A stretch of DNA of 64,000 bases from Hyphomicrobiales bacterium. GTDB lineage: Bacteria > Pseudomonadota > Alphaproteobacteria > Rhizobiales > Devosiaceae. Numbering within the stretch: position 1 is the first letter of the stretch; each line of letters opens with the position of its first letter. Shown here one piece after another: positions 1-64,000 of this stretch. The DNA lies in the NCBI GenBank assembly GCA_004144345.1, contig SEEL01000013.1, forward strand, positions 1 through 64,000. Reading direction: 5' to 3'. A program made the position numbers and the translations under genes. The notes under the pieces were generated by a model. That model searched no databases and was not told where the DNA came from. It saw only the letters and a program-made list of their open reading frames with translations.

Positions 1-1
1 T

Positions 2-553
2 GCGGGGGGACCGGGGGCGGGGAAATCGACGCTGGCGCAGGCGCTGGTGGCGGCGCTGGGCGAGGACGCGGCGTTTGTGCCGATGGACGGGTTCCATATG
101 CAGCATGCCAAGCTCGAGGCGCTGGGGACGGTGGCCGACAAGGGCATGCCGCATACGTTCGAGGGGGCGGCATTCGCGGATTTCCTCGAAGCGCTGAAGG
201 TGGCGACGGGGCCGATGAACGGGCCGGGCTATTCGCGCAAGATCGAGGATGTGGTGCCCGATGCGTTCACCGTTCCGGCAACCGCGAAGTTGCTGGTGAC
301 CGAGGGCAATTACCTGCTGCTGATGACTGCGCCCTGGTGGCGGGTGCGGCCGCTGCTCGACCTGGCCGTGTTCATCGAGGTGCCGCGCGAGACGGTGCGG
401 GCGCGGCTGATGACGCGGCATGCCGCGGAAGGACTGTTTACGGCGGAGCGGAACCGGGCGCATATCGAGCGTGTGGATCTGCCGAACCACGATCTGGTGC
501 TGCGCTCGAAAGCGCGCGCCGACATTGCCATCGAGATGATCACCGAGAGCTGA
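2..553 (+). CDS. P-loop kinase of the uridine kinase/phosphoribulokinase type, 5' truncated by window edge
   Basis: The reading frame is open to the left edge. Its first visible residues contain a Walker A loop (GGPGAGKST, bases 5-31), so only a short N-terminus is missing. Further on, FVPMDGFHM and LVTEGNYLLL are typical of the uridine kinase/phosphoribulokinase-like nucleoside kinase family, which includes FrcK-like proteins of rhizobial sugar transport loci. The cytoplasmic enzyme would transfer phosphate from ATP to a small metabolite or sugar; the substrate cannot be read from the sequence. Its stop overlaps the start of the MATE gene (TGATG at 551-555), so the two are probably translationally coupled. 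Confidence 0.8.
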   Translation, partial: AGGPGAGKSTLAQALVAALGEDAAFVPMDGFHMQHAKLEALGTVADKGMPHTFEGAAFADFLEALKVATGPMNGPGYSRKIEDVVPDAFTVPATAKLLVTEGNYLLLMTAPWWRVRPLLDLAVFIEVPRETVRARLMTRHAAEGLFTAERNRAHIERVDLPNHDLVLRSKARADIAIEMITES

Positions 554-1893
554 TGACCGCCCGCCCGAGCTATCCCTTCACGGTGAAGAGCCGCGATGTG
601 TGGGCGATTGCCCTGCCCGCCTGCCTTGCCTTCATCACCGAGCCGCTGGTCGGCATTGTCGATATCACGGTTATCGGCCGGCTGGGCGATGCGTCGCTGC
701 TGGGCGGGCTGGTGCTGGGGGCGCTGCTGTTCGATTTCCTGTTCTCGATGGCGTATTTCCTGCGCATCGGCACGGCGGGGCTGGTGGCGCAGGAGATCGG
801 GCGCCGCGACCCGCGCGACGGGCTGCTCCATGCGGTGCGCGCGATCGTCCTGGCGGTGCTGATCGGCATCGGCATGATCGTGCTGAGCCCGCTGATCCTG
901 TGGCTGGCGGAACTGGCGCTGGCGCCGCAGGACGGGGTGCGCGAAGCCCTCGCCGGCTATTTCTATGTCCGCATTCTCGCGGCGCCGCTGGCGCTGATCA
1001 ATTATGTGATGCTGGGCTGGTTCTATGGGCGCGGCGCGGCGACCACCGGCATGCTGCTGCAGATGCTGCTGCATGTGATCGACATCATCTTGTCGGTGGC
1101 GTTCGTGTTCTGGCTCCATATGGGCGTCGCGGGCGCGGCGCTGGGCACGGTGATCGCGCAGGCGGTAGCGGTGCTGGCGGGGCTGGCGCTGTTCGCACGG
1201 CACTATGGCAGCGTCGGCCAGGTGCTCAAGGCGATCGTGCCGGGCGAGTTGCGCGAGGGACAGGCGCTGCGGCGGCTGATCGGGCTCAACCGCGATCTGA
1301 TGATCCGCTCGATCTCGCTGATGAGCGCCTATGGCTGGTTCGCGGCGCAGGGTTCGCGCATGGGCGAAGTGGCGCTATCGGCGAACGCGATCCTGCTCAA
1401 TCTGCTGATGGTGGTAGCGTTCTTCCAGGATGGCATTGCGCAGGCGGCGGAGCAGCTGAGCGGCAAGGCCTATGGCGCGAACTACAAGCCCGCCTTCGAC
1501 AGCGCGTTCCGGCTGAGCTTCGTGTGGGGCGGCGTGATCTCGGTGGGGCTCGGGCTCGCCTGGTATCTTGGCGGCGATGCGGTGATCGCGCTGATGACGA
1601 CCAATGAGGCGGTGCGCGCCGCGGCGCACGACTACCTCTGGATCGCGGCGCTTTGCGCGCTGACCTTCATGCCGGCCTTTGTGTTCGACGGCGTGCTGAT
1701 CGGGCTGACGCAGAATGTGATGATGCGCAACGGCATGGTGGCGTCGCTGCTGGTGTTCCTCGCGGCGGCGCTGCTGCTGCAGCCGGTGCTGGGCAATCTC
1801 GGGCTGTGGCTGTCGCTGCACATCTGGTTTGCGGCGCGCGGCCTCTATTACTGGATCGCGCTCAACCGCAAGCGAGAGATGCTATTTGCGTGA
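553..1893 (+). CDS. MATE-family multidrug/toxin efflux transporter
   Basis: A 446-residue, very hydrophobic protein with about 12 membrane segments, the normal length for the MATE/DinF family. MATE proteins export cationic drugs or metabolites across the inner membrane in exchange for H+ or Na+. The frame is open upstream of this start, but the ATG at 553 overlaps the kinase stop and gives a sensible cytoplasmic N-terminus (MTARPSYPFTVKSRDVW). Its 3' end overlaps the convergent pyrD gene by 12 bp. The substrate is unknown. Confidence 0.9.
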   Translation: MTARPSYPFTVKSRDVWAIALPACLAFITEPLVGIVDITVIGRLGDASLLGGLVLGALLFDFLFSMAYFLRIGTAGLVAQEIGRRDPRDGLLHAVRAIVLAVLIGIGMIVLSPLILWLAELALAPQDGVREALAGYFYVRILAAPLALINYVMLGWFYGRGAATTGMLLQMLLHVIDIILSVAFVFWLHMGVAGAALGTVIAQAVAVLAGLALFARHYGSVGQVLKAIVPGELREGQALRRLIGLNRDLMIRSISLMSAYGWFAAQGSRMGEVALSANAILLNLLMVVAFFQDGIAQAAEQLSGKAYGANYKPAFDSAFRLSFVWGGVISVGLGLAWYLGGDAVIALMTTNEAVRAAAHDYLWIAALCALTFMPAFVFDGVLIGLTQNVMMRNGMVASLLVFLAAALLLQPVLGNLGLWLSLHIWFAARGLYYWIALNRKREMLFA

Positions 1894-2979
1894 CGCCCAG
1901 TCCGCGGTCCTGGTGCCGACGAGTTCGCTGATGTTGCGCTTGCCCTGGGCGCGGACGGCGGCAGCAAGGCCGCGCTTGATGCGGTCGAGCAGATCGAGGC
2001 CGCCGAACACCAGAGCCGAATAGAGCTGGATGGCATTGGCGCCGGCCTCGAATTTCTCGAGCGCCGATTGCGGCGAATGGATGCCGCCGACACCGATGAT
2101 GGGGAGGCTGGTGCGCTGACGCATCTGGGCAAGGCGGATGGTCGCGAGATCGAACAGCGGCTTGCCGGAGAGGCCACCCATTTCGGCGGCGTTCTCCATG
2201 CCGGCGATGGGATCGCGCGAGATGGTGGTGTTGGAGACGATGAGGCCATCGAGGTCGGTGGCGGCGATGACCGCGGCGATGGAATCGAGCGCGGCTTCGT
2301 CGAGATCGGGCGCGATCTTGAGGAAGACGGGGACGCGCACCGGCGATTTGGAGCGCACGGTGAGCACGGCCTGAAGCAGGCGCTTCAGCGCTTCGGACTG
2401 CTGCAGATCGCGCAGGCCCGGCGTATTGGGCGAGGAGATGTTGACCGTCAGATAATCGGCGATGCGGGCGAAGCGGGCGACGCCGCGCGCATAGTCCGAA
2501 ATGAAATCGGCGGTGTCCTTGTTGGCGCCGATATTGACGCCGAGCGCGGCGGGGACGCGCACATCGTTGAGCCGGCGGAAGACATCGTCATGGCCATCAT
2601 TGTTGAAGCCCATGCGATTGATGACGCCCTCGGCGGCAGCGACGCGGAAGAGGCGCGGCTTCGGATTGCCCGATTGCGGACGCGGCGTGACGGTGCCGAT
2701 CTCGACCATGCCGAAGCCCATCAGCGCGAGGGCGCGCGGCACTTCACCATTCTTGTCGAAGCCGGCGGCCATGCCGACCGGGTTGGAGAGTTCGAGCCCG
2801 GCGATGGAGGTCTTGAGCTCGGGCGCATCGGGGCCATCCTGCTGCGGGGCGAGGCCGAGGCGCAGCGCATTGATGGTGGCGCCGTGGGCGGTCTCGGGGT
2901 CCATCCTGAGCAGGCTGTCGCGGGTGAGACTGGCGAGCAGCGGCACGCGGAGCAGCGGCGAGAGGGCTGAAAAGATCAT
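1882..2979 (-). CDS. pyrD: dihydroorotate dehydrogenase (quinone), class 2
   Basis: Oxidises dihydroorotate to orotate in pyrimidine synthesis and passes electrons to quinone at the inner membrane. Visible motifs are the FMN-binding NPVGMAAGFDKNGE, EIGTVTPRPQSGNPKPR, NRMGFNN, and the class 2 catalytic loop NISSPNTPGLRDLQ with the serine base. The N-terminal segment matches the membrane-associated helices of class 2 enzymes. The ATG at 2979 is chosen over one nine bases upstream because it overlaps the stop of the preceding DUF952 gene (ATGA). Length 365 residues is typical. Confidence 0.95.
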   Translation of the reverse strand: MIFSALSPLLRVPLLASLTRDSLLRMDPETAHGATINALRLGLAPQQDGPDAPELKTSIAGLELSNPVGMAAGFDKNGEVPRALALMGFGMVEIGTVTPRPQSGNPKPRLFRVAAAEGVINRMGFNNDGHDDVFRRLNDVRVPAALGVNIGANKDTADFISDYARGVARFARIADYLTVNISSPNTPGLRDLQQSEALKRLLQAVLTVRSKSPVRVPVFLKIAPDLDEAALDSIAAVIAATDLDGLIVSNTTISRDPIAGMENAAEMGGLSGKPLFDLATIRLAQMRQRTSLPIIGVGGIHSPQSALEKFEAGANAIQLYSALVFGGLDLLDRIKRGLAAAVRAQGKRNISELVGTRTADWASRK

Positions 2980-3329
2980 TGGACCCACTCCGGGAGGGTG
3001 ACGCTGCCATCGGCCGCGACGCTGAGCGTGGTGCGCTCGCCGACCAGCGACATAGGCAGTTCGCCATAGTGATGGGGGAAGAGCTGGCCGCCACGCGAGG
3101 GCTCCCAGCGGAGGCCGGCGCCGAGGTCGTCGCAGCGGATCGCGAAGACGATCAGATCGCCCTCACCGGCAAAATGCAGCCGTAACGTCTCTGCGAGCTG
3201 GGCGGCGGTCGAAAAGTGAACGTAGCCGTCCTTGAGGTCGATCGGCATGCCGGCGAACCGGCCGGCGGCGGCGGAGGCCTCGAAAACCGGGCGTGAGGCG
3301 ATCTTGTAGATGAATTCGGGGGTGACCAT
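2976..3329 (-). CDS. DUF952 family protein
   Basis: A 117-residue cytoplasmic protein starting MVTPEFIYKIASRPVFEAS. It has the DUF952 pattern: a YKI start, DGYVHFSTAAQLAETL, then DLGAGLRWEPSRGGQLFPHHYG near the end. The frame is open further upstream, but the ATG at 3329 is preceded by a strong Shine-Dalgarno (GAGGAGG). It overlaps pyrD by ATGA and is probably cotranscribed with it; this pairing is common in alphaproteobacteria. The biochemical function of the family is unknown to me. Confidence 0.88.
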   Translation of the reverse strand: MVTPEFIYKIASRPVFEASAAAGRFAGMPIDLKDGYVHFSTAAQLAETLRLHFAGEGDLIVFAIRCDDLGAGLRWEPSRGGQLFPHHYGELPMSLVGERTTLSVAADGSVTLPEWVQ

Positions 3330-3446
3330 GGACCTCCTCCTCGCAATCCAGGCGGGGCGGCGCAAGCCTTTACAGGGGGGAACATAGGGGTTATTCCATA
3401 GGACTGCTGTCCCTGATGGGACTATCTTCCTGACCGGTCTCGCAAA

Positions 3447-4091
3447 ATGCTGTCGCATAGCGCCATCTGGGATGCCATCGACGCGCTTGCCCGCCGCCAC
3501 GGCTTTACGCCGTCGGGGCTGGCGAAGCTTGCGGGGCTGGATGCGACGGCGTTCAACCCGTCCAAGCGGATGAGCAAGGACGGGCGCGGCCGCTGGCCCT
3601 CGACCGAGAGCATCGCCAAGCTGCTGGACGCCACGGGCGAGACGTTTGACGGGTTCCTCTCAGGCGGCGGGGCGTATCTCCAATATGGCACGCAGGAGCC
3701 GCAGGGCGCGGCGCTGCCGCTGCTGGGACTCGCACAGGCGGGCGCGGGCGGCTTCTTCGATCCCGCCGGGTTCCCGATCGGCGAGGGCTGGGACGAAGTA
3801 AGGCTGCCGGCGCCGGGCGAGTCGGGGGTCTATGCGCTGGAAGTCACCGGCGATTCCATGCTGCCGCTCTATCGCGATGGCGACCGGCTGGTGGTGTCGA
3901 TCAACGAGCAGGTGCGGCGCGGCGACCGCGTGGTGGTCAAGAGCAAGGGCGGCGAGGTGATGGCGAAAATCCTCGCGCGGCAGACTGCCAATGTCGTCGA
4001 ACTGCATTCACTCAATCCCGACCATCCGCCGCGACTAATCGACATGAAGGATGTCGAATGGATCGCGCGCATCATCTGGGCCAGCCAATGA
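3447..4091 (+). CDS. S24 family (LexA/CI-like) helix-turn-helix transcriptional regulator
   Basis: 214 residues: an N-terminal helix-turn-helix region (about 20-60) and a C-terminal S24 peptidase-like domain. The catalytic serine is visible in GDSMLPLYRDGDRLVV (Ser137), and a lysine sits at the expected place (Lys165 in RVVVKSKGGE). Such proteins repress genes and inactivate themselves by self-cleavage, often in response to stress. No phage genes surround it, so this looks like a chromosomal regulator. It is translationally coupled to the next gene (ATGA at 4088-4091). Confidence 0.9.
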   Translation: MLSHSAIWDAIDALARRHGFTPSGLAKLAGLDATAFNPSKRMSKDGRGRWPSTESIAKLLDATGETFDGFLSGGGAYLQYGTQEPQGAALPLLGLAQAGAGGFFDPAGFPIGEGWDEVRLPAPGESGVYALEVTGDSMLPLYRDGDRLVVSINEQVRRGDRVVVKSKGGEVMAKILARQTANVVELHSLNPDHPPRLIDMKDVEWIARIIWASQ

Positions 4092-4696
4092 TCATTCTGT
4101 TGCCGGAAGGGGGCAAGGGCCCCGGTGTCGTCGTTGCGCATGCGTGGTGGGGGCTGAACCAGGCCATCCGCGACTATGGCGCCAAGCTGGCCAAGGAAGG
4201 CTTTGTGGTCGGCCTGCCCGATCTGTTCGACGGGCAGATCGCCGATACGATCGAGGGCGCCGAGCAATTGGCGGACACGGACTGGTCGCCCAATGCGGGC
4301 GAGCGGCTGCGCGACGCGATCATGGCACTGGCCGCGCATGAGGCGGTGACCGGCGACAAGGTCGCGGCGGTGGGCTTCTCCTATAGCGGCTGGCATCTGT
4401 TCGGGCTGGCGAACGCCCCCGATTTGCCGCTCAGCCGGCTGGTGATCCATTATGCGACGCGGCAGATCGGCCCGCAGCATGTGCCGATGCTGGTGCATTT
4501 CGCGCAGAACGATCCGTTCGAAAGCGGCGAGGACATGGCCGAGGTGACCAAGGCGCTGACGGCCGATGGTCCGCCGAATGCGGCATACACCTACCCCGGC
4601 ACGCGCCACTGGTTCGTGGAGCCCGACCGGCCGGAATATGATGCGGACGAAGCGGCAGTCGCGTGGGAGCGGACGCTGGGGTTCTTGAAGGGCTGA
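4088..4696 (+). CDS. dienelactone hydrolase family protein
   Basis: A 202-residue cytoplasmic alpha/beta hydrolase. The expected triad is visible as Ser98 (GFSYSG), Asp142 (AQNDPF) and His174 (GTRHWF). In true dienelactone hydrolases the nucleophile is cysteine (GYCLGG type), so the substrate may differ from dienelactone. The start at 4088 overlaps the regulator stop by ATGA; an upstream in-frame ATG at 4058 would lie inside that gene. The physiological substrate is unknown. Confidence 0.9.
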   Translation: MIILLPEGGKGPGVVVAHAWWGLNQAIRDYGAKLAKEGFVVGLPDLFDGQIADTIEGAEQLADTDWSPNAGERLRDAIMALAAHEAVTGDKVAAVGFSYSGWHLFGLANAPDLPLSRLVIHYATRQIGPQHVPMLVHFAQNDPFESGEDMAEVTKALTADGPPNAAYTYPGTRHWFVEPDRPEYDADEAAVAWERTLGFLKG

Positions 4697-4703
4697 GAAT
4701 GTG

Positions 4704-4752
4704 GCACCACCCTCATCCGGCTTCGCCACCTTCTCCCATCGAGGGAGAAGGC
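4704..4752 (+). repeat. RIME-like palindromic intergenic repeat, copy 1
   Basis: Begins GCACCACCCTCATCC and ends in an inverted TTCTCCC/GGGAGAA hairpin. Copies 2 and 3 share the same core. This kind of repeat is common in intergenic DNA of Hyphomicrobiales. Confidence 0.75.
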
Positions 4753-4807
4753 AATAGAGCCGAGAGACCGCAATCTAGCGGCCAGTGAACACGAGGCCAG
4801 TGGGATG

Positions 4808-4861
4808 GCCTTCTCCCTCGATGGGAGAAGGTGCCCGAAGGGCGGATGAGGGTGGTGGTGC
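4808..4861 (-). repeat. RIME-like palindromic intergenic repeat, copy 2 (inverted)
   Basis: The reverse complement of the same repeat, with the fuller core GCCCTTCGGGC and the CCTTCTCCC/GGGAGAAGG arms. With copy 1 it forms a large inverted pair between the dienelactone hydrolase and lysS 3' ends. The rest of 4862-4973 shows no gene that I can support. Confidence 0.75.
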
Positions 4862-4973
4862 TGGCGCTTGTGCGCGTAACCGCCCCCTCCACCATGGGCT
4901 TTTGCGCTCTGTCCGAACGAGCCCGAGAAGGCTCGCTCGGCCAACCGCTGGTGGAGGAACCCTGACTGCTAGC

Positions 4974-6584
4974 TCACGCCGCAAGCAGCTTGCCGGCCAG
5001 CGCGTCTTCGATGAGCTTGCGGGTTTCGTTGACGCCGTAGAGGGCGATGAAGCTGCCGAAGCGGGGGCCCTGGTCGGCGCCGAGCAGGACCTGGTAGATG
5101 GCGCCGAACCAGTCGCGCAGCGGATCGAACTGATGCGCGTTGCCGACGGCGTAGACGATATCCTGCAGTTCCTTGGCTTCGAGCGCTTCCTGGCCGGCCA
5201 GCTGATCGTGCAAATCCTGGAGGGCGGCGCGTTCCTTGTCGGTCGGCGCGCGGAAGGTCTTGGTGGGTAGAACCTCGTCCTGGAAGTAGCGCACGGCATA
5301 GGCCGCGAGGCGATCGAGCTCGGGGTTGGTGGTGGCCGTGACGCCCGGCAGACGGCGCGTGAGATAGCCCCACATGACCGATACATCATGGGCGTTGCTG
5401 GCCGAAGCGAGGTTCAGCAGCAGGCCGAAGCTGACCGGCATGTCGAGCACCGGCACCTTGCCCGAATGGATGTGGAAGGCCGGGTTCTCGATGGCCGCGG
5501 TCGTGTCCTGGCCGGAGTAGGACGCGGCATGGGCGTAGTAATCATCAACGGCGCGGGGGATGACGTCGAAATAGAGGCGCTTGGCCACCCGCGGCTTCTG
5601 GAACATGTAGAGCGCGAGGCTTTCGGGCGAGGCGTAGGTCAGCCATTCGTCGATGGTGAGACCGTTGCCCTTCGACTTCGAAATCTTCTGGCCGATCTCG
5701 TCGAGGAACAGCTCGTAGACATAGTGTTCGGGCGCATGGCCGCCGAGCACGTTGCAGATCGCGTCATAGACGTGCTGGTTGGTCTGGTGGTCCTTGCCGA
5801 ACATTTCGAAATCGACGCCCAGCGCGTACCAGCGCATGCCGAAATCGGGCTTCCATTGCAGCTTGCAATGGCCACCGGTGACGGGGAGCGTGGTCTCGAT
5901 GCCATCCTCATCGTCGAAGGTGACGGTACCGGCCTTTGGATCGACGTTCTTCATCGGCACGTAGAGCACGCGGCCGGACTTGGGCGAGATCGGCAGGAAG
6001 GGCGAATAGGTCGCCTGGCGCTCGGCGCCGAGCGTGGGCAGCATGATGCCCATGATGTCGTCATACTTCTCGGCGGCACGGATCAGCGCGGCATCGAACT
6101 TGCCCGTCTTGTAATAGTCGGTGGCGCTGGCGAATTCGTAGTTGAAGCCGAAGGTATCGAGGAAGCGGCGGAGCATGGCGTTGTTGTGGTGGCCAAAGCT
6201 CTCATAGTCGCCGCCGAAGGGGTTCGGCACCGCGGTCAGTGGCTTGTGCAGATGCGGCTCGAGGAAGCTCTTGTCCGGCACGTTCTCCGGGATCTTCCGC
6301 ATGCCATCCATATCGTCGGAGAAGCAGAGGAGCCGCGTCGGGATTTCGTCGCGCGTCAGCAGGCGGAAGGCGGTCCGCACCATGGTGGTGCGCGCCACTT
6401 CGCCGAAGGTGCCGATATGCGGCAGACCCGAGGGACCGTAACCGGTTTCGAACAGGGCCTCGGTCTTGCCGGATTTCTTCAGCCGCGCCACGATTTTGCG
6501 CGCTTCCTCGAAGGGCCAGGCCTTGGCGGTCTGGGCAGCATCGAAGAAAGCGGGATCGAGCGGCGGAAGCGGTGCGGCAGTCAC
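4974..6584 (-). CDS. lysS: lysyl-tRNA synthetase, class I
   Basis: Charges tRNA-Lys. The class I (archaeal-type) fold shows the HIGH-like motif [10 protein letters not shown] (about residues 53-62) and the KMSKS motif KISKSKGNG (about 298). Alphaproteobacteria typically use this class instead of the class II enzyme. The frame is open to an ATG at 6674, but family members begin shortly before the segment [12 protein letters not shown]. The GTG at 6584 gives 536 residues and leaves room for divergent promoters before the TerB gene. The start is therefore inferred. Confidence 0.93.
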
Positions 6585-6729
6585 GGGGCGGACCTTGAGG
6601 TTGGGAAACGGGGCGTTTTCGACATCCGGGGGCGCAAAGTCAATGGTTCGGTTCCGGGCCGCAACTCTGGACAAGCGGCATGGCGCTCCCTAGGTATGCG
6701 GCACTTTTCGCCCTGTTGAGGATACACCG

Positions 6730-7140
6730 ATGGCCATGTCTGCCCACGAAGCCCTGATCCATGTGATGGTTATCGCGGCCAGCGCCGACGCCAAGGTGAG
6801 CGACCGCGAGCTCGAAATCATCAGCCGGCTGGTCAACCGCATGCCGGTGTTCGAGACTTTCGACCATGCCGATCTCGGCCAGGTGGCGGCGCAGGCGATC
6901 GACCTGATCAAGGATTCATCGAACCTCGACAAGGTGCTCGAGATGGTGCTCGCCGCCCTGCCCGAGCGGCTGCATGACACGGCCTATGCGATGGCCGTGG
7001 AAGTGGCGACGGTGGATCTGAGGCTCGAGCAGGAGGAACTGCGCTTCCTCGAAATGATCCGCGACGGGCTGGAGCTCGACAATCTCACCGCGGCGGCCAT
7101 CGAGGCATCGGCGCGGGCGCGTCTGCGCAAGGCCGAGTAA
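6730..7140 (+). CDS. TerB-family (tellurite resistance TerB domain) protein
   Basis: A 136-residue all-helical cytoplasmic protein. The TerB pattern is clear: an N-terminal helix ending in ASADAKVSDRELEII, with acidic metal-binding candidates, and a matching repeat later (VATVDLRLEQEELRFLEMI). TerB-like proteins bind calcium and are linked to stress responses. No other ter genes are nearby, so a tellurite role is not implied. It is transcribed divergently from lysS. Confidence 0.88.
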   Translation: MAMSAHEALIHVMVIAASADAKVSDRELEIISRLVNRMPVFETFDHADLGQVAAQAIDLIKDSSNLDKVLEMVLAALPERLHDTAYAMAVEVATVDLRLEQEELRFLEMIRDGLELDNLTAAAIEASARARLRKAE

Positions 7141-7154
7141 GATTTAGGCGGGCG

Positions 7155-7205
7155 GCACCACCCTCATCCGCCCTTCGGGCACCTTCTCCCATCAAGGGAG
7201 AAGGC
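7155..7205 (+). repeat. RIME-like palindromic intergenic repeat, copy 3
   Basis: Same element as at 4704 and 4808, with GCACCACCCTCATCC, the GCCCTTCGGGC core and TTCTCCC/GGGAGAA arms. It sits just past the TerB stop. Confidence 0.75.
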
Positions 7206-7258
7206 GGTCGCCTCGGACTCTGCGGTCCTACCCACGGCAGGACCACAGTGCTGACTGC

Positions 7259-7287
7259 CCTGGATCCCCGCCTTCGCGGGGATGACG
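7259..7287 (+). repeat. short hairpin repeat (ATCCCCGC-CTTC-GCGGGGAT)
   Basis: A perfect 8-bp stem at 7264-7271 and 7276-7283 with a four-base loop. It resembles a dispersed alphaproteobacterial intergenic repeat, and lies between the convergent TerB and binding-protein genes, where it could act as a bidirectional transcription stop. Confidence 0.5.
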
Positions 7288-7319
7288 TCGTGGTTAGCCG
7301 GACGCGTGAGGACCGAGCG

Positions 7320-8129
7320 TCAATAGAACCCGATCGGGAACCAGCGCAGGTAGAGCTCGTCGAGCACGCCGGATTTCTTGAGGCGGACGAGGCTGTAGTC
7401 GATGGCCTGGCGCACCGCGTCGTGGCCGGGGGCGAGGGCGACCGAAAGGCCGTCGCCGAACAGATCGGGCCGGAAATAGGGCTCGCCGGCGAAGGCGCAG
7501 CAATCGGGATTGGCATTGAACCAGAAGCTCGCCCGCATGGCGTCGCCGAAATAGGCGTCGGCGGCCTTGTCGCGCACGGCTTCGAGCGCCAGCACTTCGG
7601 TGTCGAATTCGGCAAGCTTTGCGTCGGGCAGGTAGCGGCGCACGAAGGTCGCGTGGGCCGAGCCGCGGCGGGCGGCGACGGTCTTGCCCGCGAGCTGCGC
7701 CGGATCGAATGAAAGCGCGGCGTCCTGCAGCATGACGAAGCGGCCGGGCAGCATCAGATAGATGTGGGTGAAATCGTAGATCGCGCCGTTCTCGGGCGTC
7801 ATCGCGATGCCGGCGATGAGCGCGTCGCCCTGCCCGTCCTCAAGCGCCTTGCCGGCCTGCTCCCACGGCCAGGCCTGGATGGTGCAGGCGATATTGAGAT
7901 CGGCGCAGACGGCGCGCGCCAGCTCGACATTGAAGCCGACCAGCTCGCCGGTCTTGTCGCGATAATTGAAGGGCGGGAAATCGGCCGTGGTGAGGAAGCG
8001 GATGCTGGGCACGGCCGCGAGATTGGGCACGAGATCGCGTGCGCTCGGATCGGCATGATAGGGCAGCGTCTGGGCCGCCGCGCCGGAAAGGCCCAGAAGG
8101 GCAAAAAGCAGAGCTAGAACAAGGCGCAT
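7320..8129 (-). CDS. family 3 extracellular solute-binding protein (amino acid type)
   Basis: A 269-residue periplasmic protein with a signal peptide (MRLVLALLFALLGLSGAAAQ). It carries the type II periplasmic binding fold seen in polar amino acid binding proteins: FLTTADFPPFNYRD, GELVGFNVELARAV and ALIAGIAMTPEN. It would bind an amino acid or related solute. No permease or ATPase gene is adjacent, so it is an orphan that may serve a transporter elsewhere or a sensory role. The ATG at 8129 is chosen because it starts the signal peptide; the open frame upstream is not protein-like. Confidence 0.88.
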   Translation of the reverse strand: MRLVLALLFALLGLSGAAAQTLPYHADPSARDLVPNLAAVPSIRFLTTADFPPFNYRDKTGELVGFNVELARAVCADLNIACTIQAWPWEQAGKALEDGQGDALIAGIAMTPENGAIYDFTHIYLMLPGRFVMLQDAALSFDPAQLAGKTVAARRGSAHATFVRRYLPDAKLAEFDTEVLALEAVRDKAADAYFGDAMRASFWFNANPDCCAFAGEPYFRPDLFGDGLSVALAPGHDAVRQAIDYSLVRLKKSGVLDELYLRWFPIGFY

Positions 8130-8279
8130 CGCGGGTCCGCAACTGATCCCTCTGGGCTTATGCCGCAAATCCGGCCGCTTTGCGAGATGCCGGTTGGGCG
8201 CGGGGCGCCGCTGGCTTTCCTTCACCTTCGGAAGTTGCCTTAGAGAGAAATACTTAGTTTACTTGCCGAATGGACGTCT

Positions 8280-10151
8280 GTGGGGGCAGCGTCACTTGTC
8301 TTCGTCCGAGCCAGATATCGGTTTGTTGCGCGCAATTCTCGCCGAGAACTGCGCCAGCGAAATTGTGGCCGGGCGACATCTCGCGGCCGCGGCCGGTCTT
8401 GGCATGGAGCCGCTCGACTATTGTGCGCATCAGTTCGGGCTGGCAATAGCCTGGTGTGGCGGCGGGCGGCGCAATGGGCGGGCTATGGCTATGCCGGCGC
8501 CCTGCCCTCGCATCCGGCGCTGCCTTCGCGACCGACCGACCATCTCGACCGGCTGGGAGAACGACGCAGCCTGAGGCTCGCGGCGCTGGGGCAGGATCTA
8601 TTGTTCGTCGCGCCGGATTTCGCGCAAGTGATGGCGCTCGCGGCATCGCGCACCGACGAGCTGGCGAAGCGGGTGCGGTTTGCGCCGCCCGAGGCGATCG
8701 AGGCGGCGGCGGCGCGGCTCGCGAGCGGCCAATTGATGGACGCAGCGCGGCAGCGGGTGACGCAGCTCTGGCCGCGGGCCTCGGCGGCAACGGCGCTGAC
8801 GCTCGGGGCGCGGCTCGGCTTTGTGCTGGGGTTCGCGGCGCTGATGCTGCTGGTGATGGCGGCGGGGCTGCTGTGGCGGGAAGGGCTGGTGCCGGTCGTG
8901 GCGCTGCTGCTGATGGCGCCGGGGATCATGCGGCTGATGGCGGCATGGCCGGGCGCGGCGCCTCCCATTGCGGTGCCGCTCAAGGACAGTGAACTGCCGC
9001 TCTATACAGTGCTCATTCCGCTGCGCGACGAAGCGCAGATGGTGCCGATGCTGAAGCGGGCGATGCTCGATATCGACTATCCGCCGCACCGGCTGGACAT
9101 CAAATTCGTGGTCGAGGCGAAGAGCCCGGAGACGGTGGCGGCAGTGGAGTTGGCGCTGGACGATCCGCGCTTTCGCATGGTGGTGGTGCCGCAGGGGGCG
9201 CCGCATACCAAGCCCAAGGCGATCGACTATGCGCTGCCGCTGGCGCGGGGCGAGTATCTCGTCGTCTACGATGCCGAGGATGTACCGGCGCCGGACCAGT
9301 TGCGGCTCGCGGCGGCGCGCTTTGCGGCGGACCCGGAACTGGCGTGCCTCCAGGCGGAGCTGGTGCCGGAGAATGCGCATGAGAATGTGCTGACGGCGCT
9401 GTTTGCCGGCGAATATGCGGGGCTGTTCGGGCGGCTGCTGCCGGCGCTGGCGCGCTGGGGACTGCCGGTGCCGCTGGGCGGGACGAGCAACCATTTTCGT
9501 ACGCAAATCCTGCGCGAACTCGGCGGCTGGGATGCGTTCAACGTCACCGAGGATGCCGATCTTGGCGTGCGCCTCGCGCGGCGCGGTTTGCGGGCCGAGA
9601 CCTTTGCCAGCCGCACCTATGAGGAGGCGCCGCTCGACATCCGCTCATGGATGGCGCAGCGGACGCGCTGGATGAAGGGCTGGATGCAGACCTTTATCGT
9701 GCACAATCGCGCGCCGCTGCTGTTCCTCCGCGACATCGGCTGGCGTGGGTTCCTCGGCTTTCAGGTGCTGGTGGGCGGGATGATCCTGTCGTCGCTGCTG
9801 CATACGCTGTTCATTGGCGTGCTGCTGGCTCGGCTGATGACCGAGGGCGCAATCGGGCTGGTGCCGCAGGACTGGCTCGACTGGTTCGCGGTGGGCATTC
9901 TGGCTACCGGCTATGGCGGGGCGTTCGCGGTGGTGCTCAGCGGGCTGATCCACCAGCGGGCATACCATCTGATCCCGGCGCAGACTGTATTACCGTTCTA
10001 CTGGATCCTGCATTCGATCGCGGCGATCTATGCGGCGCGCGAACTGATCACAAGGCCGATGCATTGGGCCAAGACCCGGCATGGCGTGACGCGGGTGACG
10101 CGCGGCGGGGCGACCGCCGGCGTCGCCAGACTCAGGCCGCGTACCGGCTGA
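8280..10151 (+). CDS. GT2-family membrane glycosyltransferase, N-terminus apparently frameshifted
   Basis: A processive-type glycosyltransferase with the cellulose-synthase-like order: nucleotide-sugar-binding DxD region (YDAEDVPAP, about residue 331), GGTSNHFR, the acid EDADLG (about 424) and QRTRWMKGW (about 460). Two membrane segments precede the catalytic domain and several follow. It probably polymerises or transfers an exopolysaccharide sugar. The first ~60 residues of this frame look random. In contrast the +1 frame at about 8296-8450 encodes LRAILAENCASEIVAGRHLA and MEPLDYCAHQFGLAIA, which resembles the N-terminal domain of these enzymes. A one-base loss near 8440-8470 would explain this, so the true start is uncertain. 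The 3' end overlaps convergent dadA by 20 bp. Confidence 0.8.
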   Translation: MGAASLVFVRARYRFVARNSRRELRQRNCGRATSRGRGRSWHGAARLLCASVRAGNSLVWRRAAQWAGYGYAGALPSHPALPSRPTDHLDRLGERRSLRLAALGQDLLFVAPDFAQVMALAASRTDELAKRVRFAPPEAIEAAAARLASGQLMDAARQRVTQLWPRASAATALTLGARLGFVLGFAALMLLVMAAGLLWREGLVPVVALLLMAPGIMRLMAAWPGAAPPIAVPLKDSELPLYTVLIPLRDEAQMVPMLKRAMLDIDYPPHRLDIKFVVEAKSPETVAAVELALDDPRFRMVVVPQGAPHTKPKAIDYALPLARGEYLVVYDAEDVPAPDQLRLAAARFAADPELACLQAELVPENAHENVLTALFAGEYAGLFGRLLPALARWGLPVPLGGTSNHFRTQILRELGGWDAFNVTEDADLGVRLARRGLRAETFASRTYEEAPLDIRSWMAQRTRWMKGWMQTFIVHNRAPLLFLRDIGWRGFLGFQVLVGGMILSSLLHTLFIGVLLARLMTEGAIGLVPQDWLDWFAVGILATGYGGAFAVVLSGLIHQRAYHLIPAQTVLPFYWILHSIAAIYAARELITRPMHWAKTRHGVTRVTRGGATAGVARLRPRTG

Positions 10152-11388
10152 GGCCGAGGTCGGAGGTATCGATGTCGGGCTTGGTGCCCGAGATGAGGTC
10201 GGACAGGACGCGGCCGGAGCCCGCAGCCATGGTCCAGCCCAGCGTGCCGTGGCCGGTGCTCAGATAGAAATTGTCGAACTTGGCCTTGCCGATGACCGGC
10301 GTGCCATCCGGAGTCATGGGGCGGAGGCCGCACCAGAAACTGGCCTTCGACAGATCACCGGCCTTGGGGAAGAGATCGCGCAGCGAGCGGTCGAGCGGGC
10401 CGCGGCGATGCGGCCTGAGCGTCATGTCCCAGCCGGCGATTTCGGCGGTGCCGCCGACGCGGATGCGGTCGTTGAAGCGGGTGGTCGCGACCTTGTAGGT
10501 CTCATCCATGATGGTCGAGAGCGGCGCGACGGATTCGTCGGTGATCGGCACCGTCAGCGAATAGCCCTTGATGGGATAGACCGGCAGGCGGATGCCGAGC
10601 GGCGCGACGAGGAGCGGCGTGTAGCTGCCCATGGCGCCGACATAGGTGTCGGCGGTGAGGACACCACGGCTGGTACGCACGCCGGTGACCTTGTCGCCAG
10701 CGGTTTCGATGCCGTCGACCGTGGTGCCGAAATGGAAGACGACTCCGGCTTCGCGCGCCAGCTTCTCCATACCCTCGGTGAACATCTTGCAGTCGCCGGT
10801 GTCGTCATCGGGCAGCCGCAGCGCGCCGACGAAGGGCACCTGCGCGGTGGCGAGACCGGGTTCGGCGGCAAGGCAGCCGGCGGGGTCGAGCACTTCGTAG
10901 CGCACGCCATACTGTTTCAGCACTTCGACGTCGCCATGGATGTGGTCGAGCTGCGCCTGGGTGCGGAACAGCTGCAAGGTGCCCTGCTCGCGGCCGTCAA
11001 AGGCGAGGCCGGGCAACTGGCGCAGTTCGACCATGCGCTCGTTCGAATATTCCGCGAGGCGCACCATGCGCGATTTGTTGATGGCGTAAGCGCGCTCGGT
11101 GCAATTGCCGAGCAGGCGCAGGCCCCAGATCCACATGCGCGGATCGAGCATCGGGCGGATGACCAGCGGGCCATCGACCATGGTCAGCCATTTGATGGCT
11201 TTCAGCGGAATGCCGGGACCGGCCCAGGGCGAGGCGTAGCCGTAGCTCAACTCGCCGGCATTGCCGAAACTGGTCTCGAGCGCCGGGCCGGGCTGACGAT
11301 CGACGACCGTCACCTCATGGCCGGCTTTGGCGAGGTAATAGGCCGAGGTCGTGCCGATGACGCCGGCGCCGAGGATAAGGATTTTCAT
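10132..11388 (-). CDS. dadA: D-amino acid dehydrogenase
   Basis: 418 residues with an N-terminal FAD-binding motif (ILGAGVIGTTSAYYLAKAG) and the DadA signature ETSFGNAGELSYGYASPWAGPG. Near the C-terminus are WCGLRPMTPDGTPVIG and TGHGTLGWTM, typical of this family. It oxidises D-amino acids to keto acids and ammonia at the membrane. It lies 55 bp downstream of the uronate-dehydrogenase-like gene on the same strand and could be its last operon member. Related flavoproteins of other specificity cannot be excluded. Confidence 0.88.
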   Translation of the reverse strand: MKILILGAGVIGTTSAYYLAKAGHEVTVVDRQPGPALETSFGNAGELSYGYASPWAGPGIPLKAIKWLTMVDGPLVIRPMLDPRMWIWGLRLLGNCTERAYAINKSRMVRLAEYSNERMVELRQLPGLAFDGREQGTLQLFRTQAQLDHIHGDVEVLKQYGVRYEVLDPAGCLAAEPGLATAQVPFVGALRLPDDDTGDCKMFTEGMEKLAREAGVVFHFGTTVDGIETAGDKVTGVRTSRGVLTADTYVGAMGSYTPLLVAPLGIRLPVYPIKGYSLTVPITDESVAPLSTIMDETYKVATTRFNDRIRVGGTAEIAGWDMTLRPHRRGPLDRSLRDLFPKAGDLSKASFWCGLRPMTPDGTPVIGKAKFDNFYLSTGHGTLGWTMAAGSGRVLSDLISGTKPDIDTSDLGLSRYAA

Positions 11389-11443
11389 GGACAGAGACAG
11401 TGCTGTGTTTTGACCAAACGGTCAATATCGCCGAAAGTGGGGA

Positions 11444-12256
11444 TCAGGGCTCGACCAGGTCGAAGCTTTCGTTGAGCCACTGGCCCGGCACGATCCGCTT
11501 GTCGCGGGCGATGCGATCCATCTCGCGGTGGGCGTCGGTGATGACGGGCACGGCGTGATCGAGCGGCACATAGCCGATGATTTCGCGCGCATGCTCGAGG
11601 TCCCAGCGCATGCCTTGATTGGCGGAGACGAGATTGATCGCGGCGAAGCCGAAGGGCGGTGCCTCGATGGCGCGCTCGGCCGCCTGGTTCATGTCGCGGT
11701 TGGAGAGCCACATGGACTGGCCCCATTCGCCAATCAGCATATGCGCGCCGGGCAGGTTTTCGCCGCGCTGGAAATAGCCGATGCGCAGCGCGAGGAAATC
11801 GGCACCGGTCGCCTCGGCAAAGCCGCGGCCCAGTTCTTCGCCCATGAGCTTCGAAATGCCATAGGGGCTGAGCGGCGCGGGCGGCATGTCGGTGGTGACC
11901 AGTCCGGTGCCGAAGCGATAGCCGAGCATCACCTGGTTGGTGCTGGCGAAGATGACACGACGGATCTTCGCGTCGCGCGCGGCGCGCAGCACATGCTGGG
12001 TGCCGCCGACATTGTCGCGGAGCGCACTGGCCCAGGGCGCGTGGCCGTTCGGATTGCCGGCAAAGTGGAGCACGGTGTCGACGCCCGCGAAATGCTTCAC
12101 CCAGGCGTCGTCATAGTCGCCGAAATCGGCGGCGATGATGCCATCGCCACCGGCGCGGTCGAGCAGGCGCAGTTCATAGCCAAGCGACCGCAGATGTGCC
12201 GAGACCTTGGCGCCGACATTGCCGGCGGCGCCCGTGACCAGAATTACGCGGCTCAC
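11444..12256 (-). CDS. uronate dehydrogenase-like NAD-dependent SDR/epimerase family protein
   Basis: A 270-residue extended SDR. The Rossmann motif is GAAGNVG (9-15), and the catalytic residues are Ser105 (FASTNQV), Tyr132 and Lys136 (SPYGISK). The ASTNQ segment resembles the SSNH of uronate dehydrogenases, which oxidise galacturonate or glucuronate to aldarolactones. Its start overlaps the mannonate dehydratase stop by ATGA, which supports a role in uronic acid breakdown. The precise substrate is inference. Confidence 0.8.
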   Translation of the reverse strand: MSRVILVTGAAGNVGAKVSAHLRSLGYELRLLDRAGGDGIIAADFGDYDDAWVKHFAGVDTVLHFAGNPNGHAPWASALRDNVGGTQHVLRAARDAKIRRVIFASTNQVMLGYRFGTGLVTTDMPPAPLSPYGISKLMGEELGRGFAEATGADFLALRIGYFQRGENLPGAHMLIGEWGQSMWLSNRDMNQAAERAIEAPPFGFAAINLVSANQGMRWDLEHAREIIGYVPLDHAVPVITDAHREMDRIARDKRIVPGQWLNESFDLVEP

Positions 12257-13305
12257 TTATTCATCCCTAGATAGTCACCCATGCGAAGCAGGCCCTGCAT
12301 ATAGCCGATGGCGTGGGCGCGTCCACGGTGGTTCCAGTCGCTGTCACCATCCATCTTGGGCACATGGTCGTCGAGCAGGAAGCCGTCGAAGCCATTGCGG
12401 GCGAGCAGCACCATGGCTTCGGCCGGATCGTAATTGCCGTCGCCGATGAAGCATTCGGTGAAATTGGGCACGGTGCCCTGCACGTCCCGGAAGTGGATGT
12501 AGGCGATGGCGCCCCGGGGGCCGAAATATTCGATCATCTCGCGCACGTTCACGGCGCCGCCGGGCATCTCCGAACAGCAGCCCAGGCAGAGATCGAGCGC
12601 CCAGGATGAACTGCCCCCGGCCAGCTCGAGAGCGTGCTTGAAGCCCCAGGGCCGGTAGAACAGCCGCGCCACGCCACCCAGCATCGGCACCGGCGGATCG
12701 TCGGGATGAAGCGCGAGGCGCAGCCCCTCGTCCTCGGCGACGGGGATCACCGCCTTGATGAAGTAGTCGTAGTTGGCCCACATCTGCTCTTCGGTGATGA
12801 CCGGGCCATCCTTGGCGAAGACTGGCATGGCGGACTGGCGGCGGAGCATGGTCGGCGTGAAGCCGCGCATCGCATCGACATCATCGGCGAGGGTATCGAC
12901 GACGGCCATGTCGAACTGGCGGGCCAGCGCACCGCCACGGGTCGGCGCGGCCTGGTTGGTGGTCCACACCGAATTGGGCATGAAGTGATAGCCGAGGACG
13001 GGGATGCCGGCGCGGGCGACCGCCCGCATGGTGGCGATGTAGTTCTCGATCTGCTCGTCGCGGCCGGCGGCGCCGGTCATCACCTTGTCGTAGAAATGCA
13101 CGGGCACATTCTCGATGGCCTCGAATTTGAGGCCATAGGCTTCGACCTTGTCGACCAGCGCGCGAACGTCCGCCTCTTCCCAGCGCGCGTCGCCGGGCAG
13201 CTTCGGATTGTTCATCTGCAGGCTGGTGGTGCCGATCTGCTGGGCAAACCGCAGCCGCTCCTCGGTCAGATCATGGAACTGACCGATGCCGACGCGAATC
13301 TTCAT
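12253..13305 (-). CDS. uxuA: mannonate dehydratase
   Basis: 350 residues of the UxuA TIM-barrel family, which dehydrates D-mannonate to 2-keto-3-deoxygluconate. Visible family motifs are FEAIENVPVH, GYHFMPNSVW, LALHPDDPPVPMLGG, the cysteine-containing LCLGCCSEMPG and FLLDDHVPKMDGD, which together supply the metal ligands. It is the first gene of an operon with the uronate-dehydrogenase-like SDR and perhaps dadA. It is divergent from a binding protein and fused permease that may import the uronide. It is slightly shorter than the E. coli enzyme, as in other alphaproteobacteria. Confidence 0.88.
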   Translation of the reverse strand: MKIRVGIGQFHDLTEERLRFAQQIGTTSLQMNNPKLPGDARWEEADVRALVDKVEAYGLKFEAIENVPVHFYDKVMTGAAGRDEQIENYIATMRAVARAGIPVLGYHFMPNSVWTTNQAAPTRGGALARQFDMAVVDTLADDVDAMRGFTPTMLRRQSAMPVFAKDGPVITEEQMWANYDYFIKAVIPVAEDEGLRLALHPDDPPVPMLGGVARLFYRPWGFKHALELAGGSSSWALDLCLGCCSEMPGGAVNVREMIEYFGPRGAIAYIHFRDVQGTVPNFTECFIGDGNYDPAEAMVLLARNGFDGFLLDDHVPKMDGDSDWNHRGRAHAIGYMQGLLRMGDYLGMNK

Positions 13306-13379
13306 TTTCCCCTCCGACGGCGTCGCCGCCCGTTTTTCCTGGCGGGAGCGTAGCGGCGAAGTGCCGGGATGTCACCGAA

Positions 13380-13434
13380 AGCGGTCCGTTCACACAGCTG
13401 TGTTCACAGTGAAAGACGTACCTCACGGACCGCT
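13380..13434. promoter_or_regulatory. 10-bp inverted repeat enclosing a 12-bp palindrome
   Basis: AGCGGTCCGT at 13380-13389 is matched by ACGGACCGCT at 13425-13434. Between them is the perfect palindrome ACACAGCTGTGT (13392-13403). A further inverted pair, ACGTACCTCA (13416-13425) and TGAGGTACGT (13524-13533), overlaps this region. It lies between divergent operons and probably holds protein-binding sites. Confidence 0.5.
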
Positions 13435-13460
13435 AAGTGTTTGATATGAACGTTAATGAT

Positions 13461-13472
13461 GAAAGCGCTTTC
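13461..13472. promoter_or_regulatory. LacI-family-type operator GAAAGCGCTTTC
   Basis: A perfect 12-bp palindrome with a central CG, the classic form of LacI/GalR-family operators. It sits 149 bp before the binding-protein start and 156 bp from uxuA, so it could control both. No LacI gene is adjacent. The 314-bp gap 13306-13619 otherwise shows only the repeats noted here, and TGTTGCAACA at 13533-13542. Confidence 0.55.
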
Positions 13473-13619
13473 TTTGTAAGCACTGCTGGAATCTCAAAGT
13501 GTTACGAAAGATGCGCCGGAGTCTGAGGTACGTGTTGCAACATGCGATCTTTTCCGACTAGGTTTCCGCATGGCGACAAGGAGGACGTCGCTATTAAAAG
13601 TCTTTGAGGGAGGACAATA

Positions 13620-15011
13620 ATGACCGACTGGAAGATCAGCCGCCGTAGCCTGCTGGCAGGCTCAGCCGCTCTGGGCGCAGGCGCCCTGATGGGTGGCCCC
13701 GCGCTGGCGCAGGACAAGCCGCCGGAGCTCGATCTGCCGCAGGGCGCGGCCGGCAAGCTGACGGTAATTCACCGCACAGAGTATTTTGAAGAAGCGCAGA
13801 CGATGTTCCGGGACACCGTCTCGGCCTTCGCCAAGACCAACAATGTCGAGCTCGATATCTCGACGACCAATCCGGAATCGTTCGGCGACTTCCTGGGCAA
13901 GATGACCGCCGCGGTGCGCGCCAACAATCCGCCCGACTTCGCCTACACGACCAACGTGTCGGTGTCGCAGATGCATGCGCTCGACATCGCCGAGGACGTC
14001 ACCGACGTCGTCGAAGAGGCGATCAAGCGCTATGGCAACATCATGCCGGGCATCAATGCCGAAGTGAACGGCAAGATCGACGGCAAATGGTGGTCGATCC
14101 CCTACATTGCCGCGACCACCTCGTTCATGGTGCGCGGCGACAAGCTGAAGGAAAAGGGCATCGATCCGGCGTCGCTCAAGACGCTCAGCGACCGGCGCGA
14201 AGCGGCGCTAGCGATGTCGAGCCCGGACTTCTACGGCTGGGGTCTCACGCCCAACCAGTCCGGCGACGGTTACGGCTTCCTCGTGGCAGTGGTGCAGGCG
14301 TTCGGCGGTCATTTCACCGACGAGACCGGCCAGATCATCACCTGGAACTCGCCCGAGACGATTGCCGCCTATGAGTGGCTGGCGGAAACCTATGACCGCA
14401 ACGGCAAATATGCCGCCGCGCTGCCGCCGGGCGTCGAAAGCTGGAACGATACGGGCAACAACGAAGCCTGGCTTGCCGGCAGCATCGGCTACACGCTCAA
14501 TGCGTTCTCGGTCTATGCCAACGCCAAGCGCAACAACAACCCGGTGTTCCCCAACATCACGCTGCTGCGCGCGCCGACCGCCAACAATGGCGACAGCCGC
14601 GATGGCGGTTTCGTCGGTGGCTGGCTGACCATCTTCAAGAACTCGCAGAACACGGATCTGGCCAAGCAGCTCGCGCTCGAAATGCTGGACCCGAAGAACT
14701 TCACGCCGATGTCGGCGATTGCCGGCGGCCTGTTCATGCCGGCCTACGAGAACCTATGGACGCCGGAACTGCTGGCGGCCGATCCGAACTACGCGATCAT
14801 CAAGGAACAGGTCAGCGTGACCAACCCGTTCCTCGGCGAAACGTGGCCGGCGAAGCCCGCACCGCAGTTCGGCGCCATCCGTGCGCAGGGCCTTGTGGAG
14901 CAGTCCATCGGCAACGCCATCGCCAAGCGCATGTCGGCGGCGGACGCCGTGGCCGATGCTCACAACAAGCTGGTCCAGCTGTTCGAAGAAGGCGGCATCC
15001 TGCAGCCGTAA
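13620..15011 (+). CDS. family 1 extracellular solute-binding protein (sugar ABC importer), Tat-type signal
   Basis: A 463-residue periplasmic binding protein of the MalE/UgpB class. It starts with a twin-arginine leader (ISRRSLLAG then a hydrophobic run to ALAQD), which suggests export in folded form. Body motifs include FGDFLGKMTAAVRANNPPDF and WWSIPYIAATTSFMVRGDKL. It is followed by a fused permease, and together they form a sugar importer that lacks its own ATPase. Divergence from uxuA and a uronate-dehydrogenase-like gene suggests a uronide substrate; this is inference. A Shine-Dalgarno (GGGAGGA) precedes the ATG. Confidence 0.9.
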   Translation: MTDWKISRRSLLAGSAALGAGALMGGPALAQDKPPELDLPQGAAGKLTVIHRTEYFEEAQTMFRDTVSAFAKTNNVELDISTTNPESFGDFLGKMTAAVRANNPPDFAYTTNVSVSQMHALDIAEDVTDVVEEAIKRYGNIMPGINAEVNGKIDGKWWSIPYIAATTSFMVRGDKLKEKGIDPASLKTLSDRREAALAMSSPDFYGWGLTPNQSGDGYGFLVAVVQAFGGHFTDETGQIITWNSPETIAAYEWLAETYDRNGKYAAALPPGVESWNDTGNNEAWLAGSIGYTLNAFSVYANAKRNNNPVFPNITLLRAPTANNGDSRDGGFVGGWLTIFKNSQNTDLAKQLALEMLDPKNFTPMSAIAGGLFMPAYENLWTPELLAADPNYAIIKEQVSVTNPFLGETWPAKPAPQFGAIRAQGLVEQSIGNAIAKRMSAADAVADAHNKLVQLFEEGGILQP

Positions 15012-15027
15012 GTCTGGTTCCACGGAC

Positions 15028-15092
15028 GGGGCAGCCAGTGGCTGCCCCCCGCACCGGCTCCGGTCCGCGCCGACTCCTCCGGCGCGGACCGG
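15028..15092 (+). promoter_or_regulatory. two tandem hairpins between binding protein and permease
   Basis: First stem GGGGCAGCC/GGCTGCCCC at 15028-15036 and 15040-15048. The second is a perfect 13-bp stem, CCGGTCCGCGCCG at 15060-15072 and its complement at 15080-15092. Neither is followed by a T run. They probably stabilise the binding-protein mRNA or partly stop transcription before the permease. Confidence 0.65.
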
Positions 15093-15130
15093 ATTGGATT
15101 CCCCTTTGACTCGGGCGCCTGCCCCTTGCC

Positions 15131-17092
15131 GTGATGGATGACCGCATGACGATGAACGCAACCCTTGCCTCTCGGGCCCAGCGTGGCGGCTGGCCGCGCG
15201 CCGTCTTCGGCCGCGACTGGAAGGTTGGCTATCTGTTTGTCCTGCCCATGGTGCTGATCATGGGCGGGCTGATCTTCTGGCCGTTCATCGACGCGATCAT
15301 CCTGAGCACCACGGCGTTCAACTTCAACACGGGCGAGACGTTCTCGGTCGGCTTCCGCAATTACCAGCGGCTGCTCAGCAACACCGACTTCATCCTGTCA
15401 CTGCAGAACACGATCACCTTCACCCTCTGGTCGCTGTCGCTCAAATTCGTCATCGGCATGACGCTGGCGCTGATCCTCAACAGCCGCCTGCCCTATCGCA
15501 GCCTGATCAGTGGCATTATGCTATTGCCCTGGATCGTGCCCGAGATCGTTACGGCGCTCGCCTGGCGCAGCATCTACGATCCGCTGTTCGGCGGGCTCAA
15601 CCCGATGCTGCAGGGCGTCGGCGTCATCAACAAACCGCTGGGCTGGCTCAGCGATCCGCACATGGCGATGGGCAGCATCATTTCGGTCAATGTGTGGAAG
15701 GGTATTCCATTCTTCGTGCTGCTGCTGCTGTCGGGCCTCAAGGCGGTCGACAAGGAGCAGCTGGAGGCGGCGGAAGTGGACGGCGCCAATGCGGTGGAAC
15801 GGTTCCGGCACGTGACGCTGCCGAGCCTGCGCTACGTCATCGTGGTGACGCTGTTGCTGTCGTTCATTTCGACCTTCAACCAGTTCGGCCTGCCCTTCCT
15901 GATGACGGGTGGCGGCCCCAGTGGCGCGACCAAGCTCTACGCCATTCTCGCCTATGAAAAGGCGATCGGCTCGCTGCAGTATGGCCCCGGCATTGCCATT
16001 GCCTTCAGCGTGGCGCCGCTGATGGCGCTGCTGATCTGGCTGCTCGCCCGCTTCATGCGGCATGACGACAAGCGCGATGGCACCTCGACCAAGGCGCCCG
16101 GCTTCGGCGACCGGCTGGTGGGGCTCGGCAGCTCGCTGGTGAGCCTCATCGTCGACATCCTGTTCTGGCCGGTGCGCGTGATCTATTCGGGCGTCGAGGC
16201 GCTGATCCGCCAGGTGCGCGTGATAAGCGGACGGGAAGCGGCCCGGCCGATCCTGTCGCCAAGGACGCGCGAAGGCGGCAGCGTGCTCGCGCGGCTGCTG
16301 GTGCTGGTGCCATTCCTCGGCTTCGTGCTGTTCCCGTTCTACTGGATCATCATCACGTCGCTCAAATCCACGCAGCAGATCAGCGAGCGGCGCTCGATCT
16401 TCTGGCCCGAGCCGGCGACCCTCGATCAGTACAACCATCTGCTGACGGGCACGGGCTTTCTCACCTGGCTGATGAACTCGGTGCTGGTGGCCTCGCTCAG
16501 CACGTTCATCTCGGTGGCGCTCGCCTCGCTGGCGGCCTATGCGCTGACGCGGCTGCGCTTCACCGGCGCGGGCACGCTGACCACGCTGCTGCTGATCACC
16601 TATCTGCTGCCCGGCACGCTGCTGTTCATCCCGCTCTACCAGACGCTGACGTCGCTGGGCATCATCAACTCCTATGCGGCGCTGATCCTCACCTATCCGA
16701 CGTTCCTCCTGCCCTTCGCCACCTGGGTCATGATGGGCTATTTCCGCTCCATTCCGGTGGAGCTCGAGGAAGCGGCGATGATCGATGGCGCCAGCCGGTT
16801 CTACATCTTCTGGCGCATCACCCTGCCGCTGGCGGCGCCGGCGCTGCTGTCGGTGACGCTGTTCGCCTTCACCAATGCGTGGAACGAGTTCCTGTTCGCC
16901 TTCGTGTTCATCACCAGCGAGTCGCTGCGCACGCTGCCGATCGGGCTGCAGTCGATGGTGGTGGGCGATATCCTGCCCTGGGGCCGGCTGATGGCGGCGT
17001 CGCTGCTGACCGCGGTGCCGGTGGCCGTGCTCTACATCTACGCCCAGCGCTTCCTCGTCGAGGGCCTGACGGTGGGCGGCGTGAAGGGCTGA
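15131..17092 (+). CDS. fused sugar ABC transporter permease (MalF-like plus MalG-like domains)
   Basis: A 653-residue inner membrane protein joining two permeases that are normally separate. Residues about 25-310 are MalF-like, with coupling helix motif QLEAAEVDGANAVERFRHVTLP shortened by family variation (about 210-232). Residues about 385-653 are MalG-like, with ELEEAAMIDGASRFYIFWR (about 543) and the usual GLTVGGVKG tail. The linker of some 70 residues contains an extra hydrophobic/amphipathic segment. It works with the binding protein upstream; no ATPase gene follows. The start may be the GTG at 15131, the ATG at 15134 or one a few codons later. Confidence 0.9.
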   Translation: MMDDRMTMNATLASRAQRGGWPRAVFGRDWKVGYLFVLPMVLIMGGLIFWPFIDAIILSTTAFNFNTGETFSVGFRNYQRLLSNTDFILSLQNTITFTLWSLSLKFVIGMTLALILNSRLPYRSLISGIMLLPWIVPEIVTALAWRSIYDPLFGGLNPMLQGVGVINKPLGWLSDPHMAMGSIISVNVWKGIPFFVLLLLSGLKAVDKEQLEAAEVDGANAVERFRHVTLPSLRYVIVVTLLLSFISTFNQFGLPFLMTGGGPSGATKLYAILAYEKAIGSLQYGPGIAIAFSVAPLMALLIWLLARFMRHDDKRDGTSTKAPGFGDRLVGLGSSLVSLIVDILFWPVRVIYSGVEALIRQVRVISGREAARPILSPRTREGGSVLARLLVLVPFLGFVLFPFYWIIITSLKSTQQISERRSIFWPEPATLDQYNHLLTGTGFLTWLMNSVLVASLSTFISVALASLAAYALTRLRFTGAGTLTTLLLITYLLPGTLLFIPLYQTLTSLGIINSYAALILTYPTFLLPFATWVMMGYFRSIPVELEEAAMIDGASRFYIFWRITLPLAAPALLSVTLFAFTNAWNEFLFAFVFITSESLRTLPIGLQSMVVGDILPWGRLMAASLLTAVPVAVLYIYAQRFLVEGLTVGGVKG

Positions 17093-17094
17093 GC
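17070..17094 (+). repeat. direct repeat flanking the sulfotransferase segment, copy 1
   Basis: CGGTGGGCGGCGTGAAGGGC plus TGAGC covers the last codons and stop of the fused permease. A near copy, one base shorter, is at 18521-18544, just beyond the sulfotransferase. Confidence 0.6.
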
Positions 17095-17219
17095 TAAGGC
17101 TCGGCCACTGAGGCGGCTCTGCAGCGAGTAGCGGGTCGCCGCTAGTCGCTTGGCCCGCAGAGTGAGCATGGAGATCGCACCCGCTGTAAAAGTCTGACGT
17201 AGCGCCCTATAAGCGCCCT

Positions 17220-18461
17220 ATGAACGCGAAAGCTCGAACCGACATCCTGCCCGCGCTGGACGCGCTACTCGATGCCCAAGCAACTCCCTTGATGGTCTTC
17301 AGCTTGCTCATCGAACCATATCGATTGGGTGACCATGCAGTCCTTGACCGCGCAGTCGCGCGGCTGTGCGAGCTCAGGCAGCATCCGCATCTCACCCACT
17401 TCTTCGAGGCTTGCGCGCGGATATCCGCAGGTGAGGCCCTCGCTGCTTTGAATGCTCTTGATGCCCTGAGTGGTCGTCCGGCCTCCAGCCCCGAGCTGGG
17501 GAGTCAAACCGGACCAGTAGCGGCCTCTATTCGAGCCGCGGCGCTGGAGAAGTTAGGCCGGTACGAGGATGCATACGCGGCGTTCAGTGCGATGAATGCC
17601 ATGCGCCTAGGCAGAACCCCTACCCCATTCGCCGACTACAGAAAAAGCGTGCTCGCACAAACAAGGGCACCGCTCGCCCCGCTTCCCCCGGCCAACCGAC
17701 CTGGCTATTTCCAAATGCTCGGCTTCGCCCGATCAGGGACGACGCTTCTGGAAAATGCCCTAGATGCGCATCCTCAGATTGAGACTTTTGAGGAAGTCGG
17801 TGCCCTAAACCGAGCACGTGAGCAGTTGGAGATGGAAAAGCCCAGAACGGCTGATCCTGAGCGCATGCGGGCTGCAATGTCAGCGGCCAGAGATCGATAC
17901 TACCAGGAACTCGACGGCCATCGCCGGAAGCGGGCAGCCGGCATCTTTGTTGACAAAATGCCGCCTCGGTCCGCGGAGGCCCGCTTCCTTATCCGGATGT
18001 TTCCAGAGCAACGCTACATATTTCAGATCCGCCATCCGTTTGATGTCGCTCTGAGCTGCTTTCGGCAGTTGTTTCAGTCGAACCCTGTAACCGACCAGTT
18101 TCGGACCTTTCAGTCGACTGTCGCGGCGTATGACTTTGCCATGACAGAGTGGTTTGCTCTTTTCGGACTTGATCATCCCCTCGTGCACTATGTCCGATAC
18201 GAGGAACTGGTCAGCAGCTTTGAGCCCACCATGCGCCAGACCCTCTCATTCCTGGGGGCTGCGTGGGACCCGGCTGTCCTGACGTTTGTGGATCACGCGA
18301 AGCAACGGGCAGGCAAGACACCCAGTTACTCAAAGTTGCGACAGGGGCTGCAGATCGGCGTTCAGTCAAACTGGTTCCACTACAGATTTCTCTTCGAAAC
18401 GCGCGAGGCGGAGCCGCTGCACAGATGGGCGGCCTTTTTCCGCTATCCTACGGTGATGTGA
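17220..18461 (+). CDS. sulfotransferase family protein
   Basis: 413 residues. The C-terminal half has both PAPS-binding signatures: the 5'-phosphosulfate loop GFARSGTTLLENALDAHPQI (about 163-182) and the 3'-phosphate loop IRHPFDVALSCFRQLF (about 275). The N-terminal ~130 residues are helical with a TPR-like look (LEKLGRYEDAYAAFSAM). It would move sulfate from PAPS to a glycan, lipid or protein. Its base composition is clearly lower in GC than its neighbours and its codon use is more relaxed. It is also bounded by a short direct repeat, so it was probably acquired by transfer. No partner genes are nearby. Confidence 0.9.
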   Translation: MNAKARTDILPALDALLDAQATPLMVFSLLIEPYRLGDHAVLDRAVARLCELRQHPHLTHFFEACARISAGEALAALNALDALSGRPASSPELGSQTGPVAASIRAAALEKLGRYEDAYAAFSAMNAMRLGRTPTPFADYRKSVLAQTRAPLAPLPPANRPGYFQMLGFARSGTTLLENALDAHPQIETFEEVGALNRAREQLEMEKPRTADPERMRAAMSAARDRYYQELDGHRRKRAAGIFVDKMPPRSAEARFLIRMFPEQRYIFQIRHPFDVALSCFRQLFQSNPVTDQFRTFQSTVAAYDFAMTEWFALFGLDHPLVHYVRYEELVSSFEPTMRQTLSFLGAAWDPAVLTFVDHAKQRAGKTPSYSKLRQGLQIGVQSNWFHYRFLFETREAEPLHRWAAFFRYPTVM

Positions 18462-18520
18462 GGTCTAGCGCGGCGTACCCGCTCAACAGGCCGGTTCTAC
18501 ATCGTTGCTGACGGCGGGGA

Positions 18521-18544
18521 CGGTGGGCGCGTGAAGGGCTGAGC
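18521..18544 (+). repeat. direct repeat flanking the sulfotransferase segment, copy 2
   Basis: CGGTGGGCGCGTGAAGGGCT plus GAGC matches the permease 3' end at 17070-17094 with one base missing. It could be a target duplication or the leftover 3' end of another MalG-type permease gene, since GTGAAGGGCTGA encodes the common VKG tail. Confidence 0.6.
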
Positions 18545-18576
18545 CGCCGCCGGCGACAAGCGGCTCCGCGCGGAGC

Positions 18577-18873
18577 TTAGCGGGCGGGGCCGAGGGTCAT
18601 GGCGACGTCGACCGTGTCGCCGACGGTGACCGCGAGCTTCGTCCGCACGGCGGCCTTCAGCGGCAGCAGATAGATGCCGTCCTTGGGAAAGAGCGAGGTG
18701 GTGAAAGTGACGCCACCGATGGTCGCCTCGACCGGGATAACGCCCCAGCCATAGCTCACGCGCTTCGCCGCGGCGCGGATGCCGGCTGTTTCGGCCTCGG
18801 GCACCGGCGCGTAGAAGAAGGGCGCGGGGCCGCGCCAGTGGATGATGGTGGACCGGAAGGCAAAGCGCAGCAT
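18577..18873 (-). CDS. DUF1905 family protein
   Basis: A 98-residue cytoplasmic protein beginning LRFAFRSTIIHWRGPAPFFYAPVP. Family features are the IHWRGPAPFFY start, WGVIPVEATIGG, and the C-terminal LAVTVGDTVDVAMTL. The fold is a small beta-barrel of unknown role, sometimes fused to YdeI/OmpD-associated domains. It lies directly beside tRNA-Gly on the same strand. Confidence 0.85.
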   Translation of the reverse strand: MLRFAFRSTIIHWRGPAPFFYAPVPEAETAGIRAAAKRVSYGWGVIPVEATIGGVTFTTSLFPKDGIYLLPLKAAVRTKLAVTVGDTVDVAMTLGPAR

Positions 18874-18890
18874 CGTCCCTCGCGGGCAGC

Positions 18891-18964
18891 TGGAGCGGGT
18901 GAAGGGAATCGAACCCTCGTCGTAAGCTTGGGAAGCTTCTGCTCTACCATTGAGCTACACCCGC
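18891..18964 (-). tRNA. tRNA-Gly (anticodon CCC)
   Basis: The minus strand reads GCGGGTGTAGCTCAATGGTA at the 5' end, a CTTCCCAAGC anticodon arm, GGTTCGATTCC in the T arm, and an encoded CCA. Acceptor arms GCGGGTG and CACCCGC pair, and the anticodon CCC lies at 18930-18932. It is nearly the same as E. coli tRNA-Gly(CCC). Confidence 0.96.
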
Positions 18965-19090
18965 AGCGTGGCGGCGATGTGTGCGGGAAAATGGACTTTT
19001 CGTCAAGCTGGCTGGGCGCGCACCTGCCCTCGCCGCGTCCGGTACGGGTGATCCAGCCTTAGTGCTACGCATGACGGCGCGGCTGTCCTG

Positions 19091-20155
19091 CTAGCGCGGG
19101 GTTAGCGTTGCTTTCATGACATAGACATTGTAGGGGCCGAACTGGCTCATGAGAAAATGGAAGCTAAGGCCGTCTGCGCTGATCCAGGAGGGCGTGAGGT
19201 AGGCGTTGTAGGCGGCGTCGTAATTCGACGTTTCGACCAGTGTTTCGGCCTCCGACCACGGCCCTTCCGGCCGATCAGCGAAGCGGATTTCGATCGCCGG
19301 CTTCAGCTCGTTGAGCGTGGTGTACATCCATTTGCCGAGGCCGGCGTTCCAGGCCAGCGAGCCTTCGCCCACGCCCGGCTTGATGATCTCGGCTGCAGCG
19401 GCCTGCGAATCTCCCCAGGCCACGCCGTCCCAGTATTCCCAGGCCGCATTGTCCTGCAGCTGGGCGGCGAGGACGCGGGCAGCGCGGGCGCCGCCGAAGC
19501 GGCCGCAGGCGCTGCCAATGGCGTAGACATACTGGCCGTCCTCATTGCCGATACCGGGCTGGGCCGACAGCGCCAGCATGTTGAAGCTGCTCTTGTGGCT
19601 GGCGAAGTCGTCGAGGCCCTTGTCCCAGGTCGTGCCGCCATCGGCCGAGGAGATGAAGCGCGACGAATTGCAGATCCACACGCCGCCGATATCGGCAAAG
19701 CCATGCACCGACATGTAGTGCAGATAGAGCGTATCGCCGACGGCGACCATGGCAGTCGGGATCTTGGTCTGCTCGCTGGTGAATTTGAGCAGATGCCTGC
19801 CCTCGGCAGCGGCGATGGCGCGGCCATCATCGCCCGTCAGCCAATCGTCGATGGTGACGCCGTCGGAGGGGTCCATGTCGGTGGTGAAGGCAATGACGTT
19901 GGACCGCCAGTTCGGCCCGAATTTCGGGCACGAGTCACCGCGCCAGCCGAAGGTGTCGCCAAAGGCGATGACGATCCTGCCGTCGATCTCGGCCATGGTG
20001 CCAAGGTCCGTGCCGCAGATATCGAAACCCTGCATTGGTGACGGCGCTTCGGGCCCGGTGAGGGGACCCACGAGCTCGGAACGCACATCGAACCCGGCTG
20101 CGTGAGCAACCGTGCCGGCGGCGGCGATGATGAGTGCGGCAAGCGCGGTTCGCAT
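19091..20155 (-). CDS. secreted DUF4185 (GH183-type) protein, probable endo-D-arabinanase
   Basis: 354 residues with a signal peptide (MRTALAALIIAAAGTVAHA, cut near residue 19), so it acts outside the cytoplasm. DUF4185 is a beta-propeller family. The characteristic motifs are GTDLG (48-52), FGDTFGWRG (65-73) and NWRSN (82-86); Asp50 and Asp67 are candidates for the catalytic acids. Members of DUF4185 were shown to be endo-D-arabinofuranases (GH183) that cut mycobacterial arabinogalactan and lipoarabinomannan. It is the last gene of an operon with an ABC importer and GH116, 10 bp after the ATPase, which supports this role. Activity on this exact substrate is inferred. Confidence 0.82.
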   Translation of the reverse strand: MRTALAALIIAAAGTVAHAAGFDVRSELVGPLTGPEAPSPMQGFDICGTDLGTMAEIDGRIVIAFGDTFGWRGDSCPKFGPNWRSNVIAFTTDMDPSDGVTIDDWLTGDDGRAIAAAEGRHLLKFTSEQTKIPTAMVAVGDTLYLHYMSVHGFADIGGVWICNSSRFISSADGGTTWDKGLDDFASHKSSFNMLALSAQPGIGNEDGQYVYAIGSACGRFGGARAARVLAAQLQDNAAWEYWDGVAWGDSQAAAAEIIKPGVGEGSLAWNAGLGKWMYTTLNELKPAIEIRFADRPEGPWSEAETLVETSNYDAAYNAYLTPSWISADGLSFHFLMSQFGPYNVYVMKATLTPR

Positions 20156-20165
20156 GGCGGAGCTT

Positions 20166-21284
20166 TCAGGTGAGATGGGAAAGATAATCGTCCTGCCACG
20201 GCCGCTGCGACTGCAGCGTCAGGCCGCTCTTGTCGAAGACGTGGGTGAAGGCGTCGGCGAAATCGAAGCGCACTGCCTCGCCCGCCCTGGCCCCGAGGAT
20301 GCCGCGCCGCGTCGCGGTGATCGCCGTGCCGTCGGCGATGCCGGCATGGAGCACGGTCTCGGCGCCGAGAATTTCGGTCGAGGTGATCTCCGCGGCCAGC
20401 GGACCAGCAGCCGACAGGGTGAGATGCTCCGGGCGCACGCCAATGGTCACCGCGTCGCCCACGCCGGCGTTGCCCTGGCGAGCCGAGAGCGAAATGCGCG
20501 GGCCGCTGCCGTCGAGCTCGATCACCAGCCGGTCGCCGGCTTCGACCACCCTGCCCTTCAGGAAATTCATCTGCGGCGCGCCGAGGAAACCGGCGACGAA
20601 CTGGTTGCGCGGGCGGGCATAGAGTTCGACCGGCGAGCCGGTCTGCTCGATGATGCCCTCCCGCATCACGACGATCCGGTCGGCCATGGTCATGGCCTCG
20701 ACCTGATCATGCGTCACATAGATCATGGTGGCGCCGAGCCGATCATGCAGCTGCGAAATCTCCGACCGCATCTTGACCCGCAGCTCGGCGTCGAGGTTCG
20801 ACAGCGGTTCGTCGAACAGGAACACTTTCGGTTCCTTGACGATGGCGCGGCCAATGGCGACGCGCTGGCTCTGGCCGCCCGACAGCTGATTGGGCCGCCG
20901 CTTCAGCAGATGCTTGATCTGCAGGATGTCCGCAGCCTTTGCCACGCGTTCCTTGATCTCGGGCTCGGGCGTGCGCTGGTTCTCAAGGCCGAAACGCAGA
21001 TTTTCCTCGACGCTCATATGCGGGTAGAGCGCATAGGATTGGAACACCATGGCCATGCCGCGCGCCGAGGGCAGCAAATGATCGCAGCGCGCCCCGTCGA
21101 GCCAGATTTCGCCGGCGCTGGTTTCCTCCAGCCCCGAGATCATGCGCAGCAAGGTAGACTTGCCGCAGCCGGAGGGACCGACAAACACGGTGAAGCTGCC
21201 ATTCTCGACGGTGAGGTCGATGCCGTGGATGACTTCAAGGTTCTGGAAGCTCTTGCGTACCTGCTTGAGTTGAAGCTCGGCCAA
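20166..21284 (-). CDS. sugar ABC transporter ATP-binding protein (MsmK/UgpC type)
   Basis: 372 residues. The ABC core has Walker A GPSGCGKST, signature LSGGQSQRVAIGRA, Walker B VFLFDEP and the switch histidine in VTHDQVEAM. The C-terminal OB-type regulatory domain is typical of CUT1 sugar ATPases. It energises import by the permeases encoded upstream at 23864-25618. The start is taken as TTG at 21284, because a GGAGG sits five bases before it and it follows the GH116 stop almost directly. The ATG at 21359 would overlap GH116 by 74 bases. It may also serve the ATPase-less importer at 13620-17092. Confidence 0.93.
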   Translation of the reverse strand: MAELQLKQVRKSFQNLEVIHGIDLTVENGSFTVFVGPSGCGKSTLLRMISGLEETSAGEIWLDGARCDHLLPSARGMAMVFQSYALYPHMSVEENLRFGLENQRTPEPEIKERVAKAADILQIKHLLKRRPNQLSGGQSQRVAIGRAIVKEPKVFLFDEPLSNLDAELRVKMRSEISQLHDRLGATMIYVTHDQVEAMTMADRIVVMREGIIEQTGSPVELYARPRNQFVAGFLGAPQMNFLKGRVVEAGDRLVIELDGSGPRISLSARQGNAGVGDAVTIGVRPEHLTLSAAGPLAAEITSTEILGAETVLHAGIADGTAITATRRGILGARAGEAVRFDFADAFTHVFDKSGLTLQSQRPWQDDYLSHLT

Positions 21285-21285
21285 A

Positions 21286-23847
21286 TCAGCCTCCAATCGT
21301 GAGTGACGCGCTGTCGCCAGCGCCGAGAGTGCGGGCGATGGTCGCGCTGGTGCCGGCAAAGCTCAGCGTCTCGAGCGGCAGGCGGCCGTAGCGGACCTCG
21401 AGCGTCACCTCGTTGCCGCTGCGCCGGACGACGCCCCAGCCTTCGCCCACCGACCAGAACCACATTCCATCCGTGCCGCCCACCGGATCAAAGCCGATGG
21501 CGCCCCGCGTCATGTCGTAGCTGAGACGCGACCATGCGTTGACGAGGGCGAAGCTCGACATCGAACGTGCGTAGTAGCTGCCGCATTCGATGTCGTTCCA
21601 GGGATTGCGGCGATGGCCGTCATGACGGGCGCGCGCCGAACCGACAACGGCGAGGCCCTCATCGACCAGCCCACGCAGGATCATGTGCGACGCCACGGCA
21701 TATTCGATGCCGGTCCACACTTCCTCCGAATAGGGCGCCGGCACCGCCGGCTTGGTGGTGCCCTCGGGCCAGGTGGCGATCAGCACGCCGCCCTCATCCT
21801 CATAGGCATAGACGCGGCAGGGGTTGAAATGATCGGCGAGCGTGGCGCGGTAGTTATGCGTGTGAATGGCGCCGAGCGCCGCCTTCACCTTGGCCGGTTC
21901 GAGGAAGCTGCCGAGGCCGCAGAGATCGGCATGCCATTGCCCCAGCATCTGGTCGGTCGCGCAGCCATCGCCGAACTGGTATTTCATCTCGCCATATTCA
22001 TCGGACCAGTACGTATCCATGAAGTTGTCGGCGAGCACGCCGACCTTGCCCGCCGCATTGTGGAAGCGGGCGACGAGCGCCTTGTCGGCGAGGTCGGTCT
22101 TCTGGACGAAATAGCTGCCGTTGAAGAGTTCGCCATTGAGATAGCGCGCGCCGGCGTCGCCCACGCGGTCGAGTTCGTCGGCGAAGGCCGCATCACCGGC
22201 GGCACGGCCCATCTCGGCGCCGGCCTTCAGGGCCGCCACATACATGGTCGAGAGCCAGGCGTTGGGACCGAACAATTCCATGTCGAGCGTATGGTGCTGG
22301 CGGCCCCACAGGATGCCGGTGCGCTCCGGGTCCCACTGGTCCGGATTGTCGGCCGACCAGCTATATTCGAGAGCTGCCCGTACCTTTGGCCACAGTCCCT
22401 TGAGCCATTCGGTGTTGCCCGAAATCTTCCAGTCGCGGAAGGTCTTGATGATGGAGCCGTACTGGCCGTCGGCGCACGGATTGAGCGGGAACAGGTCGGA
22501 ACCGAGCGGAATGATCTGCCGGAAGGTCAGCCCGCCATTGGGCAGCTGGTTGTAGGCATAGTCGGTGTCGCGCAACGAACGCTCGAGCGCGGGGAAGAGG
22601 TAGGGCAGCGTCTGCTGGTAGTTCCACACATGGGTGCAGGAGCCCTCGCAGCTGCCCTCATTGGTGAACTGGCCCTCCCAGGCCCAGAGCTCGCCATTGT
22701 CGAGCCGCAGGACCGTGCCGGTGCGCAGGATGCTCATCGTGCCCTGCACCGCATCGACGATATCGAGCGGCAGCGAGGTGCCGAACAGCGTGTCGCGGAA
22801 CGCGAAGGTGGGATCGCGCAACTGGTCCCAGCGGGCAAATGCCTCGGCGAGCACGGCGCGGGAATCCGGCCACTGGCTGGCATAGTAGTTGCGCCAGGTA
22901 CCGGCCGCGCCATTGACGGCGTTGGGGCGCCAATAGACCTGCCCGACCGGGAAGTGCCAGGCGATGGCAAAGCGGACGCGCCGCGTCTCGTTGGGTGCGA
23001 TCGTGACGCGCGCCGCGAGCGTGCCGTGCTCGGGCTGGTCGAACATGTTCTTGTTGAGCCGCGGCGTGTCGTAGTGCCGTTCGGGCAGGCGACCCGCGCG
23101 TGCGAATTCGCGCCAGAACAAATTGAGGTCGTCGAACCACTGGCCGCGGAAATGATAGTCCATGTGGTCGACATCGGTGGCATCGGTCGCGATGGTGAGA
23201 TTGCCGCGCTGCCAGTCGGGCAGTTCGTCGCGCGCCGTCAGATGCAGCGATCTGACACCGGCCTCATCGGCAAAGCTGTGGAGGCCGTTCTGGCAGCCAT
23301 GGTTCCCCAGCGTGCCGCCGATGGTGTAGTCGATCGGCGCGGCGCCGGTGTTGGTGATCTCGATCTCGAACATCGCGGCGGGCAGCGAGCTGTCGCGATC
23401 ATTGGTCGGGATGAACGGGCTCCACGCCGTGAGCCGCACTTGGCCGGGGAAGCGCTCATCATGGAAGTCGACCTCGGCCACCGGGAAGCGGCCGGTGAAG
23501 GTCGTGGCCCGGAAATGCGGCGCGCCGGCAAGCGTGTTGCGATTGGCGCCGAAGCCAAAGCCGTCGAAGAACTTGCGCGTACTGGGCGAGCCCGTCGGCA
23601 CGCCCTCATAGGGGCCGTTCAGGACGCGGGCATCGAGCAGTTTGCCGCCCTGCTCTGCCTTGATGGCGAAATGGCTATAGCCGTTGAAGCTCTGCAGGCC
23701 CGGCCGGTTGCGGATCGACCAGTCGACCAGCCGTCCACTGCCCGACAGCGACATGCCGCCGGCGCCAATGCCGCCGAGCGGAAAAGCGATGTGACGCGCG
23801 CGATCACCCTCATAGACAAAGCGCGAATTGGCGGCGGGGACAGTCAT
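21286..23847 (-). CDS. GH116 family glycoside hydrolase, candidate exo-beta-D-arabinofuranosidase
   Basis: 853 residues with no signal peptide, so cytoplasmic. The N-terminal domain starts GIGAGGMSLSGSGRLVDWSI and the C-terminal (alpha/alpha)6 barrel carries the GH116 active-site segments NEGSCEGSCTHVWNYQ (about 393-408, nucleophile Glu) and LDMELFGPNAWLSTMY (about 518, acid/base Asp). Known GH116 activities include beta-glucosidase, glucosylceramidase and exo-beta-D-arabinofuranosidase. The last was found in an actinobacterium that degrades mycobacterial arabinan with GH183 and GH172 partners, the same set seen here. The ATG at 23847 has a Shine-Dalgarno (GGAG); an in-frame GTG lies two codons upstream. 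It is probably cotranscribed with the importer. Confidence 0.9.
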   Translation of the reverse strand: MTVPAANSRFVYEGDRARHIAFPLGGIGAGGMSLSGSGRLVDWSIRNRPGLQSFNGYSHFAIKAEQGGKLLDARVLNGPYEGVPTGSPSTRKFFDGFGFGANRNTLAGAPHFRATTFTGRFPVAEVDFHDERFPGQVRLTAWSPFIPTNDRDSSLPAAMFEIEITNTGAAPIDYTIGGTLGNHGCQNGLHSFADEAGVRSLHLTARDELPDWQRGNLTIATDATDVDHMDYHFRGQWFDDLNLFWREFARAGRLPERHYDTPRLNKNMFDQPEHGTLAARVTIAPNETRRVRFAIAWHFPVGQVYWRPNAVNGAAGTWRNYYASQWPDSRAVLAEAFARWDQLRDPTFAFRDTLFGTSLPLDIVDAVQGTMSILRTGTVLRLDNGELWAWEGQFTNEGSCEGSCTHVWNYQQTLPYLFPALERSLRDTDYAYNQLPNGGLTFRQIIPLGSDLFPLNPCADGQYGSIIKTFRDWKISGNTEWLKGLWPKVRAALEYSWSADNPDQWDPERTGILWGRQHHTLDMELFGPNAWLSTMYVAALKAGAEMGRAAGDAAFADELDRVGDAGARYLNGELFNGSYFVQKTDLADKALVARFHNAAGKVGVLADNFMDTYWSDEYGEMKYQFGDGCATDQMLGQWHADLCGLGSFLEPAKVKAALGAIHTHNYRATLADHFNPCRVYAYEDEGGVLIATWPEGTTKPAVPAPYSEEVWTGIEYAVASHMILRGLVDEGLAVVGSARARHDGHRRNPWNDIECGSYYARSMSSFALVNAWSRLSYDMTRGAIGFDPVGGTDGMWFWSVGEGWGVVRRSGNEVTLEVRYGRLPLETLSFAGTSATIARTLGAGDSASLTIGG

Positions 23848-23863
23848 CGGCACTCCAAGGAAA

Positions 23864-24718
23864 TCAGTTGCGGATGCCCGAGAAGGTCACACCCTGGATG
23901 ACCATCTTCTGGGCAACGAGAAACAGCAGCACGACGGGCAGGATGGACATGCTCATCGCCGCCATCACCACCGAGAGATTGCCCTGGCTCATATAGCCGC
24001 GCAGCAGATCCATCGCGATCGGAAGCGTCATCGCCTGCTGTGACTCGATGAGGGCGCGCGGCTGGAAGTAATTGTTCCAGGCGCCGGTGAAGGTGATGAT
24101 GGCGAGGGCAGCGAGCGCCGGCCGCAACTGCGGCAGCGAGATGCGCCAGAAAATCTTGAAGTAGCCGGCACCATCCATCAGCGCCGCTTCCTCGAGCTCC
24201 TTGGGCTGGCTGCGCAGGAACTGGCGCAACATGAAGATGCCGAAGCTCGAGGTGAGCCCCATCAGCACGAGGCCCATCGGGTTGTTGAGGAGGCCGAGCT
24301 TGGCGTAGCCGAGGTAGATCGGCAGGATCGTCACCTGCGCCGGGAACATCAGGCCGATCAGCATCACGAAGAACAGGCTGTCGCGCCCCGGAAAGCGCAG
24401 ACGCGCATAGGCGAAGGCGGCAAGCGTACAGGTGACGAGCTGGCCGATGGTGACCAGCACCGCGACATAGAGACTGTTCCAATAAATCTTGAGGAACGGC
24501 ACCGCCGAATTGAGCACCGCTTCGTAATTGGCGAGATCGAGGGTCGGCGGCAGGAAGCTCGGCGGCATCCTGTAAGCTTCCGCCGCCGGGCGGAACGACA
24601 TCGAGAACAGCCACATGAAGGGCATCAGCATCAGGACGCCCATCAGCGCCAGCACGGCGATGATGGCCCAATCGACGATGCGGGCGGCGCGGCGGGTCTG
24701 CATGCTGCGGGTCTGCAC
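23864..24718 (-). CDS. sugar ABC transporter permease, MalG-like
   Basis: A 284-residue inner membrane protein with six predicted membrane segments and the EAA coupling motif ELEEAALMDGAGYFKIFWR, which contacts the ATPase. It ends in GVTFSGIRN, as usual for MalG-type CUT1 permeases. It lies three bases after the partner permease and 16 bp before GH116. With the other members of this operon it would import an arabinan-derived oligosaccharide. Confidence 0.93.
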   Translation of the reverse strand: MQTRSMQTRRAARIVDWAIIAVLALMGVLMLMPFMWLFSMSFRPAAEAYRMPPSFLPPTLDLANYEAVLNSAVPFLKIYWNSLYVAVLVTIGQLVTCTLAAFAYARLRFPGRDSLFFVMLIGLMFPAQVTILPIYLGYAKLGLLNNPMGLVLMGLTSSFGIFMLRQFLRSQPKELEEAALMDGAGYFKIFWRISLPQLRPALAALAIITFTGAWNNYFQPRALIESQQAMTLPIAMDLLRGYMSQGNLSVVMAAMSMSILPVVLLFLVAQKMVIQGVTFSGIRN

Positions 24719-24721
24719 GGC

Positions 24722-25618
24722 TCAGCTCTCCACAAAGCGGCGCGAGCCGACCAGCTGGATGATGGTGACGACAAGGACGAGCAGCATCATGGTGACCGAC
24801 ACTGCCGCCGCATAGCCGAGCTCGAAGGAGCCGAAGGCTTCGTCGACGAGATAGATCGACAGCGACCGGGTGGAGTCGCCCGGGCCACCGCCCGTGAGGA
24901 TCATGATCGACTCGAACACCTGCAACGCGCCGATGGTGGCGAAGACGATGCAGAAGAACAGCACCGGCGAGATGTAGGGCAGCGTGATGCGGGTGAAGCG
25001 GCGCCAGGGCGAGGCGCCATCCATCGACGCCGCGTCCATGATCGGCTGGGGCACGCCCTGCAGCGCGGCCACCAGGATGATCATGAAGAAGCCGGTGTTC
25101 TTCCACACATCCATGATCACGATCGAGGTGAGCGCGACCTTGGAGGAAGAGAGCCAGGGCACCGCCGGCAGGCCAAGCTGCAGCAGGTAGTAGTTTATGA
25201 CGCCGAAATCGACGCTGTAGAAATAGCTCCACACGACCGCGACAAACGCCGCCGAGATGATCACCGGCAGGAAGAAGGCGAGACGGAAGAAGTAGAGCAG
25301 GAACGCCGGCATCACCCGGTTGAGCGCCAGCGCCAGCAGCAGCCCGACCAGCACGTTGCAGGTCACGGCGAAGAAGGCGAAGCGCAGCGTATTCCAGAAG
25401 ATCTCGAGCGACCGGCGCTCGGAGAAGAAGCGGACATAGTTCTCGAAGCCGACCCAGTCGGCGCCGAAGCTGATGTCGTAATAGGTGAAGCTGAGGACGA
25501 TGGTGATGGCGACGGGCACCAGCACGAAGGCAGCATACAGGACGAAGGATGGCACGACGAACAGATAGCCCGCCCGCATCTGCGCTTTCTTCAAATCCGA
25601 CAGTCGCCGCTTGGTCAT
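24722..25618 (-). CDS. sugar ABC transporter permease, MalF-like
   Basis: A 298-residue inner membrane protein of the CUT1 MalF/UgpA class: AGYLFVVPSFVLYAAFVLVP at the N-terminus and the EAA motif PIMDAASMDGASPWRRFTR, followed by LTGGGPGDSTRSL, which is typical of these permeases. It pairs with the MalG-like gene downstream. The 59-bp gap after the binding-protein gene holds a strong hairpin. Confidence 0.93.
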   Translation of the reverse strand: MTKRRLSDLKKAQMRAGYLFVVPSFVLYAAFVLVPVAITIVLSFTYYDISFGADWVGFENYVRFFSERRSLEIFWNTLRFAFFAVTCNVLVGLLLALALNRVMPAFLLYFFRLAFFLPVIISAAFVAVVWSYFYSVDFGVINYYLLQLGLPAVPWLSSSKVALTSIVIMDVWKNTGFFMIILVAALQGVPQPIMDAASMDGASPWRRFTRITLPYISPVLFFCIVFATIGALQVFESIMILTGGGPGDSTRSLSIYLVDEAFGSFELGYAAAVSVTMMLLVLVVTIIQLVGSRRFVES

Positions 25619-25637
25619 CGTTCTGCTTCCGAAAAGA

Positions 25638-25663
25638 GCCCATGCCGGCTGGCCGGCATGGGC
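25638..25663 (-). promoter_or_regulatory. intercistronic hairpin after the binding-protein gene
   Basis: A perfect 11-bp stem, GCCCATGCCGG at 25638-25648 and its complement at 25653-25663, around the loop CTGG. There is no T run. It lies between the binding-protein stop and the permease start and probably protects the upstream message from decay. Confidence 0.65.
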
Positions 25664-25677
25664 GGTCCCGGGAGGGA

Positions 25678-26934
25678 CTACTGGGTGACGCGCTTCAGAC
25701 GCTCGAACGAACGGGTGAGTTCGCTGTCAGCGGCAGCCACGGCATCGGGGATCGACATCTCGTCGGTCATGACGGCCTGGAAGTAGCGCATGAAGATCTG
25801 GTCGACTTCCTGGAAGTTGGCCGGCGAGGGCACCGCGACGGTGCTCGGCAGCGTCTCGTAGTAGAGCGGCGCGCTGGGCGGGAACTTGAGGAAGTTCTCG
25901 GTCTCGGCCGCCGACTTACGGCCCGGCACCGCGCCACCGAGGTCACCCTCGGCCACCTGCGTCTCATAGGACAGCAGTTCCGTCACCAGCGCCTTAGCCA
26001 GATCAACCTGCTGCGATTTCGACGAAATGCCGTAGGCGCCGAAGCCGATCACCGTGTTGTTGTTGGCCCGGCCGGGCTGCACCGCAATGTCCATGTCGAG
26101 GTTCGACGACACGGCGTTCTGCACGATCCAGTGCCCGCGCGAGATCATCGCGATCTGGCCGGCGAAGAACTGGTTCTCGACGCCCTCCTGACCGACCTGC
26201 GGCGACACTTTGCGCACATGGATCAGGTCGTAGAGAAACTGCATCGTCTCGGCGATCTTGGGATCGGTCATGTTCGACGCGGTCCAGTCGGGGGTGATCG
26301 GCGAGGTGCCGTTCGAGAAGAACCACGGGATCAGGCCGAAGAAGAAGTTCGGCACTTCGTAGCCGAACTGGGTGACGTTGCCATTGGCGTCGCGCTTGGT
26401 CAGCTTTTCGGCAATGTCGGCGAACTCTTCCCAGGTCCAGGTCTTGCTGGGCGTCGGGATACCGGCTTCCTCGAAGAGCTTCCGGTTGTAGTTCGTCATA
26501 ATGTTGTTCCACGTCGAGGGGATGAAGTAAGTCGTCCCCTTGTACGCGGTGAGCTCGAACAGCTTGGGATCGAAGTCGGCGAAGTCCTCGTTGCCATCGA
26601 TGAAATCGTTCAGCGGAATGAACATGTCGCGCGCCGCAAAGCTCTGCAGCGTCTCGACCGCCGTGTGGTACACGTCATATTGCTCGCCGGCATTGTACTG
26701 CTGCAGCACGCGGCTGACGAAATCGCCCCAGCCACCGCCGATCGCATCGACGCCGAGTTCCACTTCGACATTGGGATAGTCTTCGTTGAAGCGCGCGATG
26801 GCGTCCTGCGTGGCCTTGACCTGGGCCTCGCCACCGAATGTCATCAGGCGCAGCTTGGCGCTGACATCCGACTGCGCCAATGCCGGCGAAATCATCGCCG
26901 TAGCAAGCAGCAATCCTGCGATCAGTTTGTGCAT
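25678..26934 (-). CDS. family 1 extracellular solute-binding protein of the D-arabinan-associated importer
   Basis: 418 residues with a signal peptide (MHKLIAGLLLATAMISPALAQ). It is a CUT1 binding protein: LRLMTFGGEAQVKATQDAI, then YKGTTYFIPSTWNNIMTNYN, and an aromatic-rich binding region (FFFGLIPWFFSNG). It would capture an oligosaccharide in the periplasm. A GGAGGAGA Shine-Dalgarno precedes the chosen ATG; the frame is open 12 codons further upstream. It is the first gene of the operon and is divergent from the LacI regulator across an operator array. Confidence 0.92.
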   Translation of the reverse strand: MHKLIAGLLLATAMISPALAQSDVSAKLRLMTFGGEAQVKATQDAIARFNEDYPNVEVELGVDAIGGGWGDFVSRVLQQYNAGEQYDVYHTAVETLQSFAARDMFIPLNDFIDGNEDFADFDPKLFELTAYKGTTYFIPSTWNNIMTNYNRKLFEEAGIPTPSKTWTWEEFADIAEKLTKRDANGNVTQFGYEVPNFFFGLIPWFFSNGTSPITPDWTASNMTDPKIAETMQFLYDLIHVRKVSPQVGQEGVENQFFAGQIAMISRGHWIVQNAVSSNLDMDIAVQPGRANNNTVIGFGAYGISSKSQQVDLAKALVTELLSYETQVAEGDLGGAVPGRKSAAETENFLKFPPSAPLYYETLPSTVAVPSPANFQEVDQIFMRYFQAVMTDEMSIPDAVAAADSELTRSFERLKRVTQ

Positions 26935-27150
26935 CGTCTCTCCTCCTTTGCCGCGTCGGCAAATTTCCACCGTTCGCAGAATCGGCTCCTGACCGGCTCC
27001 TGCGTCACAATCGGGCTCTCGCCCCGAACGTCACCGGATAGTGCGGCGACAGACTCGGTCGAATCCCCCCTAAGCCACTGTGATCAGTACTGAAATCGAC
27101 ATCACCGCAGGTTTTTCCTGTCTCGTGGCTGAGCGGACCATAACAACTCT

Positions 27151-27187
27151 GAATGCATTTGCAAATGCATTCACAAATGCATTTACA
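27151..27187. promoter_or_regulatory. operator array: three AATGCATT units at 12-bp spacing
   Basis: AATGCATT occurs at 27152, 27164 and 27176, separated by TGCA and CACA and followed by TACA. The first two units form a perfect 22-bp palindrome (27151-27172) centred on TTTGCAAA. It lies between the divergent binding-protein and lacI-type genes, 31 bp before the latter, and is the likely binding site of that regulator. The rest of 26935-27217 shows no gene. Confidence 0.7.
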
Positions 27188-27217
27188 AGCTCGCGCCAAT
27201 CTGGTTACCCCTAAGGT

Positions 27218-28222
27218 ATGAGCACCATATCCAAGGTCGCCGAGCGGGCGGGCGTATCCAGGACCACCGTGTCGCACGTGATCAATCACGCGGACCGGGT
27301 GTCGAAGTCCCTGCGCGACCGGGTGAATGCGGCCATCGATGAGTTGGGCTATGCGCCGAACCCGCAGGCGAAAAGCTTGCGGACGGGACGCACCAACATG
27401 ATCGCGGTGCTCATCCCGGATATCGGAAACCCGTTCTACACCGAGATGGTCAAGGCGGCGCAGTCCTCGCTGGAGCAGGCCGGACTCGAGGCCCTGATCT
27501 ACAATACCGACGTGCCCGGCGGTAACTGGAAGACGCATGGGCGGGACTATCTGCGCCAGCTCAACCGCAAGCGCGTCGACGGGCTCATCGTTGGCGACTT
27601 CGCCTTGCACGGCATGAACGAGGAACTGACGCGGCGCGACACGCCGACAGTGTTCATCGGCCAGCTCGCCAGCCAGGCCGTCGACAGCGTCTGCATCGAC
27701 GATTTCGGCGGTGGCTATCTGCTGGGCGAGCATCTTGCCAAGCAGGGGCACAAGCAGGTCGTGGAAGTCACCGGCCCCCCCACCTTCGGCTCGGCCATGG
27801 CGCGTGCCGCGGGCTTCGAAAAAGCCCTGCGCGACAATGGCGTGAAGTTCGGTACGAAGCAGCGCTATGAGGGCAGCTATCTGCCGCCATCGGGCCGCGA
27901 CGCCGTGCGCTGGATCAGCACGCTGACGGGCAAGGAGCGGCCCACCGCAGTGTTCTTCGGCAATTACCTGATGGCGATGGGCGCCTTGGCCGAAATCCAC
28001 GACCAGGGCATGCGCATTCCCGACGATATTTCGGTCGTGGTGTTCGGCGACCTGCCGCAGCTCGAATATGTGCGGCCGCGACTGACGCGCGCCGGCGAAG
28101 ATCCGGGCGCGCTGGCGCGGCGCGCCACGGCCATGCTGCTCGAGCGGCTCAACGGCAGCTATGACGGCCCGCCCCGCACGGAGATCGTCCCCTGCACGCT
28201 CAAGGTGTTCGATTCCGCCTGA
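27218..28222 (+). CDS. LacI-family transcriptional regulator of the putative D-arabinan locus
   Basis: 334 residues. The N-terminal helix-turn-helix ISKVAERAGVSRTTVSHVIN and the hinge segment LGYAPNPQAKSLRTGRTN precede a periplasmic-binding-like effector domain (VLIPDIGNPFYTEMVKAAQ). It probably represses the divergent importer-hydrolase operon and the GH172 gene downstream until a D-arabinose-containing sugar is present. The effector is inferred from context. It is divergent from the binding-protein gene, with an operator array between them. Confidence 0.93.
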   Translation: MSTISKVAERAGVSRTTVSHVINHADRVSKSLRDRVNAAIDELGYAPNPQAKSLRTGRTNMIAVLIPDIGNPFYTEMVKAAQSSLEQAGLEALIYNTDVPGGNWKTHGRDYLRQLNRKRVDGLIVGDFALHGMNEELTRRDTPTVFIGQLASQAVDSVCIDDFGGGYLLGEHLAKQGHKQVVEVTGPPTFGSAMARAAGFEKALRDNGVKFGTKQRYEGSYLPPSGRDAVRWISTLTGKERPTAVFFGNYLMAMGALAEIHDQGMRIPDDISVVVFGDLPQLEYVRPRLTRAGEDPGALARRATAMLLERLNGSYDGPPRTEIVPCTLKVFDSA

Positions 28223-28233
28223 GCACTTCCCAT

Positions 28234-28249
28234 CCGGCCGCAAGGCCGG
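28234..28249 (+). promoter_or_regulatory. small GNRA-loop hairpin between lacI and GH172
   Basis: CCGGCC-GCAA-GGCCGG in the 37-bp gap. It could stabilise or attenuate the transcript. No T run follows, so it is not a standard terminator. Confidence 0.4.
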
Positions 28250-28259
28250 CGTTCAACTC

Positions 28260-29402
28260 ATGGACTTGGCAATGACAAACAGCTTCAACGGTCTCGGCGT
28301 GAACCTATCCAACCTCTACCGGTTGAGCCCTGCCAAAACGCGCTCGATCTCGCCCGAGAATTTTACCGGGGCCAAGGGTGCTGGCGGCATGGCGACGGAA
28401 GGCACCGGCGCCATTCATGCACGCGGGCTCGGGCCGGATGGCAGCGGCAAGGGCTGGAAGGTCTCACCCTCCATCCGCATCGAGCCGGGCGAGAAGCGCG
28501 TCCTTGCCGATATTCGCGGTATGGGGGCGATTCAGCAGATCTGGCTCACCACCGCGAACCTTCGCTGGCGCAGCCTGATCATCCGCATGTGGTGGGACGA
28601 TCAGGAGCACCCGTCCGTCGAAGCGCCGCTCGGCGATTTCTTCTGCTCGGGCTGGGGCCAGTTCGCGCAGGTGAACTCGCTCGCCGTCTGCGTCAATCCC
28701 GGCCGCGCATTCAACTGCTATTGGGAGATGCCCTTCCGCAAGGCGGCCCGCATCGAGATCGAGAACACCGATGCCAGCGAATTCGGCATCATCTACTATC
28801 AGATCAATTACGCGCTCACCGACGTGCCGGCAGACGCCGCCTACTTCCACGCCAAGTTCCGGCGCACCAACCCCCTGCCCTATGGCACCGACTACACCAT
28901 CATCGATGGCATCAAGGGCGCCGGCCACTATGTCGGCACCTACATGGCCTGGGGGGTGAACAATGCCGGCTGGTGGGGCGAAGGCGAAATCAAGTTCTTC
29001 ATGGATGGCGATCGCGACTACCCGACGATCTGCGGTACCGGCACCGAGGACTATTTCTGCGGCGCCTACAATTTCGACGGCGGCGTGGTCGATGACACGA
29101 TGGACAGCCGCTATCGCGAATACACCACGGCCTATGCCGGCCTGCCGCAGGTCCTCCGTCCGGATGGCACCTATCGCAGCCAAACCCGCTTCGGCATGTA
29201 CCGGTGGCATCTGAGCGACCCGATCCGCTTCGAGAGCGACCTCAAGATCACCATCCAGGCGCTTGGCTGGCGCACCGAAAAGAAGGATCGGCGTTATCTG
29301 CCGCTGCAAGACGACATCGCCTCGGTCGCCTTCTGGTACCAGACCCTCCCCAGCGTCCCGTTCGAACCAATGCCGTCACCGGACCAGCTTGAAATCATCT
29401 GA
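28260..29402 (+). CDS. GH172 (DUF2961) glycoside hydrolase, candidate exo-alpha-D-arabinofuranosidase
   Basis: 380 residues with no signal peptide, so cytoplasmic. DUF2961 features are clear: RSISPENFTGAKGAGGMATEG near the start (bounded by residues 28-48), WWDDQEHPSVEAPLGDFF, and GTGTEDYFCGAYNF with Glu263 matching the catalytic glutamate of this family. Known GH172 activities are difructose dianhydride I hydrolysis/synthesis and exo-alpha-D-arabinofuranosidase on mycobacterial arabinan. With DUF4185 and GH116 close by, the second is favoured. An alternative ATG lies at 28272. It follows the LacI gene by 37 bp and may share its transcript. Confidence 0.9.
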   Translation: MDLAMTNSFNGLGVNLSNLYRLSPAKTRSISPENFTGAKGAGGMATEGTGAIHARGLGPDGSGKGWKVSPSIRIEPGEKRVLADIRGMGAIQQIWLTTANLRWRSLIIRMWWDDQEHPSVEAPLGDFFCSGWGQFAQVNSLAVCVNPGRAFNCYWEMPFRKAARIEIENTDASEFGIIYYQINYALTDVPADAAYFHAKFRRTNPLPYGTDYTIIDGIKGAGHYVGTYMAWGVNNAGWWGEGEIKFFMDGDRDYPTICGTGTEDYFCGAYNFDGGVVDDTMDSRYREYTTAYAGLPQVLRPDGTYRSQTRFGMYRWHLSDPIRFESDLKITIQALGWRTEKKDRRYLPLQDDIASVAFWYQTLPSVPFEPMPSPDQLEII

Positions 29403-29447
29403 GTTCAAGGGGCCGCAGGCAAAGCAGCCGCAGCGGCACGCAAAGAT

Positions 29448-29516
29448 CAACGGCCCACCTATTTTGGCCGGCCGTTGAGCTTGGATCGCCGGTCGGGCCT
29501 GAACGATGTCAGGCCC
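29448..29516. terminator. two hairpins between convergent genes, probable transcription stop
   Basis: CAACGGCC (29448-29455) pairs with GGCCGTTG (29470-29477), and GGGCCTGA (29495-29502) with TCAGGCCC (29509-29516). They fill the 193-bp gap between the convergent GH172 and aldehyde dehydrogenase genes. No strong T run is present. Confidence 0.45.
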
Positions 29517-29595
29517 TAACCGCGTAGGGGCTAGGTCGACGCCACGCCAACATCCCAGAGCGGAAGGTTGCGATCGAAGGCGCCGAAGGCGCCCG

Positions 29596-31017
29596 TCAGA
29601 AGCCGGGCTTCCATTGCACTGAGGACTGGCGGGTCAGTTCGAGCAACAGTTCCTGGCCATAGCCGGCGCCGACGCCGCTGGCGCCGACGGGTTCCGACGT
29701 GCCGCCCGGTGCCTTGCGCGGGGGCGCGTTGATCTTGATCATGCCCGAGCGGATTTCGTGCAGGAACTTGAGCGACCGCGACGACGAGTTGGAGCACAGC
29801 ACGGCCGCGAGGCCGTAGCGGTGATCGTTGGCGAGCGACAGGGCCTCGTCGAAATCGTCATAGGGGACGACCGGCGCCACGGGGCCGAACGTCTCGTCCG
29901 CCATGACGGGCTGGTCGGCGGTGACGCCCGTGATGACGGTGGGCGGATAGAACCATCCCTTGCGGTCGAGCCGCGCCCCACCCGTATGCACCACCGCACC
30001 GGCAGCCACCGAGCGATCCACCTGGTCGATGATCTTTTCGAGCTGGATGCGATCGACGATGGGGCCCATGCCGACATTGTCGAGCAGGCCGTCGTCCTGC
30101 ACGATCGCCTTGGACTGACGGGTCAGCGCCGCAACGAAGGGCTCAAAGATCTGGCGGGCGACATAGACACGCTCGGTCGCGGTGCAGAGCTGGCCCGCGT
30201 TGAAATAGGCCGCATCGATGGCGAAGGCGGCGGCCTTCTCGATGTCGACGGTCTCATCGATGATCAGCGGGTCCTTGCCACCGAGTTCGAGGATGACCTT
30301 CTTGAGATTGCGGCCGGCCGAGGCGCCGATGCGGCGGCCGGTAGCTTCCGAGCCGACGAACAGGATGGCGCTCACATCCGGATGCTCGACGATCGGCTCG
30401 CCCGCGCCGGGGCCATTGCCCAGCACCAGATTGACGACGCCCGGCGGCAGTTTCGAGAAGGCGAGCTCGGCGATGCGCCGCGAGGTGATGGGTGTCTTTT
30501 CCGACGGCTTCCACACCACGGTGTTGCCCACCGCGATCGCCGCGGCGACGTTTTCCACACCGAGTGCTACCGGGTAGTTCCACGGCACGATGACGCCCAC
30601 GACGCCGCGCGGGAAGCGCTGCTGGAAGTTGAGCTCGCCATAGGCGGCCTGCTGGCTGCCCGAGCGGATATGAACCGCCAGTTCGCCGAACTGGCGCGCG
30701 GCGCCGGCAGCGCCCGCGATCTCGAGGCGCGACAGCGAAAGGGGCTTGCCCATTTCGAGGGTGTTGAGGCGGGCGAGCTCCTCCTGATGCGCCATCAGGA
30801 TGTTGGCGATCTCGTTGAGCGCGGCGCGACGGGCGACGGGCGCGAGACCCGACCAGCCCCGGCCGGCCGCAACAGCGGCGGCGACGGCGTGGTCGACGTC
30901 GTTCTTGCTGCCGCGCGGGATCTGGCTCAGCCGATCCTCGGTGGCCGGGTTCACGACGTCGAGCGCTTCAGTGCTGTCAGATGGGACGGCCTGATTGCCG
31001 ATCCAGTTGGTTTCCAT
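29596..31017 (-). CDS. NAD(P)-dependent aldehyde dehydrogenase
   Basis: 473 residues of the ALDH superfamily: VVPWNYP-type segment GVIVPWNYPVALG, cofactor loop FVGSEATGRRI, general base Glu in VILELGGKDP and nucleophile Cys in FNAGQLCTATERVYV. It oxidises an aldehyde to an acid. Next to a tartronate-semialdehyde-reductase-like gene, candidates are glycolaldehyde, succinate/ketoglutarate semialdehyde or lactaldehyde; the sequence does not decide. It lies 22 bp after the next gene on the same strand, in one operon. Confidence 0.92.
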   Translation of the reverse strand: METNWIGNQAVPSDSTEALDVVNPATEDRLSQIPRGSKNDVDHAVAAAVAAGRGWSGLAPVARRAALNEIANILMAHQEELARLNTLEMGKPLSLSRLEIAGAAGAARQFGELAVHIRSGSQQAAYGELNFQQRFPRGVVGVIVPWNYPVALGVENVAAAIAVGNTVVWKPSEKTPITSRRIAELAFSKLPPGVVNLVLGNGPGAGEPIVEHPDVSAILFVGSEATGRRIGASAGRNLKKVILELGGKDPLIIDETVDIEKAAAFAIDAAYFNAGQLCTATERVYVARQIFEPFVAALTRQSKAIVQDDGLLDNVGMGPIVDRIQLEKIIDQVDRSVAAGAVVHTGGARLDRKGWFYPPTVITGVTADQPVMADETFGPVAPVVPYDDFDEALSLANDHRYGLAAVLCSNSSSRSLKFLHEIRSGMIKINAPPRKAPGGTSEPVGASGVGAGYGQELLLELTRQSSVQWKPGF

Positions 31018-31039
31018 TTTGTGTGCTCTCTGAATCTGC

Positions 31040-31954
31040 TTAGGCGGCGTCGGTCGGCTTCAGCCGGATCTCGATGCCAGACTGCGCCTCGAACAGGCGC
31101 ATCACCGAGCCCATGAAGTCCTCGTCGCGGTAGTTCTTCTCGCTGGTCTCGAGCAGATCGAGAACGGCCTTGCCGACAGGCAGGTCGATGTCGAGATCGC
31201 GGGCGAGTCCCATGGCGAGGCGATGGTCCTTGGCAGCGAGGCGCGAGGCAAAGCCCGGCGTGTAGTCGTGCTTGAAGGCCTTCCCCGGCAGGACCATGTT
31301 GAGCACCTTATTGGAGGTGCCCGTCTTGTCCGAGAGGGCGATGATCTGCTCGAGCGAGACGCCCGACTTGATGCCGAACGAGGCGCATTCGGCGATGATC
31401 GCGACCATGCCGGCGGCCAGATAGTTGTTGACCAGCTTGATGGTGGTGCCGGCGCCGAGGGCGCCGATATGCATGATCTCGCTCGACATCGCTTCGAGCA
31501 TCGGGCGCGCTTCCTCGAGCGTGGCGGCATCGCCGCCCACCATGAAGGTCACGGTGCCCTTTTCGGCATCGACCACGCCGCGACCCACGGGGCTGTCGAG
31601 CATGCGCACGCCGACCTTGGCCAGTTCCGCGCCGACATGGCGGCTGGTGGTGGGATCGACTGTGCTCAGATCGACATAGATGAGCCCCGCATGGGCGCCG
31701 TCGATGATACCGCCAGCTTCGAGCGCCACGCGGCGGACGTCCGGTGCATCAGGCACCATGGTGAAGACGACGTCGACAGCGCGGGCCAACTCCGCCGCGC
31801 TCGAGGCGCCCTTGGCGCCCCGTTCGACGAAGGCATCGATCGCCGGCTGGGCGACGTCCCACACGGTGAGGTCGAAGCCCTTGCGCAGCAGATTGCCGGC
31901 AAGGCCGCGGCCCATGGCACCAAGGCCGATGAAGCCGATCTTTTTCGCAGCCAT
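31040..31954 (-). CDS. 3-hydroxyisobutyrate/tartronate semialdehyde reductase family dehydrogenase
   Basis: 304 residues of the beta-hydroxyacid dehydrogenase family. Motifs: Rossmann GFIGLGAMGRGLAGNLL, the substrate segment DSPVGRGVVDAEKGTVTFMVGG and the catalytic lysine in GTTIKLVNNYL. Family members reduce tartronate semialdehyde to glycerate (GarR/GlxR) or oxidise 3-hydroxyisobutyrate. An HpcH/HpaI aldolase of the GarL type is encoded at 43444, which would make tartronate semialdehyde from hexarates; that link is inference. Confidence 0.9.
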   Translation of the reverse strand: MAAKKIGFIGLGAMGRGLAGNLLRKGFDLTVWDVAQPAIDAFVERGAKGASSAAELARAVDVVFTMVPDAPDVRRVALEAGGIIDGAHAGLIYVDLSTVDPTTSRHVGAELAKVGVRMLDSPVGRGVVDAEKGTVTFMVGGDAATLEEARPMLEAMSSEIMHIGALGAGTTIKLVNNYLAAGMVAIIAECASFGIKSGVSLEQIIALSDKTGTSNKVLNMVLPGKAFKHDYTPGFASRLAAKDHRLAMGLARDLDIDLPVGKAVLDLLETSEKNYRDEDFMGSVMRLFEAQSGIEIRLKPTDAA

Positions 31955-31959
31955 CTTGG

Positions 31960-32292
31960 CTACTCCTTGAGAGAAATGGTGAGCAGCGCCTTGAAGCTCG
32001 AGCCCTCGGGCAACACTGTCATGACGCGCAGGAAAGTGCCGAAATTCGAGATGCGGACGCTGGATATTTCATCGACGCGGGGGACGGCGAGAATGCTGCC
32101 CTCGTCGACCCAACGGATGCCATCGGGAGAGATCTGCACCCAGGCACGGGCCTGCTCGGGCGTGCCCTCGGCGCCCAGCGAGCGCAGATAGATCACGGCC
32201 TCGCTGGCCCAGGCCACGTCGTAGGGCTCGCTCGCGGCGACGCCGCTCCAAATATCGCCACGCGCGACGACGGCGGTAATGGCTTCACGCAT
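31960..32292 (-). CDS. uncharacterised ~110-residue partner protein (copy A)
   Basis: 110 residues starting MREAITAVVARGDIWSGV. No function is known to me. It is clearly homologous to the protein at 43106-43444: both share ARG-x-W, EPY-x-x-x-WA-x-EA, VQIS-x-DG-x-RW-x-DEGS and a final hydrophobic strand. The alternating pattern suggests an all-beta cytoplasmic protein. It starts 8 bp inside the end of the larger gene, and the same order and near-overlap occur in the second copy, so the two proteins probably work together. Confidence 0.8.
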   Translation of the reverse strand: MREAITAVVARGDIWSGVAASEPYDVAWASEAVIYLRSLGAEGTPEQARAWVQISPDGIRWVDEGSILAVPRVDEISSVRISNFGTFLRVMTVLPEGSSFKALLTISLKE

Positions 32293-33163
32293 CTTCCCAG
32301 TCTCCCGAAACCAGAACCGAATCGAGGTAGACGAAGGACCGCTTGTCGGTATCGGCTTCCACCGTCCAGCAGACGTTGAACAGGCAGTTAAGGTTGGGCC
32401 ACGCTTCCATGCGCATCGGCTCGAGGCTCGACACGTCGAAGACGCGATCATTGCACTGCAGGGACGTGAAGCTCATCGTCCGCAAGTCAAAGCCCATCTT
32501 GAAGTAGTGCCAGTTGTACTTGGTTGGAACCTCGTTATAGCACAGCTGCTGGTGGCCGCCGGGGATGTCTTCCCAGCCATCGGGGCCGAAGTGATGGTGC
32601 GAGCGCGTCTCGCCGAGCGAGGCATCGCCGCCGACGTCATGGGCGGTTTCGACCTTGCGCTTGAACTGCCACTTCTCCTGGCGCTCGCCATTGAGCGCGT
32701 TGAGATAGCGGATATGCGGCATGATGCGATTGTTGTTGTCCTGCAGGTCGAGCGCCAGACCAAAGGCACCCGCGTCCTTGGCGGACAGCGACAGGTCGGT
32801 GGCTTCCGGCTTCAGGGCGAAATAGGTCTCGATCTGGATCGGGCAGGCCTTGCGGAAGGTGAAGCGCTTGAGCGCCATGTTCACCGAGCGGGCGCGCGGC
32901 CGCGAGGCGATCTTGAGCGAATAGGTGCCATCGTGGCCACCATGCGAGCCCGTGTCCCAGTGCGTGCCATTGGACAGCATCGGCTGGTTCATGTCACGGA
33001 AGCCGGGCAGCACATTGTCGAGCGTATGCTCGTAATTGCCGACAAGGGCGGTGTAGCCGCGGAAGCCCTTCGAGAACTGGTCGAAGGCGATGATCCGCGG
33101 AAGGGGACTGAATTTGGAGAGTTCCGGATCAGTCCAGAATGTCCGGTTGGAAGCGGTAGTCAC
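32285..33163 (-). CDS. uncharacterised beta-sandwich-like protein (copy A; possibly the DUF6772 family)
   Basis: 292 residues with no signal peptide. It begins LSKFSPLPRIIAFDQFSKGFRGY, a pattern like the DDF-x-x-G-x-x-GW start of lectin/LamG-like beta-sandwich domains (quoted in part: residues about 15-37). Strongly conserved with copy B at 42252 are PMLSN-x-THWD, HGG-x-x-G, QLCYNE-x-PTK-x-NWHYF and LQCND. The family name DUF6772 is from memory and unverified. It may bind or rearrange an imported sugar in the cytoplasm. An RpiR-type operator lies 20 bp before its start. Confidence 0.82.
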   Translation of the reverse strand: MTTASNRTFWTDPELSKFSPLPRIIAFDQFSKGFRGYTALVGNYEHTLDNVLPGFRDMNQPMLSNGTHWDTGSHGGHDGTYSLKIASRPRARSVNMALKRFTFRKACPIQIETYFALKPEATDLSLSAKDAGAFGLALDLQDNNNRIMPHIRYLNALNGERQEKWQFKRKVETAHDVGGDASLGETRSHHHFGPDGWEDIPGGHQQLCYNEVPTKYNWHYFKMGFDLRTMSFTSLQCNDRVFDVSSLEPMRMEAWPNLNCLFNVCWTVEADTDKRSFVYLDSVLVSGDWEDA

Positions 33164-33182
33164 CCAGTTCTCCTCTGTTGTT

Positions 33183-33197
33183 TGTAGTTAAGCTACA
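33183..33197. promoter_or_regulatory. RpiR-type operator TGTAGTTAAGCTACA
   Basis: A near-perfect palindrome 20 bp before the start of the minus-strand copy A gene. It matches the site at 33360 in 14 of 15 bases. Confidence 0.75.
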
Positions 33198-33359
33198 CGG
33201 CGGAACACCGGAGTCAATGCAGCTTCACGTCTCGCTAGAGGGGTTTTCGCGTGCAAATTGTGCCTAAATCTAGCCGTAGCTCTCGCAAATCACTGCGCTG
33301 TGGAGCAGATTCGCCCTGCGCCACACCAATCCATCAGCAGGGGGAATTGCCCGCATGTG

Positions 33360-33374
33360 TGTAGTCAAGCTACA
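33360..33374. promoter_or_regulatory. RpiR-type operator TGTAGTCAAGCTACA
   Basis: Lies 9 bp before the RpiR start, so the regulator probably controls itself as well as the divergent gene pair. Confidence 0.75.
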
Positions 33375-33383
33375 AGCGTCGCT

Positions 33384-34277
33384 ATGAACACAAGAGTTCT
33401 TGCCGCGCTGACGGCGTCCGCCGCCGCGCTGCGCCCCTCGGAGCAAAAGGTGGCAGCCTTCGTCGCCACCGACCCGCAGGCAGTCACGCGCATGAGCATC
33501 TCCATGCTCGCGCAGGCGGCCGAGGTGAGCGAGCCGACGGTGCTGCGGTTCTGCCGGGCCCTGGGCTACAAGGGCTTCATTGATTTCAAACTGGGCGTCG
33601 CCGGCGACCTCGGCGGGGGCACCCCCTTCGTCGACCATGACGTGTCACCCGGGGACGATCCCAAAACCGTCGGCGGCAAGCTGTTCGGCTCATCGGTCCA
33701 CCAGATGACGCGGCTCGTCGATCTGCTCGATCACACGGCGCTATTGCGGGCGGTAGAGGTGATCCTTGCCGCCAACCGCATCGATGTGTGCGGCATCGCG
33801 CAGTCGAACTTCGTCGCCGCCGATCTCCAGCACCGGCTGGTCCGCATGGGCTATCGCGCCATCGCGATGTCCGACACGCATATGCAGCTGCAGGCGGCTG
33901 CCTCGCTCGGGCCGGAGGACGTGGCGATCATCATGTCGTTCGCCGGCCAGATCCGCGAGACGATCGCGGTGGCCGAGCAGGCGCGCCAGGTTGGCGCAAC
34001 AGTCATCGCCATCACCCGCGGGGGCTCGGCGCTGGCGGACGTCGCCGACATCGTGATCAATGTCGACAGCGACGAGGAGACCTTCGTCTATGGTTCGTCG
34101 GCCACGCGCTTTGCGCATTTGCTCGCGGTCGACATTCTCACCACGATGGTCGCGCTGCGCGGTGGCAAGGCAACCATCGAGCGGCTGCGCCGGTCACGCC
34201 TCGCCACCCAGGATCGCTGGATTCCCCGCGTCGACCCTGAGGACGACGAAGCCGAGCCGATCACTCCCGACCGATAG
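33384..34277 (+). CDS. MurR/RpiR-family transcriptional regulator (A)
   Basis: 297 residues. The N-terminal RpiR helix-turn-helix is AALRPSEQKVAAFVATDP then SISMLAQAAEVSEPTVLRF. A C-terminal SIS sugar-phosphate-binding domain follows (IDVCGIAQSNFVAADLQHRL and VAIIMSFAGQIRETI). It is divergent from gene pair A, and two matching palindromes lie in the intergenic space. A sugar phosphate is the expected effector. The frame is open upstream, but the ATG at 33384 begins the domain and clears the operator. It is homologous to the regulator at 48814. Confidence 0.92.
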   Translation: MNTRVLAALTASAAALRPSEQKVAAFVATDPQAVTRMSISMLAQAAEVSEPTVLRFCRALGYKGFIDFKLGVAGDLGGGTPFVDHDVSPGDDPKTVGGKLFGSSVHQMTRLVDLLDHTALLRAVEVILAANRIDVCGIAQSNFVAADLQHRLVRMGYRAIAMSDTHMQLQAAASLGPEDVAIIMSFAGQIRETIAVAEQARQVGATVIAITRGGSALADVADIVINVDSDEETFVYGSSATRFAHLLAVDILTTMVALRGGKATIERLRRSRLATQDRWIPRVDPEDDEAEPITPDR

Positions 34278-34318
34278 GCGTCACGCCCCGCTGCGCACAC
34301 CGTATGCGCAAGTCCGTT

Positions 34319-35362
34319 TCAGGAACGCAATGAAAGCCCGATCCGCGCCAGCTCCTTATCGAGCAGCGCAACGACGTCATCGGACAGTTCGATACCAGCA
34401 CTGACAGCTTTGGCCCGCCGCGCTTGGGCGCCGGGACCCGGCAGGCGCGCGCCGCTGCTTCCGGCCGCGGGCCGCGATGCCCGCACCATCTCGCCCAGGC
34501 TGGCCGCGCGCGCCTCATAGGTCTCGGCCGGCATGAAGGCGCCAGGGTCCATGACGATGAAGAAATGGCCGACATCGTTGGGGTCCGCGCTCCTGTCGTT
34601 CGGGTTGCCGACCATGCGTCCGATCGCTGATCCCGACAGCACGCCCGCCAGCATCTCGACCGTCAGCGCCAGCGCCGATCCCTTGGCGCCCGACATGGGC
34701 AGCAGCGCCCCTTTCATCCCCGCTGCCGGGTCGGTCGTCGCGCTGCCACTGGCATCGACGGCCCAATCCGCCGGGATGTCGCGCCCCTCACGCTGCGCCT
34801 GCCGCATCTTGCCGAAGGCGGCAACGCTGGTCGCGATATCGAAGGCCAGGGCGTTGTCAGGCTCTTGCGCCGGAAAGGCGGCCGCTATGGGGTTGGTGCC
34901 GAGAATGGCATCGGCGCCGCCATGCACGGTCATCATCGGGGAGCCGTTTGAGCCGGTGAAGGCGATGCACGCCGCAGCCGTCGCGCGCTTCAGCAGATAG
35001 GCCGCAGCGCCGTAGTGATTGCTGCGCCTGACCGTCGCAATGGCGATCCCTGTCTCGCTCGCGACCTTGATGGCGCGGTCGATCGCCACCGCGCCGGCGA
35101 CGACGCCCATGCCATTGCCGCCATCGACCAGCAGCACGCCGGATCGGGTCTGCTCAACCTCGATGATCGGCGTCGCCGCGATCTTTCCGCGCCGCAGCGC
35201 ATCGAGGTACATCGGCGCGCGGGAAACGCCGTGTGAGGTTACGCCCGACGCCTCCGTGTCGGTCAACCAATCGGCGCACAGGCGCGCATCCGCCAGCGGC
35301 AGGCCGGCATCTTCAAACAGCCGCGCGAGCGCCTCGGCCAGGGCAACAAATGTGATCATCAT
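34319..35362 (-). CDS. Ldh-family (malate/L-lactate type) NAD(P)-dependent dehydrogenase
   Basis: 347 residues of the family that includes malate, ureidoglycolate, 2,3-diketogulonate and sulfolactate dehydrogenases. Motifs: TEASGVTSHGVSRAPMYLD with the catalytic histidine, TVRRSNHYGAAAYLL, GTNPIAAAFP and GMKGALLPMSGAKGSALAL. It interconverts a 2-keto and a 2-hydroxy acid. It is divergent from the IclR regulator at 35458, which may control it. Substrate unknown. Confidence 0.9.
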   Translation of the reverse strand: MMITFVALAEALARLFEDAGLPLADARLCADWLTDTEASGVTSHGVSRAPMYLDALRRGKIAATPIIEVEQTRSGVLLVDGGNGMGVVAGAVAIDRAIKVASETGIAIATVRRSNHYGAAAYLLKRATAAACIAFTGSNGSPMMTVHGGADAILGTNPIAAAFPAQEPDNALAFDIATSVAAFGKMRQAQREGRDIPADWAVDASGSATTDPAAGMKGALLPMSGAKGSALALTVEMLAGVLSGSAIGRMVGNPNDRSADPNDVGHFFIVMDPGAFMPAETYEARAASLGEMVRASRPAAGSSGARLPGPGAQARRAKAVSAGIELSDDVVALLDKELARIGLSLRS

Positions 35363-35457
35363 GCTTCACGGGTACAACCTGCTTTCTTGGAAGAAAAGGG
35401 CGACGTCGTTGGCCGCTCTCCCGGAAGCTGCTAAACCAACTGCAACCTGGAGGACTC

Positions 35458-36279
35458 ATGCCACGCGCCGCCCCCGAGACGGGATTGCTGGAGACTGCTG
35501 ACACCGCCGATCGGCAGACGCGTTATCGCGTGCCGGCGGTGGACAAGGCGCTCGACATTCTCGAGCTGCTCTCCATGGAGGCGAACGGCCTGCCGATGGC
35601 CACGCTGGCCGAGCGCCTCGATCGCACCATCAGCGAGATTTATCGCACCGTCCAATTGCTGGAGGCCCGCGGCTACCTCGAGCGAAACGCCGACGGCGAT
35701 CGCTACTCGGTGACGATGAAGCTCTTTCGCCTCGCGCATGCGATGCCGCGGGTGCACTCGCTGGCCTCGCTCGCAACGCCGATCATGGAGCAGCTCACCC
35801 GCGAGATCGAGCAATCGTGTCATCTGGCCGTGCTGGACGGGCTCGACATTCTCATCATCGCGCAAGTGACCTCCCCCCTGCCCCGCCAATACTCGGTGAC
35901 GCTGGGCGCGCGCCTGCCGGTATGGGAGGCGAGCTCGGGCAATCTGTTGCTGGCGCTACTCCCCGAGGCGAAACGCGAGGCGCTGTTCCGCTCGCTGACG
36001 CGCATTGTTTCGCCCGATACGCTGCAACAGTTTCGCGAGCGCGTCGCCGAAGTCACCCTTTCGGGTCGCGAGGAGCGCGAGAGCTACATCGTCAGTGGCC
36101 TGCTGACGTTTAGCCGTCCGATTTTCAATCACTTCGGCTCGGCGGTTGCGGCACTGACGGTGCCGTTCCTCCACCACAAGCGGGTGGTTGTCCCGCCGCA
36201 GGAGGTGAGTGGTCACCTCGAAGCCGCGGCGCGGAAGCTGTCGCGTGAACTGGGCTATCGCGAACCCGGCGAAGCCTAG
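35458..36279 (+). CDS. IclR-family transcriptional regulator
   Basis: 273 residues. A winged helix (about 25-85) shows AVDKALDILELLS, TLAERLDRTISEIYRTVQLL and LEARGYLER, and an IclR effector domain follows (SCHLAVLDGLDILIIAQV, then LPVWEASSGNLLLALLP). IclR proteins often sense carboxylic acids or aromatic breakdown products. It is divergent from the Ldh-family gene, and its end overlaps the convergent oxidoreductase by 4 bp. Confidence 0.92.
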   Translation: MPRAAPETGLLETADTADRQTRYRVPAVDKALDILELLSMEANGLPMATLAERLDRTISEIYRTVQLLEARGYLERNADGDRYSVTMKLFRLAHAMPRVHSLASLATPIMEQLTREIEQSCHLAVLDGLDILIIAQVTSPLPRQYSVTLGARLPVWEASSGNLLLALLPEAKREALFRSLTRIVSPDTLQQFRERVAEVTLSGREERESYIVSGLLTFSRPIFNHFGSAVAALTVPFLHHKRVVVPPQEVSGHLEAAARKLSRELGYREPGEA

Positions 36280-37394
36280 ACCTCAACCTGCCACCCTTCG
36301 GCGGCAGAGCGATAGGCGGCGGCGATGATGGCGCAGTGATGCGCCGCCTCGTCAGCCGAGATGCCCGGCAGTTTCCCAACCGCGAGGCCCTCGACAAACG
36401 CGGCTACGTCGTGTGCCCCATCCGCGGCAAGCGCCATGCGGGTCTCGGCCGCCAGCGGGGCGGTTCCCTGCCGCGTCGAGAGCCACATGCCCATCGGATC
36501 GGTGGCGTGGCGCGGCGGCGGTTCGATGCCCCGCCCACTGGTGAGGACAAGGTCGAGCGGTTCGCTGTCGAAGGTCAGCGTGTCGCGATCTCCGACGATA
36601 ATTACGCGGCTGAGATAAGGCCGCCGCCAGCTCTGCCAGCCGGTCCGTCCGCAGGTAATGCTGGCGGTCACACCGCCCTCGAAATCGACCAGCATCGCCG
36701 CATAGTCCTCGACATCGCGGCTCTGGTGCTCGGCAAAGAAATGATTGGCCGTCACGGCGTTCACAGTACGCGCCCGCGTCCCCAGCAGCCACGCGACGAG
36801 GGACACCGGATAGGGCCCCATATCGCTCAGTTCGCGCTTGGCGATATCGCGCGGGAAATCGTCTGGATGCGCTGCCTCAACCCGCGGCCTGCCCTGCAGC
36901 TCCGCCGGGATGCCCTTGGCCATCATCATGTCCGCATGGACAGCGATCACCCGCCCGATGCGACCGTCTGCAATGGCTCGGCGCGCCGCTACGGCCCATG
37001 GCGCGGTGACGTGGCTGAAGATCTGGCTGGGAACGCCGGCCCGCCGTACGGCCGCAGCAATCGCCGTGGCTTCGTCGGCGCTGCCGGCGAGTGGCTTGTC
37101 GAGATAGAGCGCGAGACCCGCCTCCGCGCAAAGAACAGCGACACGAGCCCGATGGCGCACGTCGACACACACGCTGGCAATGCTCGCACCGGGAAGCCCA
37201 AGGGCCTCCTCCAGCGGCATGGCCGGGAGCTTCAGCGCTGCTGCCAGTTCGGCATGACGCGCGACCTCGTCGGCATCGAGGCCTGGAGCTATGCCTACCG
37301 CCAGCAACCGGCATCCTGCCGCAAGGAAGGCCGCAGCGTAGTTCTCCTGATGCGAGCGCATGCCGCCGGCAAGAATGACGCCAGCGCCTGTCAT
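36276..37394 (-). CDS. Gfo/Idh/MocA-family oxidoreductase with atypical N-terminal motif
   Basis: 372 residues. The family is shown by LYLDKPLAGSADEATAIAAA (the EKP motif as DKP), AVHADMMMAKGIP and KRELSDMGPYPVSLVAWLLG. The N-terminus reads VILAGGMRSHQENYAAAF instead of the usual GxGxxA dinucleotide loop, so cofactor binding may differ. Family members oxidise or rearrange sugars and inositols. The start overlaps the preceding small gene by ATGA. It is the last gene of importer operon A. Confidence 0.85.
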   Translation of the reverse strand: MTGAGVILAGGMRSHQENYAAAFLAAGCRLLAVGIAPGLDADEVARHAELAAALKLPAMPLEEALGLPGASIASVCVDVRHRARVAVLCAEAGLALYLDKPLAGSADEATAIAAAVRRAGVPSQIFSHVTAPWAVAARRAIADGRIGRVIAVHADMMMAKGIPAELQGRPRVEAAHPDDFPRDIAKRELSDMGPYPVSLVAWLLGTRARTVNAVTANHFFAEHQSRDVEDYAAMLVDFEGGVTASITCGRTGWQSWRRPYLSRVIIVGDRDTLTFDSEPLDLVLTSGRGIEPPPRHATDPMGMWLSTRQGTAPLAAETRMALAADGAHDVAAFVEGLAVGKLPGISADEAAHHCAIIAAAYRSAAEGWQVEV

Positions 37395-37720
37395 CGCCCG
37401 GGCTCCGTGAGGTGCAGCGCACCGCCCGTCCCCAGCACCGTGAGGATCAGGACGAGACCCGGTGACGATGCGATGCTGACAGTCGCCACCTGGCCCTGCT
37501 CCCACAGGCACAGCAGGGCATTGCCGGATTGTGACACGCGCAAGCGCGGGCAGCCGAAGATCGTGTCGCCGAGCGCCAGCAACTGCTCGAGTGACGGCAG
37601 CTCTTCGTCAGGACATCCCAGATGCAGCCGCAGCGAGCGCGGCACGCCAATCTCGCCGGCGGTCGTCGCCCGGACGAGCGCAGCGTCAAGCCGATCGAGG
37701 AGACCGGCCGGCTGGGTCAC
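37391..37720 (-). CDS. uncharacterised 109-residue operon protein
   Basis: I do not recognise this family. It starts MTQPAGLLDRLDAALVRATT and ends in a hydrophobic stretch (SPGLVLILTVLGTGGALHL), with no signal peptide. It is a real gene by context: its start overlaps the ATPase stop by ATGA (37717-37720) and its stop overlaps the oxidoreductase start by ATGA (37391-37394). It probably assists the sugar pathway of this operon. Confidence 0.7.
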   Translation of the reverse strand: MTQPAGLLDRLDAALVRATTAGEIGVPRSLRLHLGCPDEELPSLEQLLALGDTIFGCPRLRVSQSGNALLCLWEQGQVATVSIASSPGLVLILTVLGTGGALHLTEPGR

Positions 37721-38808
37721 CCCAGCCGCTTCTGCGTCTTGCTGTCGAACAGATGCAACCGCGCGGCTTCGAAATTGAGCGTCAGCGCCTGCCCCGGCTT
37801 GAACTGTCCCTTGTCGGTGCAGCGCGCCGTGAGGATCGCCTCGCCGGCCTTGACGGTGACGAGGATGTCACTGCCCAGGGGCTCGAGCATATCGATGACG
37901 CCGTCGATGCTTGCAGCAGGTCCGGCTATGGGAAGGTCCGTCAGATGCTCGGGACGAATGCCCGCGAGGACGTTGCCGTCATTGGTGAGTGAAGGCAGGG
38001 CAGTCCCCTCGGGGAGAACAACCCTGCCGCCTCCTGCGAGGGAGAGAATGGGCCGCCCATTTTCCGTGCCGGCAGTCGCCGGCAGGATGTTCATGGTCGG
38101 CGAGCCGATGAACTCGGCCACGAAAACGTTGGCGGGCCGGTCGAACAAATCGTGCGGCGTGCCGACCTGCGCGATGTGGCCATCGAGCAGGCAGATGATC
38201 CGGTCCGCCAGCGTCATCGCCTCGAGCTGGTCGTGCGTGACGTACATGCTGGTGGTCTTGAGCGTCTGATGCAGGCGCTTGATCTGGCCGCGCATCTCGG
38301 CGCGCAGCTTGGCGTCGAGGTTGGAGAGCGGCTCGTCGAACAGGAACAGGCGCGGCTTTCGCACCATGGCGCGGCCAATGGCGACACGCTGGCGCTGACC
38401 GCCCGACAGTTCGCGCGGACGGCGCTCGAGGAGATGACCGATCTGCAGGATGTCGGCGACGCGCTTCACCTGCGCCTCGCGCTCGGCCTTGGGCACCTTC
38501 GCCAGATCGAGCGAGAAGCCGATGTTCTGCGCGACGGTCATATGCGGATAGAGGGCATAGTCCTGGAACACCATCGCGACCTGGCGTTCCTTGGGTGACA
38601 GCTCGTTGACGCGGGTGCCCTGCATGCGCAGTTCGCCACCCGAGATTTCCTCGAGACCGGCAACCATGCGCAGGATCGTGCTCTTGCCGCAGCCCGACGG
38701 CCCAACGAGGACGAGGAACTCGCCTTCCTTGATGTCGAAGCTGATGTCGTGCACCACCTCGACGGGGCCGTAACGCTTCACGAAGCGATCAATATCGATG
38801 GCGACCAT
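37717..38808 (-). CDS. sugar ABC transporter ATP-binding protein (UgpC type), importer A
   Basis: 363 residues with Walker A GPSGCGKST (36-44), signature LSGGQRQRVAIGRA, Walker B LFLFDEPLSNLDA, switch histidine in VTHDQLEAM, and a C-terminal regulatory OB domain. It energises importer A. Importer B (45510-48681) has no ATPase gene, so this protein may serve both. It lies 18 bp after the permease and overlaps the next small gene by 4 bp. Confidence 0.93.
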   Translation of the reverse strand: MVAIDIDRFVKRYGPVEVVHDISFDIKEGEFLVLVGPSGCGKSTILRMVAGLEEISGGELRMQGTRVNELSPKERQVAMVFQDYALYPHMTVAQNIGFSLDLAKVPKAEREAQVKRVADILQIGHLLERRPRELSGGQRQRVAIGRAMVRKPRLFLFDEPLSNLDAKLRAEMRGQIKRLHQTLKTTSMYVTHDQLEAMTLADRIICLLDGHIAQVGTPHDLFDRPANVFVAEFIGSPTMNILPATAGTENGRPILSLAGGGRVVLPEGTALPSLTNDGNVLAGIRPEHLTDLPIAGPAASIDGVIDMLEPLGSDILVTVKAGEAILTARCTDKGQFKPGQALTLNFEAARLHLFDSKTQKRLG

Positions 38809-38826
38809 CAGGGGATCCTTTTCGAC

Positions 38827-39702
38827 TCAGCCCTTCACCGACCCGGCGGTGAGACCGGCGATGAGGAATTTCTGGGCAAATATGACGAGCAGCGTGACAG
38901 GCATCAGCTGCACGGTGACACCGGCGAACAGCACGCCCCAATTGGTCCCGCTCACCGAGTCCATCACCTCGGAGATGATGAGCGGTGCGGTCTTGGCGTG
39001 CTGCGTGGTGAAGATCAGCGCGAACAGATATTCGTTCCACGAGAAGATGAAGACGAAGATGGCGCAGGCGGCCACGCCCTGGAGGGCGAGCGGGAAGATC
39101 ACGCGCGTCAGCGTCTGCAAAGTCGTCGCGCCATCGACCATCGCCGCTTCGTCGAGCGTGCGCGGAATCTTGTCGATGAACGTCTTCATGATCATCGTGC
39201 ACAGCGACACCCAGAAGGTCGCGTAGAGCACGATCAGGATGAAGTGCGTGTCACTGAGCTTGAGCGCGTCGACGAGTGGGAACAGCGGCAGCGTCACGAC
39301 GATGGGCGGCAGGAGGCGGATGGCGATCAGATAGAGCACCGACCCCGCGAGCAAGCGGTTGGTGTAGCGCGAGTAGACGAAGCCCGACAGGATGCTCGCC
39401 GCACAGGCGAGAATGGTCGCGCCGACCGCCACGATCAGGCTGTTGCCAAGGGTGGCGAAGTAGCCGTTCCACGTCGTCGCCAGAGACACATAGTGCTCCA
39501 GGGTGGGCGTGAACAACAGATCCGGCGGAAACTTGAAGATTTCCTTCTGCGACTTCAGCGAGGACACGATCACGTAGAGGATCGGGAAAGCCGACCACAC
39601 CACAATCAACCCGAACAGGAACGTGCGGACGATTGAGCGCACCAGTGCCGAAGCCCGGCGTGCCGCGAGGTTGGGAACGACGAAGGGGGCGAGATCAGTC
39701 AT
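38827..39702 (-). CDS. sugar ABC transporter permease, MalG-like, importer A
   Basis: 291 residues, six predicted membrane segments, EAA motif TLDEAAMVDGATTLQTLTR and the usual tail GLTAGSVKG. It overlaps the partner permease by 8 bp. It is a close paralogue of the permease at 46980-47813 (shared IRL-PPIV-TLPLFP and WNEYLFA-IFTT segments). Confidence 0.93.
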   Translation of the reverse strand: MTDLAPFVVPNLAARRASALVRSIVRTFLFGLIVVWSAFPILYVIVSSLKSQKEIFKFPPDLLFTPTLEHYVSLATTWNGYFATLGNSLIVAVGATILACAASILSGFVYSRYTNRLLAGSVLYLIAIRLLPPIVVTLPLFPLVDALKLSDTHFILIVLYATFWVSLCTMIMKTFIDKIPRTLDEAAMVDGATTLQTLTRVIFPLALQGVAACAIFVFIFSWNEYLFALIFTTQHAKTAPLIISEVMDSVSGTNWGVLFAGVTVQLMPVTLLVIFAQKFLIAGLTAGSVKG

Positions 39703-40576
39703 TGCCCTTGAGCATCCTTCTGTGCATGGCCCACAGGTAAACCGAGGCGACGAGGAGCGAGCCGATGACCATCAGCCAGCCAGTTGCCGAAGCGACGCCG
39801 AAATCCCCGTAACGGAAGGCGCTCTGGTAGAGGTAAAGCGCCAGCACCTCGGTGAGCCGCGCGGGGCCGCCACCAGTGAGCAGCCACACTTCGGAAAACA
39901 GGCGGAACGCGAACACGAAGCGGAAGATCAGCGAGATCAGGATCGCCGGGATCGTCAGCGGCATGGTGATGCGCCAGAACTCCTGCCAGCCCGTCGCACC
40001 ATCGATGCGCGAGGCTTCATAGAGCGATTTGGGAACAGCGAGCATGCCGGCATAGATGAGCAGGAACGTGAACGGCAGGTGATGCCAGATCGAGATCAGC
40101 GTCACCACGCCCAGCGCCAGCGGCGGCGACACGCTCCAATTGACCATGCCGAAGCCCATGGCCTCGATGGTGCGCGACAGCACGCCGCTGCCGGGATTGA
40201 GCATGATCTTCCACACCAGCACACCGACAACTTCGGAGATGGCGTAGGGCATGAGGATGATGGCGAACATCACCTTGGGGTAGCGCACACCGCCGATGAA
40301 CAGGGCGGCCATGCCGATCGCGATCGCCATCTCGATATAAACGATGGCATTGACGACGATGAGCGTGTTCAGCGCCGAGCGCCAGAAATAGGGGTTGGTC
40401 AGGACCGTCCAGTAATTGTCGAAGCCGACAAAGGTGAGACCGGTACCGTAGGTAGATTCGTTCAGGCTGAGCCAGAACACATAGAATGACGGGATGGCGA
40501 TGACCGCCAGCAGCAGGAGATGAGTTGGCACCAGCATCAGCATGGCCGCCGGATTCAATCGCTTCATGTCAGCCAA
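39695..40576 (-). CDS. sugar ABC transporter permease, MalF-like, importer A
   Basis: 293 residues. Near the C-terminus it has FAFRLFSEVWLLTGGGPARL, almost the same as the permease of importer B. The coupling motif is SLYEASRIDGATGWQEFWR, with Glu-Ala-Ser in place of EAA. It probably pairs with the MalG-like gene that it overlaps by 8 bp. Confidence 0.93.
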   Translation of the reverse strand: MADMKRLNPAAMLMLVPTHLLLLAVIAIPSFYVFWLSLNESTYGTGLTFVGFDNYWTVLTNPYFWRSALNTLIVVNAIVYIEMAIAIGMAALFIGGVRYPKVMFAIILMPYAISEVVGVLVWKIMLNPGSGVLSRTIEAMGFGMVNWSVSPPLALGVVTLISIWHHLPFTFLLIYAGMLAVPKSLYEASRIDGATGWQEFWRITMPLTIPAILISLIFRFVFAFRLFSEVWLLTGGGPARLTEVLALYLYQSAFRYGDFGVASATGWLMVIGSLLVASVYLWAMHRRMLKGND

Positions 40577-40593
40577 CCCCCGGCGTGATAGAA

Positions 40594-40619
40594 AGGCCGC
40601 CGCACACAGATGCGGCGGC
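40594..40619 (-). promoter_or_regulatory. intercistronic hairpin after binding-protein gene A
   Basis: A perfect 10-bp stem, GGCCGCCGCA at 40594-40603 and its complement at 40610-40619, around loop CACAGA. It lies in the 57-bp gap before the permease start, with no T run. Confidence 0.65.
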
Positions 40620-40633
40620 CTGTAGGCTATAGC

Positions 40634-41899
40634 TTACTTCGACTTGGCGACGAGCGCTTCGGTCCGGGTCTGGAGGTCCGCAGCTGCCTGCTCCGGAGTC
40701 TTCAGCCCGAGAAGGGCACCGTGCATCTCTTCGATGAACAGGGCCGTGGCTTCGACGGCGCCGTCGAAGGCCGGGATGGCGATCGAGGCATCGCGGAGGC
40801 CGACCGCTTCAGCAGCCGCATAGGGCAGCTTTTCGATGATGCGCGGATCGTCATATGCAGCCGGACGCACCGGGCCGTTGCCGTTGAGCGCGGCGCGAAC
40901 AGTCGCTTCCTTGCTCGAGAGCTCACGGATCAGGTCGTAGGCCAGTTCCTTCTGGGTCGAATTGCCCGGGATGGCCCACGACCAGAATTCGGTGTTGGCC
41001 GCCGACTTGCCGGCCACATTGGTCGGATACGGGATGGCATTGATCTGGCCCGGATAGAGCGAGGCGGCCGGATCGTTAAGCGCCGTGTAGCGCGCGAACG
41101 GGTTGATCGCGAACACGCCGCGGCCCTCACGCATGGTCGCGATGAGTTCGTCGAGGCTGTAGGTGGTGGCGTTCGGCGGAATGACGCCTTCCTGATGGAG
41201 CTTGGCCAGTTCGGTAAGGCCGGCGATCATTTCCGGCGAATTGGCATGCACGCTCAGGTCGGGGGCGATGTAGGTCGCACCGAAGGCGCTGAGGAACTGC
41301 AGCGGCGTGACGTGCGTCTCGGCCGTGATGATCAGGCCATGGACGCGGGTGCCGTCTTCGCGGACGTGAGTGGCGGCGCGGGCGGCAGCCAGAAGCTCGT
41401 CCAGCGACGTCGGCACGGCAATGCCGCGCTCGTCGAGGATGGCCTTGTTATAGAGCATCGCGTTGGTGGCATGACGGTAGGGAATCGCAACGCGCTTGCC
41501 GTCGATGGCAGTGGCGTCGAGCAGGCCCTTGGAGATGCCTTCAAGGTCTTCGATGGGGTTGGCGGCCATCAGGTCGTCCAGCGGCTCGAGCAGGCGAGCG
41601 ACGCTCGGCACGACGCGGGTGTTGAGCACGACCGCGAGGTCGACGCTGGTCTCGCCCAGGCTCATCTCGCGCAGGAGACGGTCATGCAGCGGCCCGATAT
41701 CGAGCGTGACCCAGTTGAGCGTGACATTGTTCCGCTCGGCCCATTCGCCCGCAATGTTCTGCGCCGTGGCGAGATCGCCGCCGGTGGCCGCGGTCTTGTG
41801 CACGTTGTGCGAAATGATGGTCAGCGTACGCGGTTCCTGGGCCATGGCGGTTCCCGCCATTGCCACCAGCATCGCTGTAGCCAGAATTCTCTTCAGCAT
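40634..41899 (-). CDS. family 1 extracellular solute-binding protein, importer A
   Basis: 421 residues with a signal peptide (MLKRILATAMLVAMAGTAMA). It belongs to a distinct binding-protein subgroup shared with importer B: both have DIGPL-x-x-RLLRE-x-SL, an EPLDD segment followed by PIE, and a closing AEQA-like helix. The ATG at 41899 follows a GGGAGGA Shine-Dalgarno; the upstream open frame is not credible as a signal peptide. The sugar is unknown. It is divergent from gene pair B. Confidence 0.92.
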   Translation of the reverse strand: MLKRILATAMLVAMAGTAMAQEPRTLTIISHNVHKTAATGGDLATAQNIAGEWAERNNVTLNWVTLDIGPLHDRLLREMSLGETSVDLAVVLNTRVVPSVARLLEPLDDLMAANPIEDLEGISKGLLDATAIDGKRVAIPYRHATNAMLYNKAILDERGIAVPTSLDELLAAARAATHVREDGTRVHGLIITAETHVTPLQFLSAFGATYIAPDLSVHANSPEMIAGLTELAKLHQEGVIPPNATTYSLDELIATMREGRGVFAINPFARYTALNDPAASLYPGQINAIPYPTNVAGKSAANTEFWSWAIPGNSTQKELAYDLIRELSSKEATVRAALNGNGPVRPAAYDDPRIIEKLPYAAAEAVGLRDASIAIPAFDGAVEATALFIEEMHGALLGLKTPEQAAADLQTRTEALVAKSK

Positions 41900-41943
41900 A
41901 GGGATCCTCCCGTACTCCGGTTCCTGAATCGACCGGTCGTTTT

Positions 41944-41974
41944 CATATACGATAGTCGCGATCATAGGTGTCAA
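41944..41974 (-). promoter_or_regulatory. candidate promoter for importer operon A
   Basis: On the minus strand TTGACA (41974-41969) is followed after 19 bases by TATATG (41949-41944), with closer -10 alternatives. The spacer holds a GATCGCGACTATC-like element that could be an operator. Confidence 0.45.
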
Positions 41975-42142
41975 GATAAAGTTGGGACTTGCCCAGCGAC
42001 ATCATTGCCGCATCGCGCCATCTCGTGCGGTAAGGACGGCAGACCAACGATCATCGGCATTTCCCGGGTCTTTTCCCGGGATTTAAGCGACTTTTACCTA
42101 CAATCCGGCGGAAATGCCCCCTCGCGCAAGCGCCCACTCTCG

Positions 42143-42171
42143 TTGACACTGACAAAAGCTCCTTTTACATA
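42143..42171 (+). promoter_or_regulatory. candidate sigma70-type promoter for gene pair B
   Basis: TTGACA at 42143-42148, 17-bp spacer, TACATA at 42166-42171. It would give a leader of about 75 bases before the gene at 42252. The rest of the 352-bp gap 41900-42251 shows no gene. Confidence 0.5.
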
Positions 42172-42251
42172 TGATTGCAAGTTCACGGCATACGTGCCCT
42201 GCTTGCGCAGACGAACTCTCTCCCTTCGGCTACAAAGGCGTCTACCTTTCC

Positions 42252-43106
42252 ATGACGAGCAATTCACTCATCGGACAGCGACCGGACCTCAGTCTCAGTC
42301 GGTTCGACCCGCTGCCGCGCATTATGTTTTACGACGATTTCAACCAGGGTATGTCCGGTTGGAACGAGTTGCTGGGCAACTACACCGGCAGCCTTCGCAA
42401 GATGCATCCGGGCTACAAGCAGTTCACCCCGCCCATGCTGAGCAACGTCACCCACTGGGATGGCGGCACGCATGGCGGCCTCACCGGCTCGTATGCGCTC
42501 AAGCTCGCGACGCGCCCCGGCCGCGGCTCGCAGACCGTGAGCCTCAAGCGCATGACCTTCCCGCGCGCCTGCACGATGCAGCTCGAGGCGTTCTTCACCT
42601 TCAAGCCTGAAGCGACCGAGCTCGAACTGTCCGACAAGGATGTGCGCTCGTGGGGCGTCGTGCTCGACATCCAGGACAAGAACCATCGCGTCCTGCCGCA
42701 GATTCGCTACCTCAACTCGCTCAATGGCGAGCTGCAGAACAAGTGGCAGTACAAGGAAGAGAGCGTCAAATTCGACGACGTGGGCGACAAGACGGTCACC
42801 ATCTACCACTACGGCGAGGAGAACTGGAAGGACATCCCGGGCGGGCAGCAGCTGCTCTGCTACAATGAGATTCCAACCAAGATCAACTGGCACTACTTCC
42901 GGCTAGGCTTCGACGTGCGGACGCTGCGTTACACTGAGCTGCAGTGCAACGATCTGGTGATCGACCTGTCGAGCCTGGGCACGCTGAAGTTCGACGCCAT
43001 GCCGAACCTGCAGAATCTGTTCAACGTGATTCCGTTCGTGGATACCGACTCGGAAAAGCGGGCCTTCCTCTATTTCGACTCCATCCTCTTGTCGGGAGAC
43101 TGGTAA
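42252..43106 (+). CDS. uncharacterised beta-sandwich-like protein (copy B; possibly the DUF6772 family)
   Basis: 284 residues with no signal peptide, beginning MTSNSLIGQRPDLSLSRF. It is about half identical by eye to copy A at 32285. The stretch RIMFYDDFNQGMSGWNELL looks like a carbohydrate-binding beta-sandwich start. Shared residues cluster in PMLSNVTHWDGGTHGG, QLLCYNEIPTKINWHYF and ELQCND, which may line a binding or active site. It begins an operon with its small partner, an aldolase and an aldo/keto reductase, so a cytoplasmic sugar-processing role is likely but unproven. Confidence 0.82.
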   Translation: MTSNSLIGQRPDLSLSRFDPLPRIMFYDDFNQGMSGWNELLGNYTGSLRKMHPGYKQFTPPMLSNVTHWDGGTHGGLTGSYALKLATRPGRGSQTVSLKRMTFPRACTMQLEAFFTFKPEATELELSDKDVRSWGVVLDIQDKNHRVLPQIRYLNSLNGELQNKWQYKEESVKFDDVGDKTVTIYHYGEENWKDIPGGQQLLCYNEIPTKINWHYFRLGFDVRTLRYTELQCNDLVIDLSSLGTLKFDAMPNLQNLFNVIPFVDTDSEKRAFLYFDSILLSGDW

Positions 43107-43443
43107 TGCTGGCTGAAAGCTACACCGCCGTCATCGCCCGGGGCGAAGACTGGATCGATGGTTCGGCCACCGAACCCTATGAGGCAAGCTGGGCGCGCGA
43201 GGCGATCATCGTCGTGCGCACGCTCGAGAGCGGCACGCTGGGCAAGGGCGCCAAGGCGCATGTCCAGATCTCGCTCGACGGCATGCGCTGGATCGACGAG
43301 GGCAGCAGCCTCGACATCCGCCCTGAGGTCGATGGCCTCAGCATGGCGCGCCTCACGCATTTCGGTCACTACATTCGCCTCAGGGCCGAAATGCCCGAGG
43401 GCATGACCGGCTACATGCTGGCAACACTCCAACTCAAGGCCTG

Positions 43444-43444
<1 letters not shown>
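43106..43444 (+). CDS. uncharacterised ~110-residue partner protein (copy B)
   Basis: 112 residues, homologous to copy A at 31960. Conserved: ARG-x-x-W, EPYEASWAREA, VQISLDGMRWIDEGS and the C-terminal strand. Its ATG overlaps the stop of the larger gene by one base (TAATG), and its stop overlaps the aldolase start (TGATG). That tight coupling to the larger protein is conserved in both copies. No known domain recognised. Confidence 0.8.
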
Positions 43445-45239
<1,795 letters not shown>

Positions 45240-45263
45240 CACGGCGTCATCGCCGGCGTGTTT

Positions 45264-45296
45264 AGGGCATCGGCATCGCGCCGGTGCCCTTTTTGT
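45264..45296 (+). terminator. rho-independent terminator after the aldo/keto reductase
   Basis: An 11-bp stem with one G-T pair (45264-45274 with 45280-45290), loop ATCGC, followed by TTTTTG. Confidence 0.88.
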
Positions 45297-45469
45297 TATG
45301 TGCTCACGCGCCGGCATCCTCGTCCGTGGACGAGCACGCGTGCGCCGACACCGGCTGACGGCTCAGCCGGGCTCAACAATTGTCATTGATGCAGCTTGGA
45401 ATGGATCAGCGTCGGGCGCAGTGGCCGCTGAACGCTGGCCTGCTCCGGGAGTCCGGTCGCGGGCGAAGG

Positions 45470-45500
45470 GTCGAGTGGCACGGCGCGCGCGCCACTCGAC
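45470..45500 (-). promoter_or_regulatory. hairpin after binding-protein gene B
   Basis: GTCGAGTGGC (45470-45479) pairs with GCCACTCGAC (45491-45500), 10 bp past the stop of the binding-protein gene. No T run is seen on the minus strand. It may act as an mRNA 3' stabiliser or a rho-type end. Confidence 0.55.
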
Positions 45501-45509
45501 TTCAGATGC

Positions 45510-46799
45510 TTATGCCGGCAGCAGCGGCTGGATCGCGGCGTCGGCGTCGGCCATCGCCTGCTCGGCGGTCTTCTGGCCGAGGACAGCGAGATGCACCTGC
45601 TCGTTGAACAGGTCGGCAACGCGGGTGGCGTTGTCGAAGGCCGGCAGCGCAACGCGGGCGCTGTCGAGCGCCGCCTTGGCGGCGTCGGCGTAGCTCAGCG
45701 CCTTGCGGATGTCTTCGTTCTCGTAGACCGAGCGACGAACCGTGGCATTGCCGTTGAACTGCATGTCCAGCTGCATCTTGTTGCTCGACATGTGCTTGAT
45801 GAAGCTCCAGGCGAGGTCCTTGCGCAGGCCGTTCTTCGGGATGATCATGCCCCAGATTTCGACAGTGCCCGGAGCGTAGGGCCCGAGTTCCGCGCGGGTC
45901 TCTTCCGAGGTCGGCATCGGCATGTTCTTGATCTTGCCGGGGAACTGGCTCTTCTCGGGGTCGTTGAAGACCACCGCACGGTTGAAGCCACCCGGATACA
46001 TCGCAGCGCGGCCGGTCTGCATCCAGGTCAGCGGATCTTCCGAAGTCATGCTGGTGACGTTGCGCGGCAGCGCACCGGCGGCATAGAGATCGGCAAGCAT
46101 CGCGACGGTCTTCACCATCGGCGGCTCCTGCACCACGCTCTTGAAGTCCGGCGTGATCAGATCGCCGTTCCAGGCGCGGGCCATCTGGACCAGCGACACA
46201 TAGTTGAGCGGGATGGCATAGCCCACAACGCTGACACCGTCTTCGGTGTAGGTGCAAGCCTTGGCGATCTCGGCCAGCTCTTCGATGGTTTCCGGACCCT
46301 TCGAGAAGCCACGCTTGGCGAGGATCTCTTCATTGTAGTGCAGGCCCGGGACCGGACCACGCGACGGGATGGAGAGCAGCTTACCGCCCACCCGCATGCC
46401 TTCGACGAAGCCGGGGAAGATGTCTTCGAAGTTCTCAATCGGGTCCTTCTCCTGGTAGTCGTCCAGCGGCTCGAAGAGACCGGCGAGCTGCTGCGTCATC
46501 TGCGTGTTCAGCACGTAGCCGATATCGAGCGTGGTCTGGTTGAGCGAAAGCTCGCGCAGCAGGCGCTCCTGAAGCGGGCCAATGTCGAACGTGGTCCAGG
46601 CGATCGGCGTGCCGGTCTCGGCAGTCCAGGGCGCAGTGGTGTCGCCACCGGCGCCGCTGATGCTCATCGTCTCATGGGTCTTGTGACCAAAGACCTGAAG
46701 CGGATCGGCGGCGAAGGCGCCGGTGGGCCAGCCAGCGAGGCTGAGGCCGAAGAAAGCCGAGCCGGTACCGAGAACCGTTCGACGAGAGATGTTTGACAT
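45510..46799 (-). CDS. family 1 extracellular solute-binding protein, importer B, Tat-type signal
   Basis: 429 residues starting MSNISRRTVLGTGSAFFGLS, a twin-arginine leader, whereas its paralogue at 40634 has a Sec-type leader. The mature parts align well: DIGPLQERLLRELSL, FEPLDDYQEKDPIE and LHYNEEILAKRG. It is the last gene of operon B rather than the first, 180 bp after the MalG-like permease. That gap shows no gene. The sugar is probably related to that of importer A. Confidence 0.92.
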   Translation of the reverse strand: MSNISRRTVLGTGSAFFGLSLAGWPTGAFAADPLQVFGHKTHETMSISGAGGDTTAPWTAETGTPIAWTTFDIGPLQERLLRELSLNQTTLDIGYVLNTQMTQQLAGLFEPLDDYQEKDPIENFEDIFPGFVEGMRVGGKLLSIPSRGPVPGLHYNEEILAKRGFSKGPETIEELAEIAKACTYTEDGVSVVGYAIPLNYVSLVQMARAWNGDLITPDFKSVVQEPPMVKTVAMLADLYAAGALPRNVTSMTSEDPLTWMQTGRAAMYPGGFNRAVVFNDPEKSQFPGKIKNMPMPTSEETRAELGPYAPGTVEIWGMIIPKNGLRKDLAWSFIKHMSSNKMQLDMQFNGNATVRRSVYENEDIRKALSYADAAKAALDSARVALPAFDNATRVADLFNEQVHLAVLGQKTAEQAMADADAAIQPLLPA

Positions 46800-46979
46800 G
46801 AAGTCCTCCTTGTCGGCAGTCATTGAACGGGAGCTGCCGTTCCCCTTTCAGTCGCGGAGCCACGAACATCGTGACCTCCGACGCGTCCGGCAGGACACGC
46901 GATCCTCAGCCGGACACCGAAACTTTTGACCCGGTGGGCCCGCAGGCGGACGATCCTGCACCATCCGGATGCGAGCAAT

Positions 46980-47813
46980 TCACCCCTTGGTGGCGCCAGC
47001 GGTGAGGCCGGCGATCAGATATTTCTGGGCGAGCAGGACGAAGATGAGGACCGGGAGCAGCTGGAGCGTGGCGGCAGAAAACAGCACGCCCCATTCCACG
47101 CCGTCGATGGCGCCGATCATTTCCGAGATCACCAGCGGCGCCGTGCGCGCCCGTGTCGTGGTGAAGATGAAAGCGAACAGATATTCGTTCCACGCATAGA
47201 CGACGACGAACACCGAGAGCGACACCATGCCCGGGGCGACGAGAGGCAGGATCACCTGCCGGAGCAGCTGCCAGGTATTGGCGCCGTCAACCTTGGCGGC
47301 CTCGTCGATCTCCCGCGGGATCTGATCGACAAAGGTCCGCATCATCACCGTGCCCAGCGACACGTAGAGCGTCGCGTAGAGCACGATCAGGACGAAGTGG
47401 GTGTCGTTGAGGCCGAGATAGTTGATGACCGGGAACAGCGGCAGGGTCAGCACGATCGGCGGGAACAGGCGGATGACGACGAGGAAGAAGACGCTCGCGG
47501 TCAGCGCTTTGCTGTTGAAGCGGGAATAGGCATAGCCCGCGATGGTGCAGAGCGCGACCGCGAGGACGGTGGCGCCCGCGGTGACGCCGAAGCTGTTGGC
47601 GAGGCCGGTAAAGAAGCTGCCCCACTTCACCCACAGCGCCTCGTAATTGGCGAGCGTGGGGACGAATTGCAGCTTCGGCGGGATCGCGAAGATGTCACGG
47701 TCGGCCTTGAAGGACGACAGGATGATGACCGCGATCGGGAGCAGCGACCAGATCAGGACAGCGCCGAAGGCGATGGTCTTGAAGACAACAACCGCAAGCC
47801 GCTTAGCGTGCAT
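46980..47813 (-). CDS. sugar ABC transporter permease, MalG-like, importer B
   Basis: 277 residues, six predicted membrane segments, EAA motif EIDEAAKVDGANTWQLLRQ and tail GLTAGATKG. It is a paralogue of the permease at 38827. It overlaps its partner permease by 11 bp. Confidence 0.93.
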   Translation of the reverse strand: MHAKRLAVVVFKTIAFGAVLIWSLLPIAVIILSSFKADRDIFAIPPKLQFVPTLANYEALWVKWGSFFTGLANSFGVTAGATVLAVALCTIAGYAYSRFNSKALTASVFFLVVIRLFPPIVLTLPLFPVINYLGLNDTHFVLIVLYATLYVSLGTVMMRTFVDQIPREIDEAAKVDGANTWQLLRQVILPLVAPGMVSLSVFVVVYAWNEYLFAFIFTTTRARTAPLVISEMIGAIDGVEWGVLFSAATLQLLPVLIFVLLAQKYLIAGLTAGATKG

Positions 47814-48681
47814 TGAACATCTCCTTCTGCAGCTGGCGCAGGTAGAACAGAGCGAGGATCAGGGAGAGCCCGACAAGCAGCCAGCCTGTGGCGGATGCCT
47901 TGCCGAAGTCGTTGTAGCGGAAGGCCTCGAGGTACAGATAAATCGCCAGCACCTCGGTCTGCCGGGCGGGTCCACCACCTGTGAGCAGCCACACTTCCGA
48001 GAACAGGCGGAAGGCGAAGATGTAGCGGAACAGCATCGCCACAAGGATCGCGGGCATCAGCAGGGGCAGCGTGATTTGACGGAAGCGCGTCCACGGCGAT
48101 GCGCCATCGACCTGCGCCGCTTCGTAGAGCTCACCCGGGATACCGAGGCGCGCCGAATAGAGGATGATGAAGGTGAAGGGCAGGTTCAGCCAGATCGACA
48201 GCAGCGACACCATCAACAGGCCGTGCGTCGGGTTCACGGCCCAGTCGAGGTTCGGCAAGCCGAGGAATGCCAGTGCCTGCGACAGCAGGCCGATGTCGGG
48301 CTCGAACAGGAAGCGCCACATCACCACTGCGGTGACTTCGCTGACGGCGTAAGGGGCGAGCACGGCCGCGAGCATCAGGGCACGGGCGGGCGTACCGCTG
48401 GCGAACAGCAGCGCAATGCCCATCGCGAGGAGAATTTCGACGTGCACGATGATCAGCACGACGATGATGGTGTTGAGCGCCGATTTCCAGAACCGGCCAT
48501 CCGACAGAACGGCAATGTAGTTGTCGAACCCGACGAACTCTGGCGACACGCCGAAGGACGACCGGTTGAAGGACAGGATGAAAATGTAGACCGCCGGCAC
48601 AAGGATGAGCAGGACCAGCAAGGCCTGAACTGGCGACACCAGAAGCCAGGCGGTCTGGAGGGGACGTCGGATGGAACTCAT
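47803..48681 (-). CDS. sugar ABC transporter permease, MalF-like, importer B
   Basis: 292 residues starting MSSIRRPLQTAWLLVSPVQA. It shares FAFRLFSEVWLLTGGGPAR and FGKASATGWLL with importer A. The coupling motif is ELYEAAQVDGASPWTRFRQ. The frame is open 22 codons upstream, but the ATG at 48681 fits the family. It lies 132 bp downstream of the RpiR gene on the same strand, with an RpiR-type palindrome between them. No ATPase gene is in this cluster. Confidence 0.92.
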   Translation of the reverse strand: MSSIRRPLQTAWLLVSPVQALLVLLILVPAVYIFILSFNRSSFGVSPEFVGFDNYIAVLSDGRFWKSALNTIIVVLIIVHVEILLAMGIALLFASGTPARALMLAAVLAPYAVSEVTAVVMWRFLFEPDIGLLSQALAFLGLPNLDWAVNPTHGLLMVSLLSIWLNLPFTFIILYSARLGIPGELYEAAQVDGASPWTRFRQITLPLLMPAILVAMLFRYIFAFRLFSEVWLLTGGGPARQTEVLAIYLYLEAFRYNDFGKASATGWLLVGLSLILALFYLRQLQKEMFNAR

Positions 48682-48740
48682 GTTGGCTTTCGCAGCGTCG
48701 TCACAAAAAAGACGCCCCCTACGAAGGGAGCGCAACTTAA

Positions 48741-48753
48741 GTCGCAAAACTAC
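48741..48753. promoter_or_regulatory. repeated element GTCGCAAAACTAC (copy 1)
   Basis: Upstream of importer B. An exact 13-bp copy occurs at 49820-49832, upstream of the M20 peptidase gene. It contains an ACTAC half-site like those in the RpiR-type palindromes. Confidence 0.5.
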
Positions 48754-48782
48754 ATATGTGACGCATTTTGGTCAAGGTGTCC

Positions 48783-48795
48783 GTAGTATCACTAC
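48783..48795. promoter_or_regulatory. RpiR-type palindrome GTAGTATCACTAC
   Basis: Five-base arms GTAGT and ACTAC around ATC, between RpiR gene B and importer B. The geometry matches the 33183 and 33360 sites (GTAG-N5-CTAC). Confidence 0.65.
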
Positions 48796-48813
48796 AAACC
48801 CTGTAGACCGATT

Positions 48814-49704
48814 TTAGCGCGCGCTGGCAGTGCCTGCCTTGCGTCGACGCTTGGCATCAGGCGGAATGAGGAACTCGGCGCTGATCTCTTTGGTCCGCTT
48901 TATCTGCTCAACGGCCGTCCGGCCCTTCTTCATGGCCACCGATGTACTGATGATGTCCAGAACGACGTCGTAGGCGACGCGCGAAGACTGAGGCAGGTAG
49001 ATCCCGTGGTCCTCGAGCGTATCGACGCCGACCACCTCGTCTGCCAGTCCGGCGAGCGGAGAGTTCGCCCGCGTCATGGCAATCACCTTTGCACCGGCGG
49101 CGCGAATGGTCGACGCTATCTTGCAGATGTCCTGCAACGCCCCCGTGTAGGAGAAGCAGAGCGCGACGTCGCCCTTGCCCAGCGTCGAGGCGGCCACACG
49201 CTGTACATGGGTATCGGCATAGTTGATCGCCGGAATGCCCAGCCGCATGAACTTGATCTGCGCGTCGAGCGCCAGCGTGCCGGCCGACCCGCACCCGAAC
49301 AGATCGATCCTCTGGGCCTTCGCCAGCAGCTCGACGCTGCGCGCCAGCGCCGCGCGGTCCAGCGATTCCCGCACCGTGTTGAGGACGTAGACGCTGGAAT
49401 CGAAGACCTTGTCGACCACCGTATCCAGCTTGTCCTCACGGGCGACAGCGCTGTGGAGGTAGGCGGTTCCAGAGGCAAGGCTCTGGCCGGTAAGCAGCTT
49501 CAGTTCGGGAAAACCGGAGAGGCCGAGGGAACGCACGAAGCGAATCACGGTGGGCTCGCTCACCCCGCTCTCGGCCGCCAGCGCGGCGAGCGTCATGCGC
49601 AGCACGCGATCGGGCTGCAGCAACACGAACTGGGCTACGGCCTGTTCGGATGGCGAGAGCGTGCTCATGCGCGACGCGAGACTTTCGATGAACCGTTGTG
49701 TCAC
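48814..49704 (-). CDS. MurR/RpiR-family transcriptional regulator (B)
   Basis: 296 residues: helix-turn-helix with TLSPSEQAVAQFVLLQPDR and ALAAESGVSEPTVIRFVRSL, then a SIS domain with RIDLFGCGSAGTLALDAQIK and VALCFSYTGALQDI. It is homologous to regulator A at 33384. It probably controls importer B downstream on the same strand, and perhaps the divergent M20 gene. A basic tail (KRRRKAGTASAR) ends the protein. Confidence 0.92.
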   Translation of the reverse strand: MTQRFIESLASRMSTLSPSEQAVAQFVLLQPDRVLRMTLAALAAESGVSEPTVIRFVRSLGLSGFPELKLLTGQSLASGTAYLHSAVAREDKLDTVVDKVFDSSVYVLNTVRESLDRAALARSVELLAKAQRIDLFGCGSAGTLALDAQIKFMRLGIPAINYADTHVQRVAASTLGKGDVALCFSYTGALQDICKIASTIRAAGAKVIAMTRANSPLAGLADEVVGVDTLEDHGIYLPQSSRVAYDVVLDIISTSVAMKKGRTAVEQIKRTKEISAEFLIPPDAKRRRKAGTASAR

Positions 49705-49819
49705 GCTAGATACTCCCAGATATGATTGCCGTAGCTTGCCGCGGCCTCCCGGCGGCGACCGACTAGGTTGCCAAATAGAATGGCTGTCAACCCGCCGCTA
49801 GCGTCGGCCGGGCGCACCC

Positions 49820-49832
49820 GTCGCAAAACTAC
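49820..49832. promoter_or_regulatory. repeated element GTCGCAAAACTAC (copy 2)
   Basis: Exact copy of 48741-48753. A further TGTAGTTACG half-site lies at 49861. Both precede the M20 gene, suggesting that RpiR B also acts here. The gap 49705-49932 shows no gene. Confidence 0.5.
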
Positions 49833-49932
49833 GAAACGTTGACCATAAAGGCACAGGACGTGTAGTTACGCAAACACCCTCGCTCTGGTCTTCAGGCGCG
49901 ATGTGCCGTCCCACCCTGGCGATACGAGACCC

Positions 49933-51327
49933 ATGACTTCCGATATTGATCGACTGCTGAACCTGGCGAGCGAGCAGCTGCCCGACACCCTCGCGCGGCT
50001 AAAGGATTTCATCGCCTTCGAGAGCATCAGCACCGACCCGTCGCACAAGGCCGACATGCAGGCCTGCTGCGAATGGCTCGTTCGCGAGTTCGAGGCGCTG
50101 GGGATGGAGGCGTCGGTGCGGCAGACGACGGGACATCCCATCGTCATCGCGCATGACCGTACGGCTGCCGCCGATGCGCCGCACATCCTCTATTACGGCC
50201 ATTACGACGTGCAGCCGCCGGCGCCGCTGGAAGAGTGGCGGACGCCGCCCTTCACCATGGTCATCGAGGATGGCCCGCACGGCAAGAGGATCGTGGCGCG
50301 CGGCACGTCCGACGACAAGGGCAACATGATGACCTGGGTCGAGGCGCTGCGCATCTGGAAGGCCGAGCACGGCAGCCTGCCCGCGCGGGTCAGCATCATC
50401 GTCGAGGGCGAAGAAGAGATCCTGAGCCCCAGCCTCCTCGGTTTCCTCAAGGAGAACCGCGAGGAACTCAGTGCCGATGCGTGCATGATTTCCGACACGC
50501 TGTCGCTTGCCCCGGATCACCCGGCGCTTACCATCTCGATGCGCGGCCTGCTGCATGCCGAGATCACCGTGACCGGCCCCAGCTGCGACCTGCATTCGGG
50601 TAGCTATGGCGGCGTGGTGGTAAACCCCATCCATGTGCTGAGCCGCATGATTGCCGGCCTGCACGACGCCGATGGCCGGGTGACGATCCCGGGCTTTTAC
50701 GACGACGTCGAGGAGCCGCCCGCCGAAGTCCTCAAATTCTTCGATGAGCTCAATTTCGATCTCGACGGCTTCCTTGGCTCCGTCGGCCTGCGCGGCGAGC
50801 ACGGCGAAGCCAATCGCAGCGCCGAGGAACGCATGTGGACGCGGCCCTGCTGCGACATCAACGGTATCTGGGGCGGGTTCATCGGCGAAGGGCGGAAGAC
50901 GGTTATCCCCTCGACCGCGCACGCCAAACTGTCATGCCGGCTCGTGCCCGGCCAGACGGCCGACAAGGTGATCGCCGGCATCAGGGAATATTTCGCTGCC
51001 GCGACACCGGCCGATGTCGAGGTGAAAATCGACTATTTCGGCGGCACCCCGGCCGTTCGCGTGCCGCATGACGACCGCTATGTGATGGCGGCGCGTCGTG
51101 CATTGAAGCGCGTGTTTGCGCGTGATGCCGGCCTCAAGGGCGGCGGCGGCACGTTGCCGCTGATCAGTGACTTCAAGGCCGAGCTTGGCCTCGACTGCAT
51201 CCTGATGGGCTTTGGCATGCCCGATGATCTCGTGCACGCCCCGAACGAGAAGTTCGACCTCGTCTGCCTCGAGGCGGGCATCCACTCCCACCTCGTCTTC
51301 CTCGACGAGCTGGTCAGCCTGCGCTGA
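49933..51327 (+). CDS. M20-family metallopeptidase (dipeptidase type)
   Basis: 464 residues. The zinc ligands are visible in YYGHYDVQP, the bridging aspartate in ARGTSDDKGNMM, the catalytic glutamates in VEGEEE, then MISDT and the late histidine in HAPNEKF. The central dimerisation domain (HSGSYGG) is that of dipeptidase/CNDP-like members. It cleaves dipeptides or deacylates amino acid derivatives in the cytoplasm. The ATG at 49933 is preferred over a GTG at 49903. Its role beside sugar importer B is unclear. Confidence 0.92.
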   Translation: MTSDIDRLLNLASEQLPDTLARLKDFIAFESISTDPSHKADMQACCEWLVREFEALGMEASVRQTTGHPIVIAHDRTAAADAPHILYYGHYDVQPPAPLEEWRTPPFTMVIEDGPHGKRIVARGTSDDKGNMMTWVEALRIWKAEHGSLPARVSIIVEGEEEILSPSLLGFLKENREELSADACMISDTLSLAPDHPALTISMRGLLHAEITVTGPSCDLHSGSYGGVVVNPIHVLSRMIAGLHDADGRVTIPGFYDDVEEPPAEVLKFFDELNFDLDGFLGSVGLRGEHGEANRSAEERMWTRPCCDINGIWGGFIGEGRKTVIPSTAHAKLSCRLVPGQTADKVIAGIREYFAAATPADVEVKIDYFGGTPAVRVPHDDRYVMAARRALKRVFARDAGLKGGGGTLPLISDFKAELGLDCILMGFGMPDDLVHAPNEKFDLVCLEAGIHSHLVFLDELVSLR

Positions 51328-51352
51328 GCCAGCCCGTGCGGCGCCCGCGACG

Positions 51353-52843
<1,491 letters not shown>

Positions 52844-52907
52844 TTGGGAGGCGCGGGTCGGGAGCCGAATGGACAGAGAATGCGTCCCGGCGCCGCGCGC
52901 GCATCAA

Positions 52908-52921
52908 CAATATCGTTAATG
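52908..52921. promoter_or_regulatory. LacI-type operator, site 1 (CAATATCGTTAATG)
   Basis: Its reverse complement CATTAACGATATTG differs at one base from site 3 and two from site 2. It lies between the mannitol-dehydrogenase-family gene and the LacI gene. Confidence 0.7.
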
Positions 52922-53120
52922 ATGATTGACACGCGTCCAAAGCCGCCGTCAAGCAGCATCGTCTGGCGTTGATTCTGCTGATCTTTTCTTCCTCAACGTC
53001 CGCTCCTCACAGTTGGCCCGTACATCTGCTGAGGGCGAGAATGATGTGGTATTGGTGGATCATCGATTGGCCGCCCCGGCGGGCGTCGCTACACTAAGCG
53101 CTGCAATTGGAGATCACGAT

Positions 53121-54179
53121 ATGACGCGCGAACCGGGCGGACGGCGCCAGCCGACGCTTGTGGACGTCGCCAGAAACGTGGGCCTCACGCCCAACACTGT
53201 TTCACGCGCGCTCAACGACCGGCCCGGCGTCAATCCCGACACCCGCGCACGCATCAAGGCCGAGGCCGAACGCCTGGGCTATATGCCCAATATCCACGCG
53301 CGGTCATTGGTTCTGGGGGCACGCAAGACCATCGGCGTGATCGTCCCGAACATCTCGCATCCGTTCTTCTCCGATCTCGCCTCCGAGGTGGAGCTGCTGG
53401 CCAACGAAGCCGGCTACACGGTGCTGCTGCTACTCTCCTACGAATCGGCGGAGCGCGAGCGCGAAGCCATCGGCCGTGCGCTGCGCTCGGGGCTCGATGG
53501 GCTGATCGCGGCGCCGGTACGTGAGCGCTCGAATGCCTGGACCCCGGTGATCAAGGCCGGCATTCCGCTCGTCATGGTGAGCCGCGAACTCCCTGATACG
53601 CCAGTCGATTTCTTCTCGAACGACAATCAGGCCGGGATCCGGCTGACCACCGAGGCGGTGATCCGCATGGGGGCCAAGGACATCGTTCTGATCGACGAGA
53701 ACATGCCGTTCTCGACCATTCGCCTCCGCCTCGATGGCTTTAGGCGCACGCTTGAAGCGGCCGGACTGGCCTTTGATACACGCCGGAATCTCGCTCTCGT
53801 CCCCCCTGCCCGGTCGTTCCGCGTTTCGCAATCCTGGCAGGCGGAGGACGCCTATCGCGTGGCGAGCGAACTGCTCGACAGCGGCCGGCGCCCTGACGCG
53901 TTCGTCGTGGGGGACGACTATTATGCGCTCGGGCTCTACCGCGCCCTGCGCGAGCGAAATGTTGCGGTGCCCGGCGACGTGCTGGTGATCGGCTGGGGCA
54001 ACCACCCGTTCACCCGCTTCATGGAGCCCCCGCTTTCGACGCTGACGCTGCCCTATGAGGAGGTCGCCCGCCGCGCCACGCGCCGGCTGCTGGAACTCAT
54101 CAACGGAACCAAGGACAGAGCGGTCGTTACCGAGCGAATCGTGCCCGAACTGGTGATCCGCGCGTCATCGATGCGGTGA
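53121..54179 (+). CDS. LacI-family transcriptional regulator of the polyol/FAD oxidoreductase locus
   Basis: 352 residues. Helix-turn-helix TLVDVARNVGLTPNTVSRAL, hinge LGYMPNIHARSLVLGARK, and an effector domain beginning IGVIVPNISHPFFSDLA. The frame is open far upstream (to 52926), but the ATG at 53121 gives the normal LacI N-terminus. Three matching operator-like sites flank it, at the divergent dehydrogenase, after its own stop and before the FAD gene. Confidence 0.92.
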   Translation: MTREPGGRRQPTLVDVARNVGLTPNTVSRALNDRPGVNPDTRARIKAEAERLGYMPNIHARSLVLGARKTIGVIVPNISHPFFSDLASEVELLANEAGYTVLLLLSYESAEREREAIGRALRSGLDGLIAAPVRERSNAWTPVIKAGIPLVMVSRELPDTPVDFFSNDNQAGIRLTTEAVIRMGAKDIVLIDENMPFSTIRLRLDGFRRTLEAAGLAFDTRRNLALVPPARSFRVSQSWQAEDAYRVASELLDSGRRPDAFVVGDDYYALGLYRALRERNVAVPGDVLVIGWGNHPFTRFMEPPLSTLTLPYEEVARRATRRLLELINGTKDRAVVTERIVPELVIRASSMR

Positions 54180-54195
54180 GTTTTCGGCCGTTTTT

Positions 54196-54209
54196 CATTA
54201 GCGCTATTG
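54196..54209. promoter_or_regulatory. LacI-type operator, site 2 (CATTAGCGCTATTG)
   Basis: 17 bp after the LacI stop. Its core TAGCGCTA is a perfect palindrome centred on CG, and TTG continues the match to site 1. Confidence 0.7.
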
Positions 54210-54313
54210 TTGCAGCAGCTGATTTTCGTAGAGGAAGCGCCGCGGACTAGCGAAATGTCATGTTTCCGGATGCCAAATGGCCATTGACTGGCCTCGTTCG
54301 GCGTGAGACGTCA

Positions 54314-54327
54314 CATTAACGCTATTG
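54314..54327. promoter_or_regulatory. LacI-type operator, site 3 (CATTAACGCTATTG)
   Basis: 30 bp before the GTG start of the FAD oxidoreductase. The site supports that start, because the upstream ATG at 54303 would put the operator inside the coding region. Confidence 0.7.
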
Positions 54328-54356
54328 ATCATCCATTCAGACCACAGGAAAAGACC

Positions 54357-55748
54357 GTGTCGGCGATCCCCGAGACCAAAGTGACAGTCGCAGAGCCCAG
54401 CCGGGAGGTCCCCGTCGAGGGCGAGTTCGATGTCATTGTCTGTGGCGGCGGACCGGCCGGCCTGATCGCGGCGATCGCGGCGGCACGTAACGGCGCGAAG
54501 ACGCTGCTCATCGAGCGCTACGGCTTCGTGGGCGGCATGGCGACCAGCGCCCTGGTTACGCCGATCAGTGAGTTCCGCCATTTCGGCAAGCAGCACATTG
54601 GCGGCATCCCGTTCGAACTGATGCAGCGCACGACCGAACTCGGCGGCGCCAGCATTTCGCGCGAGAGCGGCAACTTCCCGGTCAATGACGAGATCCTGAA
54701 GCTCGCCGCGCAGCGCATGCTGCTCGAGGCGGGCGTATCGCTGCTCTACCACACCTGGTTTGCGGACTGCGTGATGGAAGGCGATCGCGTCACCCATGTG
54801 ATCGTGCAGAACAAGTCCGGACGCATCGCCTACAAGGCCAAGAGCTTCATCGACTGCACCGGCGACGCCGATCTGGTGCGGGCCGCTGGCCTGCCCACGA
54901 TCAAGGGCGACGTGCTGCAGCCGGCGACGCTGTGGTTCCAGCTGGGTGGCGTCGACACCAAGGCACTCGAATATCTGTTTGGCGACGCCGAGGACGGCAT
55001 GCTGCCCGTCTCAGGCAAGATCCGCGGACGCCTGCTCGAACTCAACGAAGCCGGCGAACTGCCGATCTTTGGCGGCCCGTGGATCAACCAGTTCTGGCAC
55101 GATGGCATGGTCAGCATCAATCTGCTGCGCGAAGCGACCGATGCGAGCGACCCCGATTGGTTCACCCGGACCGAGTGCTCGCTGCGCGAGAAGATGCACC
55201 AGTTCATCGACGTGCTGCGCCGCGAGTTCCCCGAGTTCAAGGATTGCTGGCTGGCCAAGTCCGGCATCCAGGCGGGCGTGCGCGAATCCTACCATATCGT
55301 CGGTCAGTACGAGCTGCGGAAGGACGACATTCTGGTGCCGAAGGCTTTCCCCGACACCATTGCCAAGGGCGCCCATGTCATCGACATCCATTCGGCGAGC
55401 AGCAATGAGCAGGACGGGCTTGTCGTGCCGCGGCAGGAATACAACGTGCCGCTCCGCTGCTTCATTCCCCTCGGCAGCGAAAACCTGATCGTCGCCGGCC
55501 GCTGCCTCAGTGCCGACGGCCCGGGCTTCGGCTCGGTTCGCGTCATGGCCACCTGCATGGCAATGGGCCAGGGCGTCGGCACTGCCGTCGCGCTCGCCCT
55601 CAAGCACGGCTGGTCGATGTCGGAGATCAACTTCGAGATGCTGCGCGAAACGCTGATCGCGCAGGGCGCGGTCGTCGACTTCGACAATGTGGTCGCCCCC
55701 AAGGCGCCGCTCGAAGTGACGGTCTATCCCTCGGCGGTTCCCGCCTGA
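54357..55748 (+). CDS. FAD-dependent oxidoreductase (FAD_oxidored family)
   Basis: 463 residues. The dinucleotide loop is VCGGGPAGLIAAIAAARNG (about 28-46), followed by ERYGFVGGMATSALVTPI, which is typical of the PF12831 family. Later it has SFIDCTGDADLVRAAGLP, RESYHIVGQYELRKDDIL and the FAD-closing GRCLSADGPGFGSVRVM. The substrate is unknown; many relatives sit in sugar loci. The start is taken as GTG at 54357 with GGAAAAG upstream. A strong terminator follows. Confidence 0.9.
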   Translation: MSAIPETKVTVAEPSREVPVEGEFDVIVCGGGPAGLIAAIAAARNGAKTLLIERYGFVGGMATSALVTPISEFRHFGKQHIGGIPFELMQRTTELGGASISRESGNFPVNDEILKLAAQRMLLEAGVSLLYHTWFADCVMEGDRVTHVIVQNKSGRIAYKAKSFIDCTGDADLVRAAGLPTIKGDVLQPATLWFQLGGVDTKALEYLFGDAEDGMLPVSGKIRGRLLELNEAGELPIFGGPWINQFWHDGMVSINLLREATDASDPDWFTRTECSLREKMHQFIDVLRREFPEFKDCWLAKSGIQAGVRESYHIVGQYELRKDDILVPKAFPDTIAKGAHVIDIHSASSNEQDGLVVPRQEYNVPLRCFIPLGSENLIVAGRCLSADGPGFGSVRVMATCMAMGQGVGTAVALALKHGWSMSEINFEMLRETLIAQGAVVDFDNVVAPKAPLEVTVYPSAVPA

Positions 55749-55783
55749 TCTGGACGGCGGTCCAAAGGGTTCTACAAATGCTT

Positions 55784-55813
55784 GGGGCGGCGATGTGATC
55801 GCCGCCCCTTTTT
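55784..55813 (+). terminator. rho-independent terminator after the FAD oxidoreductase
   Basis: A perfect 11-bp stem, GGGGCGGCGAT at 55784-55794 with ATCGCCGCCCC at 55798-55808, loop GTG, then TTTTT. Confidence 0.92.
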
Positions 55814-55817
55814 CATG

Positions 55818-56174
55818 TCAGGCGATGTGCGCCGTGACCTGGATTTCGACGCGGATCTCGGGGGCCGCCATGCGGGCCTCGGTGCAGGCACGAGCAGGCG
55901 CCTGGCCGGCGATCACCCATTTGTCCCAGACGGCATTCATCTGGTTGAACTCGGCGATGTCGCGCAGCCAGATGGTGGCCGAGATCAGCTGCGACTTGTC
56001 GGCACCGGCGAGCGCCAGCAGGCGATCGGTCTTGGCCAGCACGTCGGCGGTCTGGCCGGCGACGTCGAGGCTGGTGTCCCCGGCAACCTGGCCGGCGAGG
56101 ACAACGATCTTGCCGCTCGCGGGATAGGTCACGACCTGGCTCATGCGCGGGCCGGCTTCGAAACGTTCGATCAT
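55818..56174 (-). CDS. RidA/YjgF-family protein
   Basis: 118 residues. RidA pattern: VVTYPASGKIVVLAGQVAGD, then QTADVLAKTDRLLALAGADK and ARACTEARMAAPEIRVEIQV at the end. RidA proteins hydrolyse reactive enamine/imine intermediates from amino acid metabolism. The gene ends a peptide-type ABC operon, 31 bp after the ATPase, which suggests that the imported compound yields imines on breakdown, as D-amino acid or opine oxidation would. Confidence 0.9.
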   Translation of the reverse strand: MIERFEAGPRMSQVVTYPASGKIVVLAGQVAGDTSLDVAGQTADVLAKTDRLLALAGADKSQLISATIWLRDIAEFNQMNAVWDKWVIAGQAPARACTEARMAAPEIRVEIQVTAHIA

Positions 56175-56205
56175 GTAGTTACTCCTGTAGTGAACTCCGC
56201 CCGTC

Positions 56206-57170
56206 CTAGACGAACAGGCAGGCGGCCGAGTGCTGCGGTTCGACCTCATGCAGCACCGGCAGCGTCTCGGCGCATTTGGCCTGCGCCACGGGGCAGCGCG
56301 TGCGGAAGCGGCAGCCGCTCGGCGGATCGGCCGGATTGGGCAGATCACCGGTGAGCACGACGCGCTCGCGCGACTTCTCGAGATCGGGATCGGGCACCGG
56401 CACGGCCGAGAGCAGCGCGCGCGTGTAAGGATGCTGCGGGTTCTCGAACAACAGATTGGCCGGTGCCTGCTCCACCACCTTGCCCAGATACATCACCGCC
56501 ACGTCGTGGCTGACATGCCGGACCACGGACAAATCGTGGGAGATGAACAGGAAGGAGAGCCCCAGCCGCTGCTGCAGATCCTGCAGCAGATTGAGGATCT
56601 GCGCCTGGATCGACACGTCGAGCGCCGAGACGGCCTCGTCGCAGATGATCAGTTCGGGCTCGACCGCGAGGGCACGGCAGATGGCGATGCGCTGGGCCTG
56701 CCCTCCCGACAATTCGTGCGGATAGCGTTCCGCGAAGCGCTGCGGCATGCCGACCAGTTCGAGCAGTTCGCGCACGCGCGGTGCCCGGCGCTCGCCGGTG
56801 TGCAGCTTGTGCAGGTCGAGCGCCTCCGAGATGAGGTCGCCAATCGTCATGCGCGGATCGAGCGAGGCCGCCGCGTCCTGGAAGATGATCTGGATGCGGC
56901 GGCGCATCTGGCGCAGCCCGTCCGCTGGCAGCGTCATCAGATCGACGCCGTCGAACATCACCCTGCCGCTGGCCTTGTTGAGGCGCAGCAGCGCATAGCC
57001 GGTGGTCGACTTGCCGCAACCGGACTCGCCGACCAGACCGAGGGTCTGGCCGCGCTTGATCTTGAGGTCCACGCCATCGACCGCGCGCACCACGTCGCGC
57101 TTGGCGAACAGCCTGGCACGTCCGGGAAAGCTCACGGTCAGCCCTTCGGCCGACAGCAACAATGCGTCGC

Positions 57171-57174
<4 letters not shown>
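56206..57174 (-). CDS. dipeptide/oligopeptide ABC transporter ATP-binding protein (OppF/DppF type)
   Basis: 322 residues: Walker [18 protein letters not shown], signature [15 protein letters not shown], Walker [14 protein letters not shown], switch histidine in FISHDLSVV. The C-terminal [19 protein letters not shown] holds the cysteines typical of OppF/DppF, possibly an iron-sulfur site. It starts inside the stop of the OppD-type gene (ATGA). The frame open to 57654 is a shadow of that gene. Confidence 0.93.
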
Positions 57175-58143
<969 letters not shown>

Positions 58144-58163
<20 letters not shown>

Positions 58164-59079
58164 CGGCCGTCTCCTTGGTGGGGGCCGCGCGGCGGACCCA
58201 CGAGCGGGGGTCGAGCGCATCGCGCAGGCTGTCGCCCATGAAGTTGATCGCCATCACGCTGACGATGATGAAGCCGGTGGGCGCCATGAACAGCCAGGGC
58301 GCATCCACCATGAAGCGGCGCGCCTCGGAGAGGTCGCGGCCCCAGGACGGGGTCGGCGGCTGCACGCCGAGGCCGAGAAAGCTCAGCGAGGCTTCGGCGA
58401 CGATGGCGGCCGAGAACACGATGGTGATCTGCACCACCAGCGGCGACAGGATGTTGCGCAGGATGTGCTGGGAGACCAGCCGCCATGCCCCTGCCCCAAG
58501 TGCACGTGTCGCGGTGATGTAGGTTTCCTCGCGGACGACGAGTGTGCTGGAGCGCACGACGCGCGCCAGAACGGGAATCTGCACGATGCCGAGCGCCAGC
58601 GTCACGGTGGTGAGATCGGCGCCGAGCAGGCCGACGATCGCCACGCCGAGCAGCAGCGGCGGGAAGGTCAGGAACGCATCCATCAGGCGCATCAGCACAT
58701 TGTCGAGCTGGCCGCCGACATAGCCCGCCAGCAGCCCGATCGGCACACCGAAGAGCGCGGCGAAGGCGACAGTGGACAGGCCGACCGTCAGCGACACACG
58801 AGCCCCATAGGCCATGCGGGCCAGCACATCGCGGCCGAAATGGTCGGTGCCGAGCCAATGCGCGAAGCTGGGTGGCTGCAGCTTGGACGACAGCGCGATC
58901 GCGGTGGGGTCGTAGGGGATGATCCACGGCGCGAAGATGGCGAGCAGCACGATCAGCAGCACACCGAACAGGCCAATGGCGGCCGCCCTGTTGCGCAACA
59001 GCTGGCGCAGCGCCATGCGGGTGCCGGATTCATAGGTGGCCGGCGTCGCCGCCGGCGATGAAGCGTCTTGAGTGGCCAT
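58144..59079 (-). CDS. dipeptide/oligopeptide ABC transporter permease (DppC type)
   Basis: 311 residues. The N-terminal OppC segment IGLFGVLLIVLLAIFAPWI is followed by HWLGTDHFGRDVLARMAYGA, the standard DppC signature, and the coupling region TYITATRALGAGAWRLVSQH. It starts within the stop of the DppB gene (TGATG), which fixes the ATG at 59079 despite a longer open frame. Confidence 0.93.
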
Positions 59080-60029
59080 CAGTAGCGGATCCTCGGATCG
59101 ATGATCCCGTAGAGAATGTCGGCCAGGATGTTCGCCAGCATGAAGAAGGTGGCGATCACCAGAACGAAACCCTGGATGACGGGGAAGTCGCGATTGACGA
59201 CGGCGGAAAGGATCGCCGAGCCCATGCCGGGGATGGCGAAGATGTGTTCGATGGTGACCTGGATGCCGATCAGATAGCCGAACTGGATCGCCAGCATGGT
59301 GACGAACGGGATCATGGCGTTCTTGAGCGCATGGACCAGCAGGATCACCAGCGGCTGCAGGCCCTTGGCCTGCGCGGTGCGCATGTAGTCCTGGTTGAGC
59401 ACGTCGATCATGCTCGAGCGCAGCAGGCGGGTGAAGATCGCGGTCTGCAGCGTGCCCAGCGCCACGGCCGGCAGCACGTAGGGCTGGATGGCGCCCCACA
59501 GCCCCTGCCCGGTCGAGGCGCCCGAGCCGATGCCGGTGATGGGGAACCAGCCGAGCGTGATCGAGAACACATAGATCAGGATCATCGCCAGCGCGAAGTT
59601 CGGCACGGCAAAGCCGAACAGCGTGTAGCCGGTCGCCAGATAGTCGATCCAGGTGTTGCGCTTGAGCGCAGCGAGCAGGCCCAGCGGGATGGAAACCACC
59701 ACCGCGAACAGCATGGCGCTCAGCGCCAGCGCCAGCGACACCGGCAGGCGTTCGGCGAGCAATTGCAGCACGGGGGCGTTGAGGCGGATGGAACGGCCGA
59801 AATCGCCCTGCAGCAGATCGCCGACCCAGTAGATGTATTGCATGTGCCAGGGTTCATCGAGGCGGAACTCGGCCCGCAGCGCCGCAACGGCTTCGGGTGA
59901 GGTCTGCATGCCCAGCATGATCTGGATGGGATCACCCGGCGTGAGCCGGATGATCAGGAATATGGTGATCGAGACGACCACCAGAACCAGGGGCATTTGG
60001 ATAATGCGCTTTGAAAGATAGCTCCACAT
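59079..60029 (-). CDS. dipeptide/oligopeptide ABC transporter permease (DppB type)
   Basis: 316 residues. DppB pattern: an N-terminal helix, then RLTPGDPIQIMLGMQTSPEAV, several membrane segments, and the coupling region QDYMRTAQAKGLQPLVILL. It ends NILADILYGIIDPRIRY, as usual. It is 36 bp after the binding-protein gene. Confidence 0.93.
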   Translation of the reverse strand: MWSYLSKRIIQMPLVLVVVSITIFLIIRLTPGDPIQIMLGMQTSPEAVAALRAEFRLDEPWHMQYIYWVGDLLQGDFGRSIRLNAPVLQLLAERLPVSLALALSAMLFAVVVSIPLGLLAALKRNTWIDYLATGYTLFGFAVPNFALAMILIYVFSITLGWFPITGIGSGASTGQGLWGAIQPYVLPAVALGTLQTAIFTRLLRSSMIDVLNQDYMRTAQAKGLQPLVILLVHALKNAMIPFVTMLAIQFGYLIGIQVTIEHIFAIPGMGSAILSAVVNRDFPVIQGFVLVIATFFMLANILADILYGIIDPRIRY

Positions 60030-60065
60030 GTCGTGCTCCTGGCCGTGGTGCGTCCGAACGAGAAA

Positions 60066-61634
60066 TCAGCCCCAGCTGACTTCGTCGACCATCTCGTTGA
60101 ACTCCTGCGGCGCGGCGGTGAAGCCCTGCAGCTTGGCATCGTAGATGCGGTTGAAGTTCACGTTGCAGTGGTAGATGTTCGGGCATTCCTCGACCGTGAG
60201 GTCGGTGATCTGGCCGTACAGCTCGCCACGGCGGGCCACGTCGGTCTCGCCACGCGCGGTGTCGAGCAGTTCGTCCATCTGCGGATTGTTCGAGGCGCCC
60301 GAAGTGCCCTTCGAGTGCAGGAACCACCACGACGTCGCGTCCGGATCGGGCGACACGATGGTGATGTCTTCCAGCGTCTGCTCGAAATTCTTGTTGAGCC
60401 AGAGGTTGTTGAAGCCACCGATGTCGAGGTTCTTGATCTTGTAGTTGATGCCGATCTGGCTGACCATCGCGGCCACCAGTTCGAGCTCGCGACGCAGCCA
60501 GTCCTTGTCGGACGTGATGACTTCGACTTCGTAGCCCGACACACCGGCCTGGGCCATCAGTTCCTTGGCTTTCGCCAGATCGCCGTTCTTGGGGTACTTG
60601 ATCAGCGACGAGGTGTGGCCGAGGAAGCCCGGCGGGATCTGGTTGTCGGTAACGGTCGCTTCGCCCGCATAGATCTCGTTGACGATCGCTTCGCGGTCGA
60701 TGGCGTAGGAGATCGCCTGGCGCACCAGCTTGTTGGTGTAGGCCGGAGCACCGGTGCCGATGAGGTTGAACTGCTGGTAGTCCCAGTTCCAGCCCGGCGT
60801 CGAGGAGACGGTGTAGTTGGTGTTGGAACGCACCGCCGCGACTTCGCGCGCTTCGGGATGGGTGATGAAGTCGAGTTCACCGTTCTGCATGGCCTGCAGG
60901 CGGACGGTCGAATCCGGAATGGCGCGGTAGAGTAGCCGGTCGAGCTTGGGGAAGCCCTGACGCCAGTACTCGGCGTTCTTGACCAGTTCGATCTCGTTGC
61001 CGCGGCCGGCTTCGAACACGTAGGGGCCATGGCCGATCGGGTTGGCCGAATATTCGGCGTCGCCCATTTCCTGGTGCGCATTGCGGCTGACGGTCATGCC
61101 GCCATAGCCCATCGTCACGCCCGGGAAAGCGCCGAACGGCAGCTTGGTCTTGACCTCGAGCACGTATTTGTCTTCGACCGTGACGGTGTCGATCGGGAAG
61201 ATCGCGGTGCCGACCTGGAAGCTCGACGTATCGAGGTGGTAGCGCCAGGTGTAGGCAACGTCCTCGGCGGTGAATTCGCCAAAGCCCTTGTGCCACTGCA
61301 CGCCTTCCTTGAGGCGGATGCGCCAGGTCAGCGGATCGGGATTGGTCCATTCTTCGGCGAGCCACGGCAGGATCGTGCGCTCGGCATAGTTCACGCGCAC
61401 AAGACCGTCATAAATGTGGTTCATGATGATGCCGGCAGAGATGTCCCAGCGGATCACCGGGCTCAGATTGCCGAAGTCACCACCCCACAGGCCGATGCGC
61501 AGGTCGCTGCGGGTCGACTGCCCGATGGCGGGCATGGCGCCAAAGCCACCAGCCGCAGCGAGGGTCGCCCCGGCGGCGGCCGTTTTGATGAATTGACGGC
61601 GATTAAAGCCGAGCAGTTGCGTCTTGTCCGACAT
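60066..61634 (-). CDS. family 5 extracellular solute-binding protein (peptide/opine type), Tat-type signal
   Basis: 522 residues. It starts with a twin-arginine leader (FNRRQFIKTAAAGATLAAAG). Family 5 motifs are LPWLAEEWTNPDPLTWRIRL, the segment RLKEGVQWHKGFGEFTAEDV and LVRQAISYAIDREAIVNEIY. It binds a peptide or similar compound in the periplasm. The operon continues with two permeases, two ATPases and RidA. The nearby LysR and DUF4392 genes suggest an amino-acid-derived substrate; this is inference. Confidence 0.93.
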   Translation of the reverse strand: MSDKTQLLGFNRRQFIKTAAAGATLAAAGGFGAMPAIGQSTRSDLRIGLWGGDFGNLSPVIRWDISAGIIMNHIYDGLVRVNYAERTILPWLAEEWTNPDPLTWRIRLKEGVQWHKGFGEFTAEDVAYTWRYHLDTSSFQVGTAIFPIDTVTVEDKYVLEVKTKLPFGAFPGVTMGYGGMTVSRNAHQEMGDAEYSANPIGHGPYVFEAGRGNEIELVKNAEYWRQGFPKLDRLLYRAIPDSTVRLQAMQNGELDFITHPEAREVAAVRSNTNYTVSSTPGWNWDYQQFNLIGTGAPAYTNKLVRQAISYAIDREAIVNEIYAGEATVTDNQIPPGFLGHTSSLIKYPKNGDLAKAKELMAQAGVSGYEVEVITSDKDWLRRELELVAAMVSQIGINYKIKNLDIGGFNNLWLNKNFEQTLEDITIVSPDPDATSWWFLHSKGTSGASNNPQMDELLDTARGETDVARRGELYGQITDLTVEECPNIYHCNVNFNRIYDAKLQGFTAAPQEFNEMVDEVSWG

Positions 61635-61809
61635 TTACACTTCCGTTCTTGAGTTCGGATGCAGGCTGTTGTCCCAGGCATGCAGCGCGCTGCAGACCGT
61701 TGGTCACTACAGCATCGGCTTGAGCGCTGACGGTAGGCGCAAAGCTCGCAGCACCCTGATGCTGCCACGGCATCGCTGCTGATCGCTCGCGACACAGGCT
61801 GCACAGGAT

Positions 61810-62724
61810 TCAGGCACCGTTTCGCTCGGCCGGAGACCGCTCGAAGGCCCGGCCGAGGAACAGCAGGAAGCGCTCTGCCGCCACCGTCTGCTTGCGGCCG
61901 ACCATGACCAGGACTTCAAAGCTGCCGCTGTTGAGTTCGGCCTCGGCGAGCGGCCGTGCGACGAGGCGCCCCGCCTTGATGGAGCCGGCGAGGACGACGT
62001 CGCTGGTCACCACCACGGCGTCCTGGATGAAGGCAAACTGATGCAGCAGTTCGACCGAATTGGTCTCGAGCTTGGGCAGGATGTCGACGCCCCTGCTGCG
62101 GCAGGCATCGTCGAACAGCTGGCGCGTACCGGTGGGCCGCGTTGCGACGCCCACGGGCCAGGTCGCGAGGTTGGCAATGGACAGGTTGCGCGAGGCGGCC
62201 AGCGGATGGTCCGGCCGCATGATGGCGGTGAGCCGGCAGTCCATCTTGTAGATGGTCTTGACCCCCGGCGTCGCGTGGGTTCCGAGCGTCAGGCCAAAGT
62301 CCGTTTCGCCGTTCCGCACCGCGGTCACGACGGCATCGGAGCCGCTCAGGATCACCTCGAAATTGACCCCCGGAAACTGCTCGTGGAACTTCTCGATGAC
62401 GTTGGGAATAACCGACTGCAGCATCGATTCAATGGCGTGAATCTTGATGTGCCCGCGCTTCAATCCCTGCAGCGCGCTGATCTCCGACTTGGCCCGTTCG
62501 GAGGCGAAGCCGATCTCGCGGATGGCGCTGAACAGCAGCTCGCCCGCCGGCGTCAGCCGCACGCCGCGGGCGTGGCGATCGAGGAGCGTGGCCTCATACT
62601 CCTCCTCAAGACTTTGGATCTGCCGGCTGATGGCCGACTGATTGATGAGCAGTGCTTCGGCAGCGGCACGGATCGATCCATGCTGCACGACGGCCAAAAA
62701 ATAGCGCATCGAGGTCTTTAGCAA
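61810..62724 (-). CDS. LysR-family transcriptional regulator
   Basis: 304 residues. The winged helix has FLAVVQHGSIRAAAEALLIN then QSAISRQIQSLE, and a type 2 periplasmic-binding effector domain follows. It lies upstream of the peptide-type ABC operon on the same strand (175-bp gap with no gene seen) and is divergent from the DUF4392 gene. It probably controls both. Confidence 0.93.
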   Translation of the reverse strand: MLKTSMRYFLAVVQHGSIRAAAEALLINQSAISRQIQSLEEEYEATLLDRHARGVRLTPAGELLFSAIREIGFASERAKSEISALQGLKRGHIKIHAIESMLQSVIPNVIEKFHEQFPGVNFEVILSGSDAVVTAVRNGETDFGLTLGTHATPGVKTIYKMDCRLTAIMRPDHPLAASRNLSIANLATWPVGVATRPTGTRQLFDDACRSRGVDILPKLETNSVELLHQFAFIQDAVVVTSDVVLAGSIKAGRLVARPLAEAELNSGSFEVLVMVGRKQTVAAERFLLFLGRAFERSPAERNGA

Positions 62725-62880
62725 ATGGCTGCCTCCGGTTTGGGCATCGGGCTACTGATGCCCGCATGGCATCGCCTCCGGACGCTATTAGGCCTTCTCG
62801 TGATAGGCCAGAACTGATGTCCTTTTGAGGTGCGGCATCCCGGCGCAACCGGGCATTTGCCGAGATCAACGGAGAACAAA

Positions 62881-63906
62881 ATGCCTGACATTACTGGCGA
62901 GGCCATCGACAAGATCTGCACCATCGAAGCGAAGAATCGCGGCATGCCGATCAATGTCCTCGCGCCGATGTACGCCGCCGCCCGCAAGCTCACCGGCGAT
63001 CGTCCGATCACCATGGTCGCGGCGGAAAAGCTCAAGGAAGCCGTCGGCAAGGGCGACAGCGTCCTGGTCCTCACCGGTGCCGGCTACGCCCCGCACATGC
63101 CGTTCGGCGAGAGCGACGGCCCTCCGGGCGCTGCCGCGATCGCGCGCGCCCTGTACCGCGGCGTCGGCGCGGTCCCGGTCTATGTGGTCGAAGAATGCCA
63201 CGGCGGCCCGGTTGTCGCCTCGAGCGAAGCCATTGGCCTGATGGTCAAGGAGCACTACTCGGACGCCAAGGACAAGCACCTGGGCGCCACCATTGCCTAC
63301 GCCCCCAAGACGCAGGCGGAAGTGCAGCAGTGGGCGATCGACCTGCTCGACAAGTACAAGCCCACGGCCCTGATCAGCGCCGAGCGTATCGGACCGGGCA
63401 AGGATGGCATCCTGCACAGCGCCACCGGCATTCCGTTCTATGATCCGTCGTCGCCGAGCGCCACCGGCGTCATCGACATCTCGGCCGTCGTCACGGAAGC
63501 CACCAAGCGCGGCATCCTGACCATCGGTATCGGCGATCACGGCAACGAAATCGGCTTCGGCGCGATCCACGACACGGTCGTCAAGACCATGCCGCGCGGC
63601 GAGTTCCTCGGCACCACCACGGCCTGCGATATCGTGCTGCCGGTGATGATGAGCAACTGGGGCTGCTACGGCATCGAAGCCGCCCTCGCCTATCTGCTCA
63701 AGAAGCCCGAGATCATCCACACCCCGGCCCAGGAAGAGCGCATGCTGCGCCACTGCCTCGACGCCGGCGGTCTCGAGGCGATGATGTGCACCACCGACTT
63801 CCTCGTTGACGGCCTCGATGGCGAGACCTCGATGGCGGTGATGCAGATCCTGGGCAACATCGTTCGCAAGAACCTCGAAGCCCCGACCACGGGCGTCGCC
63901 CACTAA
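62881..63906 (+). CDS. DUF4392 (D-glutamate cyclase-like) protein
   Basis: 341 residues. It matches the DUF4392 domain found in the mammalian D-glutamate cyclase, which makes 5-oxo-D-proline. Visible segments: VLVLTGAGYAPHMPFGESDG, ALISAERIGPGKDGILHSAT, the GIGDHGNEIGFGAI loop, and LPVMMSNWGCYGIEAALAYL. The ATG at 62881 follows a GGAGAAC Shine-Dalgarno. With RidA and a peptide-type importer nearby, a D-amino acid or 5-oxoproline pathway is plausible. Confidence 0.87.
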   Translation: MPDITGEAIDKICTIEAKNRGMPINVLAPMYAAARKLTGDRPITMVAAEKLKEAVGKGDSVLVLTGAGYAPHMPFGESDGPPGAAAIARALYRGVGAVPVYVVEECHGGPVVASSEAIGLMVKEHYSDAKDKHLGATIAYAPKTQAEVQQWAIDLLDKYKPTALISAERIGPGKDGILHSATGIPFYDPSSPSATGVIDISAVVTEATKRGILTIGIGDHGNEIGFGAIHDTVVKTMPRGEFLGTTTACDIVLPVMMSNWGCYGIEAALAYLLKKPEIIHTPAQEERMLRHCLDAGGLEAMMCTTDFLVDGLDGETSMAVMQILGNIVRKNLEAPTTGVAH

Positions 63907-63913
63907 CCAGTTT

Positions 63914-63969
63914 GCGCGCGGCTGCCACTTTCCTCCTCCCGAGGTCGGCAGCTGCGCGCATTTTCTTTT
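63914..63969 (+). terminator. terminator after the DUF4392 gene
   Basis: GCGCGCGGCTGCC (63914-63926) pairs with GGCAGCTGCGCGC (63947-63959, one bulge), followed by ATTTTCTTTTC. Confidence 0.75.
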
Positions 63970-64000
63970 CGGCGGCCCCGCGATGATCGCGCCGCCCGAG

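Follow-up and report, generated by a model that had tools for sequence, protein, structure and literature searches.

A probable D-arabinan utilisation locus in a Gram-negative relative of Devosia

Gene content and layout of the locus

The window analysed here (64,000 nucleotides, the whole stretch of DNA under study) comes from a Devosia relative, which is a Gram-negative alphaproteobacterium, and contains a single locus in which genes for a secreted GH183 protein, a GH116 and a GH172 protein, a CUT1 importer and a LacI-family regulator were all recognised using Pfam. Every named part scored far over its cut-off, confirming the clustering of these genes that had been pointed out in an earlier note on this DNA. 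Six genes lie on the minus strand and form the importer operon, whose last gene is that of GH183 (DUF4185; 19091..20155; 251.9 bits, cut-off 39.5). The others encode the importer ATPase of UgpC/MalK type (20166..21284, ORF 20166-21359; ABC_tran 119.8 bits, OB_MalK and TOBE_2), GH116 (21286..23847, ORF 21286-23853; 174.8 bits for the N-terminal and 130.2 bits for the catalytic part), permeases in the MalG-like (23864..24718; BPD_transp_1, 69.9 bits) and MalF-like slots (24722..25618; BPD_transp_1, 59.9 bits), and the solute-binding protein (SBP; 25678..26934, ORF 25678-26970; SBP_bac_1, 94.1 bits). Divergent from the operon, on the plus strand, are the LacI-family regulator (27218..28222; LacI 67.0 bits, Peripla_BP_3 93.2 bits) and GH172 (DUF2961; 28260..29402, ORF 28161-29402; 329.2 bits).

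Likely gene starts, as read from the sequence, differ slightly from those in the ORF list, and the matches of relatives mostly begin near residue 36-40: GH172 probably starts at ATG 28260, 37 bp past the LacI stop, the ATPase at TTG 21284, directly behind the GH116 stop, GH116 at ATG 23847 and the SBP at ATG 26934. An ORF of 599 aa (23844-25643) was rejected as a gene, since it overlaps both permeases, lacks a Pfam match and was dropped by codon-position composition. The genes that follow GH172 (ALDH, 29596-31017; a dehydrogenase, 31040-31954; DUF6772; RpiR; Ldh2) were likewise rejected as members of the system, having no match at E <= 1e-10 in the loci of relatives, where the stretches compared extend only about 2.5-3.6 kb beyond GH172.

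Signal-peptide-like segments are found at the N-termini of the SBP and of GH183 (the latter read by eye and from hydropathy), and no such segment is present in GH116 or GH172. The import-then-degrade layout proposed earlier is supported. The ATPase matches the NCBIfam UgpC subfamily (449.4 bits, cut-off 432), and the best solved relatives of the SBP are Lmo0181 (87.5 bits) and an arabino-oligosaccharide-binding protein (75 bits). Describing the locus as complete was nevertheless an overstatement, because no D-arabinose catabolic gene (isomerase or kinase) was recognised among the genes scanned around it and the outer-membrane step is unexplained. No outer-membrane uptake gene was found in the locus, nor any TonB-receptor match in the genome; two secretins, looked at as a hint of outer-membrane export, are encoded there. 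Fucose_iso_C is absent from each of the nine GH183-bearing family genomes, this one included, although the difference in co-occurrence with fucose isomerase (0/9 vs 17/127 genomes) is not significant (p = 0.60), and a literature search for D-arabinose catabolism in Devosia returned no match.

Relatives, active-site residues and trees of the three enzymes

The GH183 protein is a candidate secreted endo-D-arabinanase. Its best solved relative is EndoMA1 (148 bits), and in the alignment its D50, D67, R219, E264 and Y316 correspond to D33, D51, R198, E243 and Y293 of EndoMA1, so that the catalytic Asp33 and Asp51 and the essential Glu243 all have their counterparts; loss of the active site, which would have spoken against the assignment, is therefore not observed. 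The nucleophile, acid/base, third acid and Arg are kept in 13 of 13 Devosia/Verrucomicrobiota rows. As for the substrate contacts of EndoMA1, R198 and Y293 are kept, while W138 is replaced by F (F153), P141 by G and L292 by A. The AlphaFold model of the protein is closest to EndoMA1, then to AraH2. In the tree, which excludes three partial Streptomyces rows, GH183 is placed on a long branch and resolution is poor outside the Devosia/Verrucomicrobiota branch.

GH172 is a candidate cytoplasmic exo-alpha-D-arabinofuranosidase, its best solved relative being ExoMA1 (434.8 bits, next best 143.4). The catalytic Glu pair is present (E274 and E296, numbering of the 413-aa ORF) and N304 corresponds to ExoMA1 N253, an Asn described as blocking fructose and replaced by Gly in aFFase1. 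It groups with ExoMA1 in the tree (SH-aLRT 96), apart from aFFase1, BACUNI and DgGH172c (SH-aLRT 99), and thus not in the difructose dianhydride clade; specificity should be read from clades with caution, since DgGH172c is likewise active on alpha-D-Araf (PMC10115798).

GH116 is a candidate exo-beta-D-arabinofuranosidase, also cytoplasmic. It scores 429.9 bits with its best solved relative, ExoMA2, against at most 66.7 bits with beta-glucosidases, a far closer similarity that argues against the glucosidase placement raised earlier as a possible objection. E393, H408, R445 and D524 (numbering of the 855-aa ORF) correspond to ExoMA2 E431, H446, R483 and D557, and both residues described as reading D-Araf instead of glucose (His and Arg) are kept. 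The nucleophile, acid/base and His/Arg are common to 13 of the 15 aligned rows, of which L140 differs and TxGH116 is represented by fragments only. In its tree the protein falls provisionally on the ExoMA2 side (92), but the outgroup consists of fragments and has a long branch, and ExoMA2 itself pairs with the GH116 of another Devosia-family genome, G494 (97), not with the window clade. Taken together, the relatives and residues of the three enzymes and the GH183 model bear out the identities given in the earlier note and point to a likely specificity for D-arabinofuranose.

Conservation, regulation and origin

GH183 exceeds the Pfam cut-off in 9 of 136 Devosiaceae genomes, including that of the window. 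The order SBP-permeases-GH116-ATPase-GH183//LacI is intact in seven of the other eight, which rules out contamination or an assembly accident; in the eighth (G483), GH183 and GH172 sit on separate 3-kb contigs, and in G439 a distant GH172 (31%) takes the place of the ExoMA1-type enzyme. One contig scan for GH183 used patterns from the window's own protein and therefore favours close relatives. Together, the survey of family genomes and the contig scan support the alphaproteobacterial host claimed earlier.

Upstream of LacI, two overlapping palindromic operator-like sites (27153..27182, no strand) are spaced 12 bp apart, at 27153-27170 (0 mismatches) and 27165-27182 (2 mismatches). The block is conserved across eight aligned intergenic regions, and a search of the genome allowing up to 2 mismatches returned only these two sites (control 0). 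The LacI of the locus has counterparts of 65-81% identity in seven relatives. The local control expected of a divergent LacI regulator is thus supported by conserved paired sites, and the operator accompanies the LacI-GH172 module in other Devosia.

Window-type GH116 was found (E <= 1e-50) in 11 of 397 genomes of the order, the window's included, and nine of the ten other Rhizobiales have SBP-permease-permease-GH116-ATPase and, divergent from it, a LacI-like gene of 27-30% identity. In Sinorhizobium sp. B11 and others, this operon has the same backbone as that of the window, and the Sinorhizobium GH116 shares 59% identity and all four active-site residues with the GH116 of the locus, but the operon's LacI is different, there is no GH183 or GH172 match nearby and the Devosia operator is lacking (best 4-6 mismatches). 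The locus looks like an assembly of a Rhizobiales GH116-importer operon and a Devosia LacI-GH172 module with an added GH183.

A rival explanation is that the genes are chance neighbours, the GH116-importer operon serving another sugar and GH183 and GH172 being unrelated additions. The importer may indeed serve another sugar where no GH183 or GH172 match lies near the operon, as in 15-20 kb stretches of nine of the ten other Rhizobiales, and other Devosia have LacI-GH172 pairs with neither GH183 nor GH116 close by. We regard this explanation as very improbable: in each of the seven relatives with an unbroken locus the importer operon ends with GH183, the operator lies between both units, and the GH116 E/H/R/D residues are as in ExoMA2, also in Sinorhizobium.

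Proposed function and sources of D-arabinan

D-arabinan is a polymer familiar chiefly from the cell walls of mycobacteria. Judging by its sequence, the locus is likely a utilisation locus for D-arabinan, or D-arabinofuranose oligosaccharides, of a Devosia relative. The secreted GH183 would cleave alpha-D-arabinan, the binding protein and CUT1 importer would bring in the fragments, and the cytoplasmic GH116 and GH172, going by family, residues and clade, would strip beta- and alpha-linked D-Araf to D-arabinose, which may be consumed via a route encoded elsewhere, without fucose isomerase. The divergent LacI would govern both transcription units from the tandem palindrome and probably be released by a D-arabinose-related inducer.

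The trio with an ABC importer is already known from the D-arabinan PUL of Microbacterium arabinogalactanolyticum (EndoMA1/2, ExoMA1, ExoMA2), where these genes are induced by D-arabinose (PMC10509167); new are the proteobacterial host and its arrangement. Both loci combine GH183, GH172 and GH116 with an importer having an SBP_bac_8-type binding protein, and in both the endo-enzyme is secreted and the exo-enzymes lack a signal (PMC10509167), with identities over the compared stretches of 57.6% (GH172), 37.4% (GH116) and 36.3% (GH183). The Microbacterium PUL has four GH183 genes, an isomerase and a kinase, whereas the window has one GH183, no recognised D-arabinose gene, a Gram-negative host and a LacI with paired operator. 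PUL42 of Dysgonomonas gadei (Bacteroidota) also unites GH183, GH172 and a putative GH116 (PMC10115798), but it has three genes for GH172 and one for a fucose isomerase, where the window locus has an ABC importer. DUF4185 proteins are also reported from other Gram-negatives or non-actinobacteria (Myxococcus xanthus, M. amalyticus; PMC10115798), and, unlike for the window locus, the sections consulted describe no GH116/GH172/importer cluster for Myxococcus. Our literature search gave no match linking DUF4185 with proteobacteria, and GH183 in alphaproteobacteria, rhizobia or Devosia was not among the matches listed.

Dead mycobacteria and other Mycobacteriales, with their arabinogalactan or lipoarabinomannan, are a plausible food source, if short of an even chance. 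Mycobacterial arabinan is capped by beta-D-Araf, a substrate that ExoMA2 requires (PMC10509167) and that GH116 is predicted to remove; against this, neither a galactofuranosidase nor a mannosidase was recognised among the genes of the locus, the sequence holds nothing specific to mycobacteria, and alternative D-arabinan sources exist (PMC8707391). It is possible, but somewhat more doubtful, that the food comes from kindred Gram-negative alphaproteobacteria, as capsules of D-arabinan or as other glycans containing D-Araf. The capsule of Devosia submarina (CPS-1) is a D-arabinan of alternating alpha-1,5/alpha-1,2 D-Araf (PMC8707391), although this repeat lacks the beta-D-Araf that GH116 is predicted to need. 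Strong DprE1-like genes occur in 17 of 136 Devosiaceae, with UbiA in 8/8 DprE1 regions examined (membrane proteins beside DprE1 had no PDB match and no Pfam family), and two alphaproteobacterial plasmid DUF4185 genes adjoin DprE1/DprE2/UbiA-like genes. Recycling of the organism's own D-arabinan was rejected as far as tested, as the DprE1-like query had no match in the nine GH183 genomes (0/9 vs 17/127 genomes, a gap that is not significant, p = 0.60).

More tentatively still, D-arabinan may be an ordinary alphaproteobacterial currency independent of mycobacteria, with some Devosiaceae, Roseobacteraceae and Azospirillaceae building D-Araf glycans (DprE1/DprE2/UbiA-type pathway), other Devosia eating them via the LacI-controlled GH183-GH116-GH172-ABC system, and the Devosia/Verrucomicrobiota GH183 branch (W138 to F) tuned to Gram-negative D-arabinan. 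The D-arabinan capsule in the same genus makes it a testable question who eats whose D-arabinan. The enzymes might help to analyse the arabinans of mycobacteria and Gram-negatives, and the operon hints at what the substrate of the Sinorhizobium GH116-importer operon, annotated 'non-lysosomal glucosylceramidase', may be. If the proposed function is true, D-arabinan utilisation loci, which the literature consulted describes for Actinobacteria and Bacteroidota, would extend to a proteobacterium that imports by an ABC system before degrading and has a LacI switch of its own for the locus.

Locus layout and enzyme identity

The importer operon runs on the reverse strand from 26934 to 19091 in the order binding protein, two permeases, GH116, UgpC-type ATPase and DUF4185/GH183, and on the forward strand, from 27218, lie a LacI regulator and then DUF2961/GH172, the likely true starts of these genes being slightly off those of the ORF list. 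GH183 and the binding protein begin with signal-peptide-like stretches, as judged by eye and from hydropathy; GH116 and GH172 lack them. The host genome comprises 4,095,956 bases in 132 contigs, with a stated completeness of 99.99% and contamination of 2.02%.

For GH172, the best solved relative is the Microbacterium D-arabinan enzyme ExoMA1 (434.8 bits, the next 143.4), whose N253, which blocks fructose according to PMC10509167, corresponds to N304 in the window protein and to Gly in the difructose dianhydride enzyme. In a 41-row tree both proteins fall within a 30-row group (SH-aLRT 96) from which aFFase1, BACUNI_00161 and DgGH172c are split (99), placing the window protein with ExoMA1 and apart from the difructose dianhydride enzyme aFFase1. 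This grouping alone is no proof of specificity, because DgGH172c, on the aFFase1/BACUNI side, is also active on alpha-D-Araf (PMC10115798). A second GH172 of that side occurs in three Devosia loci, its specificity position being Cys (L057:3716-4729, L059:1022-2035 and L063:4227-5240).

GH116 scores 429.9 bits against ExoMA2 and at most 66.7 against beta-glucosidases, and it keeps the nucleophile and acid/base as well as the two residues reported to recognise D-Araf in ExoMA2 (PMC10509167); in a 15-row tree ExoMA2 pairs with the GH116 of another compared genome (G494) and not with the window group. GH183 matches EndoMA1 at 148 bits, with 111 of 306 compared positions identical. Loss of the DUF4185 active site was not seen: the equivalents of EndoMA1 D33, D51 and E243, together with R198 and Y293, are kept in all 13 Devosia and Verrucomicrobiota rows, W138 is replaced by F in the same 13, and P141 and L292 are also changed in the window protein. 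Its AlphaFold model (nine sequences; pLDDT 80.5, pTM 0.84) resembles EndoMA1 most, followed by mycobacterial AraH2.

The gene set claimed in the earlier note is real, it is conserved within the genus, and it is most likely a D-arabinan utilisation locus. Such a kind of locus was already known; what is new here is the proteobacterial host, the ABC uptake and the LacI regulator, no proteobacterial example having been found in the literature searched, where most subscription papers fell outside. The description of the locus as complete is not supported, as those window genes that were scanned included none recognisable as serving D-arabinose catabolism. Leftover candidates for this route, which fit no curated cut-off, include an aldehyde dehydrogenase (29596-31017) and a polyol dehydrogenase (51353-52843); the latter scored 323.3 bits against D-arabinitol 4-dehydrogenase, for which the cut-off is 600. 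The fucose isomerase domain Fucose_iso_C, present in 17 of 136 Devosiaceae genomes, had no match in the window genome or the eight other GH183 genomes; at least one TonB-receptor match was obtained in six of these nine, and none in the window genome, G487 and G439.

Just downstream of GH183, a tRNA-Gly (18891-18964) adjoins a sulfotransferase gene whose GC3 of 0.64 is unusually low, most neighbouring genes lying at about 0.8-0.9, and this region (17220-18964) is perhaps an island border. Elsewhere in the window, two genes for DUF6772 proteins, a family of no known function (32285-33163 and 42171-43106; 378.2 and 375.9 bits), flank a further ABC importer for sugars along with several dehydrogenases.

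Distribution, operator and proposed assembly of the locus

DUF4185 exceeds the Pfam cut-off in nine of 136 Devosiaceae genomes, including the window genome, which is the only one above it in a phylum-wide sample of 398 (three others gave weak matches). Seven of the eight other GH183 genomes in the family carry the intact operon, from binding protein to GH183, with divergent LacI, and in the eighth the locus genes are spread over small separate contigs. Six of the seven intact relatives have extra permease-like genes between LacI and GH172 that are absent in the window, with a binding protein among them in both relatives scanned with Pfam (L055, L061); in G439 a GH172 from a different group (31%) stands in place of the usual one. 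A tenth family genome, G514, has a weak DUF4185 match to the last 48 positions; this stretch (L064:2303-2559) lies beside LacI (66%) and its operator and is possibly a locus remnant. On the Devosia sp. A8/3-2 plasmid CP104975.1 (L091, 8329-18929), GH172 (72%) is divergent from LacI, accompanied by ABC genes and by a pair with the annotation GH127, and several annotated genes look short.

DUF4185 is not confined to Devosia. In one scan of named genomes the nearest GH183 outside the genus were those of four MAGs of Verrucomicrobiota, at 49-53% identity across the aligned region, with no GH172 or GH116 match in the stretches examined around them; plasmids of the alphaproteobacteria Tateyamaria and Indioceanicola carry DUF4185 at 26-31% identity, and Myxococcus xanthus has an active DUF4185 protein (PMC10115798).

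GH116 was found at E <= 1e-50 in 11 of 397 sampled Rhizobiales genomes, the window genome among them. The operon is kept in nine of the other ten, where a LacI-like gene (27-30%) diverges from it, and the tenth differs in gene order; neither GH183 nor GH172 was found within the 15-20 kb fetched around GH116 in these ten; loci L156-L164 and L095 hold this GH116-importer operon. Nor were the two found near the GH116 of Sinorhizobium sp. B11, which is annotated as a non-lysosomal glucosylceramidase, yet has the active site of ExoMA2.

Two overlapping palindromes, 12 bp apart, form one block upstream of LacI common to eight aligned intergenic regions. At up to two mismatches this operator pattern occurs at that sole place in the window genome and at one place in each of the eight other GH183 genomes, plus one extra site in G496; the reversed pattern gave no site in the nine, and at least two matches at three mismatches arose in one of 100 window shuffles. 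Among eight Devosia LacI loci lacking an intact GH183 gene (two from G514), the motif precedes LacI with 0-2 mismatches in seven and three in one; the best matches have 4-6 mismatches in the 11 other Rhizobiales GH116 loci; in L069, where no LacI was matched, the best has five. The operator thus appears to accompany the LacI-GH172 module of Devosia and would have brought the GH116 operon under its control. The locus may have been assembled from a Rhizobiales GH116-importer operon, this LacI-GH172 module and GH183; the direction and timing of the joining we infer.

Source of the D-arabinan

Mycobacteria, whose remains the earlier note had proposed as a possible food, are not established as the source. 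Capsules such as that of Devosia submarina KMM 9415T, a 20.7 kDa polymer of alternating alpha-1,5 and alpha-1,2 D-Araf, could serve instead, but the repeat given in PMC8707391 holds no beta-D-Araf, the predicted target of GH116, which favours arabinogalactan-like or unstudied polymers.

A Tateyamaria plasmid protein (263.4 bits to solved DprE1), used as query, gave DprE1-like matches in 21 of 136 Devosiaceae genomes at E <= 1e-10; 17 of these had matches no weaker than 5.6e-62. In the eight regions examined out of these 17, a UbiA-like gene is always adjacent, a DprE2-like gene is present in five, and in three there are also full-length relatives, two or three each, of a polytopic membrane protein of unknown family. 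Both UbiA proteins scanned are fused to a HAD phosphatase domain, which would fit the polyprenyl-phosphoribose route to pentofuranose glycans (PMC11127046). UbiA-GtrA-DprE1-DprE2-like clusters in Devosiaceae genomes G478, G446 and G427 (L116, L117 and L118) are candidates for D-arabinan synthesis among relatives of Devosia; their eight-segment membrane protein, with two or three relatives per cluster, had no Pfam family and no PDB match. DprE1-, DprE2- and UbiA-like genes also adjoin DUF4185 on the plasmids of Tateyamaria omphalii (NZ_CP019313.1; L089:2070-13017) and Indioceanicola profundi (NZ_CP030127.1; L090:12034-17671), and these DUF4185 genes therefore seem to belong to a pathway making D-Araf glycans.

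Because a DprE1-like gene is absent from all nine GH183 genomes, a gap that is not significant (p = 0.60), the window host is likelier to consume D-arabinan than to make it. With the Myxococcus and the two plasmid alphaproteobacterial DUF4185 proteins counted, which slightly lowers its odds, there is a tentative case, somewhat doubtful as it stands, that D-arabinan may be a common currency of alphaproteobacteria apart from mycobacteria, which some of them make and some Devosia eat.
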